Position numbers and translations under genes: made by a program. This document shows positions 1 to 64,000 of a stretch of DNA of 64,000 nt, piece by piece. The DNA is from Linnemannia hyalina (Eukaryota; Mortierellomycota; Mortierellomycetes; Mortierellales; Mortierellaceae), in contig JAHRHY010000002.1 in assembly GCA_019671135.1 (NCBI GenBank), positions 992,001 to 1,056,000 of the forward strand, written 5' to 3'. Positions within the stretch are counted from its first letter, which is position 1, and the number at the start of each line of letters is the position of its first letter. Below the pieces are notes generated by a model, which worked only from the letters and a program-made list of their open reading frames with translations, did no database searches and was not told where the DNA came from.

Positions 1-429
1 ATACTGATGCCGGCACCTGCGAGAGGTCGTCGTTCAGTCACACCTGCATCGGCCCAACCATCACAAACATCCACCTCCAACTCTACAATGAACAATCCCA
101 CCAATTTCAGCGACCTGGAGGATATAATTCGAGCCGGCATGGCGAGCGATCACCAGATTCGAGAGCAGGAATTGATTCTGCAGCGAGAAGCATTGGCACT
201 GCAGAAGGAGGAGACTGAGCACAGGAGAAAAATGGAGGGTGTGAGGTTGCAACTGGAGAGAGAACGGATACAGCTGGAATCAGAGAGTCGTCGACAGCAA
301 CAAGCCAATGAGTTCGCTATCAAAATGGAGGAGATAAAGACACAAAGAGAAATCAAGCTGAAATCCATGGAGCTCCAAGCAGAGTTGAATCGCAGGGAGC
401 AATGGAAGCAATTTACATCTATTGGTTAA
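1..429 (+). CDS. 3' end of a coiled-coil protein (partial)
   Basis: Reading frame open from the left edge to a TAA at 427-429. An ATG at 7 is available, but the frame is already open before it, so the true start is probably outside the window. The visible part has a polar Ser/Thr/Pro segment (about residues 5-35), then a long charged helix rich in Glu, Gln, Arg and Leu (about residues 40-135) that should form a coiled coil. No catalytic motif is seen. Terminal coiled coils of this kind are common in fungal DNA-binding proteins, but no DNA-binding domain lies inside the window, so no function is proposed. A GTTAAG just before the stop could be a splice donor, which would extend the gene. Confidence 0.5.
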   Translation: MLMPAPARGRRSVTPASAQPSQTSTSNSTMNNPTNFSDLEDIIRAGMASDHQIREQELILQREALALQKEETEHRRKMEGVRLQLERERIQLESESRRQQQANEFAIKMEEIKTQREIKLKSMELQAELNRREQWKQFTSIG

Positions 430-1507
430 GTCATCGTATATCATTCCCTCCAGTATGGTCCAGCCGCAGTTTGTTGAGACAGTGGGCGAATCCTTCAAGT
501 CCTCCAAAAGCGTGTTCAATTCTGACTCTGGATGATCTTAATTTTTTGTTGAATAGGTCTCTTTCCGGAGGTTGGTTTTTTTTTTCATTTGTAGGCGGTG
601 ATAAGGATTGGGGTCAAGGCGCAGGCGGCGCCTCCTATCAAATGGTCGTCGTTGGAGCAATACTTGGACTTCAACTCGCTGCTATGGTTTCTTCCATCGT
701 GTGACAAAAACTGGATGGTCCTTGATAAGATTGAGGACAAACTCGAACTAGGGTGTGGTCATCCGAAAGGCGTCGTAGAAATATTTCTTGTCCCTTCCAG
801 AGAGAAAGTTATCGCGGTGGGTTTCGAGAACGCAGAAACGCTTCAATGGAACGAGGTATTTGGACGTCTGGATGTGCTGAGCCAGGCCGCAGACTGCTAT
901 GGGAGCACGGGGCACTCGGAGTCTTCTCAGGTCGGAGGGACAGGGGTATCAACCATCATGAATTGGAGAAGGGTCTCAAGCTGCCTGAGGGCCATTTGAC
1001 GGAGTGTCAAGCGCGTGCGTTTGAGGTTGCGATAGTTCCCTTTTGTGTGCTGGACCATGATCATGGTTGAGGACAGGAAGGGAAGGATGGGGGGGAAAGG
1101 CGAGAAGAGAGGGCCGGTGGAAGAAAGAGAGTAAAAGTTTGAAAAGAGAAGGCAGAGTAGCGCTTGTTGTTGTTGTTGTTGTTGTTGTTTTTTACAAACA
1201 TATTATTGCGCCAGCGTTTGCTTTACCAGCATTCTTTTTTCTGCATCGAGTCTTGGGTGACCCCCTCCTTTCTCATCTGAATCTGCGTCGATGCACCCAA
1301 ACCATGGACCGATCAGAATCAAGAATCAAACCTGCATCGAAAACCTGCATCGGCATCGGCATCGAACTTTTTTACAAGGGAGGGAGGCTATTGCAAAATG
1401 CATTTACTTGTTAAATCTGACCGTGCAGATGCACCTAGTGTGCATACAACATGGGCATCGAAATAGGGAGAGGGGGGAAAACGAGGAGATCGAAAATACG
1501 TTATCAA
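430..1507. other. Intergenic, with a possible orphan exon at 595-999
   Basis: A 135-codon frame at 595-999 (plus) follows a good acceptor (pyrimidine tract then GTAG at 591-594). It has protein-like composition, for example PPIKWSSLEQYLDF and EKVIAVGFENAETLQWNEVF, and could be an exon or relic of the gene ending at 429. No matching donor in the right phase was found. A (TTG)n microsatellite is at 1164-1189. Nothing else is recognised. Confidence 0.3.
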
Positions 1508-3787
1508 TTAGGCAACCACAGCGTGCGTCGCCTCCCGTTGCTGCTGCACCTCCTGCTGTTTCCCCTTCTCCACCTCCTGCTTCGTCTCTTGTTTCTCTTG
1601 ACTCTTCCGACGTCTCTCAAACAACTTTCTAGCCTTCTCAGTACTAGGCGAAATAACGGGCGCAACCGCCCCTTTGGGCTCAATCGAATCCAAGAACCCA
1701 ATCAACGGGCGATAACGAAGCATCTTCTGCAACACGCTCTTCCACAACCACAACGGCGCATGCGTGCTGATATACAATGCCAACGCCCCAGTGGGACCTT
1801 TTTCTAGGACTCGTGATCCTTGTTGACTGTTCTTGAAGGATTCGATAGCGGCGGGGTATCGCTCTGCTTGATACTCGCTCAGGGCTAGAGTAATATCTTT
1901 GGAGGAGTTTGAGGGGATGGCGTACATGAGGTTTGCGAGTGCGATTGCGTCGTGCATTGCCGTCACCGCTCCTATAGGATGATGAATGCAAGGGTGAGAG
2001 ATATTCGTTGGTGACTTTGACGAAAGAGAGCACTTCCCCGCCATTCGGCAAGTTGTAATGCTCATAGTGATGAGTACGGGTATTACCTTGACCGCTGGAT
2101 GGGTGCAACTTGTGACAAGCTACACAGACATTCATGGCAAAGCACAAGGTCTTTAGTTAGTTCATTGATCAACTGCAAGACACCAACATGCAAGAAACAT
2201 GACCCATAGCAAATTAAAAACAAACTTACCATCACCTAGTAGGACAATACGTCCAGATTGCCACGTCTTGAAGACCTTCTCCTCAAGCATGACCTTTGAT
2301 ATAAGTTCCTTAGGGGTGCGATCGTACAGGGTGCCAAGGGTTAGCTTGCCGTCGCCAATGGGGATAGGGAAACTTCGAGTATCGTCGCACATTTCCAGAG
2401 CGGCATGGCATCCCCATTCCACGCTCTCGTTGCGCTTTAAACGTGATCCCATATCCGTCCTGTTTGTTTGACGGCTCAAATGCCTGGCGATAGAGATATG
2501 AACAGGGTCAAGGTTAAAGTTCCACCAACGACTTCTTTTGTTCTGATGGATCATCGCCTTAAGCAACGTTAGCTTAATGAAAATAATAATCTGACCTTCT
2601 TTCCTACCTGATGACCATCCATGCGAGCGTGTTCTGAGCTGTAGAGAAAACAATCCACTATTACAAAAGCACGAAAGGAGAAAGCAAAAAAAGTGACCAA
2701 GCTAGTACTTTTTGTCACCTCGGTTGCTTGTCTTTTTTTGTTTTCATCGCCTCACTGTTCACCAATCCCTTCTTTCAACTTACAGTGTAGGGCTTGTCTT
2801 TGCCAAGGACGATCTGAAACTGGCAGACAGACTCCTTCATGACCGGGAACTCTTCAGGATCCAGGTGTGTAGTCTGACCCACTAGGCATGTGCAGCTAAA
2901 AGGTAGATCCTCTTGATCCGATTTGGGCAATTCGCCCTTGGCCTTGAGGGTCGCATACAAATGTCGCCTCACGGTACTATGGGCACCATCGGCGCCGACC
3001 AGGATATCTCCTTCATGGGTGGCGTTGTCGGATGTCTGGATAATGACTTTGTCGCCCTGGTCCGAGATGATGTTGACTCGCTTGTCGAAATGGAGCTTCT
3101 CGGGCGGGACCTGACGGAGGATGAGGTCGTACAGTAGAGGGCGCGTTACGATGTAGTATCCGTATCCCGTACTGTTGTTGAGGAAGAAAGAGGGATAGCG
3201 AGAGCAGCAAAAAGGGAGAGAAGACAAGAGGAGTGTGAGTGTTGTTTAGAGGGACATTGTCACTATCGTCACAATGAACAGAACCTTCAAAAGGAACTGC
3301 AAAAAGATACGTACAACTCTTCAACGAGACTGTAGTCCGTGGGCTTGTAGGGTTTTAGGGATTCGTTGTGCATGGCGATGTGGGTCATGTACTTGCTGAT
3401 CGACAAAAATTCCTCGTAGACGCCCAGCTGCTGGAGGATTGGCAGGACCAATGGTCCGACCGAGAGAGCCGACCCTATTTAAAGGACAAGAGAAGCAAAG
3501 AAAAGGGGATAGGAGAGAGAAAAAGATGGAATTAGACAACCTCGAATGCTATCTTGGTTCCAATAGACTTATGTGTGTGATGCAAGCGTTTCAGGGTGAA
3601 CACGGTATATGGAAAGTAGGGTGTGAGAAAGAGGAAGGGGTGACATACCGAGGGGCTTGACTACAGATGTTCGCTCAAAGATCTTGTAAGGCACGCTGGC
3701 TTTCTCAAGAAGGGCTCCAAGTAAGAGGCCACCAAGGCCGGCCCCGACAATCAGGACCGTGGGCTTGGACTTGTTCTCGTTCGACAT
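1508..3787 (-). CDS. FAD-dependent monooxygenase F1 (PHBH/UbiH-like)
   Basis: Predicted flavoprotein hydroxylase using FAD and NAD(P)H; substrate unknown. Seven exons: 3787-3649, 3474-3315, 3171-2784, 2657-2608, 2483-2230, 2119-2087, 1971-1508 (495 aa, phases consistent). Motifs in order: N-terminal dinucleotide-binding VLIVGAGLGGLLLGALLE; the family DG motif LVGADGAHSTVRRHLY in exon 3; and the FAD-ribityl GD motif, split so that GDG ends exon 5 and the 33-nt exon 6 encodes CHKLHPSSGQG, followed by AMHDAIALANL. This order is typical of the FAD_binding_3 family. An extra intron (2607-2484) splits the exon that is single in F2 and F3. The C-terminus has an added Lys/Gln-rich tail of about 35 residues. 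No membrane anchor or signal peptide is obvious. It faces away from the kelch array. Confidence 0.87.
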
Positions 3788-6234
3788 TGTTGTTGCTAGC
3801 AGTATGTTGAGGTAGAGAAAGTAGATGAATGCAGAGGAATGAGAATGAGGAGGTCAGTGATGTGGAAGTGAGAGTGCGATGAGGAAAGAGTGAGTGAATG
3901 AGATGGGAGGAACAAAAAGTGTCTTCACGTTTTATAGCCAGGGGTGATTGGGGATGCTTGCTCGCTGGGTGTGCGTGTGCAAGGGAAGAGAACGGTCATG
4001 ATGTGTTGGATAGGTGTGAATTGAGGGCAGGGGTTCTTGTGTACTGTTTACATGCAGTTATTACGCAAGGTGCTCATGCTTAACGAAACACAGACTGTCA
4101 GCATACTCGACAAACTTCGCTCTGGGTTCTTCCTTCTCCTCTGCCCTTCTTCTCTTCTGCTTCTCGCGGACTCCACTATCTCGACGCCACACACTTGGCC
4201 CCTCCACTCGTCTCTTGGACCCTACCCGCCTCTTGAAGTGACCAGCCCCTTCTTTTATTTATTCCTTTCTCGGACGTAGAAACCCTGTAAAGAGTTACTA
4301 TTGTTGAGCGCGTTCTTATTTCCTTCTTATTGTTCCTGATAGCTTAATTTGAAAATTCTTATTCCCTCCCCCCCCCCCCACCCCACCTTTGGTAATGAGA
4401 CACCGATCCTCAATCCAAAGGTTTGTTTCTTTCGCCTCTTCTTCTCCATCCGCCCCCTTTCATCATGATAACAGTAAAAAGTATACCAGGCGGAAAAACA
4501 GACCATCTCTTGGAAACAAGGGATACAACGTGGAAAGCAGGTATGGAAGGATTGTTACCAGATTGAGGTTTCCGCCTCTTTGGAAGACCAATGGGCCTAC
4601 ACAGAACACCCAAAAAAACGAGGACAAGAGTCACGATTCTAGAAGAACGAAGAGAAGGAGGCGTTATGCTCTTCTCCCTTTCCTTTCTTTGTATCCATGT
4701 TACGACAGCAGTGGGATAACGTTGTAGCGACTTCAAGGTTCATCGCCCCTCGACAAGTGCGCTGATTGTGATGGCGAGGAGGCGACATAATAAGGTGACT
4801 CTCCACGTTTTTCTTAAACAATAATGAATTTTTGTTACTGTGCATCAGATCAATTCTATGGTGTCAATATTGTGAGGGTAGTGAAAGAATAATGTATCTT
4901 TTCGCCGAGGACTTGTCCGACGGCTTATAAACATTGTACGAGATGGGAAACCCACTTCATGCTAGACATGAAGTGGGTTTCTCTCTCTTGAAGTACAATT
5001 TTTGACCTTCATTCAGTGAGACAAAGTGATCAGTGGTGGTGCCTGGAAAATCGACCCTTGCGGTGTTATCTTTGAGTGTCCAAACAATGACCTGCTTTCG
5101 TACTTTTTGTAAAACCATTCTTCCTCTTTCATTACCTTTGGCCCCCCATTCCCTCTCAGACCTCTCTCTCTTTTTTTTTCTTCCTCCCCCTACCTTCCCT
5201 CTCTTATCTCTTATGGACCAAAGGAGAGAAAATATAGCACCCTCCTTGGACAAGTTGGACAAAGGGGGGGGAAGATCTATGAAAAGCCAGCAGTGACGGA
5301 GAAGGGCTCTCTTTAACTTGACTTCTTGTCCATGGGATGAAAAGTGGACTTTTAATTTGAAGGCATCTATTTTTTACCACCGATCGGGTTCAAAGAAAAG
5401 ACGAGGAGGAGAGGGGGAGACTTCGCCCAATGCTCTGCAACGAGGACGAGTTGTGCAGCAAATCCTTTCATGAATAAAGAGCTCAAGTGAGAAGGGACAA
5501 GGTATCATACATGGCGACCATGATGACGAGGGACAGTGGCTTGCTTTGAAAGATACATGGAGGTGAAAGGTGAAGGGCCAGCATGCGAAACATAAATAGA
5601 GGATTGGCGGAGTGAGAATGAAGGGCCTTTTTGTAGCCATCCATCTCCAAACAAACAACATCAAGGCAGCAGCTAACAGTTAATTGAACCTAGAGGGGGA
5701 AAGGGGAGGGTGGGCGTAAAGGTATGAGAATAGAAACAAAGCGTGCGGATGACATAGCTCTCCAGTAGACCCTTCAAGAGCCATGTTCACCCTTCAGTCG
5801 CCTGGGTACCCTTGCAGGTAAAGAAGTCGTATTTTTAGGTCAGTGAACCTCCGCGGGTTGTACAGTACATTATTATGGTTTCCTCTCTCTCATTCTCACT
5901 TTGTAACTACAGGTATACAAAGCCACAAAAAGGCATGTCCCCTGGCAGCTGGTCTCTTTTCTTCCTTTACTCCTCCCATTCACCGTTTCTCTATTCCTGA
6001 TCATCATCGTACAGTCCCCTCCCTCGATCACCTCTCGATCACTTCTCGATCAGCACTCGATCTTCACCGCATTCTTTCTCAAATTCTCACACACTCTCTC
6101 TCCTCATCAGTCACGTCCCCTCCCTCTCAATGCCCTCATTCGTGTGACCAAGATACCGCTGTTCGATTTCGACTTCCCTTTCCTCACACTCATACAACCA
6201 CCCATTCAACCAGTAACGACTAACAGCGCGTCTA
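3788..6234. other. Intergenic between divergent F1 and K1
   Basis: About 2.4 kb that must hold both promoters. Seen: a C-rich run at 4369-4383, a perfect 15-bp inverted repeat at 4947-4981, and long pyrimidine tracts (about 5160-5210 and 5960-6130), the latter probably the K1 leader. Open frames on both strands are short, in low-complexity sequence and without motifs; no gene is supported. Confidence 0.5.
4947..4981. repeat. Perfect inverted repeat, 15-bp arms
   Basis: GAAACCCACTTCATG at 4947-4961 is followed by a 5-nt loop (CTAGA) and its exact reverse complement at 4967-4981. It could form a hairpin. No target-site duplication or transposase was seen beside it, so a miniature element, terminator or regulatory palindrome are all possible. 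Confidence 0.85.
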
Positions 6235-8444
6235 ATGCAACGACGTCCATTTCTCCTCCAGCCGGCATGCCGCTCCTTCGCATGGCTCACGCTCCTCCTT
6301 TCCTCCTCTTCCACGACACGAGCTCAAACTTATATCCCAACCCCTGTCTACAATATGGCATTCGCGTCCCAAATCAACAAGGCTCTAATTATCCACGGGG
6401 GAAAAGCTCAGATGAATCCCGATGCGACCAACAACCAACTCTTCGCCCTCGACCTCACCGTCCCCCGCTGGGAGGCTTTCTCCCCACCTTGGCGATACCT
6501 CACCGCACCCACCTCAGGTCAATCGCCCCGGTTCTTGGATAGGAACACGATGGTCATGTCACCCGATGAGTCCCAGGTCTTGTTGTTTGATCGCAACCTT
6601 CCGTTTCTTTCGACGTACAACGTTACTACGGACAGTTGGCTCAGTACGCTGGAGTTGCCGCATTCGATTGCGTTTGGGACGAACTATACCACGGCGATGG
6701 ACCCGGCATGGGGTACTGTTTATTTTGGCCGTGGTGGAAATGCTGGGACGACCATGCCGGTCTATAACATAGCATCCCATGAGATCTGGGCTCAGGGCAT
6801 GCCCCTAAGTACACAGCTGCCTACCTCTGTCCAGGGCTACAGCTTTGTCTACTGCCCGTCAAGAAAGAGTATTCTCCTCTTTGGTGGCAAGGGTTTCTCG
6901 AACCTGGGGGATGTCTACAACCCTTATGTCTTTGAGTTTCAAATGGGTGGTACCTACAGCTGGGTTCGTCTCGTAAGTTTGTTGTCAGAAGAGAACGTCA
7001 AACTCACAACATTGGTGCTTTTTTTACCTTGCTAATGCACATGCACTTCATTTTTCCGATAATAGAACACGGAGGGTCCGTCGCCAACACAAATACATTC
7101 CCACTGTATGGTCCCTGCATATGATGGGTTCAAGATGGTTGTGTTTGGAGGGTCGATCACGGAAGATACCCAATTGGACGACATCTACATCCTCGACGTG
7201 CCCACTATGACTTGGACCAAAGGATCAACCCCACCCGTGCCTCTTAATCGCTCCAACATGGCCTGCACCGTCGGCGGTGATAATTTTGTTGCCTGGGGAG
7301 GTAAACACACACATTCTAGTTTCATCGCCCCATGATATGATACGCCTAGTAGTATCTCTCCCCTATCTTGGAGCTGTTGCTGAACATATAACTAACAGCG
7401 ATTTCGATTCTTTTTGCTACAGGATACAACTCGCAAAAGGCGATTGATGGGACACCAATTATTTACAACCTCCGGACAAACCAGTGGACGAAAACATACT
7501 CTTTGACCTCTGATGGTTCGAAGTACAACTGGGGGGCTTTCGCTGGAGGAGTTGGCGCAGCCATTGTCGTTGCTGCAGTAGTCGGCTTCATCTACTACCG
7601 GCGGAGGAAGCAACGCAAGAGTAGGATGAAACGGGCTGATGCCCAACTGACAGCGGATCCTAAGCGGCAACAACAACAACAGAACCAACAGGAACTTGAT
7701 GCGTGCTACGCACAGTCTCCCAATGACGGCGCTGGTCCTTCAGGCGAGCACGGATCAACTTACAAGGTCAGCCTACAACAGCGCCTCTTCAACAACGGCC
7801 ACATGTCCGCCTCCACGACCTCGATCGCACCCCTATTTGCCCGCGACAACTCGGCCCGCTACAGCTTCAACTCCGGAAGCTCTTCTATGCAGCAGCAGCC
7901 CGTCGAGCTATACGAAAAGGGGTATTATGTCCCTGAAAGCACACGCCGGAACCCACAGTTCTTTGACGCCGCTACGATCCCGTATGATGACTCTGTGATG
8001 GTCCCTGTTGATGTTTTGTCTGGCGAGGCGCCATGGATGACGCCACAGTCTTCGAGGAGGAACCCGCAGTTAGTGTCGGAGCAGCTGCATGACCAGGAGC
8101 AGTTGCAGGACCAGGAGCAGCAGCATCATTCTCTTCAGCTATCGGGGTCTGTGGCCTCTGGAGGGACTCTTGTCGGTGATGATGATGATGAGCGAAAAGA
8201 GAATGCTGGACGAGAGGCACCTGTGTATCATGAGGCTCGTTCTGATGCACGGATTGGAAGCGAAGGAGGAGGGATACCCCAGGATGAGGCTACATCAATA
8301 ACAGAAGGGACGATATCGGCGGACATAAATAATACATACCACAGTCCCCTCCAGGGCGCCATCTATCCGATCTCCACTCATGCAACATCATATCCGCCAT
8401 CCTCGTCGCCAGTAGCAGCCAAATCCTTGATACCGCCACCATAA
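6235..8444 (+). CDS. Kelch-propeller single-pass membrane protein K1
   Basis: First member of the array, 664 aa. Exons 6235-6972, 7066-7300, 7423-8444. Signal peptide about residues 1-31 ending STTRAQ. Blades are marked by LIIHGGK, FALDLT, VYFGRGG, SILLFGGKGF, KMVVFGGS with YILDVPTMTWTKG, and ACTVGGDNFVAWGG. The membrane helix is at about 361-382 (FAGGVGAAIVVAAVVGFIYY), then YRRRKQRK. The ~280-residue tail is Gln/Ser-rich and carries TRRNPQ and SRRNPQ. Exon 2 (235 nt) equals exons 2 plus 3 of its relatives fused (52+183), so it lacks the intron after the conserved CMV. The stop at 8442-8444 looks premature: another frame, open 8333-8659, encodes a coiled coil ending LAQLQNHKNF. Leader is pyrimidine-rich. 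Extracellular ligand unknown. Confidence 0.85.
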
Positions 8445-8659
8445 TCAGCAACAACATCAACGAAACCACGGACAATACTAACAGCAACAGCAGTAACAGT
8501 ATCAAAGACGAACAGCAGGAGGTGGCAATGATCCACGCACAACAAACAAAGCACCAACAAAACCTAGAATGGCTCCGCCTCGAGAATGAGCGACTTGAAC
8601 AGGAACGGTTTGCGTACCTTGGTCGACTTGCGCAACTCCAAAATCATAAGAACTTTTAG
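8333..8659 (+). pseudogene. Out-of-frame coiled-coil tail of K1
   Basis: This frame overlaps the end of K1 and continues past its stop to a TAG at 8657-8659. It reads Asn/Ser/Gln-rich sequence, then LEWLRLENERLEQERF and a final LAQLQNHKNF. K6, K7, K10 and K12 all end in such a short coiled coil, so this is most simply the native K1 C-terminus put out of frame by an indel between about 8333 and 8444, or joined by an intron I could not place. Confidence 0.55.
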
Positions 8660-10353
8660 TCAGAGCATTTATTTTTTATTTTTTATTTCTATAGATAAAC
8701 ATAATACTGTACAGTAATTTTATTGTGTTTTACAAAGGACGAAGTCGTTCGCGTTCGGTTTCCTGTTGGATCCCTTGGGATTTGATGACGAGAACGACTT
8801 TCTGGAAGTGGGAGGACCGACATTCTATTCTCTTGTGATAGAACCTTTTCCTGTTCCTGGAGTTGGGCGATTTGAGGGGATTTTGTTCATATTGATCAGG
8901 GGCCCGTGCTGTTGATGAACAGCTACGATCTCGACGACAAGGACGATGGGTGCTTGAATTTGGATGATGGGCTGGAAGTCCTCTTCCTCATGAAGCCGAT
9001 GTTGTCCGGGAGTCGATGGCTTTCTTAATTTTGGTGTGCAGATCGAGAATAAGAATAGGAAACGACACTACCTGATGTTGTGTCGATCGGATGCAATGGT
9101 GCGGAAACGTAATTAGAGAGTACAAAACACTTTCCAATTGGGGGCTGAGCTGACCAATATCGCCCCTCTCTTAGAGGTCTGTGCGAGCGCCGAGAAAGTG
9201 AACGAAGAGAACAAAATTGACTGCAATTTCTTTTTTCTTTTTTTCTTTAAACTTTCTTATTCTGCCTCAATAGGCTCTAAAGCCACGATGAAAAAATCGG
9301 CAATTCGCATTCGCACTCGCTGGTCCGTGTTCAAAACCTTTTGCTTATTAATATTTTATGTTGTTTTGACGACCATTCCCGTTGCTTATTGCAGTTGACG
9401 TGCTTCAACTAGCTAAATAAGGATAATAAACAAGGGCGCATCGTCGCCCCGCTTCTATGGCCCAACCCTACAACTCAACTTCACTTCGTCATTCTAGATG
9501 TGTAACGTGAGCCAAAATGAAGTGGCTAACCTGCGGTGGTTTCGTCTACCACCCCTTAAGTGAAATCCTTTCTAACAAAAGGGAGCCGTACGCGAGAGAG
9601 GAAAGTAACCTTTTTTCCCACCTTCGTGCAGGCATAACGGTTTCACCAGCGTTTTCTTTTATCACTTGCGATAACAACAACAACAATAATAGCGACACCA
9701 ACAACAGAGACAGAACTATCAACAGCGACACACCGCTCCTACCAACCATAACGGTGACTACAACACGAAAAGAATATATATATATATAAATATAAAAAAG
9801 AGACACCCACAACCACCAACAACGCAACACATGCCAAACCAAGCCATCAACGAAGTAACCCAAACCCCTGGAACCGACACCGGGACCTCCAGAAGGGAGT
9901 GGGAAGACCCAGCTAGCGCCTTTCCATCTCCTAGGAACTTTCCCTCTCTCTCTCTCTTCGACCCGGGATTTCCAAACTCCCACAAACCCGGCGGTCACGT
10001 GTAGAGTATCTTGTGTTGGTTTGGCAGCGATCCAGGCCCAAGAAGGGTTGCTCCATTTTCGGTAAAAAGAGGTCATCTCCTTCCCTGTCCCTTTATGCCT
10101 TTAGATGGATTGGTCCTTGCACAAACCGAGAACGTTCCGCTGGGCTCTTAGCTTTACTCTTTTTTATCTCCGATGGGGACAGCTTTTCATATGTCGTCGA
10201 AGCACAACGACGGTCAGTACAGTGCTCGTCTTGCTCTTGCCCTCGGGTTTATTTTTGTCGTTTCTCTCTCTCATTTCCTCATTTCATCATCTTCTCCCTT
10301 TTCCTCATCAATTCAGTAGCACACACACTTACTCACATCTCTGAACAAAATCG
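8660..10353. other. Intergenic K1-K2
   Basis: No convincing gene. Contains AT-rich stretches including (TA)n near 9775-9790, a CAA/AAT-rich patch at 9675-9700, and a pyrimidine-rich leader before the K2 ATG (about 10255-10330). Frames such as those at 9517-9789 (plus) or 9546-10076 (minus) are low complexity without motifs. Confidence 0.4.
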
Positions 10354-11311
10354 ATGATTCCTCTACACGCGATCCTTCGCCTCGCAGCGGCAGGAACCTT
10401 TGTCCTCTGGCTCACATGGACCGCATCTGCCCAGTCCAGCCCAATGATGGTATACAACATGGCCTACGCGACCGTCAACGAATCCACCCTCTACATCCAC
10501 GGCGGCTTTAACGGGACAAACCCCAACTACAACACCCGATTCAACCAATTCTTTTCGCTCAACTTGACACAGAGCTGGAATACCTCAAACCCTCTCTGGA
10601 CACAGATCACTGCTGTCGGCGGCACCCCAGCTCAACTCACTACTGCCGGACATACGATGTCGATATCTCAGAGCCGGGACAGTCAAGGCTTCCTGCACGA
10701 CACTGTGACCGTCTGGGATATGGTCAACCCTCTCACGTTTGCGGCCAGCTATTACTTTGGGACAAAGTCGTGGCAAGAGCTGCCGGCCCTCCCGCCACCA
10801 GAGCCAGGTCCATTACGGTTCTACCAAGCAGCAACTCACTTGAAAACAGGTCGTGTCTACATCCCTGGATGTGCTGGGACTAGCATGTTAGGCTATGACT
10901 GGTCTACATCTACGTCCTCTGTGCTCCCTATGCCATACCTTGGGAATATCACCAGCTGGAACGGGTACAGCTTTGTGTGGAATGCGGTGCGGGAGTCGTT
11001 CTTTTTGTTTGGTGGAGTGGGTGCTCCTTCTGAGACGTCCTATTTGTATGAATACAAGATGTCCACTACCCCTCCAACGTGGGAGTTCCTGGTATGTAAT
11101 GATTTTTTTTCCACCCCCCCCCCCCCCCCCCCCGCTTTTTTTGATTGTTGGCTTCACTTTGGATGAGTGTTTCTTGAACAATTTGCTCTCCCAAGTTGAC
11201 GTTTTTATGCTCTTATTATTTTTGCGAGAACAGCAATCATATGGATCCATACCACCTCATCTGTCAGAGATGTGTATGGTCTCGGGTAAAGGAAATATTA
11301 GTGATACACCG

Positions 11312-11375
<64 letters not shown>

Positions 11376-12432
11376 GTATATTTTTTTTGGCTCACGCAAT
11401 CGCATGGACTAAATTTCCTGGTCTTCGCTTGCCTTTCTTCCTTCCCTCATTTCTCTCTCAGCATTCTACGGAAATAAGATGTTGGTGTTTGGTGGAGGGT
11501 TCAATGGAACAGAAGTAGGAACCCTCTATATCCTCGATGTCCCGACAATGACTTGGACCCGCGGACCCAGCTCGCAGCCACGGAAGGGCATGGCTTGTGC
11601 GGTAGCTGGCAGCAACTTTGTTGTCTGGGGTGGTACGTGCACAGAACAAAAAAATCTCCACACACACCGCTTATAATTTCATGACATCAAATGCTCACAC
11701 GTTTTGTGCCTCCTTTTTTTCACTCATTGCTTGTTCATAACTTTAGGAATATCGTGGAACAATTCGGGTGCATTCGTACCCCTACCACCAACACCGATAG
11801 TTTACAACATCAACTCTGGACAATGGACAACACAGTTTGTAGCCAGTCACCGGTACACAGAAAACGAGCCGGGACAAGCAGACTGTGACAGGAACAATAG
11901 ACACGTTAAAGCTGGGATGATCATTGGTATTGTGACAGGGGCCGCTGTAGCTGTTGCGATTTTGATTGCTGTCACTCGAAAGGTCTGGAAACGTGTTTCT
12001 CGTCGTGGTTTGCAAGATCAACAGGGGCGCGAGCAGGGTCATGGGCAGGAGCAAGGGCACGGAAAAGGAAAGGACTTGGAAGATAATGGTATTCCGTTGG
12101 AACCGTCGGATCAGAAGATGGAGGATGTCACGGAGGTTGGATATTTTGGGAGGGAAGCTCCTCAACATATCGCATCGGACTCTCCTCTTCACTGGCCATC
12201 CTCACTTTGTCCTCCTCCTCCGATCACCTCTCCCGCTTATCCCTCGCCTCCACTGTCGTCACATCTACATTCTCGCGTAATAGCAGCACCTCATATTTCA
12301 GACATTCTTGGAGATCCGGACGATGTTCACCAGAAGGAACCCCAGACTCGACATCACCCTCAGTTGTTCACGACCAATACTGATAGTAGTTATAATGCTC
12401 CTGAGCAGGCACCCCGCAGTCCACAGGGTTAG
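10354..12432 (+). CDS. Kelch-propeller single-pass membrane protein K2
   Basis: 548 aa from exons 10354-11091, 11234-11285, 11462-11632, 11747-12432. Signal peptide about 1-27 (ends TWTASAQ). Blade signatures: LYIHGGFNGT with FFSLNLTQSW, SYYFGTKSWQELP, VYIPGCAG, SFFLFGGVG with LYEYK, KMLVFGGGF with YILDVPTMTW, and ACAVAGSNFVVWGG. The 52-nt exon 2 encodes SEMCMVS. Helix at about 378-397 (MIIGIVTGAAVAVAILIAV), then KVWKRVSRRG. The tail is Gly/Gln/His-rich, then Pro-rich, and stops right after APRSPQG, so it keeps the array's RxPQ motif but not the C-terminal coiled coil of other members. Intron 1 holds a C20 run and intron 2 a (GTT)n array. Its nearest relative is K3. Confidence 0.85.
11114..11133 (+). 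repeat. C20 homopolymer in K2 intron 1
   Basis: Twenty consecutive C residues after a T8 run, 22 nt from the donor at 11092. Prone to length change; could affect splicing or be mis-sized in assembly. Confidence 0.9.
11311..11375 (+). repeat. (GTT)n microsatellite in K2 intron 2
   Basis: About 21-22 uninterrupted GTT copies between the donor at 11286 and the acceptor ending 11461. It explains the spurious all-Cys and all-Leu open frames here. Confidence 0.92.
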
Positions 12433-13094
12433 GGCAACTGGACAACCCGCCATATTTTTTTCTGTCCCTTGCTTGCTATTTTCCGTAACTCCACACCTCT
12501 AACTTTAATACCCATTTTCTTGCATGTCTGAATGATTACATGCGATGACCTGTATGTTTGGTTTCTCATTTTTAAATTTTCCCTTGTGGGACCTACTCGT
12601 CGAAAAGGGTTCAATTCCTTTCTCTGCCCTTGAATGAGGCATGGTAAACTTGGCCACCAATAGTTCTTCGCCCAAAGAAAAAAAAAGGGGGGAGGAGGGG
12701 GTGGGGGAGAAATCAGCCTTGTTCATCGCCGGCGGTATGTGCTATTTATTTGAGAGGTCCAGGCCAGTAAAAAAGAAAATGGGGCAATTGATCTTTTTCG
12801 GGCCGTCTCACCCTCGGTTTATGCCTTTGGATGTATTGGTCTTTGCACCGCCTTAAACGATTCGTTGGCGTTCACACAGGGGGGTTTTTTTTATTTCTGA
12901 TGAGTGGAGTCAGCCTGCATGTTTCGTTTAAGCATAACTAAAATTGACGCTACGTCCCAATGTCTTGTTTTTTTATTGCTTCTCTCGGGAAGATTATTTT
13001 TTGTTGCTCCGTGTGTTTTTTTTCTCTCTCGTTTAGTCCTGCTCTTTCCACTCATCCAAACACGCACGCACACACACATCCAAGAGATATATAC
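12433..13094. other. Intergenic K2-K3
   Basis: Short spacer with purine-rich stretches (12675-12712) and a T-rich leader directly before the K3 ATG. No gene or clear promoter element is seen. Confidence 0.4.
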
Positions 13095-15000
13095 ATGACT
13101 CTTCTAAACACAATCTCTCGACTTGCAACAGCAGCTGCGGTCGCCCATTGCCTCAAATGGATCGTGTCCGCCCAGTCTAGCCCAAAAATGGTGTACAACA
13201 TGGCCTACGCAACCCACCAAGAGTCTGTTCTCTACATCCATGGCGGATTCCTCAGCTCTGACTTCAACTTACACAACTAAATTGGATCAATTCTATAGCC
13301 TCGATTTGTCACGCAATTGGAACGCTTCAAGCCCTCTCTGGTCTGAGGTTCAGTCTGTAGGTTCCATTTCGAGCCGGATCTCATCCGCCGGCGGGCATAC
13401 AATGTCGATCTGGCGTGGCAGAGGGAAAGCACAATGTGACCATTTGGGATATGGCCAACCCTCGCACCTTTGCGGCGACCTATAGCTTTAATACTCAGTC
13501 ATGGGAGGAACTGCCGGTCTTCCCGCCACCGGTACCCGGTCCGCTCAGATTCTACCAGGCAGCAACATCAAACTTCGGAAGCCTTGGACGTGTGTATATT
13601 CCTGGATGTGCTAGGACGAACATGTTGGTTTACGATCGGTCCACGAATGAGACGAAAGTGTTACTGATGCCCAAGTTCGGAAATCTTACTAGCTGGGATC
13701 GGTATAGCTTTGTGTGGGTAAACTACCGGAACTCATTCTTCTTGGTCGGCGGGGTGGGTACTCCATCTCCGGCGTCGTATTTGTTTGAGCATCGTGTTTT
13801 CACCGATGCTGGGGCTTGGGAGGTCCTGGTACATTGCACTTTGGTTTGTTTCGCCTTTGCCCTTTTTGTAATTAGCTATTTCCTTAAGGGAGCACTGGTT
13901 ACGGTTGATGAAAGTAAGATGGTTGACCCAAGACGTTTGCTTGTATATTTTCCCCTTTTTTCATGGGAATAGCGAACGCATGGAACCGTACTCCCACATC
14001 TTTCCGAGAGCTGCATGGTCGCAGGTAACGAGTACAAATAACTGACCATCCCTATGTGCAGATGCGTCTCTGATCTACCATTTCGACCTACTCACACATC
14101 CACAATACTCCCCTTTCTTTTAGCTCAGACAGCAGAGGATAAAACCTTATATTATTTGGTGGCGTCCACAATGGCACAACAGTGGGAACTCTCTACATCT
14201 TCGATGTCTCCATGATGACTTGGACCCAAGGACCTAGCGCGCAACCTCGAAAGGGCATGGCCTGCACCCTTTCTGGTACCAACTTTGTCGTTTGGGGAGG
14301 TATGTGTCATACTTAAAAATCAGCATATCCGATCTCTATGCATGTGTTACTTTTTTTTTCTATGTACTGTATTAACAACTGTATCGCCGTGGTGATTAGG
14401 AATATCGATGAATAGCTCGGGCGCAATGGTCCCATTACCATTGACACCAATCATCTACGACATCAATACAGCCCAATGGAAAACAGAGTTTGTGGCCAAT
14501 TATCGCCCAGAAATCTACAAGGGTGAGAATGAAGACAGCGCGTTTATGAATCTAATTCATAGGATAATAGCGGCTGTGGTTGTTCTCATTTTGGTTCCAT
14601 CTGTGGTAGTTTGTTGTATACTTCCTGCTCGCCGTCATCGTCGCGCGCGAATGCAAGCGCAACAGCATGCGGAGGAAGAGGAGGAGGAGAAGAAAGATAT
14701 TGCTCCGGTGGCGCCGTCAGCTTAGAGTATTGAAAGTAGAGCCACCAAGGATTGATATTTCCTGGATACGGCGTCTCAACTTCACCATTGCCGACCATCG
14801 CCCTCATCTCTCAAGCCACCATATGCTCTCATAGTTTTGATTAACCTCCCGCGTTCGGCGCCATCACATACGTCGCCTGTCCTCCTCACCCCAGCATTAC
14901 CTCACATTCCTCCTCCTCTTACATTCAGAACGACCCACTTCAGGAAAAGATTACGTATGCGGAAGGGACCCGACTCCAGGCGCGACTGGATATGCAGTTC
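13095..15000 (+). pseudogene. Frame-broken kelch membrane protein K3
   Basis: Close relative of K2 with at least three frame breaks. Exon 1 starts at 13095 with a signal peptide and YIHGGF, but reaches TAA at 13278-13280. The kelch sequence continues in a second frame (KLDQFYSLDLSRNW) after about 13265 and in a third from about 13413 (HNVTIWDMANPRTF) to the donor at 13829. Exon 2 (13973-14024, 52 nt, ESCMVA) is intact. Exon 3 (14124-14299) needs another shift near 14150 before LFGGVHNGT. Exon 4 (14400-14725) gives SAYD-type last blade sequence, a helix (IIAAVVVLILVPSVVVCCIL) and a short acidic tail. Beyond the stop, at 14932-14994, the frame ITYAEGTRLQARLD matches the coiled-coil ends of K6 and K7, so the tail was once longer. 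Sequencing indels remain possible, but several in one gene favour real decay. Confidence 0.75.
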
Positions 15001-16562
15001 CTTTGTTTTTTTTTTTACTAATGTCATATTTCCCTATCATCTACTTCTCCAATTTGCAAATAATAACTGATTTGGCCGATGCCTGATACGTTTTACCTTG
15101 TTACCTTCCTTTTAATTGTATACTTGACTGATGGATGTGATGGATATGAACCAGCTCTTTATTTTTTCTCGCATAATCATTTTGAATATATAGTGCACTC
15201 TAGGCAATATGGGCTAGTATTTATTACCCTTGTGCTTGAGTGATTCTCAGCGCTAACTCCCTGCCAGTACCATGGAGCAAAAAAAAAGGTACGTCTCTCG
15301 TCGCTATCTTTCTAACCACACCCCTTCATTTTGCTTTACGCGAACAAAACAATCGCGTAAAACGAAACGCGTCAGAACCCCTGTCATTCAGGAACAGGGG
15401 TCAATGCGCTTGAAGAAAACGATGAGGCAATTGCAATTTTTCTTTCCCTGGGATGATGAGGATAATGAGTGGGTCTGAGCCTGGAGAGTAACAGGGCTAC
15501 AGGGGCAGGGATGAATGAAGTTCATCGTTTTGGCTTGATAGTTTTGTCATTTTTGTGTCATACATAAATCACATACCAAAATACCATCACAGTCCCTTGC
15601 TGTTTGTTTACATGCCTTGCTTGATTGCAATTGACATTGTAATCAGGGGTTGAAAAAAAATCGAACCCCGTCACGGTGCCACCAATATTGCCTTTTCAAT
15701 TAGCGACGCGTCAAGGGTGAGTGAGAATATATTTGTAGCAAACAAAGAAGGAACATGTCATTATGATAGATGCTTGGACAGCATCAATCATCAAGAGCGA
15801 AAGACCATGTGTGGCCCCGCATTTCTTACGTCCCTCTTCCGTTTCAATCGTCCTCTTTTCCCCCTCTCTCTTGATCACTTTCAACCTCGCATTTTCCTAT
15901 GGTGACACAAGTAAATTTTTCTGCTTTCTTGCTAGCATTTGGAATAGAGGACAATTACTTTCCTTCTATCCTTGACCCGGCAACAAAGGCAAAGAAAAAG
16001 GCCCACCGAGGCGTCGCAAACCAAGTGACACTATTACTTCTCTATGTCGGCTCCATCCTGAATCCACCCTCTCACTTTCTACCCCTGTCCGGCAATGAGG
16101 GGAATGGTGGGTCCATTGCGATATGAAAAATGAGTGTGTGATCCGTTTGTTTCTTCTCCGCGATAAGGTTTGAAACGTAAACTTTATTTTTTGCTGTTCC
16201 AGCCCCTGTAATACCAGGAATCGACGCTTAATTGACTTGCACCATGTGTTTCTTGCATGCCTTGTTTATGTAATTGTCAGACGTGAATTGTATTTTTATT
16301 TTTTGCTTTTCCGATCCCTAACCGTTTCATCGGGATCATACGGCAAAAAAAAAGGTATAAAAGGATCATAGCCAGGCAGGACGAGGATACCATTTCCTTT
16401 TCTTTGCTAATCGTTCATTCTTGCATCGCATTTCTTTCTCATCTATTTCTCCAGTCAGCCATCCAGTTAACAACATTCTAGACACATTGTCCTTCACTGC
16501 CCACACGTCCAATCCTCACACTACACTAGCATACACCCCACTGTAATACACATATACATCCG
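15001..16562. promoter_or_regulatory. K3-K4 spacer with shared upstream blocks
   Basis: The distal block (about 15600-15740) contains TTTACATGCCTTGCTTG and a following ATCAGGGGTTG. A middle segment (about 15895-15930) has GGTGACACAAGTAAATTTTT. The proximal block (about 16160-16365) has GATAAGGTTTGAAACG, GCATGCCTTGTTTATGTAAT, and a TATAAAA at 16356-16362, about 200 nt before the K4 ATG. Versions of these recur upstream of K5-K9, so they were duplicated with the genes and plausibly include the promoter. Confidence 0.45.
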
Positions 16563-19500
16563 ATGAAGCTCAGCACCCAACTCTGTACAATTGTGTACTG
16601 CTGTCTTCTTTGGAGCGTGGCATCAGCCGCAGCACCAACCATGGCTTCCTTCTCTGCCTACATCACAGTCGACGAGAACACCCTATACATCCAAGGCGGA
16701 TCCAATGTCTCCACCTCTTCCGTCGCATACGATCAGTTCTACTCCTTGGATCTCACGCAGAGCTGGAACACCTCCAATCCTCCATGGTCCGAGGTTCCCA
16801 TCGCCTCCGGCTCTCGCATCCCAACCCGCCTTCGGACTGTCTTTCATTCCATCTCGCTCTCACGGAATCACAAGACGCTGACCTTCTGGGACGTCTACTA
16901 TTCACCACCATACTCTGTCAACTATCAGCTGGACACTAACAGTTGGGAGGAGCTGCCCTCCCTACCAGTCCAACGACCCCTCGTCAGCAAAGTGTCCAAA
17001 GCAGCGACGGACCCCTCCTCAGATCAGGTTTACATCCCTGGTGGAGCGGGTAGCAGTATGCTTTCCTTCGATCCCTTCTCAGAAATCACGAATGTGCTTG
17101 CGATGCCTCCTGGTGGAAGAGCCACAAGCTGGAACGCTGCTTCGTTTGCTTGGAATGATGTTCGCCAGACATTCTTGCTGTTTGGTGGATTTGATACTCC
17201 TGGATCGTCGTACTTTTACGAGTACAAACCCTCAAGCGCAACTCCATGGACAGCTCTGGTAAGTACAAAGAAAAAGAAAGAGTCAAGTTTGTTTGTTTTG
17301 TTGTACCTTGCAAACGCCTTAACGATTTCATATCCATCTTGTTTTTTGTTGTTGCTCAGAGCTCTTCTGGATCCGGACCACCTGCTCTTGCCGGCGGATG
17401 CATGGTGTCTGGTAAGGAAAAAAAGGGAGCACACAAACGTCTTCACGATTGTATTTGTCCTCTAGCATTCAACGTTTCATGCTGACTGACATCATTTGTA
17501 CCCCATGCTGAATTCTTTTTTGCTAGCATACAGCGGAGCCAAGATGGTCGTCTTTGGTGGCAGGTCTGGAGGCTCCATCTCTGGCAGCATTTACATCCTG
17601 GATGTCGCTTCCATGACATGGAGTAAAGGACTAGATTCTCAGCCTCGAACTGGAATGGTCTGCTCAGTCTCGGGTGACTACTTTATCGCCTGGGGAGGTA
17701 CGGCATTTCATTGTCATTATTCGATCAACATATCCCTCCAAAAAAAATTACGCTACACGCTTACCTTTTTCGTCGCTCGTCGCTAACGTTTTGTTTGTTT
17801 TGTTTACTGCCTTGTCATTTGCTTAGGAGTATCGTCCGACAGTTCTGACGACTCGGTTTTGTTGTCGGAGATCCCTATCGTTTACAACCTCAACGCGGGA
17901 CAGTGGACGACAATGTTTGTCGCCAAGAACGGTACGCCAGTACCACCACCATTAACACCAACACCAACAGAGACGCTGATGACAGGAGAACCAGGATCTT
18001 TGCCCACGGTCACACCCATCATTACTCCTACGGATTCACCCATCATTACTCCAACGGATGCGCCTACGCCTACAGACGCGCTTACACCTACAGACGGGCC
18101 TACACCCACAGACGCGCCTACACCTACAGATGCGCCTACGCCTACAGACGCGCTTACACCTACAGACGGGCCTACACCCACAGACGCGCCTACACCTACA
18201 GATGCGCCTACGCCTACAGACGCGCTTACACCTACAGACGGGCCTACACCCACAGACGCGCCTACACCTACAGATGCGCCTACGCCTACAGACGCGCTTA
18301 CACCTACAGATGGGCCTACACCCACAGACGCGCCTACACCTACAGATGCGCTTACACCTACAGATGCGCCCACACCTACAGATGCGCCTACACTCACAGA
18401 TGCGCCCACACCTACAGACGCGCCCACACCTACAGATGCGCCTACACCCACAGATGCGTCTAGACCTACAGATGCGCCTACACCTACAGATGCGCTTACA
18501 CCTACAGATGCGCCTACACTCACAGATGCGCCCACACCTACAGACGCGCCCACACCTACAGATGCGCCCACACCTACAGATGCGCCTACACTCACAGATG
18601 CGCCCACACCTACAGACGCGCCCACACCTACAGATGCGCCTACACCCACAGATGCGTCTAGACCTACAGATGCGCCTACACCTACAGATGCGCTTACACC
18701 TACAGATGCGCCTACACTCACAGATGCGCCCACACCTACAGACGCGCCCACACCTACGGATGCGCCCACACCTACAGATGCGCCTACACCTACAGATGCG
18801 CTTACACCTACAGATGCGCTTACACTCACAGATGCGCCTACACCTACAAACACGCCCACACCTACAGATGCGCCTACACCCACAGATGCCTCTAGACCTA
18901 CAGACGCGCTTACACCTACAGATGCGCCCACACCTACAGATGCGCCCACACCTACAGATGCGCCCACACTCACAGATGCGCCCACACCTACAGATGCGCC
19001 CACAACTACGGATGCGTCTAGACCTACAGATGCACCTACACCTACAGATGCGCCTACACCTACAGACGCGCCTACAGATGCCCCAATTACGACGCCTACC
19101 GACACGCCTATCACTACGGCGACGGACGCTCCCACAGACGCGCCCATTACAACTCCAACTGATGAACCTATCACTACTCCCACGGACGCACCTATTACTA
19201 CGCCTACAGACACACCCACAGATGTATCCAATCCTATGCCAACAGTCGCTCCAACGGACGCACCAATAACCACGCCCACAGACGCATTAAACCCTACGCC
19301 AACAGACGCCCCTAACCCGACTCTCACAGACGCACCAAACCCTACGCCAACAGTCGCACCCACAGACGCGCTCGTTCCTACCGTGACAAGTACTCCTGGA
19401 CATGGCAGTACGGCGACAGAATCGCCTAGTGGTACGGCAACAGAGTCATCTAGTGCAACGGTGACAACTGAGCCCGGAGTTAGCAGTACAGCGACTGGAG

Positions 19501-19946
19501 AACCTGGCACTACGGCTACTAGTACTCCTGGAAATGGTGAAACGGCATCAGGAGCACCTGGAGGTAGCAGCTCAGAGACAGGAACAACTGGAGGTGGTAC
19601 TCATCCAACAGGAGGTGACAATTCCGAGACAGGACGCCACGCCGAGCCAACGGGCAGCTCAGGTTCAGGAGTCCACAGTACGCCCACAGGAGGTGGAACT
19701 AGAGGAACAGGAGTTGCCGATTCGGTGACGGGAGCAGAACCCACCCTCAAAGACAACTCTGCGACGCTCGGAGGCGCCATCGGTGCTGGTGTCCTTGTCT
19801 TCTTGACTCTCATCATCGCGGCGGTCGTCTGGAGCCGTAGCCGTCGTGAGAAGAAGAAGAAGGAAGAGATGCAGGAGATTCCTGTTCAGTTGCCGCGACC
19901 CTTGCAGAAGATCAAACACAAGCTTTTGGAGAAGATTCCCTTTTAA
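16563..19946 (+). CDS. Kelch membrane protein K4 with giant Pro/Thr mucin-like stalk
   Basis: Longest member, 1012 aa. Exons 16563-17258, 17360-17411, 17527-17697, 17827-19946. Signal peptide about 1-22. It shows the six-blade pattern best: LYIQGGSN..FYSLDLTQSW; TFWD..LDTNSWEELP; VYIPGGAGSSML; TFLLFGGFD..FYEYK..PW; KMVVFGGRSG..YILDVASMTW; CSVSGDYFIAWGG..VYNLNAGQWTTMFV. After the propeller comes a stalk of about 440 residues made of PTPTDA-type repeats, then a Ser/Thr/Gly-rich part, with many likely O-glycosylation sites. Membrane helix about 950-972 (GGAIGAGVLVFLTLIIAAVV), then SRSRREKKKKEE and a short tail without the RNPQ or RIVQQ motifs. The stalk should lift the propeller well off the membrane, as in fungal adhesins. 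Shared promoter blocks lie upstream. Confidence 0.87.
18053..19077 (+). repeat. 18-bp coding minisatellite (PTPTDA)n in K4
   Basis: About 57 tandem 18-bp units (cctacacctacagatgcg and variants) encode PTPTDA, ALTPTD, APTLTD and SRPTDA forms. Higher-order structure is clear: a 72-bp (24-residue) unit with a Gly variant (LTPTDG) repeated four times from about 18053, then a 126-bp (42-residue) unit with PTLTDA and SRPTDA variants repeated. Because the period is a multiple of three and stop-free, other frames and the opposite strand stay open too. Imperfect PITTPTD repeats follow to about 19380. Confidence 0.93.
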
Positions 19947-21735
19947 AGGGATTAACTATTAGCTGCAACAAGTCAACGACAAACAAATCCCTGACCTAAT
20001 TCTCTCTCATATACACTATGCCACCATTCCGAAAATCAATTAGCATGTAGACCATCAAAGTCGGATAGCCTCTATTTTTAATCCTCATATACCTTTTTCT
20101 TCACCGTAATACTGTAGTAAAAAAAAGAAGTGACAATCCGCCTCTCCCCTCGATCTTTATTTTCTGTGCTGCCTCTTATCCATTATTTTCTGCAAAAACT
20201 TCACGAGCCTGTGCGATGGTGCTCACCCAACAGCGGATTCATTTACTTACTTTGCTTCAACAGTGTGTCACTCATCTTCCCTGCATTTTGCTCAAAGAAG
20301 AAAACGAACGCGACACCGGGTGCATGGTCAACAATACGCGAAAAGTTTACGAAAAAAAATAATCGCAAAGAGTCACATGTACAGTCTTCGTTTGCAAGAA
20401 GGACCCTGTAGTGACCTCTGAGTGATGGGTGGAGGGTTGGTTGAAAAGAGAAAAGAAGACACGCCATACCTTCGCCATCACCTTCTTGCGAACAGCAATG
20501 CCTACCTCATGTTCTCTTCAGACTCACATAATACAAGAATGACGCTGGGGTAGTATGGACTCTTGTTGATGGAAGTTGGAGGGAAGAACTATTTTGAAAA
20601 GGATGTCGCAGTAAACCTGTTTTTTAATCTGCACGCATGTTCGAGAGTGATAATTCTACTACCCTCCTCCCATATCGACGAACGCATTGAGGGAAAAGTA
20701 AGAATGCATCAATTGGTCGGCTGCTCTGCAAATGCATTTTCTATCCGTCCTCCTCCTCCCCGCCTTTGCGTTTGTTTGCATGTTTCCACCAACGCACTTT
20801 TGACGGTCAAGCAGACTGAGACCATAATTTGAGCCCAGCTGTTTGTTCCCGCAAGATTGCCTGCTAAATTACCAACTCTACCTCCTCTCCACCGCCTTTC
20901 CTCCCGCATCATCATTCACACTTCTTGTCTTGCATTCCTTTACTCAACTATGGTGACACAAGGAAATTTGTTGATTGTTTGTTTTTCTTGCTGTTTTACA
21001 ATGGATGCCGATCGCCATCGGTCACTCCTTCACCAGGCAATGGAGATAAGGAAAGGACCTTCAAGGCATTGACGACCTACTTGTGTTTACGTATATCTCC
21101 GTGTTAAATTCACCCTCCCATTCTTCGCCGTTGTCAACAATGGAGGCGACGCTGGTCCGTGGAAATGCTGAAAAATGTCTGTGGAAGTTGGAGTTTTGAT
21201 GCAAAAGGGTTTCTCTCCCTCCCAGACAAGGTTCAAGACACAATCCACAGTTTGTGGCGTTTGGTTGATTTTTGGATGTGGGTCTGAAAGAAGGTATAAT
21301 ACGATCCATGCGCCTTTTTTTTGTTTAGATGCCTTGTCTATTATTTGGACGTAGTGCATTGTTTTTCGCTTTCCGATCCCTGATCGTTTCCACAGACATC
21401 ATACGACAAACAAAAATGAAATAAAAGGTCTCAACAATGCAAGGTGAGGGTGCAATTCCTTCCCGATGCTGTCGTTTCCTTCTCTTTCTTTCTTTCTTTT
21501 TGGTCCGGCCTTCCGTCTCTACCTCCCTCCGTTCCCTCTCTCCTTCATCCCCTTTCTTCCTCCCTATATCCTTCCCTCTCTACTTTCACCCCCTTTCTGC
21601 TTCATTTTTCTCTAGCTTTTTCCCTCGCCTTCCGGTCAACAGTATCCTTGATTCACCAACCCTTACCACCCGCATTATCCACTCACCGTTTCCTAACTCA
21701 GAAACATACCTCATTTCAACACACATATACATCCA
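19947..21735. promoter_or_regulatory. K4-K5 spacer with shared upstream blocks
   Basis: Contains the ATGGTGACACAAGGAAATTTG segment at about 20948-20968 seen before K4 and K6, and a proximal block (21320-21430) with AGATGCCTTGTCTATT, TTTCCGATCCCTGATCGTTT, ATCATACGACAAA and AAATAAAAGGTC. A long CT-rich leader (21470-21640) precedes K5. No gene is recognised. Confidence 0.42.
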
Positions 21736-23448
21736 ATGAGGTTTGGCGCCTGGCTTGGTACAATTCTGTGTTGCTGCTACCTCTGGAGCGTGGCTTTGGC
21801 TAGAGCGCCAACTATGGTCTACTTTACCGCCTACGCAACAGTCAACGAAAACACACTCTACATCCAGGGCGGAGTCGATGTCACCAACTCCTCTACCAAA
21901 TACGACCAATTCTTTTCTCTGGATCTGACGCGGAGCTGGAATACCTCGAACCCTCCTTGGTCCGAGGTCATCACCGCTGCCGGCGGTCGCATCCCAGCTC
22001 GGCTCAAGACCTCCTATCACTCAATATCCCTCTCGAAGGACAAGAAGACGCTATCGTTTTGGGATCTGTACAATGCTCCTCCCTACGGCGCAAGTTTTCA
22101 CCTCGACACCAACAAATGGGAGGACCTCCCAGATCTACCGGCTCAAATACCCGTCGACCTCAAAGTATTGAAAGCAGCGACTGATGCTACAACAGATCGT
22201 GTGTATATCCCTGGAGGCGCTCCTAGCAACGGAATGCTCATTTATGACCCTTCTTCAAAAGCCTCGTCCGTGATCGCAATGCCGCCCGGGGGGACTGTTG
22301 CGAGCTGGAATATGTATACTTTTGCTTGGAATGATGTACGACGGTCGTTCTTGTATTTTGGAGGATATGATACGCCTGGTCCGTCGTATTTTTATGAGTA
22401 CGCTCCTGCAGCCGCAGCTCCATGGACAGCGTTGGTATGCAAAATAAAAAGCACCTCCTTTTTTATGCGGCTGTGACCTTTTTTTGGTAACCTTTGAAAA
22501 TGCTTTCAGAACATCTCTAGCTCCCTCGCTCACTCACGCTCTTCATTTTTTTTCGCAGACATCATCAGGATCCGTACCACCTCGCCTAGCCGACAGCTGC
22601 ATGGTCTCTGGTAAGAAAAAATACATTCACACCCCACATTACCGCAGTTGATTTTTTTTCGTAACTGGCATACTACACCCATGGCGCAAGGAACGACTAA
22701 TTTGTTCCCCTTTTGTTCAATTCCCTATGCGCTAGCCTACGAAGGAGCAAAGATGCTCGTCTTTGGTGGTAGATCTGACGGCAAATTATATGGTTCGCTG
22801 TACATTCTCGATGTCCCTACAATGACTTGGAGTCTTGGACCAAGTTCTCAACCCCGGATGGCGATGGTTTGTTCGGTTTCTGGGGACAACTTTATTGTCT
22901 GGGGTGGTACGACAGCACATTTTTTTCGCTCAGGTCCCCCAAAACACTCACTTCGTTTATTACCATTAGTTTATAACATTTTAAGTGTGTGTACGCATTT
23001 GCCGTTGTTAACCTTCGTAGGAGTATCATGGGATTCAGCGATAAATGTTCTGATGCCAGCGACACCTGTCGTTTACAACATGTATTCTGCACAGTGGACG
23101 ACAGCCTTCATCTCCAAAAAAGACACACCACCAAGACCGGTACCAACAACACCGCCACCAAGTATAGGATCAGGGGAATTAGGAGGTGATGGTACGTTGA
23201 CGGGGACGGTCGTTGGCGGTACAGTGACAAGAGTACCCGCAGCTGGTAATACGGTGAAAGGACCTTCCGGAGTTGGCGATCCTGCTACAGGAGCACCCAA
23301 GAACAACAATGCCGCGATCATTGGAGGCGCTGTTGGTGGTGGGGTGGTCATTGTTTCGATTGCCGTCATGGTGGGGCTGGCGGTCGTCAAAAGGCGGCGT
23401 AATTCTCGTCGGAGGGTGTCTCTACCGAATGAATTTTGGAATATCTAA
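21736..23448 (+). CDS. Kelch-propeller membrane protein K5, short tail
   Basis: 449 aa from exons 21736-22434, 22559-22610, 22736-22906, 23021-23448. Signal peptide about 1-22. Propeller landmarks: LYIQGGVDVT..FFSLDLTRSW, SFWDLYN..LDTNKWEDLP, VYIPGGAPSNGML, SFLYFGGYDTPG, KMLVFGGRSDG..YILDVPTMTW, VCSVSGDNFIVWGG. The linker is Thr/Gly/Pro-rich (about 60 residues). Helix about 403-427 (GGAVGGGVVIVSIAVMVGLAVV), then KRRRNSRRR and a tail of only about 20 residues ending FWNI. With so little cytoplasmic sequence it could be an adhesin or decoy rather than a signalling receptor. Closest ectodomain relative is K4. Confidence 0.87.
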
Positions 23449-25142
23449 TGCCAGGAGCCGTAACTCCAACAGTAAAATAAAAAACCGTTCATGATTAAGT
23501 TCACCATTGTAACGAGACTAAAAAATAATGATCACGACGAGAAATATTTAACGCACGGGGGTTTGAGTTGTTATCTGATTGATCAGTGGAATATCTTGAT
23601 TAGGAAGGTTGCATATCTCGACGCGAAAACCAAATTGCGCATTCTTTATGATTAATGTGTGATCCCTACATTCCTCTCACTCGACTTTGTCGATCATCCG
23701 AATCGTAAAGAGCCTTTCAGCGCCTGGCAGAAACCAGAGGCTCCAGCACCAATTAAGCTCCATGCATTCAAGTCAGAGGCCATGTTCAACTCTAAGTTTT
23801 CCTTAGCAGTATCTTTAGTCATTTCACACATTCCATTCCTCTTTCATTTTTCTAATAAAAAAAAGGAGACAAGGTGCTTGCTCATTCTTGTTTGTTTGGT
23901 TGGTCGGTGTCTCTTTGCCATTTCTATGTCGGTTCTTACTCTGTGGCACCTTGGAGCGTACATGGTCACGTCAAGAAGGATAGATGCTTGGTCTTCTTAA
24001 TGATGGGTTGGAACGGTGCTGCGAGGAGTAGGATTGGAGAGATTGATGAAGATCCTTGCAATGTTCTGATCAGAGAGGTACTTTTTTCCTCGTGTACAAA
24101 CCACGGTATGCGTGTACGTATGTGTGCGTCCTCGTTGTTTACATGTTTTGCTTTGTTGGTGCGAGGTCATACCCAGAAGGTTATCTCCACGGGTTGTCTG
24201 TCACACCAAATACTGAGATAAAGAGTGAAAGAGCGAGATATTGAAATCAAAGCTCTACCCATTTGCCTCTCAATTGCTGACAGGTTTTTTCAACCAAAAT
24301 GCGCGTGATTCCGCAGGTGAAAGGAGTTTGTCACCTTGATAGTAGATCCTTGGACAAAAGAGTGACTATGGTCCTCTTATTCTCCTTTCTTCTATGCTTC
24401 CATCTCTTGCTACATCCTTCTTCCTTCCCTTCTTTTCTCGTTTCTCTTCCTCTCCGACTCAATATCTCACGGTAACACAAGTTAATTTTTTGCTTTTGTT
24501 TGTTTCTTGCATTCGCCATTAACGACAGTGTCCACCTTGCCTTCCCTCTCTCCTCCAATAGGCAACTGAGGCAAAAGTAAAGGCCTCAAATTCCTGCCAG
24601 ACTGTTCACACCAGCTAATTCACAAGCACAGGTCCATGTTCAATCACTTCCCCTCCAGTCTGCAACATTGTGAACTGTGAGGGCAACATCCGGTGTGCGG
24701 AAGAGACAAGAAAAATGTGTCCTTGCAAAAACAATTCTTCATGCTCAACATTTTTTTTCTTAACCGAAAGAAGGTTTGAAACACAATGAAGAGGAGTAGC
24801 TAATTGCCTTCATTTGCTTGCATGCCTTGTTGGATGTCTCGATTGTTCTAATAAACGGATGAGCGCTGCTTTTTTTTGCCTTTCTCATTCCCAATCGTCT
24901 CTATCTGGATGCATGCTACAAAGAAATAATACAAGAACATTTGGCAAGGCCAGCATCCATCTCTGTTTTTTCCTTCTTTCGTTTCTTTCTGTCCTGCTTC
25001 CTTCTCTTGCTCTCTTCTCCTTTCTTCTCTCTCCCAGCCTCCCAGCCTCCCAGTCAGAAGCATCTCCGACACACGACCCTCACTATCAACGCTACCACTC
25101 TCGACTCCAGAATATACGCACTTCAGGATATATCTATATCCG
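23449..25142. promoter_or_regulatory. K5-K6 spacer with shared upstream blocks
   Basis: Distal block near 24130-24190; GGTAACACAAGTTAATTTTTTG at about 24472; proximal block 24770-24910 with AGGTTTGAAACACAATG, GCATGCCTTGTTGGATG and ATGAGCGCTGC. A CT-rich leader with three copies of CTCCCAGC (25030-25055) precedes K6. Small open frames here lack motifs. Confidence 0.42.
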
Positions 25143-27269
25143 ATGAAATTTGCCATGCAGCTTAGCGCTGTCGTGCACTGTTGCCTCCTATGGAGTGTAG
25201 TGACAGCCGCAGGACCACAACCGGCATACTTCTCTGCTTATGCCACAGTTGACGAGAGCACATTTTACATCCAGGGCGGATCCAACATCTCCAACTCCAG
25301 TATCATATACGATCAATTCTACTCTCTTGACTTGACACAGAGCTGGAATGTCACCAATCCTCCATGGTCCGCGCTTGCCGTTGGCCTCGTGCCTGCACGA
25401 CTCAAGACCGTCTTTCATTCGATATCGCTCTCCAGCAACCGCAAGACGTTGACGTTCTGGGACATGTACAGTCTGTCGCCTTACTCTGCTAATTACCACC
25501 TCGACACCAATGCATGGGAGGTACTACCTCCCCTGTCCTTACAACCCTCCGGCTTCAAAATAGCCAAAGCAGCGACAGACCCCACAACGGACCGTGTTTA
25601 CATCCCTGGCAGCATAGGCAACAGCGGTACACTTGCTTATGATCCTATATCCAAAAACGTGGCTACACTCGCAAATCCGCCTACAGTAAACGGCAAAAGC
25701 ACCGGTTGGAACGGATATACATTTGTTTGGAGTGAGTTAAGGAAATCCTTCTTGCTCTTTGGCGGGTTGGCTACTCAAGCTTCATCTTACCTTTACGAGT
25801 ACAAACCTACATCAGCCAGTCCATGGAACGCGCTGGTAATTGAAAAAGAAAGAAATAATGATGTATCCTCATTTTCTGGTTGCGCCTCCATATTTTATTT
25901 TTGTAATGTACCCTCACAACCTTGTTTCTTCACCTCTATTTCTTCTCGTCTAGAAAGCGAATGGAACCCTTCCCCCTGTGCTTACTGGCAGCTGCATGGT
26001 TCCTGGTAAAGATAAAAACTCGTGGCATGTTGTTTGTTTTCTCTCACTGTAGCTTACGAGTGTGTTGACTAAACCGAGCTATATCCGTTATTATATTTTA
26101 TTTTCAGCGCATAATGGAACCAAAATGATTCTCTTTGGAGGAACCTACAACAGCAGCGTCTACATTGATACCCTGTATATCCTTGACGTCGCGACCTTGA
26201 CATGGAGTCAAGGAGGCAAGCATCAGCCTCGATTAGGAGCCGCTTGCTCAGTCTCCGGAGACTACCTTCTTGTCTGGGGTGGTATGACAAATACATAGGT
26301 TGATAGGTCTGACGCCAGAAAATCCAGCATCTTGATTTTTTTTGTCATCAGTGTCGCTAACATTTCATTTTTTGCGTTTAATCGTTTGTCAATCTCATAG
26401 GCACATCGGTTGACAATACAGGAATCCCTGCTCTGATGGCTGAGACTCCCGCTGTATACAACATAAACACAACTCAGTGGACGAGCGCGTTCATCGCCAG
26501 GAAAAAAGCGACACCACCACCAACAACAGTAATGACAAAACCAACAGCAACGCATCCACTTGGGTCAAAAGATACGGGAGTCGGCAGCCCAGCGACAGGA
26601 GGAGAGACGGCCATCAACAACAGTAATTTTGCGAATGTCGGAGGTGCGGTAGGCGCAGGAGTAGTAGTTATTTTGATTGCAATCGGGGTGGTCTTCAGGA
26701 GGCGGCGTAGTCACTGTCAGCAGCAAAAAAAGGAAATGCAGGGGCACTCAACTTCTCAGGCGCGACCTGATCAAAAAAATGGACAGGATCTCATTGAGGA
26801 GATGTATTCTCGACACACCCTACCGCCGTCTGAACCAGCCATTACTTCACAGGCAGTATTACAGAGCACTCACCCTGCTAACTATTCGCCGAACATCGCT
26901 CAAGGCGGCAGCCCTCAGCAAGGTTACTGTCAAGGGTTGCAACAGGTTCCCATGGACTCTTACTCGCGGCTGACCCCATTGCCTCCTCAGCGCATCAACT
27001 CCTCAGTGTCATCTCGATCTGCATCAACGCTTGTTGCCACCCCCTCCATGACAACTTTCCCTCGATATCCTTCATCGCCACAGAGTTATTTCTTTGATTC
27101 CGCTCCTCTAAGTCAGCGAAACACGCGGAATCCTCAGGATCATAGTGCTTTAACCTATCAGGAGTATTATGCCCCCGATTCAACGCCGAATAACTCTCAA
27201 TGGATTCAGAACAAGATCAACGCTCTGCAAGCGGAGGCTAACAGGCTGCAGGCGATTCTCCACCCCTAA
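25143..27269 (+). CDS. Kelch-propeller membrane protein K6, coiled-coil tail
   Basis: 595 aa from exons 25143-25835, 25954-26005, 26108-26281, 26401-27269. Signal peptide about 1-22. Propeller: FYIQGGSNIS..FYSLDLTQSW, TFWDMYS..LDTNAWEVLP, VYIPGSIGNSG, SFLLFGGLAT..LYEYK, KMILFGGTYN..YILDVATLTW, ACSVSGDYLLVWGG. Helix about 384-405 (GGAVGAGVVVILIAIGVVF), then RRRRSHCQQQKKEMQ. The ~190-residue tail is Pro/Ser/Gln-rich, has NTRNPQDHS, and ends in a short coiled coil (INALQAEANRLQAILHP). From about 25132 to about 26385 the DNA is nearly identical to K9 (36983-38236), introns included, while the tail matches K7 instead: a mosaic gene. Confidence 0.88.
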
Positions 27270-29109
27270 TTTTTTTAATGCCCTCCTATTTTCCTTAATG
27301 TCCGTTTTCTTTCGTTTTTTCTACAATACAAAAAGAACCCCATTGCCAGTTTGATATACATGCACTTTGTTCGGAAAAAGAGAGTGAGGGCAGCTTAAGA
27401 TGGAGATCGACAAAACGCAACAATAACAATTGAAAATTAGTGGAAAAGAGTTGCCAAAATACTATGTGTATTTTGTCCAGCCGTGGGCATAGGTGGGCGA
27501 AGTTGGAGGTTAGAAGAAAAGAGAATCGCTTCCTTCATCACTATCTTAAAGCCAACTTCTATGACGACCACTTCCACCATCTCTCGACACCACTGGCCTG
27601 TTTTCCAAGCTACGATCATCAATTGGGTACCGTGCGAAGAAAGAGATGGGGTGCAGACACGTCCCTTGTCCTCAATGAACTCACTCATCCCAATGTGATT
27701 TCATTCTCCTCGAAAGAAAGTGAACCGCATGTGCTTTTTTCTTTTCTAAGCGTGAGGACGAAGGCTACGTCCAGTTCTAAGAGTAGCAAGGCAGGGGGTG
27801 GAGGTTGTTCTTTTTTCGTGCATTAATAAGTACCAAAATACGCCTCGCTTTTCTCCTTTCTCCGCTCAAACGTGTTCACAAGCGCGGCAGATGGCAAAGG
27901 GCGCTTCATGTTTAATAAAGAGAGAGAGAGAGAGAGAGAGACAGAAAGAGAAAGAGGGAGAATGCAGGGGTGGGGTGGAGGGAACACTTTCTAGAAGGAA
28001 ATTCTGCATGTGGAGCCTTTTTTTTACCTTGACTAGAGTGGGAGTGACATTGATGGTTGTGTGTGTGTGTGCGTTTGTGCATGCGTGCTAGATTGTTTAC
28101 ATGCCGTGTTCATCGTTGAATGACATACACAAAAATGATTCAGGGGTTGCGATGCGTTGCATGTCGAGTAAAACTTCATTTTGAGCCCTCTTACAGGGTT
28201 CCTTAACTTGTGCTTTTATTTATCAACGCACTGTTATGATTGAGAGGCAACATTGTCGGCACCAAGGATGGAGCATATTGGAGTCAAGATGACCCTCTTT
28301 TTCTTTATCCTTTCTCCTTTTTACCTCTTCCTTCCACAACATAGTCTCTCCACAACCCCTATTCTTCTTTCCTCTCTGCCTCCCTCTCCTCCTCATCCTG
28401 ACTTCCTCTCCATCTTTTCTCTCTCCCTCTCTTCCCTCTTCCTACTAAACACAAACAATTTTTTTTGTTGGTTGCGGCAGCCGAGTGATATCTCTCTCTA
28501 CCAAGAATAAGGGAATTGCGGGGACAACAGTGACCATTCTAATCGTATTCTTACTCTTCTCCAGCAGTGTTAACAGTGAGGGGTGCTTCTAATAGGTGGA
28601 GAGACATGAAATGTATTGAGCAAGGAGGTTTCTTGACCCAAGCTTTTTTCTGCTATCGCTGATAAGGTTTGAAACGCAATCTACCGGGTGCGGAGCATGT
28701 ATTTTCTCAGTAACAGCTACTAGTTGCCATGGTCGATGCTTGCCTTGTTTCTGTTGACATGCCTTGTTTTTGTTGACATGCCTTGTTTTTGTATGTATTG
28801 CTTTTATGTACCTGACAGATGAGAACTCCGCTTTCTCTTTTCTCTTCCTTAATCGATTCAATCGAAAACCGTGAAACCAAAAAATAAAATAAATAAGAGT
28901 GACATGCAAGGTGAAGATTCCCTCTCTTTGTCTCCATTGCCGTTCCCTTTGTTCCCTTCCTACCTTTCTGTCCTTTTTCTATAGTTCCCACCGTCTGCAT
29001 TTTTTCCATCTTCTACTCAAGCAGCATCTCAAACACACCATCCCTCTCCACTCATACTTTCATTCTGAATTCTACAAAGCAACCCATCTTAATTCAATAT
29101 CTGTGTCAA
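27270..29109. promoter_or_regulatory. K6-K7 spacer with shared upstream blocks
   Basis: A (GA)n run at 27919-27941. Distal block 28090-28200 (GTTTACATGCCGTGTTC, ATTCAGGGGTTGCG, TTTTGAGCCC). Proximal block 28665-28870 with GATAAGGTTTGAAACGCAATC and a 19-bp tandem repeat containing TGCCTTGTTT (28741-28795). A small frame at 27798-28091 is low complexity. No gene is supported. Confidence 0.42.
28741..28795 (+). repeat. 19-bp tandem repeat of the spacer motif
   Basis: TGCCTTGTTTCTGTTGACA, TGCCTTGTTTTTGTTGACA and a partial third copy lie head to tail. They amplify the ATGCCTTGTTT word that occurs once or twice in each neighbouring spacer. Confidence 0.85.
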
Positions 29110-31214
29110 ATGAAGCTCAGTACCCAGCTTTTTACATTTGTATTCTGCAGCCTTCTATGGGGCGTTTCCTCCGGATCGTCGCCAAAGACAGCGTACTTCT
29201 CCGCCTATGCAACAGTTGAGGAGAACACACTCTACATCCAAGGCGGAACCAACGTCTCGACATCCGCCGACATATACAACCAATTCTACTCTCTGGATCT
29301 CACACATAGCTGGAATACGTCGAATCCCCCTTGGTCCGAGGTCACCACCGTCGGCCTCATTCCAGCGGGGCTCAAGGCCTGGACTCATTCGATGTCGCTA
29401 TTACGGAACCAAAAGACTTTGACATTCTGAACATAAATGGCTCTATCTCCTACGCTGCGAGTTTTCACCTGGACACCAACTCATGGGAAGAACTACCCGG
29501 TCTTCCCTTGATGAAGCAGGGACTTGATGTTCAACAAATGTGCACAGCAGCGACGGACCCCAAGACCAATGTGGTTTATATCCCTGGAGGCGCAGACATG
29601 GCTATGCTGTCATATTCGCCTGCTTCAAGATCCTCAACCAAACTTCCAATGGAGCGAAGAGCTACAAACACGACATTTTGGAGTGGCTACTCTTTTGTTT
29701 GGAGCGATGTGAGATTGTCGTTCCTGTACTTTGGAGGGTATGATTATCCGGGGTTCGGGTCGCCTTATTTTTATGAGTTCAGACCCGGGCGCATTAGCCC
29801 ATGGTCGACCTTGGTATTTGCATAACACTAAAGTTGATTTTCATTTTGTTTATTGTCGAGAGTGTACCCATACAGTATCACTTACAGTATCATATCTCTC
29901 TATCCCTCTCTCTCTCTCTTTTCATTTTTGTTACATCAAGAGCTCTTCCGGATCTATGCCACCTCCTCTCGCTTCCAGCTGCATGGTCCCTGGTAAGAAG
30001 GACCCGGAAGAAAAAAAACGTCAAAAATAATGCCACGATTGGCTTTCCTGCAAACAGGTGCACTTCTTTCTCATGCTGACTGACTAACTTGTCATCTTGT
30101 TGAATCTGCTTTTACTAGCCTACAACGGGACCAAGATGCTTGTCTTTGGAGGAGTTGATGCTTTTGCTCTGGAATATATTGATATCCTGTACATCCTCGA
30201 CGTCCCAACCATGACTTGGAGCCAAGGGGCAAAATATCAGCCACGGCTGGGAATGGTCTGTTCAGTCTCTGGAGACTACCTTATCGTTTGGGGAGGTATG
30301 ACAAATACATATGTCGTTCGTTCGGACGCTTGAGAACCGAAAGTGCTGATTGTTTTATATGGTCAGTTGTTAACGTTTTCCTTCCTCCCCTGTGTTTGCT
30401 GTGTGTGATCGTTGGTTATTCAGGAACATCAGCGCAAATGGACGATGCAGGAAAAATTACTCCGTTGAATGAGACCCTTATTCTGTACAATATCAAAACG
30501 GCACAGTGGACGACACAGTTTATCGACAAAAAAACCTCTAGCGACAACAGTAATAAGAACGCTGCTATCATTGGCGGTTCAGTTGGTGCGGTGGTAGTCA
30601 CCATTTTGATTGCCGGCGTGGTGGCCTTCAGGACGAGGTGCCGTCACCGTCAGCAGCAAAAGCAAGAAATACAAGTGTCGTCGCCACTCCAGCTTCGACC
30701 TGAACAGGATATCGAAGAAGAACTCGTGGAGAAGACGCACTTTCGAGATATTCAACCACGCCCGGAGAGAGTAATAAACCCACATCCAACGTTTCAGAGA
30801 ACTCAGCCTGCCAAGACTACACCACCAAACACCTCTCACAGCTACAGCCCTCAGTATGTTTACGCTCAAGGGCCGCAACAGGATTCCGTGGACCCTCCCC
30901 CGTGGCGGACCTCCATATCGCCCTCACAGAGAATTCGATCCGTGTCGTCGTCCCGATCAACATCAGCACTTGTCGTCATCCCCACCATGCCCGCTTCCCC
31001 TCGATATCCTTCATACCAGCAACAGCATCGTTCGCCTCAGCAGCAACAACAGCATCAGTCAGTTACTCTCAGTCCTCCAACTCGACGAACCACGCGGAAC
31101 CCTCAAGGCCGTAATACCCCAGAACCGACGTCTAATAGCAACCATAAAGTTCAGTACCAGATTGATGCACTGCATGCAGAGGCGAGCAGACTGCAGGCGA
31201 TGCTTGACTCTTAG
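29110..31214 (+). pseudogene. Kelch membrane protein K7 with one frame break
   Basis: Same plan as K6, about 574 aa if the break is ignored. Exons 29110-29813, 29941-29992, 30119-30295, 30424-31214. Signal peptide about 1-22; blade 1 LYIQGGTNVS..FYSLDLTHSW. At 29428-29430 exon 1 reads TTC TGA where relatives have TTC TGG GA.; the kelch sequence resumes at once in another frame (SYAASFHLDTNSWEELP) and stays open to the donor at 29814. One missing base explains it, either a recent mutation, a population variant or a sequence error. Exons 2-4 are intact: SSCMVP, YILDVPTMTW, VCSVSGDYLIVWGG, helix GGSVGAVVVTILIAGVVAF, basic RTRCRHRQQQKQE, a Pro/Ser tail with TTRNPQGRN, and terminal coiled coil IDALHAEASRLQAMLDS. 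Decay seems very recent. Confidence 0.8.
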
Positions 31215-33029
31215 TTTATAATCCTTCTTTGTATACCCTTCCCCCTTTACTTTTCCTTTGTCTTGCTAATAACAAAAAATGACAGAGAGCGAGATTGGTG
31301 ACTTTGGTCTTTTATTTGTTCTGTGATTTCTCTCCTATCTTCCTCCATTCTTCCCCAGTGAACACCATTGGCATTCATGGCTGATCATGTTGACTAGAAA
31401 TTTGCTTACCGCTTCCTTCATGTTTCCTCGCCTCATACTGCTGTCAGGAAGGTAGACATGCACTTTTGATATTACAACTCATGTGGATTGACTTATGAAC
31501 AGGCAGCGCATGATCGTTGCATAATCTCTTGCTCCTACTCCCTCCAGGGTTCCTGCAGCCCCTGCTGATCTACGCGTTTTTGGAAATGGAATAGAAGTGC
31601 ACCAAAGTGATGACGTTGCCACCAAAGTGAGAACGTCACTATCAGAAGGTGGTTGCGTTACGCATACTATCACCTCTATGGTGTTTCCCATTGACACATT
31701 CGACCATACACCATACTTTTCAGAGGTAATAAGCGGGAGCCTATCGGACGTACAGTCGCCAATTCACGTTTTTCCATATGTTGCTTGCAAGAAAATGTCA
31801 ATATGCTGGAGAACTTTGCGTTTGTCTGCATGTTAATATACCTCTTTCCTCGCCCATCCACATACCTAGTACCAGAAATGGCCAGCACTGTTTTCCCCTC
31901 TTACATGCTCACTTTGGCCAGGGCCTGGCAAGAGAGGAATGGACCATTTTCTCCAGAGAACTAGAGGTTAATCGAGATGCTGTACGCGGACTTTTTTTTT
32001 CCATCTCGTACAGAGTGAGAGAGACACTGTTCTTCCTGTTGGGGGTATGTTTTTGCGTGTGCTTCGTTTACATGCCTTGCTTGTTTGTCTAGGAATCAGG
32101 GGCTGTGATGGAAATACTCGATCGATCACCGAGTGAGACTATTTTAATTTGAGCCCGTGCCTTTTTTAATTAGTGACAAGGTCAAGCCTTTTTTTCTTGG
32201 TCGACCACAGGATTGACCATGTCTCCATGTCAGCTGCTTGGACATAATGGAAGATGGTAAAGGTAGACCTCTCTCGTCCTACCTCACTCCTTCTTCTGTT
32301 ACACCTTCTATTTTCCTCCCATCTCTCTTCTCTTTGGCGAAATGAACCTTATATATTATTTTCGATCTGATGTTTTTTCTGTGTATCGATGTCGGTGAGG
32401 GATCGAGGTAATGCTGGTCTAATCACGCCAACCTCATTTCACTACCTCAGGTACATGCAGAACTCATCAAACCCTACTCACTTTCATTTTCTAGTATCTT
32501 CAATTATAAGGAGACACTGATTCATGGAAGGCATGAAAAATGGATGTCTACAGGGTTCTACAAACAGCTCATTTTTTTGATCCTTGATGACGAGTGGAAC
32601 ATAATCTAGAGGGGACATGAAATTTTTGGCGGCAACTCCTTGTGTGTTTGTGAGCCTTGCTTTTCGAACGCCCTGTGCGTATGTAATCGACAAATGAGCA
32701 TTGCTTGTTCGCTTTTTCTTGTTCAACACCGCTTACATCTAAATCGTACGACAAAGACAATATAAAAAAAAGCCCCAGAAAGGGTCGAACGAAGATGCCA
32801 CTCCCATTGATTTGGTTGCACTCTGTCGTTGTTGTTCTTTCTTCTTTCTTTCTTCAATCTCTGCCCCCACATTGTCACTTACCCCTCACGTCGACATCGT
32901 CATCGACACACCTCTCCCTCCCTTTAAATCAACAATACCCTCGTCACAATTCTCCAGCTTTAGTTCGACAGCATCCACGACACAGCATCCCTGTCCATCC
33001 AACATCCTCTCCCTCCTAACTCGACCACT
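31215..33029. promoter_or_regulatory. K7-K8 spacer with shared upstream blocks
   Basis: Distal block 32055-32200 (GTTTACATGCCTTGCTTG, AATCAGGGGCTGTG, CCGAGTGAGACT, TTTGAGCCCG). Proximal block 32610-32785 (TTTTTGGCGGCAACTCCTTG, GTAATCGACAAATGAGCATT, ATCGTACGACAAA, AATATAAAAAAAAG). A short frame at 31778-32092 has no motif. No gene is seen. Confidence 0.42.
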
Positions 33030-35031
33030 ATGCTTCCTTTTTATACACAACATTACCCAACTCTCAGTGCTCTCTTATGCTGCTGTCTTCTATGGGGTGT
33101 ATCAGCGGCACCACCGCGACCGGCGTATTACTCCGCCTATGTGACAGTCGAAGAGAACACCCTCTACATCCAAGGCGGATCCAACATCTCGACATCCGCC
33201 GACGTATACACCCAATTCTACTCTCTGGATCTCACACAGAGCTGGAATACATCGAGCCCCCCATGGACGGAGGTCACTTCCGATGGTTCTTTTCCAGTAC
33301 GACTCAAAGCCCAATTTCATTCAATATCATACTCACAGAGTCGCAAGGCGTTGAATTTCTGGGATATGGACAAGTCGCCTCCCTACTCTGTGGGGTTCCA
33401 CCCGGACACCAACAAATGGGAAGATATGCCCGCACCACCTCCACTAAAAACTGCCGATCTCAAAATATGCAAAGCGGCGACGGATCCGACGACTGATCGT
33501 ATTTATATTCCTGGAGGCGCAAGCAAAGGCATGCTTGTTTACGATCCCTCATCCAAAAAATCGACGGCTGTTGATATGCCACCTGGAAGAAACCTTTCGA
33601 GCTGGAGTACTTATACGTTTGCATGGAACAGTGTGAGGGGATCCTTTTTCCTTTTTGGAGGCGTGCTGCTTACTAAACAACCGTCCCTTTATGAGTACAT
33701 GCCGGCAAGAGCTAATTGGGCTCCACTGGTACTTGTCCTGTCGTTCTGTGTGATATAGCTGCGACATCTTTGCTTTCTTGTACCCTAGAATGAGCTCTCA
33801 CAATGTCACCCCCTTCTCTCTCTCATTTAATTCATTCACACAGATCTCGGCTGGATCAGTGCCACCAATTCTTTCGGGCAGCTGCATGGTCTCTGGTAAA
33901 GAAGAAACAGACAAACCCAACACACACGCATACATACAGTTCCGTGATCGCTCATTGCTACCAAGCATTCCTCAGTTCATTGTCACTGACTTGTTTGCCT
34001 TTTTGTTCAATATCGCTCTTGCCAGCCCACAACGGAACCAAGATGCTTGTCTTTGGAGGGATGTATAGTCTTACAATGTCCGGTACTCTATTCATCCTCG
34101 ATGTCCCCACCATGACATGGACTCAAGGACCAGGTTCTACACCTCGAATGGGCATGGTCTGTGCCGTTTCTGGAGATTACTTTATCGTCTGGGGTGGTAT
34201 GACGATACATTGCTTGCCGCTGACTCAAAACGTACCAAGAACTCTATACAGTTGTTTTTTTATCGTTCGATATTAATATTCATTTTTTGGCTTATGTGTT
34301 TGTGCTTCCTTGTGTTTCAATTGATAGGAATTTCGTGGGACAATGCCGCGGCCCCTGTTCCATTATCAGATACCCCCATCGTTTACAACATCAACCTGAC
34401 ACAATGGACGTCAACTTTCGTCCCCAGAGCAAAGGAAACACCAACAACAACAATAATAACAACGTCGACAGCGGTACCAACAGAACCAATAGAGCCAACA
34501 GCACCAACAGGATCAACAGAGCCAGGAGTCGCTAACCCGGTGACAGAAGAAGCAACCAGCAGCAGGAGTCACAAAGCCGTAATCATTGGCACTTCAGTCG
34601 GTGGTGGAGTATTCCTCATCGTCTTGATTGTCTGCGGAGTGTGCCTCTGCAAGAGGCGCCGTCGTGCCCAGCAGCAGCAGCTACATAAAAAAATGCTGGA
34701 AGAGCCCACGAAAAAGTTCCAGTTCCGTATCGTCCAACAGCCCGAAACAGATGCCACCATAGAGCCGACATTCTATCCAACCCGCCCCTTCAGAATCACG
34801 CCACCAACGACTCCGAAAAAATCAAAGCAAAAACTCGGCGACAGATCGGAGAAAGATCGACTGAATTCTCCTACACACTGGAACTCTTCGCATTCTCATA
34901 GTGACCGATCCTTGACGTCCCCGTCGACATCGACGCTTGTCACCTCTAACATCGATACCAACACTACCGCCACGATACTTCCTCAGCATATTGTCACACT
35001 CGACCGCTTCGAGGCTGAACGCAATCGCTAG
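33030..35031 (+). CDS. Kelch-propeller membrane protein K8, RIVQQ-type tail
   Basis: 541 aa from exons 33030-33728, 33844-33895, 34026-34196, 34328-35031. Signal peptide about 1-27 (LLCCCLLWGVSA core). Propeller: LYIQGGSNIS..FYSLDLTQSW, NFWDMDK..PDTNKWEDMP, IYIPGGASKGML, SFFLFGGVLL..LYEYMPARANW, KMLVFGGMYS..FILDVPTMTW, VCAVSGDYFIVWGG. The linker is Thr/Pro-rich. Helix about 390-412 (GTSVGGGVFLIVLIVCGVCL), then CKRRRRAQQQQ. The tail carries KKFQFRIVQQPET, TRPFRITPP and ILPQHIVTLDR, all shared with K9 and not with K6/K7. A relic coiled coil lies just downstream in another frame (35193-35258), so the tail type may have been replaced or truncated. Confidence 0.87.
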
Positions 35032-35192
35032 CCCTCTCTCGTTCTTAACGCTGTGTGTAGCCTTGCGCGTTCTCAGGGCAACCGCCAGGATTAAAGCAAT
35101 CTCAACAATCCTTAGAAGCGGTAATATCATTCCATCGACCTCACGACTCCTCACATCTAGCGGACTTAGCAAGAACCATCGAATCGACACCT

Positions 35193-35258
35193 AGTAATGA
35201 ACAAAAAACCCAGGAGCAGATGAGCTCTCTGCAGGCAGAAGTGAATAAATCTCAGGGG
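35193..35258 (+). pseudogene. Relic coiled-coil tail downstream of K8
   Basis: About 160 nt after the K8 stop, in a different frame, the sequence reads SNEQKTQEQMSSLQAEVNK. This aligns with the K12 C-terminus (SNEELQRQVQALQAELSR), keeping SNE, Q and LQAE at matching spacing. It is too short to be a gene and is best read as a remnant of an older K8 tail. Confidence 0.5.
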
Positions 35259-36993
35259 GGAACTCATCTAGTGTATTTTTCACATTTCTCTCCTTCTTAC
35301 TTTGGCTTGATAATAGGAAAAAAAATATCCACTGACTGTCCATTTGTTATGCTTGTTTGTTGGGTGGAGTGTGTTTGTGCCTCTTCAATCTCCATTATCC
35401 TTTTACAAGCATTCTGAGCGTGTATGGACATGTCGAACGGAAAGATGGAATGGTTGGATCTTTGTGTTTTGTCCGTTACTGTTTTCCTATGCGATGGATG
35501 CGAGGGCTGTATGGTGCCAAAAGTCACGTGTAAGATCTCTGTCCAAAGATGGAGGAAGCGAGGGATGAACAGAGTTCTCACTACTCACAACTCACAACTT
35601 TGCATGAACAATAATCACAGCAATCCCCCCCTCACCGCCAACCCATTTCTTCTTTGATTTTCATGTTCTCGTTATACCCTTTATTATCACAGGCTTGTTC
35701 TTCCAACCTATGGAAGATGATTGAGGCACAACAGAGTCAACAGAGTACAGGCTGGCTTTGTCGTTCGTCTAAAGAACGAAAGTAAGTGTATTTTGCTCCA
35801 AACAAAAAAGAATGAGCCGCATGTGTGTGTGTAAAGACGCGGGGTAGGACAACTACAGCTGAAGAGGCCTGTGACCCTTCTTGCCCTTTTTCCATACTCA
35901 CATTGGCCAGACCTTGGTAATTGTGGAATGAGTCGGTCGTTCTTGTTTTACAAGGAAAGGATAGGGAGAGATGTAAAGGGACATCAAGAGGGAGGGGGGA
36001 AGGGTAGGGAAATCGAGGAAGAGGTTTGCACTTGGACCTTTTTACTTAACCCGGGTCTGTTGATGTGTGCTTGCTTGTTGGCACGCCTTGATTGATCACA
36101 ACGCAAATGGATTTCATATAGGGGCTGTCATTTTGAAAAAATCTTACTCGTCGAGTGAGACTGGAATGTGAGCCCTGTCAACGCGCTTTGTAATTACCAA
36201 GCAAGCCTTTTCTTGATTAAGGGAGCTACCAGCAGGATCATGTAAGCATTCTAGCTCCTCGGATGCCACGGCGTATCAACAGCAACAATGACCCTCTCTC
36301 TCTTTTGCCCGACCCTCCTATTCTCTTTCTCTAACACTTCCCCTCGTCCTCCCCCGCTTTCTCCTCAATCCCTCTTTCGTGTCGCAGACGTTAACGTTTG
36401 ATCGTTTGTTTCCTTTCTTGCATAGAAGGCAATGGGGGAATGTCAATCGCAAGGGGAAACTATCCCGAAGCATTGTCATTCACCTCATTTCTTTACTTCA
36501 AGTCCATGTGGAACTCAACCCCTTGTCATCTCATCACTTCTGTCATTGACGAGGGAGGACCCCAGGCCACTGTTTTTTATCCTTGATAAAGGTTGAAACA
36601 TAATCAATAGCACGCGTGAAATATTTTGGTGGCGACCCCTGCTTGTTTAATTGCTTTGCTTGCTAAATGCCTTGTTTCTACGTAATCGACTAATGAGCGC
36701 TGTTTGTCAGCTATCATCATGCCTAGCCACTACCTTTACGATAATGCAATAAAAAGGGTCCTGGCAGAGGAGAACTAAGGTGACATTTCTTTCATCTTTG
36801 CGGCAGAGTTGCTTTTTTCGTCGTTCTTTTTCTCTCTTTCTATCTCTTTCACCTTCCTTTTTATCTTCCCCTCCCCTCCCCCCAACACACACACAGACCT
36901 CTGTTCCACAGAATCTCAGACACACCGCCTTTTACATCCAAATATCCTCTTGTAATACCACCACAACACCCATCTTTTACATATCTATATCCG
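35259..36993. promoter_or_regulatory. K8-K9 spacer with shared upstream blocks
   Basis: Distal block 36070-36240 (GGCACGCCTTGATTG, ATAGGGGCTGTC, GTCGAGTGAGACT, TGTGAGCCC, AATTACCAAGCAAGCC). Proximal block 36585-36775 (GATAAAGGTTGAAACATAATC, TTTTGGTGGCGACCCCTGC, AATGCCTTGTTTCTACG, TAATCGACTAATGAGCGCTG, CAATAAAAAGGG). Small frames at 35297-35657 lack motifs. No gene is seen. Confidence 0.42.
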
Positions 36994-38943
36994 ATGAAAT
37001 TTGCCATGCAGCTTAGCACTGTCGTGCACTGTTGCCTCCTATGGAGTGTAGTGACAGCCGCAGGACCACAACCGGCATACTTCTCTGCTTATGCCACAGT
37101 TGACGAGAGCACATTTTACATCCAGGGCGGATCCAACATCTCCAACTCCAGAATCATATACGATCAATTCTACTCTCTTGACTTGACACAGAGCTGGAAT
37201 GTCACCAATCCTCCATGGTCCGCGCTTGCCGTTGGCCTCGTGCCTGCACGACTCAAGACCGTCTTTCATTCGATATCGCTCTCCAGCAACCGCAAGACAT
37301 TGACGTTCTGGGACATGTACAGTCTGTCGCCTTACTCTGCTAATTACCACCTCGACACCAATGCATGGGAGGTACTACCTCCCCTGTCCTTACAACCCTC
37401 CGTCTTTACAATAGCCAGAGCAGCGACAGACCCTACAACAGACCGTGTTTACATCCCTGGCGGCACAGGCAACAACAGCATGCTTACTTATGATCCTTCA
37501 ACCAAAAAATCGACCGTTCTCGCAGATCCGCCAGCGGTAGACGGCAAAAGCACCAGTTGGAACGGATATACGTTTGTTTGGAGCGAGTTAAGGAAATCCT
37601 TCTTGCTCTTTGGCGGGTTGCTTACTCCAGCTTCATCTCCATTTTACGAGTACAAACCTACAGCGGCCAGTCCATGGAACGCGCTGGTAATTGAAAAAGA
37701 AAGAAATAATGATGTATCCTCATTTTCTGGTTGCGCCTCCATATTTTATTTTTGTAATGTACCCTCACAACCTTGTTTCTTCACCTCTATTTCTTCTCGT
37801 CTAGAAAGCGAATGGAACCCTTCCCCCTGTGCTTACTGGCAGCTGCATGGTTCCTGGTAAAGATAAAAACTCGTGGCATGTTGTTTGTTTTCTCTCACTG
37901 TAGCTTACGAGTGTGTTGACTAAACCGAGTTATATCCGTTATTATATTTTATTTTCAGCGCATAATGGAACCAAAATGATTCTCTTTGGAGGAACCTACA
38001 ACAGCAGCGTCTACATTGATACCCTGTTTATCCTTGACGTCACGACCTTGACATGGAGTCAAGGAGGCAAGCATAAGCCTCGATCAGGAGCCGCTTGCTC
38101 AGTCTCCGGAGACTACCTTCTTGTCTGGGGTGGTATGACAAATACATAGGTTGATAGGTCTGACGCCAGAAAATCCAGCATCTTGATTTTTTTTGTCATC
38201 AGTGTCGCTAACATTTCATTTTTTGCGTTTGATCGTTTGTCAATTTCTTAGGCACGTCGGTTGACAATGCAGGAATCCCTGCGACTCCTGATGTATACAA
38301 CATCAACACAGCTCAGTGGACAAACACGTTCATCGCCAAAATAAAACCAACACCAAAACCTACAACTACTACCACAACAACAACTCTACCTACAGGAACA
38401 GGATCAGCAGGAGTTGAAAACCCGACAACAGGGGTAGAACCCCCTAGTGAGAGCAACAAAGCCGCAATCATTGGTGGCTCCGTCGGTGGTGGACTCTTTC
38501 TTCTCCTTTTGATTGTCGGCGGGTTGTGCTTTTGGAGAAGGCGCCGCAATACTGCCCAGCAGCATCGAACCAAGGAGATAGGGGAGGAGAAGCCACCTGC
38601 AAAGAAGTTTCAAGTTCGCATTGTTCAACAGCCCGAGACAGGATCGGCAGAAGAATCCACATTCTCTCCAAGTCGCCCCTTCAGAATCACGCCCAGTAAC
38701 TCTCACAGGAAATCGAACAAGAAAGAGGGACAAGAGGCGGATGATGAACTCTCTTATTATTTCCACTCGCATGGCGGGGCCCCATCGCCTACTCGCAGTG
38801 AAGAGTCGTTTTCTTCGTCTGCCCCGTCGACAGCAACCTCAACCCTTGAGGACGATTCCCACCACACCAACGTTACCAACACCACTCTGCTTCCTCAGCA
38901 TATCATCACACTCAAGCCATCCCAACGTCAACGTTACCGCTAG
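36994..38943 (+). CDS. Kelch-propeller membrane protein K9 (K6 ectodomain, K8-type tail)
   Basis: 536 aa from exons 36994-37686, 37805-37856, 37959-38132, 38252-38943. The first ~137 residues differ from K6 at only two positions (A/T at 9, S/R in NSxIIYD), exon 2 and introns 1-3 are near-identical, and exon 3 has four replacements. In contrast, exon 1 residues of about 138-231 carry 24 replacements. Helix about 376-397 (GGSVGGGLFLLLLIVGGLCF), then WRRRRNTAQQHR. The tail has KKFQVRIVQQPET, SRPFRITPS and LLPQHIITLK as in K8. So the gene joins a K6-like extracellular part to a K8-like cytoplasmic part, with the junction near the end of intron 3 or start of exon 4 (about 38236-38300). Confidence 0.88.
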
Positions 38944-39430
38944 TTTTTCTTTCTCTCCAAGTATATATCTTTTGCGCATTCTCTGAGTCATCGGCCATAC
39001 CAAACTATTCCCATCAACCCACGTATTTATTTTTCCCTTTCCATCATTCCTTGCTAATATTAAAAAGACACCAGTGTAACTTTTCTATGTTTTCTCTTGT
39101 TTGTTCGGTGTTATCTATCTGTGCTGCTTCTCAGTTCATTCTTCTCCTGTGGCCATGTCACGCGTGGGTAGTCATGACGACAAAAGGGTTGATTACCTCG
39201 GCTGCTTCGATGTACCATTGCCATGTACCATGCTGTTGATCTCATGCGCGTCCGTTGCCATTGGCCGGTCGCACTCGTACTCCGATACACCTTCTCTCTC
39301 TCTCTCCCTCCTTTCTCTCTTCACTCAGTTCGATATTCTGGTACTTTGGATCGCAGAGCGCCAATACATCACGTGTAGTATTATTTGTGCTCGCTTTTTT
39401 TACTTTGCTTGGTCTTCATAGAAAACTTGA
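38944..39430. other. Spacer downstream of K9
   Basis: AT- and pyrimidine-rich sequence with a CT run at 39290-39315. Nothing coding is recognised. Confidence 0.35.
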
Positions 39431-40533
39431 AGTAAGACCCCTCTTCCTTTATTCTTCGGCACTCGCATCAACAACGAAAACGCCCTATTTACCGACGACT
39501 ACAAGCCTCCGTACATCGGCATCAACAACGCTAGCAGCCGGTCAGCTGTGAACAATAGCCGGAATCCCAACACCCCCTGCCAAAACAAAACAACAAAGCA
39601 CATCTGCAATAAGCAGAGGATGAGTTTGAGGGTTTATGGAATCTGGGCGAGCCTTATGGCATGATGAGGACACATCATACCTTGTCCGCTTCGTCCCCTT
39701 CCATGGCAGCCCCAGTTCAGCCAGTCAGCCTACTTTTCCGTGAGCAACACAAGGCCTCCACAACAATACCAATAGCATGGGCATGATCAGCAGTTCATTA
39801 GCAAGGTTACCTCCCTCCTCAGGCTTAAGCTCAGGTCCGGTCTGTGTCGGCAACAACCAATAATTACAACATCTACTTTCATACCGTCACGGACGACGAG
39901 GTCGATTGAAAGATTATGTGTGGGCCCGACGACATGTTTGTGGTTTCGGGGGACCACTAAAACCGCAGAGGACCCACCATGTCGCTTTTATCTTGCCTCG
40001 ATGACCAGTTTCCTACGATGTATGTACTGGGAGCAGTGACGCAAAAGGTTTTTAACCGACAGGAGCTAACGATACTGCTGGTGCGGGGTATCGAGTAGGC
40101 CTAGGAGAAATTCGGTTCTGAGTATGGCCAGGATAATTTTGGTGCGGAGGAGGACGATGTGGATGAGGTGTCTTTGACGCTGGAACATGGGATGGCGTTT
40201 GATGTCTTTGATACTCCACCCATACCCAAGGCAGAGCAGTGGTATCAGTCAGATCAGGAGGCGCCTACTCCTACAGACGATGTTCACTATTATTTGCTAC
40301 CAGGGACTCCACCCTCTTCAAACACTATCGACAGCAGTATCAAAGTTCGACGAGAGTGGCGAGGAGCGACCCCAGGATGGCGCTGGCAACTGACTTTGGA
40401 CAAAAGCAAGGGCAAGGACAAGGACATACGTAAGGACATAGGTAAGGATATAGGCAAGGTCAGAGTTAAGGATCGCTATAGCGAGAAGAGACAAGCGAAT
40501 GTGGGGCAGAGTGTAGTGGTTCAAGAAGGGTGA
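39431..40533 (+). pseudogene. Decayed coding remnant, unrecognised
   Basis: Protein-like segments occur in successive frames, broken by stops: INNENALFTDDYKPPYIGIN (39457-39516) and SRSAVNNSRNPN just after it, DEFEGLWNLGEPYGMMRTHH (39621-39680), DDMFVVSGDH then MSLLSCLDDQFPTMYVLGAV (39979-40038), two in-frame TAGs near 40096-40104, and a final open frame 40159-40533 with an acidic start and Lys/Asp-rich end. SRNPN recalls the RNPQ tail motif of the kelch genes, so part may be an old receptor tail, but the rest matches nothing I recognise. Its position between K9 and K10 fits a lost array member. Confidence 0.4.
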
Positions 40534-41339
40534 TTGTCGTTGTGTCCATGTTTTATTCGATGAACAATAAAAGGTCGCAAACAGGTTTTCGACTGTTTTG
40601 AACAAACAAAGTACGTTATTCCATGACGCACACTTTGATAAGTCTGTGTTGTTCAAAAGAAGGGAATGATCTTGATCTTGATAACTGACTGCCCACTGAG
40701 GTCTGAGGGCCTTCTCATAACAGTCTATCCTTCTAAATAGCCGCCCACTAACAGCAACCATCCGACAAGCCATCCTCCAACCTGATATATGTGCCATGAC
40801 CCCATATCAACATGCCAGCTGGGCTCAACTTTGAAGCTAATGTGCAATGTGGCACTGCAGAGGGAAAGAAGGGAGAATGCCGCCATGATTGTTGCAAATG
40901 AAGAAAGCAAGCAGGCAGCACTCACAACAACCAGTGGGAGAAAAAGCAGAGGGACACAGTTGGAGAAGGTCGGCTCATTTTTTCTTTGAAAGGGAAATAA
41001 CAAACGCAGAGCGCAGAACGCAGAACGAAGAAATGCAGGTCTGGGCTCGCTTTTTGGGCTATGTTATAGTTTCTTTGTTTGTGTCGCTGCCTCCCTTTTG
41101 CTTTCTTTTTTCCAAGTATGGGATGGTAAAGCACGAAAAACAAACCGAAGGTAAATTATCAACCCGATCTTCCTTTCACGCTTCTTTCCTCCCTCCTCCT
41201 TTCTTTCTTTTTTCTTCCCTCTTTCTTTTACCTCCCTCTCTTCTCTTTCTCCCCTCTTCCTCTTCGTCTTCACCATAACCAACACCAACATAGCTCCCTT
41301 CCTCGACCCCCTCGCGCTGTGCCATCCGCAAAACAACCG
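40534..41339. other. Upstream region of K10
   Basis: Purine-rich centre (40850-40970) and a long CT-rich leader (41160-41275). The shared spacer blocks of K4-K9 were not found here. Frames on both strands are low complexity. Confidence 0.35.
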
Positions 41340-43487
41340 ATGCATGGATCCGCTAAACGACTTCCCTCCCTGGCCGCCGCCACGGTCATATGTTTCATGG
41401 CATGGAAGGCCTCCGCTCAGTCACCAAGATACACGACGGCATACACGACAGTCGATGAGAGAACCTTTTACATCCAGGGAAATGCAGGCACATCACTCAA
41501 CACACCCGTCTCTTTTTATTCGCTCGACTTGACACACAGTTGGGATATTTCCAATCCTCCTTGGACACCTGTTCACATTCTCGGGATGTATCCTGAACGA
41601 CTCCATGCTCTGGGAATGACAATGGTGTACTCACGGAGCCTCCAGACGCTGACGACACTGAGCCTCGCCCGATCACCCGCTTACGCCACACGCTTTCACC
41701 TCGCTACCGGAGAGTTTGCGGATCTGTCAGGACTACCACCGACCCAGGCGTCGTTGAATGCGATTGATGGGCTTGCAGGAGCAGTGGATCCCACAACGAA
41801 CCATGTGTACATACCTGGAACTTACGCAGGCGGAACATTGATGCTGGATTACGACATCGTCTCGAAGACGGCGACCACACAGCCAATGCCAGTTGTGGCG
41901 AACAACAGCAGCTGGAGTGGGTATACGTTTGTGTGGAACGAGGCTCGAGAATCGTTTTTTCTTTGGGGAGGAAGGGGCTCCACCGGATCGTCGTACTTTT
42001 TCGAGTTCAAGCCTAGGAGTGCCAACACTTGGACCAAACTGGTAAGGGAAACAAGGTTTACTTTATCAGTGGTTTGGAGATGTGCTGTGAGAAAAAATGC
42101 TCACCATTAGAGTTACCACTTGTCTCTTTTTTCACTGTAGAAATCAAAGGGCATTGTTCCTCGGCCACTCTCAAATAGTTGCATGGTGTCTGGTAAGGAA
42201 GAAGAGATACAACAGGAAGGCGCCCCACAAACTATATCATGGATGACATTTAACCTTCCGACATTTTCGTTTGCCCCTCGTTTAGCATATAACGGGACGA
42301 GGATGTTACTATTCGGCAGACACTCTCAAGATTTGTCATTCTTCTCCGCAATCCTTTATATCCTGGACGTTGAGACCATGACCTGGAGCCAGGAACCTCT
42401 CCCTGTCACCCAAGAAGGCCGGGCAGGAATGGCGTGTTCGGTCTCGGGAGACAATTTCATCATCTGGGGTGGTAGGTTATTCAGCGAAGCAAGCATGTAC
42501 GATGCAGGCGGTCGAATCCATGATGTGCGTACTCACACTGTAATTTACACCTTTCTTCTGTCGATAGGATACAAGAACAATACAGCAGGAGAACGACAAG
42601 TTGCAAGGACAATACCGCTGGTTTACAACTTTTACTCAAAAGTGTGGACATTGTCCTATGTGCCTGATGACCACTTCACTCCAACAGCGAAAGCAGAATC
42701 AGCAGAGACAGGATCAGGAGGCTCAGGGATTGGGATAGCGGCAGAAACAGCAGCTTTGAGTTCTGGGAGCGGGAATACTGTAATCATTGCAAGTGCTGTA
42801 GGTGGAGGAGCTGTCGTGGTCGGAGTAGTAGTTGGTCTGATTGTCTGCAGGCGAAATCGTCGTCGGAAACAGCAGGGTCAGGCATCCATACGAGGGCCAG
42901 AGAGAGATCCATCCCAGGAGAATATCGACGCCAATAATGACAGTCGATTTAACAACAAGGAGTCCGTCCTCCTCAACTCGCCTCAGGAGATCTCTGATGG
43001 GAACCCACCTCTACCACCTGACACTTCCACACCGGGGCCAAACCACCTCGAGTCATTCTCGACTTCACATCGGATACCGCCAGCCCCACATACGATGGAA
43101 TATCAGTTGTCGTCTCCTAATACCTCCATGTCAGTCTCCACCAACTATTCACTCTATCCAGTCCCTTCAGTCTATTCAACCTCGTCACCGTCATCCTCAC
43201 GTCCTGTCCACTCAAGCTCAGGATACCATACCCAGCCACTACAAATACAGCAACACCAACAAACCGACCCCTCTCGTCTGAAAAATCGTCATATGAACGA
43301 CACGGTTGAGAGAGGTGGCTCGCAGGCGACAAGGATGTCTCTACACAGACCACAGGACCATAGTGACCCAACGCGGGCAAATGAAGAGCGGACCCTGACG
43401 ACTACGGGGCAGTTGGATCTGCTCCATGAACAGCTCTTTGCAATTAACTCTGAAATGGGTAGACTGCAAGCCAGTCTGGAGTCGTAG
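41340..43487 (+). CDS. Kelch-propeller membrane protein K10, coiled-coil tail
   Basis: 619 aa from exons 41340-42041, 42141-42192, 42286-42471, 42568-43487. The ATG at 41340 is chosen over an upstream in-frame GTG because it directly precedes a good signal peptide (about 1-28, ending KASAQ). More diverged than K4-K9: blade 1 reads FYIQGNAG with the second Gly lost, then FYSLDLTHSW; TRFHLATGEF; VYIPGTYAGG; SFFLWGGRGS..FFEFK; RMLLFGRHSQ..YILDVETMTW; ACSVSGDNFIIWGG. Helix about 383-405 (IIASAVGGGAVVVGVVVGLIVC), then RRNRRRKQQ. The tail is about 210 residues, Ser/Pro-rich, with HRPQDHSDPT (compare NPQDHS in K6) and terminal coiled coil EQLFAINSEMGRLQASLES. Confidence 0.86.
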
Positions 43488-45050
43488 GTGTACTTTGTTT
43501 CGCGTACTTGTATTTTTACCAATACTAATTTTTTCAACGAGAACAATGAGAGAGGAGAACATGTGTGGCACGTGTATCCAAGGGATTGGGAAATGTTTGT
43601 GTACTCCTTTTTTTTCTTCTGCTTTCCGGTCAATAAGAGTGAGTGCGAAGCTTGTGGGAATGGTTTCTGTTTACACCTTGCTCTTGGCGCGAACCTTTCG
43701 ATTAAGCTGGCGAAGTATCCGGGCAAAAACACATGTAAAATGTTCTTTCAAGGAAAAAAAAAGTGAGCAGGGGTCGAGTTGTGCCAAGGGCATACAGGAT
43801 GAGGAAGGATGAGGAAGAGCGCGAGGTAGCGGAGGAAAGGACGGATGGTGCCATTCTAATAAAGAAGGTAAAGGCTGCTGTTGTCCTTGCAGGAGCAGAC
43901 AAAGACGGCGAGGATGTCTTCACCGCGCCTATTGGACAATGGCAAAATAGACTTCGACAAACTTCATTTGCTCCTTTTCTCCCGTGGCAAAAACGAAATT
44001 GCATGGGCTCTTATTTTTCTCTCCTTCCTTTTGTCTTCTTTCTTGAGCTAGGTGCAGTAACTTACCGGGGAAATCCCTTGCCATCGCAATCTTCCACAAG
44101 AAATACATCTGAACATGTGCAAACGATTCTGGAATGGATGCGAGGGATGTGCATTCGATGCAAAACAATGAAGGAAAAGAAAAAAAATGGTTCGGTTGAA
44201 AGAATGAAGAGGGATAGTGCTGGCACGGCTGGAGTGACCCCTCCCGACTTTAGAGCACTGTACAGGCAATTTATTAGTCTTTTTATTTCGGTCGACGGGC
44301 GCTGGACAAGTAGATAAGGTGTGTGGAGAGAAACGGCAATTGCCTTTTGAACTTCGAGCCGGGTCTCGTCCGACCCCGCACCGGCGGCAATGGCGTCCAC
44401 TTTCCCTTCGTATATCGCACCACACCTTTCTTGTTTGATCTGACTTTCTCGTTCTCTCTGTGTCCGTACTTTCCTCTCACCTGTTAGCGCAACCACGTTC
44501 CCGTTCGTAGAATTGTGGTTGCGCCTCCTTTTTTCGACAATGCCGATCACTCTCCTTTCTTCCTCCCTTCATCTCCTTCTTCCCCTTGACGTGCGCCCCT
44601 CGTCATTTTTCCGAGATTAATAAACATTGTGATCAATCGAATCAACCCATCCTTCTTATCGTTGTCATTCCGATCATTAAACTATGCTAATGAATAGCAT
44701 TGACCTACTTAACACTTGATCCTTGGCCTGCGGTGGCTGTTTTTTTTTCTTTTTTTCCTGGTCATCCACTTTTCTCCCTCAACCGTGTTGCATTTGAACA
44801 TGGAAACGATGATGTTGCGCATACCGAGAAAGTCTTGAAGGAAAGGAGGAGATACATTGAAAAGGCAGCGGGTAAACCCTAAACAGTTTACATCAGTGAG
44901 CATTTTTCTTGTTGTTCTTCAGGCGTCCTTTGCAAATTGCAATACCATTCCGTTTACTTGCAATCTCATTTCTGCTCTTTCGGGCTTTCTGCCTACGCCA
45001 CTTTTGTTTGTGCCCTGACCCTTTTATTTTTCCGGGATATCAGATGAGGA
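43488..45050. other. Spacer K10-K11 where K11 exon 1 is missing
   Basis: About 1.5 kb with small open frames on both strands (for example 43763-44317 plus, 44062-44550 minus) lacking kelch motifs or other recognisable domains. An expected upstream ectodomain exon for K11 (YIQGG, LDLT) could not be found, so it was deleted or is too decayed to read. Confidence 0.4.
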
Positions 45051-47135
45051 GGGGAGAGTAAAGAAGGTGGTTGCTTGCTGTAAGATATTACGTGCTACGC
45101 AAAACGGAGTTACATTGCCAACAACAGAGGAATCCACGCCCACCATCTACATCCTGGATGTTCCTACGTTAATATGGACTAAAGACACAAGCCTAGAACC
45201 TGCACTGTCCCGATCTTTCCACGCCTGTACCGTCTCAGGAGAGAACTTTGTGGCATGGGGTGGTGAGTCCTATCGATGCGTTTGTTAAACATACTCATTT
45301 CTCCATTTTTTTCATAGGTCTCCAATGTTTGAGCCAAAATAACTCCACAATGCCGAACGCAACTCTAGTGATCTACAACTTTTTTTCTTCGAAGTGGGTC
45401 GCCCGTTTCGAACGTGGAACCCATTACATCCATCCACCTGCCTCACCTCCGACCTCAGTTTCTCCACCAATACCCGAGAGCACGCCAGCGCCTGAGAAAA
45501 GCAGTAATGTAAGCGCTATTGCGGGTAGTACCGTGGGAGCGGTGGTGTTTGTCGCAATGTTGGCGTTGGGTTACATTTACGTCAAACAGTCTCATCTTCT
45601 TCGCCATCTTATCTGCTGTGGCAAGAGACCTGATACAGGCGATCCTTCCCCTGTCAATCCCTCCCCTGTCGATCCTTACCCTGTCGATCCTTCCCCTGTC
45701 GATCCTTCCCCTGTCGACCCATCCCTTGTCGATCCTTCTCCTGTCGACCCTTCCTCAGTCCAAATTCAGTCACAGCCCAGCAGTCCTGTACTCGTCAACA
45801 ACGAAAATCCTTACGAACCACCCAGCCCTCCGACACCACCAAATCGTTACCCGCAGCATCCATGGTTAGTGGACTCTCCACAGGATCCTCCAACGGCGGA
45901 CACCCTCAGTACTGCTCTTTCTTCTCAGAATCAGTCCATCTCGCCTCAGCCATCGCCCTCGCGGGAGAATCCGAGTTATTCTCTGGATATTCATCTAAGG
46001 ACGAGCACGAGCTCCGAGAGTTACATCGGAGTTCGACCTTTTCAAATACGACGACACTTAACAACACCGACTCACGTCCAACCTCCCCTTTACCTCCTCC
46101 TGTACCGTCGTTCCCAGCTCAATATCTATCCCAACAATCGCTTTCTTCGTCTCGGGCCAGCCAGGAGACCGTTTCGTCCAGTAGCGTCCACCCCACAGTG
46201 TCGCCCTCCGATCCAACACAGCCTAACCCTCACAACTACACGCCCCCCACTGACACAAGGTCAAATCGCCGAGCGGATATTGTGCACCCCCTTGCAGCCG
46301 ATTATAGCTCTTCTTCGGACTTGTTGGCTCCTTCAGTCGACCAAGTCCCTTTTTCTGTCCCTGAACTACCTAGCCATATATCTGACCATTCTGGAGGATT
46401 ATGTCACAAAGAAGAAATTACACCTTCCAGCTCGAGCACTCCATTCACCAAACAGCCAACACATCCCAGACCCAAGCCTTTCACCAACACTCCGCCCACA
46501 GTACCCGAAAAACCAGAAAATCTCACTTATTCTCATAAGCGTAAAATCAAACATGCTTCCCGACAACAAAACAAGGAAAATGCTCCGTCCAAGTCAACTC
46601 AGGAAAATGACAACAGCAAAACCACTACTACCACTACCACCGCCGTTGCCCAGCAATCTGATCCTCAAAAGGCTTTAAACACCACAATCTTCACGTCGTC
46701 GGGTCAACGATTGCCGCCTGGCGCCGTTGCCACCCCCATTAGCAACATCGGTCGCCCCCTCCTTCGACGAAAAGGACTGAATGCTGCAGTCACCTCTGAG
46801 TCTCATGCCGAGACAACCATTGTCCGTCACCTCGCGGAGGTCCTGTTGTAGTTGGTGCACCCAGACATTACGACGCTCGTACTGTCGCTCCTCCTACCAA
46901 CACGCTTGCCACACGTCCTGTCATTCATACCGCCGGCGCGCCTGTAAACAGTACACTTGCTGCAAGTCCTTCTCTTTCACCGCAAGGAGGCTACGAAGCC
47001 TCTGCCACAACCGGTCGTAACCCCCAGGACGCCAGGGGTGTTGGATCCAAGGAAGCCGCTTCTATCGAAGAGGATCCAAAGCCGGACGATGATCGGAAGG
47101 GGCCGAGCGACGGTGACGAGTGGAAGGGACGATGA
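45051..47135 (+). pseudogene. Truncated, frame-broken kelch membrane protein K11
   Basis: Retains only the 3' half of a K1-like gene. A frame to 45262 reads YILDVPTLIWTKD and ACTVSGENFVAWGG with a GTGAGT donor. Exon 4 starts at 45318 after a good acceptor: LVIYNFFSSKWVARF, a Pro-rich linker, helix about 45505-45572 (AIAGSTVGAVVFVAMLALGYIYV), and a tail with eight or so SPVDP repeats (45645-45755). The frame then moves near 45980-46010 into one open to 46851 (DEHELRELHRSS onward), and near 46840 into a third ending TGA at 47133-47135, which contains TGRNPQDARG, the array's tail motif. Exon 1 is absent. At least two frame breaks plus the missing 5' half make it a pseudogene. Confidence 0.65.
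45645..45755 (+). repeat. 15-bp coding repeat (SPVDP)n in K11
   Basis: About seven 15-bp units (cctgtcgatccttcc variants) encode SPVDP on the cytoplasmic side just after the predicted membrane helix. Confidence 0.85.
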
Positions 47136-49380
47136 AGTAATTTTGCCCGCCAGTTCCGGACACATCGTTTATTCATAATCTTAATCTGTTAAAAAAAGTC
47201 GCGCAGGTCATCTTGAGGCGTTCGAGGGGCCTGATAGCAATATTTCTCTAACCTAATAACCAAAAAAAAAAAAAATGTGAAAAATAAAAAAGCAAGAACC
47301 AGGAGGAAGGTGTAAAAGCTTCTGCCTCTTGGTTCAAAAAAAAAAATACTGCTCGCGTTTCTCTGTTAATTAGTTAGGATACCACCAAACGAGAGTACAC
47401 AAGGAAGCTGATGTTGATGAGAAAGATGAGCGAGAGAGGGAGGGACAAGATATGGCACTCTTTGTACAGAACAAGTCGGAACAGAATAAGAAGTGAGACG
47501 GCATTTTGTACTGCGACTGTTTTTCTCTCTCTGTGTGTGTTATCGATCCCTCTCATCCACTTTCTTTTTGCTTTGCCTTGTCCACGCACCCCTCTTTTAT
47601 TCCTTTCCACGATTTCTCTCGCCCTTTCTCGCGTTCGATTATTTTTTGACAGAGACCCTTTCAGTTGCGGCCGGCGGACAGCACCTCGTATGTGTCTCTG
47701 ATGCAGCGGTCACCTCTGTATGTTCGTCCAGCAGAAATGGATGGTCTTCAATGCTAGTTCCAAAGTTTGGTCAGGATCTTGCAAACATGAGCACGTATAC
47801 CTTCATTGCTAGATTTCAGAGTGTGTTAATTGCCATGCAACCATTTGTATTTTCTACTTGTATGTTAGGCTGCGATACGTGCTACAATTGAGCAGTACAG
47901 GAAACTCCAGATGTCCAAGGTGGATGATGATGAGGAGGAGGACGATGTTGATGGCGAGACAGACGATTCTTGGATGTACGAGAAGCCCCAAGCAGAGTTC
48001 AACTGCAATGTAGTTGTTGCGTCATCTCCTTTGGAACCTGCCTGTTCTCCCTGTGGTAGCGACGTTGATGATGATGTGGATGTCGGTGATGTATGAAGGA
48101 TTAGAGTAAAAAAAAAATATTGGCTTGTTGACGTTACAAAAAAACACATTCGAAATGCGAAAAAGGACTAAAGAATGAGGAAAAGGGCGATGGCATGACA
48201 ATATTATAATGCAGGAAACGTATAGGCCGGAACATCAAAACGAGATGCATTTAGCGCTGGCGAAGGGTGCTTGACAGGAGAGAATGTAGCATGAACAATC
48301 ACTTGGTGGCATTGTTTCTATTTTTGTATGTGGGCGACAACGGCCAAAAAAAAAGGAGACAAAAAAATAAGAGATTGGAAGGAAAGAAAAGAGAAGATTG
48401 TGTGCACTTCCGCCTTGTTGAGCAACTGGACGCTTGTGTTCTGCGTTATGTGTGTTGCCAAGAATGTGATGTACCACGTGGCAGATCGATGTCACTGAGG
48501 GTAGAGGGGCTGGAGTGAAAAGCGAGGTGCGATTGGAAGGAAGGGAGGGAAAAGTGAGAAGGAAAGGAAACGTCGATTCATGGGTGCAGTTTGGCACGCT
48601 GTAGGAAGGCATTGTGAGCTTTTTCCCCGTTGGACGCATAAAACAAAGATTTTACCTGCCGTTAATCAAAAAGCACAGCCCAAAATCCTTATTTCTCCTC
48701 TGTCTGACATCATCGACGGTGTGGAAGAGAGGGGATGTGTCATCAATGCAGTTGAAGGGAATGGAGGGTTTCTGTTCACTCAAGAGGAGCTGGGGATTGA
48801 GTTGCTATGGTAAAAGGAGAGAGGGTGCTGGCTTAATTGACTAGAGACGGTATATCGATAGAGGTACATGAAGGTGAGAGACTTCTATTTGAGAGCAAAA
48901 GATTTTATTTTGGGTTGTGGGTCTCTCGTTGCCTGGTCTCCATGCAGCCACGTCCCCTTTAATTGTGGCGGAGATCATTTGTTTTCCACTCCCGATGTGG
49001 ATTACAGTACTTCGTTCTCTCGATGGCCAAGCAAATCAAATCAAGCGTGGGCGTAAAAAGGGCTGTATTGTAGTTTGTTTGAAGGATGAGGGACAAAGGA
49101 GGTGGATGCGGTGTGTTTCTTTTCTCTCTCCTCTTTCCGTTCTTTCCTTTTCTTCTTTCTTCGACTCTCGTCCTCCCTCCGCACCCCCTTACACTCACGA
49201 TCTCAATTCCAGGCCGTCATTCATCTCTCCCTATTCCACCCTTACTTTAACACCCAGTACTTATAGCCACCATCAGCCCACTTCTGAATCCTCGCCTCCC
49301 CTTTCTTAACGCCAGCATCGACTACGCCTTAATCTTCCCGCTCCTTCTCTTTTACTTCATATATACCCCGACAAACACCA
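47136..49380. other. Spacer K11-K12 with possible relics
   Basis: A-rich runs near 47262-47347. The stretch 47650-47830 reads SMLVPKFGQDLANMSTYTF, which resembles the blade 3-4 segment of K3 (LLMPKFGNLTSWDRYSF). After an acceptor-like TGTTAG, a frame at 47871-48096 gives IEQYRKLQMSKVDDDEEEDD and an acidic end. Either could be a remnant; neither is a supported gene. A pyrimidine-rich leader (49110-49260) precedes K12. Confidence 0.3.
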
Positions 49381-52056
49381 ATGCATGCTTCGCACCAACA
49401 TTACCATCCTTCCTCTCATCGAATAGGCATCATCACTTCGCTATGTCTCTCCCTCCTCGTCCTCTCCTCAACAGTGTCCGCCCTCCCACCAGCGCCTGTC
49501 AGCTCCATGGCATACACCACCATCGACGAGAACACACTCTACATCCAAGGCGGGATAGATCCATCCGACACCAACAAGACCTCCTCAGCTCGCAAGTCAA
49601 AGCAGTTCTTCTCCCTCGATCTTACAAGACCCACCACCTGGAACACAATATCAACAACACTCCCCTGGACGCAACTCAACGCCGATGGCGATTCAGGACC
49701 CGCGGCCTTTGGGCACTTTCTGTCATTCGCACCCAGGGGTCGAAATATCTCAGTCTGGGACCCGAGCGGGACCAACTCCTCGATCATGGGTTATAGTCTG
49801 GATGCCAAAAAGTGGATCAAGATCGGAGATCGACCTATGGAACTGACAACGCAACCAGGACTCCAAGCAGTGTCGCATCCAACCTCTGGACTGGTGTATA
49901 TACCAAGCGGAAGAAATAATGCCGACGGTGATATGTTGATCTATGACCTGTTGACCACGATAACAACGTGGGCTCCGATGCCACCCAGGGAGTCCAGCAA
50001 TGCGCTTCAATGGTACGGGTACTCGTTCGTCTGGAGCAGCTATAGGAATTCGTTCTTGATTTTTGGAGGTGGCGGGGATGTGGGATCGTACTTTTATGAG
50101 TTCAATGTTTCTGACAACGACTGGACTGGGCTGGTACGTTTTTGGGAAGGGAGGAAATGGGAATGAGCCGTTTGTATTGTCTAGTTTTAAGAAAAAAAGC
50201 GAGGGAGGACTGATAACGTTCTTTTTTGTTGTTGCTTTTGATACATAGGAATTGCAGGGACTTCATGGATATATACCTCCACGTGTGAAGAATGCATGCC
50301 TTATACCTGGTAAGAGACGGGCGTACATTCACCAAGACAAAACCATTTACGCCAGCCATGCTTGTCTTACTAATAATCGGTACTTTTCCCTCCCTCCTTC
50401 TACTCGATAGCATACAACGGAACAAAGATGATCCTGTTTGGCGGACAAACAAGTCATGGCACTACACCCGGGGAACTCTATACCCTCGACATGGAGTCAA
50501 TGACGTGGAATCTCACCCAGACCGTCCCCTCAAGTCAGAGTCGGCATAGCATGGCCTGCTCAGTCTCTGGCGACAATTTCATTATCTGGGGTGGTAATTT
50601 ACATCTTTCCTTTACAGTTACCGAAATTTCATGGCAGGACGGCGTTTCTCCAAAAGCGCGCAATTAACTCGACCGGGCTGTGGCACTCTTACTCGACTCT
50701 GAATTTCTATTTTTAGGACAATCATCGGCAGGAGCAATCATGTCAGGAACACCGCTCATCTACAACATCAACACCAACCAATGGACGACTCAATTCGTTC
50801 GCGGGACGAGTTTCACACCCACCGGGTCTTTGACTGCACGGAATACAGAAGCTGCCCGAGGAGGTTCAGGATACGAGACTACGACGTCTTCTTCGGTCAA
50901 TGTTGGAGGTGCGATAGTTGGGAGCGTGGTTGTGGTGGCATTCGTCGGGTTCTTGTTCTACAGGAGGAAGAAGCGGCAGAGGGCTTTGAGGAATGGTGGC
51001 CAGTTCTTGCAGATGCCTGGGAGCGATGTGAGTCTTACTCATATTATCTCGCCGCCTCCACTTCCTGGATCAGGATCATCTGGGCAAGGAAACATCACGG
51101 AGCTGAACCGTGGTCGGCAGCGGCTTCATGGATCTCATTCTAATTCTCAGCCCATAGCTCTTACTGGCCATCAAGCCAACGGCAACAACAATTATCCAAG
51201 CAACAACTATAATCACAATAACAGCAGCAGCTACAACGCCAACAGCATTGACAGCAGCTACAACACCCACGCCCACAGTACCGACAACAACCTAAACTCA
51301 CCACCACTACCCCTCCAACCCATCTCTACAGTACCGCCTACAAACCCATCCTGGCCAACACCTCCCCAAAATCCATCCTGGCCATCATCTCCACAACCAT
51401 CCTATCTACCCCACCACCTTCAACCAATTTCATCCTCACCTTCATCCTCACCTTCGTCATCACCCTCATGGGCGTCTATGAACCCTCCTTCCAACTCTCC
51501 TTCAGCACCTCCCCCTCCAATCTCTCCATCCGCACCCCCACCTCCTTACCCAGCATTTGTTACCCGTTCGCCGGTTGTGGTCTTCAGGAAAGAAGCGATA
51601 ACGGAACCGATACCCGTACCTGTCGCTCCAATCAAGAAAGAGGAGATGATCGGATCAATACCTGTACATACATTCAACAGCGACAACCACGACAATCACA
51701 TCAACAACAATGAAAGTAGCAGTAGCGACAGTGGCGGTTACGCCATCCACGATCAACAAGTCGAAGAATTACAACACCAACTCGCAGCGCGCAAGGAAAA
51801 ACTCGTCCGTCGGAATAGTGGTCTCCGCCCTCAGTACCACCCTCCCCCACCTCCTGTTGTTTCTGGCGGCAGTGGTGGATTCACAGCCCCCAAAGATGTC
51901 GCAAGGAGTCCGCAGGGCGCTGGCAACCCTGTCGTGCAAGGCAGCAGTAGCAATGGCAAAAGTACGACCGGAGGCACGAGTAATGAGGAGTTGCAACGTC
52001 AAGTTCAGGCGTTGCAGGCAGAACTGAGTCGTATACAGGCCATCATTGGCTCATAA
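49381..52056 (+). CDS. Kelch-propeller membrane protein K12, long low-complexity tail
   Basis: Last array member, 778 aa. Exons 49381-50133, 50249-50309, 50411-50593, 50717-52056. Signal peptide about 1-35 (LCLSLLVLSSTVSA core). Propeller: LYIQGGIDPS..FFSLDLTRPTTW, SVWDPSG..LDAKKWIKI, VYIPSGRNNADGDML, SFLIFGGGGD..FYEFNVSDNDW, KMILFGGQTS..YTLDMESMTW, ACSVSGDNFIIWGG. Exon 2 is 61 nt, not 52, but keeps phase and a Cys (NACLIP). Helix about 393-413 (GGAIVGSVVVVAFVGFLFY), then RRKKRQR. The ~360-residue tail is Asn/Ser/Pro-rich, including poly-Pro stretches that could bind SH3 or WW domains, with ARSPQG and a terminal coiled coil (VQALQAELSRIQAIIGS). Intact and diverged from the core array. Confidence 0.87.
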
Positions 52057-53737
52057 TAAAACATACCCCATGCCTCGGACCTATTTTTTCTTCAAGTGGC
52101 GTTGATGTTGATACGTGTTCCAAAGATCTCACCATTTGTCACAGTTTATTGATTTTGGTCATTTTGTACCTCACATAGCAGTCGTCCTCAACGTAGATCC
52201 CGTCTTCTCGTGCAACCTTACTCTTATCGTCCTCCTTGCTCTTCGTTACAAGAATCCAGGGTCTTGCGACTATCGTTCTATCAGTATTCCCTTCTTTTTT
52301 CTTTCACCAAGATGGTCACCCCAAGGATGCGCCGCCTTCTCTACTGCCCTCTCCATAAAGTGCCCTGTCTGTGCCTTTCCATATTTTCAACTTCTGCAAG
52401 GCCATCACTTCCGCTGCTTTCTTAACAAACAACCTGTCTTTGCCCTACACCAACAATAGCGCCATGAGTGCGACAAAAGAAAGAAAAAGGAATGAAAGAA
52501 GGAAAGAAAGGGGTGAAAGCAGAAAAAAATGTAAAAAAGAAGGACGAAGAAGAATAAAAATGTGAGGGAGAGAGGGTATTTACACTTTTTCATCTAGGTG
52601 ATGACAACGCGCTGCCGTTATCGTAGATGAAAAGGCAATAGCGGTCCTTCCTGTCGCCTTTCTTCCCTTCGTCTCGACCCCGTGACTTCCTGGTTGTGGG
52701 GGTCTTGGAGGGAGTTGCCCTTGGCTGGCCGAGTCGCTGGCGTCAGTGCATGGTTGAACAGGGTCACTTGTCGAGGGAGAGGGAGAAGGGAGAGTGGAGT
52801 TTCTCTCGGCAACTCCTGTATCCAAAGGAGTATCTTCGGGGTCAGCGGGCATAACTCGAATAGCGGCAGACGAGGAAAAGGATGTATGTATATATGTGTG
52901 TGATGTGTGTGTGTATGTGCTCCCTCTCAATATCGCGAATAAAGACATTAACTCTCAAGACCTGCTCGTATTGTGGAAGAAAGGTGTTTTATGTCAATAG
53001 CTATTCTCCAAGATTAATATTGCTACCAATGGTCAAAGGGCATAGTGCCTACCTGCTCGTATCGTGGAAGAAAGGTGCTTTTCCAGACACGCAGGCAAGC
53101 GCGAAAAGGTCACCAGAAGCTAAGCCACTCCAAATCACCACATGGTGATTGGTTGAAGGTGGAGTGACTGTCATTTGAGAAAATGCAGCACAAGCGAGTA
53201 AGAAGATGAGGATGAGGGGGACAAGCAGAAGGCAGAGAGGTACCGTCGAAGGATAGCTCGAGAAAGTGGAGAGTAAATAAGAGACTCAAGTAAAGGAACG
53301 TCCAGTAGACGATAGACACAAGGGAAGGGAAGAAAGATATAATGAAAGGATGACTTTATGACAGAAAAGATCGAGAAAAGGAATCGAGGAGAAATACTAA
53401 TGCTATTGGCTGTTATTTATACGAGTCTTGAGCCTAGGGATAAGGCCTTTGTAAGCAGAGTCGAAAGGGTCATAGGTAACGGGTGCCAATAGTCTTGGCG
53501 GACGACCGTCGGTGGGTTTAAGTTAGGAAACGACTAGCTTACAGCTATAGAATGTGGCTTGGCGCGAGAGGCGCCCAGACGCAACACTGGGAGAAAATAT
53601 CCCTTGATTATCGAGCAAACCATTGCTATTGCGTTCCTCTACACCCTCAAATGAGCATATCGTTGAAGACTCCTCCCTTTATTCATTTCTACTTTTACTT
53701 GCTTCGTAAAAGGTGGACCTATACCAGTGAGCTAGTA
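52057..53737. other. Spacer K12-F2
   Basis: Includes a purine-rich tract (52480-52565) and a 28-bp imperfect direct repeat (CCTGCTCGTAT.GTGGAAGAAAGGTG at 52963 and 53051). On the minus strand each copy reads as TFLP-Q/R-YEQ before a GT, so a small spliced minus-strand gene here is conceivable, but no complete model could be built. The 122-codon minus frame at 52580-52948 is mostly low complexity. Confidence 0.3.
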
Positions 53738-55689
53738 TCACACAGCCTGAGCAGCAGCTCGCTTCCTCTCCTCAAAGACAGCCCTCGCCTTATCCATACT
53801 GTTCGATACATTCGCCGGCGCCGTCCCCCTCGCCTCCACCTTCTCCATAAACCCAGCCTGTGGTCGATTCCCAAACGCCTTTGCCAAGAATATCCTCCAA
53901 AGCCAAGTTGGCATGTTGGTCGAGACCAAACGTGCAATTATGCCGACAGTATCCTTGCGAAGGACGTGACTGAGCATCCGGCTGTTCTTGTAGGTTGCTA
54001 AGGCTTTGGGGCGGCGTTCTTCCTGGTACTCCGAGAGGAGTTGTTCAATATCGGAGGCAGTCCTGTTGGGGAGGGCGTAGAGTAAGTTTGTGAGCGCTAG
54101 GGCATCGTGCATGGCAGCTACGGCGCCTAATTAAATGTATGAAAATATGAAGACGTTAGTTTTGAGTATCTGATACTGTTGCGCATGGAAAACAAAACCG
54201 ACAAAAACCGCATGATTACCTTGTCCCCCTGTGGGGTTGATTTTGTGGCAAGCTAGTAGTGATGAGAAAATAATACAAACAGAGCAGAAGTGTGAGGATG
54301 TGATATTTCTCCATCAAGTGAACGTCCGCGTCTCTATCAAGTACCATAAAAAAAAATGCTCAGTCACATACCGTCACCAAGCAAGACAGTACGACCATGA
54401 TACCACGTCTCAAAGACCTTCTCCTCCAACATAACCTTGGAAATGAGTTCCTGTGGGGTCCTGTCATAAAAGTCACCCAGCGTCATATACTTGTCGCCAA
54501 CCTTGACTGGTGTCTGGAGATGACGGGTCTCGTCGCACATTTGTTTTGCAGCATGGGGTCCCCATTCAGAGTTGTCATTGTTCCTGAACCGCTGCTCCAT
54601 GGCTGCCTTGTTCGTCGTTTTTGTGAGGTGGTGAATGATCATCCAACAGCATGTGTTCTGGGCTGTTGTGAACACCAGCCAACTATTTAATTGAGAAAGA
54701 TACCGTTGCGGTTAGTTAGGACGCTTATGATCACCCACAGCAAAACAGAAGCAGACCGATATCCACAAGGATTACGTGTAAGGAAGCTCAATTCCGCGAA
54801 CAGTCAAGACCTGACTACAAGGATTTTTCAAGACCGGGAACTCCTCTGGATCCATGTACGTCGTCTGACCCACAAGACAAGTACAATTAAACGGCAACTC
54901 CTCATCATCGACCTTAGGCAACAGACCCTTGACCTTTAGTTTCTCATACAGCCTCTGACGAACCGCACTGTACGCCCCATCTGCACCTACAAGAAGGTCG
55001 CCCTCATAGGCGGTATTGTCCGCAGCCTGGATGGTCACCTTGTCGTCCTCTTCGGAAATGGTGAGGATCCGCTTCTTGAGCAAGATTTTGTGTTCTGGAA
55101 TCTGACGTTGAAGGAGGTCGTAGAGGATTGGGCGCGCAATGATGTACTGTGCATAACCAGTCCTATCAAAAACACGGGACGAAGGAGAAAAAACAATGAG
55201 CATCCGTGAGTTGTTAATAGACAAGATCTTGTATATTGCTTAGTAGCTGTGTCACTGTAATGCCACAGGGATGTACATTTCTTCGAGTGGTGTAAAGTCC
55301 TGGAGTGGATACGGTTCTAGATTCTCCTTGTGAGCGGCGATAGCTGTGTAGCGAAGTCCAAGTCTCACTAGTTCGTCATAGATACCCAGCTGTTGGAATA
55401 GAGCCAGCAGTGGGGAGCCGATTGAGATCGCAGAACCTGTGGAGGAAAAGAAAGTGCGGTTAATAAAAACACAGACTAATACAAGGGATTAGGCGACAGG
55501 TTTGTCAATGTAATGATGAGGTTGAACGGACTCAAAATACATGAGTGGTACATTACCCAAGGATTTGATGGATGAGGTACGCTCAAAGATAACATAAGGG
55601 ATGTCGATTTTCTCCAGAAGGGCACCGAGCATGAGTCCTCCCAGTCCTGCGCCCACGATCAAAACTGTCGGTTTCCCTTTTGTCATCAT
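53738..55689 (-). CDS. FAD-dependent monooxygenase F2 (PHBH/UbiH-like)
   Basis: 470 aa from exons 55689-55557, 55436-55277, 55162-54776, 54682-54372, 54252-54220, 54126-53738. Motifs: VLIVGAGLGGLMLGALLE at the N-terminus, DG motif LLVGADGAYSAVRQRLYE, LLGDG at the end of exon 4, CHKINPTGGQG in the 33-nt exon 5, and AMHDALALTNLLYAL at the start of exon 6. Exon 3 ends in phase 2 (TAC AC before GTAATC) and exon 4 starts one base earlier than in F1 and F3, a compensated shift of the intron boundary that restores Thr-Trp. Start could be either of two adjacent Met codons. Very similar to F3 (for example ILTISEEDDKVTIQAADN in both), so the pair is a recent tandem duplication. Substrate unknown. Confidence 0.88.
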
Positions 55690-56412
55690 GTGTGTGTAAT
55701 ATGCAAGTTGAAAGGGAGTGGAGAAAAGGTAGCAAAAAAAGAAGAGGTGATACGAAGAGAAGAGTGAATTAGAAAGAGAAGAATAAAAAGTGTCGAATGA
55801 TGCGGAACCATCGGTTTCTTTATGCAGCTTGGACACACAGGAGCACAAAGTACTGTAGCTCTCTTCGTCATGCGTGCACTGTAGACCGCTTCAATCCCTC
55901 TTTTTTTTTGTTCCTGTTTGTTTGTTTGTTTGTTTGTTTGTTTGTTTGTTCAATCTCTCATCCTTCCGCTCCGTTCGATGCTCATTTATTTCTTTTGGAT
56001 ATCCTTGGGCACGAAAAGTACCATTGGTCTGTTGGGACATGATGTGAGCTCAAAAGAAAAAAGAAACCGTTAGCCTTCCTTCCTTTCCCCAATCTCCCGC
56101 AGAGATTTAATGTCCGCCTTCCATCTCCCCTCATTTTTGTTTTTTCTTTTCCTTTGCATCGAATGTCTAACTTTTTTTTGTTTCTTGCATGTGTGCCCAG
56201 GCCGGGAGATAGGAGGAATGATTTTGCATAATGTGACTATTACATGGGGCATCGTCGCCATAAAGCATGCCTTAACAAAGTGGGAGAGGGTATCCATTCT
56301 GTACTCCTATACAACAAATCGTACCGGTAACGCGAGGTGTTTCGGTGTCACGGTGTGACCAACAGACACGCACGCATGCTGCTCCATTCATTTATTAACG
56401 TCGCGTGGCCAA
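55690..56412. other. Spacer F2-F3 with TTTG microsatellite
   Basis: F2 promoter region. A (TTTG)n run of about nine copies lies at 55916-55950. No gene is seen. Confidence 0.5.
55916..55950 (+). repeat. (TTTG)n microsatellite
   Basis: About nine uninterrupted TTTG units upstream of F2. Confidence 0.9.
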
Positions 56413-58447
56413 TCAAACCAAGACAGCATCCCGCTTCCTTTCCTCAAATACAGCCCTTGCCTTATCCATACTAGGCGAGGGGTTCGGAGGCGCCGACCCC
56501 TTAGTCTCAACCCTCTCCATGAACCCCGCCTGAGGACGGTTCGCAAATGCCCTACCCAAAAAGATTCTCCACAACCACGCTGGCATGTTGGTCGATATCA
56601 ATCGTGCGATCCAGCCTACAAAGTCCTTTCTCAGAACCTGACTGAGCATGCGACTACTCTTGAAGGTTGCTAGGGCTAAGGGGCGACGTTCTTCCTGGTA
56701 CTCGGAGAGGATCTGCTGAATTTCTGCAGATGTCTTGCTGGGGAGGGCGTATAACAAGTTTGTGAGCGCCAATGCATCATGCATTGCGGCAACAGCACCT
56801 AATTGATCGAAGTAATGAGAACAGAGACGAGTAAGTATGACTCTCGGTCAATGTTACATGCAGCGATGTGGCATCAAGTCGACTTGTTCTTGTTCTTGCC
56901 TTGACCACCAGCAGGGTTGATTTTGTGGCACGCTGTCGAGTAATAAAGAAGAAATACAAGGTGGCGAGTGAGTATGCAGTGTGTGTGTGGCAACAAGAGA
57001 TGCATAATGGAGAGGGAGGAGCACTCCTTCTCGATCACGCAAGGGCGGATTGGTAGCGATGGCTTTTTAAATTTACAATTGCTCAAAAGGAACAGAGCAA
57101 CAAAATACATTACCATCGCCAATGAGAACAGTGCGCCCATGGTACCAAGTCTCAAACACCTTCTCCTCTAGCATGACCTTTGAAATCAGATCCTGCGGGG
57201 TCCTCTCATACAAATCGCCCAGGGTCAAGAACCTATCACCATCCCTAATTGGAGTCTTGAAATCTCGGGTCTCGTCACACATCTGTTTGGCGGCATGAGG
57301 CCCCCACTCTGAGTTATCGTTATTCCTGAACCGTTGGTCAATTGCTGCCTTACTTGTGGTTTTGGTGAGGTGGTGAATGATCATCCAGCAGATTTGGCGC
57401 TGGGCGGTCGTAAATACTACCCACTTTTTTGTCACGGAATGAACGAAGAAAGGAAGGCGGACATGGTGTTAGTGACTTTTTTTTCTTTCACAGCGTAGAG
57501 TTACATGTGTGAAAAAAAGAGCGCGTTTTGAGGCATACCGTGTAGGGGATATCAATTCCACGAACAGTAAGGAACTGACTGAACGTGTTCTTCAGGATAG
57601 GGAACTCTTCAATGTCCAAAGGCTCAGTCTGACCCACAAGGCATGTACAGTTGAATGGGAGCTCCTCGTCGTCTGTCTCAGGAAGCAATCCCTTGATTTT
57701 CAGTTTCTCGTAGAGTCGTTGGCGGACAGCACTGTATGCTCCATCTGCTCCGACGAGGAGATCTCCCTCGTAGACAGTGTTGTCGGCAGCCTGGATGGTC
57801 ACCTTGTCGTCTTCTTCAGAGATGGTTAGGATCCGCTTCTTGAGTAAGACTCTGTGTGCTGGGACCTGCTTCAGAAGAAGACCATACAGGACTGGTCTTG
57901 ACACAATGTACTGCGAGTATCCAGTCCTATCAACCAAAGATATGAAAACCGTTAACATGAGGTAAAAAATACTGAAAATGTCAATCTCGTTTTTACCATC
58001 AGCTCCCTTGCTTTTCTTCCTCTTACGTACAGCTCATCAAGGGGTGTAAAGTCTTGGAGAGGATAAGGTTCCAAGTTTTCTTTGTGAGCAGCAATGCCAG
58101 TGTACCGAAGACCGACGCTGACAAGTTCCTCATAAATGCCAAGCTGTTGAAACAAGGCGAGAACTGGAGATCCGATTGAGATTGCCGAACCTGTGCACAG
58201 ACAATAAAGGAGGTATCAAGTACGTAGAGAGGAAAAGGGGGTCAATGGTCAAAACGGTTGAGTTTTTTGAGGGCCTGGATCAAAGAAGTGAGTAAGAGAG
58301 AGAGAGGGTGGTACCCAAGGACTTGATGGCGGAAGTGCGCTCAAAGATGAAGTAGGGCACATTGATTTTCTCCAGCAGGGCTCCGAGCATGAGTCCTCCT
58401 AGACCTGCTCCAACAATTAACACTGTTGGCTTTTCTGCTGCTGCCAT
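56413..58447 (-). CDS. FAD-dependent monooxygenase F3 (PHBH/UbiH-like)
   Basis: 469 aa from exons 58447-58315, 58190-58031, 57926-57539, 57423-57114, 56932-56900, 56798-56413. Start ATG at 58447 gives MAAAEKPTVLIVGAGLGGLM. DG motif LLVGADGAYSAVRQRLYE, LIGDG, CHKINPAGGQG and AMHDALALTNLLYAL are in order. The intron after the 33-nt exon 5 has a GC donor (CAAG then GCAAGA), where F1 and F2 have GTAATA or GTAATC: a GC-AG intron. C-terminal residues include FMERVETKGSAPPNPSPSMD and FEERKRDA, shared in outline with F2 and F1. Likely cytosolic or loosely membrane-bound; substrate unknown. F2 and F3 lie head to tail, F1 on the far side of the kelch array. Confidence 0.88.
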
Positions 58448-59155
58448 GCCCGTATGTTCGTGGGTGTTTTGTCGAGATATGAGGGAGGATTAAGGGGGAA
58501 GAGGAGTAAGAAGGAAGAGGAGTAAGAGGGAAGAGGTGTTAATGGAGGAAATGAGATGGGGAAGAAAGAGATGAAAAGTAGAAAAGAATGTGGAAAGGGT
58601 ACCTTACCTCTCTTTTTGTACTGGTGGAAGGGAAAGGTGCTTGCCATGCACGCCGTCCGTTTTCTTCCCTTCGTGATTTTTGGATGCAGCATTCGATGTT
58701 CATTTTTCTTTCCTCTTGGATCCCCGGTATATACCATTGGTCCCTTTTGAGGCAAATGTGAGCACACCCACCCTCCTGTGTCCATCAAGTTCGATGCCCG
58801 CTGCATCTTTTTTCTCTTTTTCATTTTGTGTCAATCTTCCTCTTGTTGCGAATTCAGGAGGTCCGATAATGGTTGAACAGGCGATCGTTGCGCCTGCAGT
58901 TGATATGGTTTGTTTGTTTGTTTGTTGTACCTTAAATAATCACTGAGATGATTGTCAGCTAATTGCTGATTCAAGTGTCTCCATTTTATCGCGTTGTAAA
59001 AATGTGTGCCTGAAATGAATCTCCGCATTTTATCTTTACGAGCTCAACAGACAAGTTTATCGTACATTTCAAGTACACTACCACGAAACAAGGAAAAGAG
59101 GAGTAAGGAATCGTCTTTCAAGGCTCAATAGTTTAAACCTTGCGGTGAAAGATGG
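58448..59155. other. F3 upstream region and 3' flank of the 545-aa gene
   Basis: CT-rich on the minus strand near 58500-58560 (F3 leader). TTTG repeats at 58910-58925. No gene is recognised. Confidence 0.4.
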
Positions 59156-60879
59156 TCATTGCCGTGGTGAGAGACGAGGTGAACCAGGGGGGGTTGTCAG
59201 CGTTACAGGCATGTTGGGATGGCTGGATGTGTCAAGAGGTTCAAATGACAATGTGGTCCATGCAGTCACTTGCTTGGCCATTTCCGTAACACGCTTCCTG
59301 AGAGCCAGCACCGACGCGATAATGGTCAATATGTTCATGGTTGTGCTTCGGTCCCACTGCGAAGGGAAAGTCACCGTGCCGTCGTCAGCCAGCTGATAAA
59401 ATCGTCCCTGGCGCTTCCTCATACTGTAAAAGGTCATCGATGATCCGGCAATACGGGCGCCAAAGACGACTAGTTGGTCGATAACGTCCTTATTAGTTTT
59501 GGCACAAACACCGTCGAAGGTGTCCTTGAGTACTTTAGCCATTTTTCGAGTGTCATGAAGTGCTTTTGTGCCGTTCAGACCGACATCCTTGTTCGCAGCC
59601 TCGATCATGCACAACTCCAGCATTGTAGAAGAGGACACAATAAGGCCGTCGGCCTTTCGGCCCACGGCTTGCTTGACCGTCCCTTCTGCTTTGCGGTTCC
59701 TGTTCTTCCGGAGGGAGGAGGCTTGCGAGTGTACTTCGGCTGGCCGGTAATGGAGTGTTCTATCACTCAGAATGAGAGTCGGGAAAACCCCCCAAAGAAT
59801 TTGAAGGTAAAATGACTCGGAGGCCGACTGAGGCAATTCGAAATGGTGTCTTTGATACACCAAGAAGATGAGGTGTAAGGCCAAATGAATTGACCCTCGG
59901 TGATGTTTTTCCAGGACCTGGTCCTCCGGTGCGCTGACGCTTTGCCAGCCCTGGGACAGTTTCTCCTCCACCTTGTCCGGCTCCTCATCGTAAAGGCGAA
60001 GATGCTCTTCCTCTGCTGTGCTAATAACTTTTTGGCGTTCTCCAGCTCGCGTCACGAGGACCTCGCTTAATGCCGCCTTGTCCTTATGGTCGTTGAAAAG
60101 GTCAATGATGGTAGAGGGCATGTCCACGACGAAAGAGTGTAATGCCGATTCTTTCGACAAAGTGCGCACGTATTGTGCAACCACTTCGTCGGCGCAGGCG
60201 CCTGACGGGAGCATCCATGCCTCGCCCACAAAGGCAGCAAAGTTATGATCGAACTCGGAGTTCATCTTCAGGATCGTGCCAGCAGATAATGCACTGCTGT
60301 TGCTGACGCTGCTACTACTTGTGCTGGGCTTGGAGGTGGAGCTTGAACCGAGGGCCGAGCTAGCTTGTACAACCGCAGTACTAGCTCCAACTGGGCCATT
60401 CTGGTCATCCTGGTCGGAAGATTCCGCCTGGAAGGCTTCAATAAACGCCTGAACGTCGGTCACCTTCTCCATAGTCAAGAGTGTTGGTTCGTCACAGGAG
60501 CAGAAGACGCTCTTGAGCTTACTCCACATAAGAGCAGTCTTAGCCTTTGCTCGAGGGTGCTTGATTCGGATATGAGCCAGGAGCCCTTCAACAGTCGGTT
60601 GAGGATTCAAGCGCATTTGAGCGATATATTGTACACCCCACTCTTCGATACAGGTAGGGCGGGTGCCGAACGCTTTGTCGGTTATGATCTTAGCGAAAGC
60701 CTTGTCCTATTGGGGACAATGTTATATTCATAAATCGAGGTGAGATGGTACGCCATCATTCAATGAGTCCAGAGTTAGTTCAAGGTACTTACCCTTGTCT
60801 CCGCATTGATCTCCTCAAGTGCTAGCCCTTCCGGCTCAGAGTGGTTCTCCTTGCAGTCGCCAGATGATCGTTTCGACAT
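59156..60879 (-). CDS. Unknown protein, 545 aa; possible BED-like finger and nuclease-like segment
   Basis: Two exons, 60879-60793 and 60706-59156, joined in phase 0 (GTAAGT donor, CAATAG acceptor). I do not recognise the family. The N-terminal region has LLAHIRIKHP, an L-x2-H-x4-H-P pattern like the end of a BED zinc finger; just upstream of the chosen ATG, after an acceptor at about 60907, the frame reads DCNYCMSKR, which could supply the Cys pair. If so, this ATG is internal and the gene starts upstream (candidate exons 61288-61155 and 61109-60960). A Ser-rich linker follows (about residues 125-150), then a helical part, then GRKADGLIVSSSTMLEL..IEAA, an acidic spacing that faintly recalls PD-(D/E)XK nucleases. 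A mobile-element origin is possible but unproven. Confidence 0.6.
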
Positions 60880-61172
60880 ACAGTAGTTGCAATCAACCAA
60901 CAAGCCTATCAGAGTGGATCACGTCAGATTAGATAACAGCAATCAAATTCTAAAACACAACGGCACAAAATCCTGATGTGCTCAAGTCCTATCCAAATAG
61001 CCGAGGGCATCTCAATCTTGATGGCGACATGATTGCGCCGCCGCTTTGCCAACCATAGAGATTTCCTGCTGACTTTCATCCACTTCCGAGGTGATGTGCG
61101 TCCGTACCTGAATGAGCAAGAGAATAATAATGAACCCATGTGCGCGATGACCCACCATTATTATCATCAGGT

Positions 61173-61242
61173 TTCAGGACTATGGGCGCATCTATTACGT
61201 CATCAATTACGGTGACGTAATTGACGCGCCCATTGTCCTGAC
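61173..61242. repeat. Imperfect inverted repeat with CRE-like sites
   Basis: Left arm 61173-61204 and right arm 61211-61242 are about 85% complementary around a 6-nt centre. The arms carry TTACGTCA (61195) and TGACGTAA (61213), which match ATF/CREB-type bZIP sites. The left arm lies within a possible minus-strand exon, so it could simply be coding sequence. Confidence 0.6.
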
Positions 61243-61534
61243 TTGTCGCACTGCTTTCACTTGCGATTTGCAGCTTTCCCTTACACACTCACTCTTTTAC
61301 CGCCATCATCAATCATCTCCACACAATCATTTCAGCTTCCCAACGTGTCACGGTAATGGTAGTATCTGGGAGGGAGCATCGCGTTGTGTACGGATTTTGA
61401 GACTGGATGCAAGCAGGGTCCTCTTTGGCAGCGAATGGACAATATTCCTTCCATATGACCTCATCCTTTCTTAGGTTCACTCCTCGTTGGGAAGAGCTGA
61501 GATCCATGTCGCTTCAGCAAGGGGCTAACTCCGT

Positions 61535-61790
61535 GGGTCCATGAGAGGCACATAGGTTAAGCGTTGGCACTGCCTGTCTCTCCATATGACCTCTCCACAC
61601 CAAAATGCTTGTCGCTTTGGTGTTGGTGGTGCTGTTGGCTTTGAGTTGTTGCATCTGGTTGCTCCTTGGGTCCATGAGAGGCGCATAGGTTAAGCGTTGG
61701 CACTGCCTGTCTCTCCATATGACCTCTCCATGCCATAGTGCTTGCCACCTTGGTGTTGGTGGTGCTGCAATTGGAGCTGTCTCGCCGAGA
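61535..61790. repeat. Tandem direct repeat, 133-bp period
   Basis: Two copies start with GGGTCCATGAGAGGC at 61535 and 61668 and run through ACTGCCTGTCTCTCCATATG to TTGGTGTTGGTGGTGCTG, with a few substitutions. A partial CCATATGACCTC also occurs at 61452. Confidence 0.85.
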
Positions 61791-62189
61791 TAGCCATGGT
61801 GACCGTGAGTCTCCGCCCAGCTGCGGCTGTTTTCACCACTGGGTGACTGGGGCCACTGCGGGGTAATGGCATCAAGGGAGTTGTACGGTTGTGCTTGTTT
61901 CTTAGGTTCTAACCATTACTCTTTTATTTCTCTCAGATATTTGTATAGGTGTGCCAGATTGTGCCGTGGAATGGTCAGCAACCAAGTAGGATTATGGAAT
62001 GGAGTGGACAGTTGAGCACACCGCTCCAGATGCAGAACCTCATTTGACAGCATTGTCCAGCCACTGTTTCCCATGTCATCCCACTCTTCTCTTCCACTAC
62101 CTTTGCCACTTCTTTCTTACATCTCTTCACATTCATCCCTCTTTGCCTCCTCTTTCTTCCCATCTCTCACAATCTTTACCTTCTCCTTC

Positions 62190-64000
62190 CTTTCCATTCA
62201 ATGCTTCATATGTCCACCAACAGTCTGACTTCTTCTGTCTTGTTGATGGAGAGGCTACCTCTAACGCCTCCCAGTCTCACCATTAACCACAACGACAGCT
62301 GGAGAGCTCAAGGATCTCATCAAGACCAAGAAGGCTCCTCGATTTGACGATGTTGCGACTGATGAGCTCACTCTCTGGCGCGTCTCCCACCCCGTCATTG
62401 CGGCCAACAAACACACTCCTGTTCTCTTGAGCGCGATTGGTTCTCCACGGAGTTCCACCCGATCGACGACATTGCATACGTGTTTGCCGAGACACCTCCC
62501 AAGAAAACAATCCGCATCGTTGTCCAGTGCCCTCCTCTCCAAGGTAATGAGACACGTTTTGTTGATTGTTGTTTGGAACAAGAGCTTGTTTACCCCGCTA
62601 ACTTTATTTCTCGCGTGCAATTGATCTCAAATAGTCCATGCACCTGTTCCTTCTCACTCATTGACTCCACTTCCTGGCTACCAATCGGACGACTCTCATT
62701 CTGGCACACCGCTGTCTGGTATGCATTCTCTCGTGTCTTTGTGTCTCTGTCATTGTTTTTTTGTGTGTGTGGTTTTCTAACATTGTACCTTTTTTCTCAT
62801 GCAAATACGCGACCTCCATGCAGACATCAAAAGGATCAGGGACTACTTTTTCGCTGGAGGATCAAAGCACGCCAAGTTTTTCGACAGCTATGTTCAGGGA
62901 CAATACTCATTACCAGTCACTGCACATGGCATATGCGGCTTACTCAAGGTCATGCGCCGAGGCGCGGTCGAATCAGAGGGAGCAAAGCCGAGAACCTACC
63001 TGATCCTCCAACCAGTGCTGGCGATCCCGTCCCCGAAAGGTTCAAGTCCAACATTCTTCTGGGCGTGCTGGAGAAGCGCAAGATCTACCGTTTTTGGTGT
63101 CAGGTGAGTTTCCAACTCTGGATTACATACGGCAGTCTATATCCTGCTACATTGCATCGCCTCACATGTCCTGTTGCTCCCTCTGTACTTTAGCGGGTGC
63201 CGGCAAGACCAGAACTATGATTGCGATGCTCTACCTTCAGTGGGGATTCTATTTCAACGCGTCAAGCAAGGATCTTGGGTCGGACGATCTCTTCCGCCTG
63301 GCCGAATTCATTGACGGCAACACATTAGACGATTCAGCAAGCATCAACACCCACTTTGCCAAAAGTGCTACTCTTTTGCTTCTCCTCTCTCGTCTCATGA
63401 TTCTCAGCTACTGTCTGAAGGTCTCAGGCTGTCGCCAGACGTTTTCGAGTGCAAGATGGGCCTTGCTCCAAGTTTGTCCCCACATGTTCAAGGATGTGTT
63501 CATGCATCTTTTCATCAAGCTGCGCGATCTGATGAAAGGACGGGCACTCCTCGAATCACACCTTGCGTCCATTGTCCGCGATGAGTTTGAGCTGTTGCAA
63601 GACAAGCCTGCTGCCCTTGATTATCCTAACTTTTCAAGTGACTCCAAGCTTCGGTTGGTCATCGATGAGGCCCAGCTCTTGAGCGACAAGAGCCCAACAT
63701 CGTTCGCGTCGTCATTTACACAAGGTGATCCAAGACCAATGTAAGTACTGCGTTCTGAGGTTATCCCGCAACCAGTCCTTGTCCCCATGATGAAAATTTT
63801 CTTTCCTCTCCCTTTTCAGAAGAGCTTACCCATTTCTCTCCTTCCCTCCTCCCCACATTCATCTGAAGGTTAAGCCCCTTCCTCCATGGTTTTGGGTCGG
63901 TTGGCTCAAGATCATCTATTGCGGTACAGGATTGTCAATCCGAACCCTCCATTGGGCCATGAGCAGCGGCGATGACATCAAGAGGTATGGCTCCAACACC
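62190..64000 (+). pseudogene. Crinkler-like P-loop NTPase gene, frame-broken, runs off the right edge
   Basis: The N-terminal FFCLVDGEATSNA and then DELTLWRVS and ETPPKKTIRIVVQ are typical of Crinkler (CRN) family headers in early-diverging fungi and oomycetes. Then come PLPGYQSDDSHSGTPLS, LHADIKRI, a Walker A-type GAGKTR (about 63200), WGFYFNAS, and Walker B-type LRLVIDEAQLL (about 63648-63680), with GTGLSIRTLHWAMSSGDD near the edge. Introns: 62551-62634, one starting at 62719, 63104-63193, 63741-63819. The pieces lie in different frames: breaks near 62225, 62268, 62445 and 62985, plus one by the Walker A region, and the acceptor before LHADIK is not visible. This indicates a pseudogene. CRN proteins are known as secreted or nuclear effectors and as NTPase-nuclease fusions; only the NTPase part is seen. 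Confidence 0.65.

What the first reader, a model, noticed from the sequence alone, without database searches (positions are those of the whole stretch)
25132..38300. K6 and K9: same ectodomain, different tails
From about 12 nt before the ATG to the end of intron 3, K6 (25132-26385) and K9 (36983-38236) are nearly identical, introns included. Past that point K6's tail resembles K7 (RNPQ plus coiled coil) and K9's resembles K8 (RIVQQPE, RPFRITP). This points to gene conversion or unequal exchange that joins extracellular and cytoplasmic modules in new pairs.
Basis: seen in the sequence. Interest (0 to 1): 0.85.

Follow-up and report, generated by a model that had tools for sequence, protein, structure and literature searches.

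The report
Shared kelch head, two different tails
In a soil fungus, two neighbouring genes for likely cell-surface proteins carry almost the same outer part on different inner tails and promoters, because DNA copying between the genes re-matched the outer part except for one stretch that escaped; this resembles how some animal immune receptors are kept in matched pairs, but the function here is unknown.

Summary
K6 and K9 match from 13 nt before the ATG to the end of intron 3, introns included (118/118, 101/102, 116/119 bases); promoters and tails differ. Synonymous divergence is 0.23 in the island and 0.28 at the start of exon 4, but 0-0.01 in the flanks. So K6 already had a K9-type head before the recent homogenisation: an older exchange made the chimera, and later conversion re-matched most of it. 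Flank trees put K6 with K9; tail trees reject that. The K9 head-tail pairing also occurs in Linnemannia elongata and L. schmuckeri, so K9 has the old pairing and K6 is the chimera. Breaks on both sides argue against simple unequal crossing-over. The genome matches L. hyalina SCG-10, assembled from PacBio reads, so an assembly duplication is unlikely, though reads were not seen. A paired-receptor role is possible but untested; tract ends may only reflect where homology ends.

The parts
25130..25551 (+). K6 5' converted block (end of 5'UTR, N-terminus, about blades 1-2), 419/422 identical to K9 36981-37402
25552..25814 (+). K6 divergent island (codons 137-224, about blades 3-4), 221/263 identical to K9 37403-37665; dS 0.225, dN 0.165
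25815..26397 (+). K6 3' converted block (end of exon 1 to nearly the end of intron 3), 575/583 identical to K9 37666-38248
26401..26500 (+). K6 start of exon 4 (end of the propeller): K9-type but old (dS 0.28 over 29 aligned codons, 12-nt gap)
26501..27269 (+). K6 linker, transmembrane segment and tail; best paralog K7 (RNPQ motif and coiled-coil-like end seen by eye)
25143..27269 (+). K6 gene, 595 aa; exons 25143-25835, 25954-26005, 26108-26281, 26401-27269
36994..38943 (+). K9 gene, 536 aa; exons 36994-37686, 37805-37856, 37959-38132, 38252-38943
   Evidence: Linnemannia hyalina KI688_005734 (P0003) is identical over its first 126 and last 288 of 432 residues
37403..37665 (+). K9 copy of the divergent island
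38340..38943 (+). K9 linker, transmembrane segment and tail; best paralog K8 (RIVQQPE, RPFRITP seen by eye)
24143..25129 (+). K6 upstream region; best local alignments with K4 (SW 1161) and K7 (1088); with K9 927
35994..36980 (+). K9 upstream region; best local alignment with K8 (SW 1314, highest of 15 pairs)
29110..31214 (+). K7, nearest paralog of K6 by tail; exon 1 carries a frame break near 29429 in this assembly
33030..35031 (+). K8, nearest paralog of K9 by tail and promoter; 541 aa
29191..29350 (+). Possible K7-K8 conversion tract in exon 1 (89% v 56% in the rest of exon 1); K8 side begins near 33123

Best explanation
K6 is a chimera: a K9-type kelch ectodomain with its own K4/K7-like promoter and K7-like membrane segment and tail. 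The exchange that made it is old enough to leave synonymous divergence of about 0.23-0.28. Later, after the split from L. elongata, gene conversion between the two direct copies 11.85 kb apart re-matched 25130-25551 and 25815 to about 26397. It left the 263-bp island and the exon-4 start unconverted. Shown: the two-age pattern, the incongruent trees, breaks on both sides, and the same head-tail pairing in K9 relatives. Inferred: that K9 was the source of the old head, that conversion was without crossover, and that the products are surface proteins with one recognition head under two promoters and with two outputs, differing mainly in blades 3-4.
For: Synonymous sites: flanks 1 change in 153.7 sites, island 12.25 in 63.0, exon-4 start 5 in 21.3; Fisher p 8e-8 on rounded counts. 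Segmentation puts the island at 25552-25814. Introns are as conserved as exons, so protein constraint cannot explain the identity. Flank tree: K6+K9 bootstrap 100, with P0001, P0002 (L. elongata) and P0004 (L. schmuckeri) outside; the AU test rejects K9 with these to the exclusion of K6 (p 0.006), so the flank identity is younger than that split. In the island K6 is no closer to K9 (73%) than to P0002 (76%). Tails reject K6+K9 (2.5e-35) and K6 with all K9-types (8.5e-6). K9-type head and tail occur together in P0001, P0002 and P0004. K7's head pieces match P0013-P0016, P0018 and P0019 among their best hits, so K7-like tails elsewhere sit on K7-like heads. Both genes lie in one 3.81-Mb contig.
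Against: The GENECONV-like test gives only P 0.004 for K6-K9 from 500 permutations, uncorrected for 15 pairs. The K6+K7-type tail clade has bootstrap 58 only. The tree of island plus exon-4 start is unresolved and rejects none of four constraints, so the age of the chimera relative to the species split is open. Direction of the recent conversion is not settled: of 6 flank residue differences, 3 look K9-derived, 1 K6-derived, 2 unclear. No DNA from a second Linnemannia species was available. L. hyalina K6 itself is not among the 50 proteins found with K6, so not finding K6 in other species proves little. There are no expression, localisation or ligand data, and raw reads were not seen.
Confidence: 0.8

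Rival explanations
1. A single recent duplication or conversion of the head, with the island then made by fast amino-acid-changing selection in K6 and K9.
For: Island has 29.75 non-synonymous against 12.25 synonymous changes (dN/dS about 0.73), 24 of 88 residues differ, and residues changed on both branches.
Against: Synonymous divergence in the island is at least 20 times that of the flanks and close to that of the exon-4 start; selection on the protein does not by itself raise dS. The region is not generally fast: K8-P0007 is 82% there against 80 and 88% in the flanks.
Confidence: 0.07
2. The island was put into K6 or K9 by a third paralog after homogenisation.
For: Sharp edges on both sides. 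A short K8-K9 run lies in the island at K6 coordinates 25652-25663 (P 0.03, uncorrected for 15 pairs); of the four residues in it that differ from K6, two (170, 172) depart from K9's relatives, and the lysine at 172 is also in K8.
Against: The next genome matches to the K9 island are 75% over 105 bases and 66% over 276, and to the K6 island 76% over 91 and 80% over 54, so no present copy seen supplies the whole island. Residues 173 and 174 of the K8-K9 run agree with K9's relatives and look inherited. The old exon-4 start would need a separate cause.
Confidence: 0.13
3. Unequal crossing-over or whole-gene duplication made K6 and K9, followed by replacement of promoter and tail.
For: A direct tandem array of similar units, in which unequal crossing-over is expected.
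Against: Similarity stops at both ends: upstream 700 bases 48.8%, tails 23% in amino acids. Two further replacements would be needed.
Confidence: 0.06
4. Assembly artefact: one ectodomain placed twice by misassembly, or two made alike by consensus mixing.
For: Only one assembly was seen and raw reads could not be examined.
Against: The copies differ at 53 positions between 25130 and 26397, in promoters and in tails. The published assembly of what appears to be this strain used PacBio reads with mean polymerase length 21,933 bp; subread lengths are not given. The K9 pairing recurs in other species.
Confidence: 0.03
5. Same history, but functionally neutral: conversion happens where K6 and K9 are alike and stops where promoters and tails are too different to recombine. 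No paired-receptor role. (A reading of cause, not exclusive of the best explanation.)
For: Tract edges lie at the edges of recognisable homology. Heads are not clearly faster than tails in K8-P0007 (80, 82 and 88% in head segments, 84% in tail).
Against: The island escaped although similar enough to convert. In K9-types heads change faster than tails (P0001-P0002: 67-71% in head flanks, 88% in linker plus tail; K9-P0002: 73 and 70% in head flanks, 84% in tail), which fits recognition but does not prove it.
Confidence: 0.5

Closest known systems
Siglec-11/Siglec-16 paired receptors of primates (PMC5701461; abstract and section 5 read)
   Same: Two related genes, region for the ligand-binding part homogenised by repeated gene conversion, different signalling, and a less similar region left beyond the converted part.
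   Different: Sialic-acid-binding Ig-like lectins in animals, one inhibitory and one activating; here a kelch propeller in a fungus with no known ligand or signal. In Siglecs the converted region includes sequence upstream of the gene; here the promoters stay different.
Clustered protocadherins of fugu (PMC1852091; passages read)
   Same: Tandem membrane-protein genes with regional conversion that homogenises some modules and spares others.
   Different: There the C-terminal ectodomain (EC4-EC6) is homogenised and EC1-EC3 is not. Common tail exons in protocadherins are recalled, from no call.
Podospora het-d/het-e NWD family (PMC1805685; abstract read)
   Same: Fungal propeller-type recognition domains whose repeats are exchanged within and between family members.
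   Different: WD repeats exchanged as units in intracellular NOD-like receptors (the latter from the listing of PMC12222747); here membrane proteins and a long tract.
Kelch propellers of solved structure (NS1-BP, KLHL17, KEAP1)
   Same: Predicted fold of the K9 head (best hit 6n3h_A, E 8.6e-15, 17% identity).
   Different: Those are domains of cytosolic proteins (recalled); K9 is predicted to have a membrane helix, and an outside position of its head is inferred.

Membership tests
Interlocus gene-conversion pair | Two-sided tract of excess identity that includes non-coding sites | tested here: met
Interlocus gene-conversion pair | Within the tract, paralogs of one species group together against orthologs | tested here: met
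   bootstrap 100 in flanks; AU p 0.006 against K9 with its relatives but without K6
Interlocus gene-conversion pair | Direction of transfer known | tested here: inconclusive
   old head: K9 pairing found in other species; recent tract unresolved
Kelch beta-propeller | Kelch domain above Pfam cut-off, and propeller fold | tested here: met
   PF24681 76.7 (K6) and 81.3 (K9) bits v 50; model and fold search for K9 only
Galactose oxidase enzymes (a name that databases give to several relatives) | Catalytic copper-site residues | not tested
   only short kelch motif models of that name matched
Paired receptors | Single-pass membrane proteins with near-identical ectodomains and different cytoplasmic tails | tested here: inconclusive
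   one hydrophobic segment beyond residue 100 in each (K6 381-408, K9 376-402); heads alike, tails 23%; topology and surface location inferred
Paired receptors | Opposing (activating and inhibitory) signals | not testable with these tools
   needs experiment
Paired receptors | Same ligand, same cells | not testable with these tools
   promoters differ, so co-expression is not assured

The most novel reading that the evidence does not exclude
K6 and K9 are a fungal paired-receptor system: a surface kelch head for non-self or partner recognition, kept in common by conversion on two signalling tails under two promoters, with blades 3-4 kept out of conversion because they set specificity. The array would be a combinatorial head-tail store for Mortierellaceae.
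Probability: 0.15. Interest if true: 0.85.

Novelty: new member of a known kind. Interest (0 to 1): 0.5.

Why it matters
Conversion-matched heads on different tails are documented in animal immune receptors. A clean case in an early-diverging fungus, with an escaped island that names the residues to test, gives a way to ask whether these apparently unstudied kelch membrane proteins are recognition receptors. It also warns that trees of this family built from whole proteins will mislead.

Tried and rejected
First guess that K6 was the donor, from intron 3 resembling K7 (66%); dropped when K9 relatives with the same pairing were found. Deeper chimerism of K9 (head nearer K7-type, tail nearer K8): head placement not resolved (AU p 0.31 for grouping with the K8-type). 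K7-K8 tract: 89% over the best segment 29191-29350, but P 0.018 uncorrected for 15 pairs, so left as possible. Tail homogenisation in L. elongata AG-77 (P0014/P0018): 209/309 identical in the head part, 34/45 and 122/137 in the tail; suggestive only. A search with the K6 tail region alone found nothing at E 1e-3 among 2130 candidates; weak, because K6 itself seems absent from that database. A present donor of the whole island: none seen in the genome.

Papers: listings only, nothing on this family seen: 6 of 6 listed; 12 of 9,347; 12 of 70,357; 5 of 5; 10 of 5,857; 8 of 172; 6 of 11,326; 15 of 217. Passages of PMC8778642 mention galactose oxidase in a table and no kelch. Only open-licence papers were searched, so this is no claim that nothing is in print.

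Full report
What is there. The window lies in contig C12 (3,814,424 bases) of a 51,506,068-base genome in 50 contigs. The protein Linnemannia hyalina KI688_005734 (P0003) is identical to K9 over its first 126 and last 288 of 432 residues, with an 18-residue model difference between, and its contig has the same length as C12. C50's length equals the published N50 of L. hyalina SCG-10, 2,317,658 (whole text of PMC8444964 read). The paper gives 51,558,230 bp in 52 contigs, slightly more than is held here. [quoted passage not shown] Kelch genes K4-K9 lie in a row on the plus strand; each was modelled with three introns, all GT-AG. K6 and K9 have a hydrophobic N-terminus that I read as a signal peptide, a kelch domain, a Thr/Pro-rich linker, one hydrophobic segment and a tail.

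The match. K6 and K9 align without gaps from 25130/36981 to the end of intron 3. By block: 419/422, then 221/263 in 25552-25814, then 575/583 to 26397. The introns are 118/118, 101/102 and 116/119. Among the 14 other pairs of K4-K9, introns are 37-67% identical. Upstream, K6-K9 is 48.8% over the aligned 700-base stretches. From 26401 to 26500 the match is 78 of 88 aligned bases plus a 12-nt gap, then it fades.

Two ages. Synonymous divergence (Nei-Gojobori) is 0.011 for codons 1-136, 0.225 for 137-224, 0 for 225-306 and 0.281 for the first 29 aligned codons of exon 4. Fisher p is 8e-8 for old against recent segments, with counts rounded. Protein selection alone therefore does not make the island, and K6 must have had a K9-type head before the recent homogenisation. 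A three-segment model has the best BIC (404.8); four segments, with a further step near 26380, reach 407.0 and one segment 462.9.

Relatives. K9-type heads with K9-type tails occur in L. elongata (P0002), L. schmuckeri (P0004) and P0001, whose source gives no name but which is 97-98% identical to L. elongata P0005 and P0006 over its last 232 residues. P0005 and P0006 are models that lack part of the head. P0007 is the K8 type. P0014, P0015, P0018 and P0019 carry K7-type tails on heads that are among the best matches of K7's head pieces. In the two flanks K6 is 99% and 95% identical to K9 and 69-79% to P0001, P0002 and P0004. In the island K6 is 73% to K9 and 76, 70 and 66% to P0002, P0001 and P0004. 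AU tests: flanks reject K6 with K7-types (2.3e-4) and K9 with its relatives but without K6 (0.006); tails reject K6+K9 (2.5e-35) and K6 with K9-types (8.5e-6) and accept K6 with K7-types, though that clade has bootstrap 58; island plus exon-4 start rejects none of four constraints.

Position in the fold. The AlphaFold2 model of K9 (mean pLDDT 73.3; 26 of the 31 ten-residue blocks from 21 to 330 at 85 or more) has 23 strands between residues 32 and 330 and a helix at 386-417. Grouping the strands into six blades is my reading. On it the island covers blade 3 and most of blade 4, where several of the less certain blocks lie, and the exon-4 start supplies the last strands of blade 6. Foldseek's best PDB matches are kelch domains (6n3h_A, E 8.6e-15).

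Mechanism. Breaks on both sides, unchanged gene order, and different promoter and tail fit gene conversion without crossover. One interrupted tract and two tracts cannot be told apart. The outer tract ends lie at the ends of recognisable homology, so they need no selection. The island does need a cause: chance, patchy repair, selection against its conversion, or a later small conversion; a short K8-K9 run inside it leaves the last open. Direction of the recent event is open: of six flank residue differences, three look K9-derived, one K6-derived and two unclear. In the island 12 look K6-derived, 8 K9-derived and 4 unclear; in the exon-4 start (to residue 340) 4, 2 and 3.

Function. No tool result shows function. 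A single-pass protein with a propeller head suggests recognition or adhesion (inference). Heads change faster than tails between P0001 and P0002 (91/136 and 58/82 in head flanks, 168/192 in linker plus tail), but not clearly between K8 and P0007 (80, 82 and 88% in head segments, 84% in tail). The closest working analogy is Siglec-11/16. Membership in paired receptors needs shared ligand and opposing signals, which were not testable here.

Noticed in passing
29110-29813 (K7 exon 1, near 29429): K7's reading frame is broken in exon 1 while its tail exon is open: a young pseudogene or an indel error of the long-read assembly.
   Followed up: partly
17904-19100 (K4 exon 4): Long array of 18-base repeats (60 copies in register counted) coding a Pro/Thr/Asp/Ala-rich stalk; long frames on the minus strand overlap it and are probably spurious.
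   Followed up: no
13134-14665 (K3): K3 matches fall in different frames with a stop inside, so K3 looks disrupted.
   Followed up: no
29191-29350 and from about 33123: K7 and K8 share an 89% stretch in exon 1 against 56% elsewhere in it: perhaps another conversion tract.
   Followed up: partly
P0001 v P0002: The reverse of the K6-K9 pattern: the island region is more alike (73/88) than the head flanks (91/136, 58/82).
   Followed up: no
C33:108511-108993 and 114854-115336: Two kelch matches on opposite strands with identical scores, perhaps a recent inverted duplicate.
   Followed up: no
2784-3083, 54775-55074, 57539-57838: A second repeated family; minus-strand frames over two of the three copies have FAD-binding Pfam matches below cut-off.
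   Followed up: partly
P0003, P0005, P0006, P0008: Public gene models of K9-types skip parts of the propeller; probably annotation errors, but alternative splicing was not excluded.
   Followed up: no
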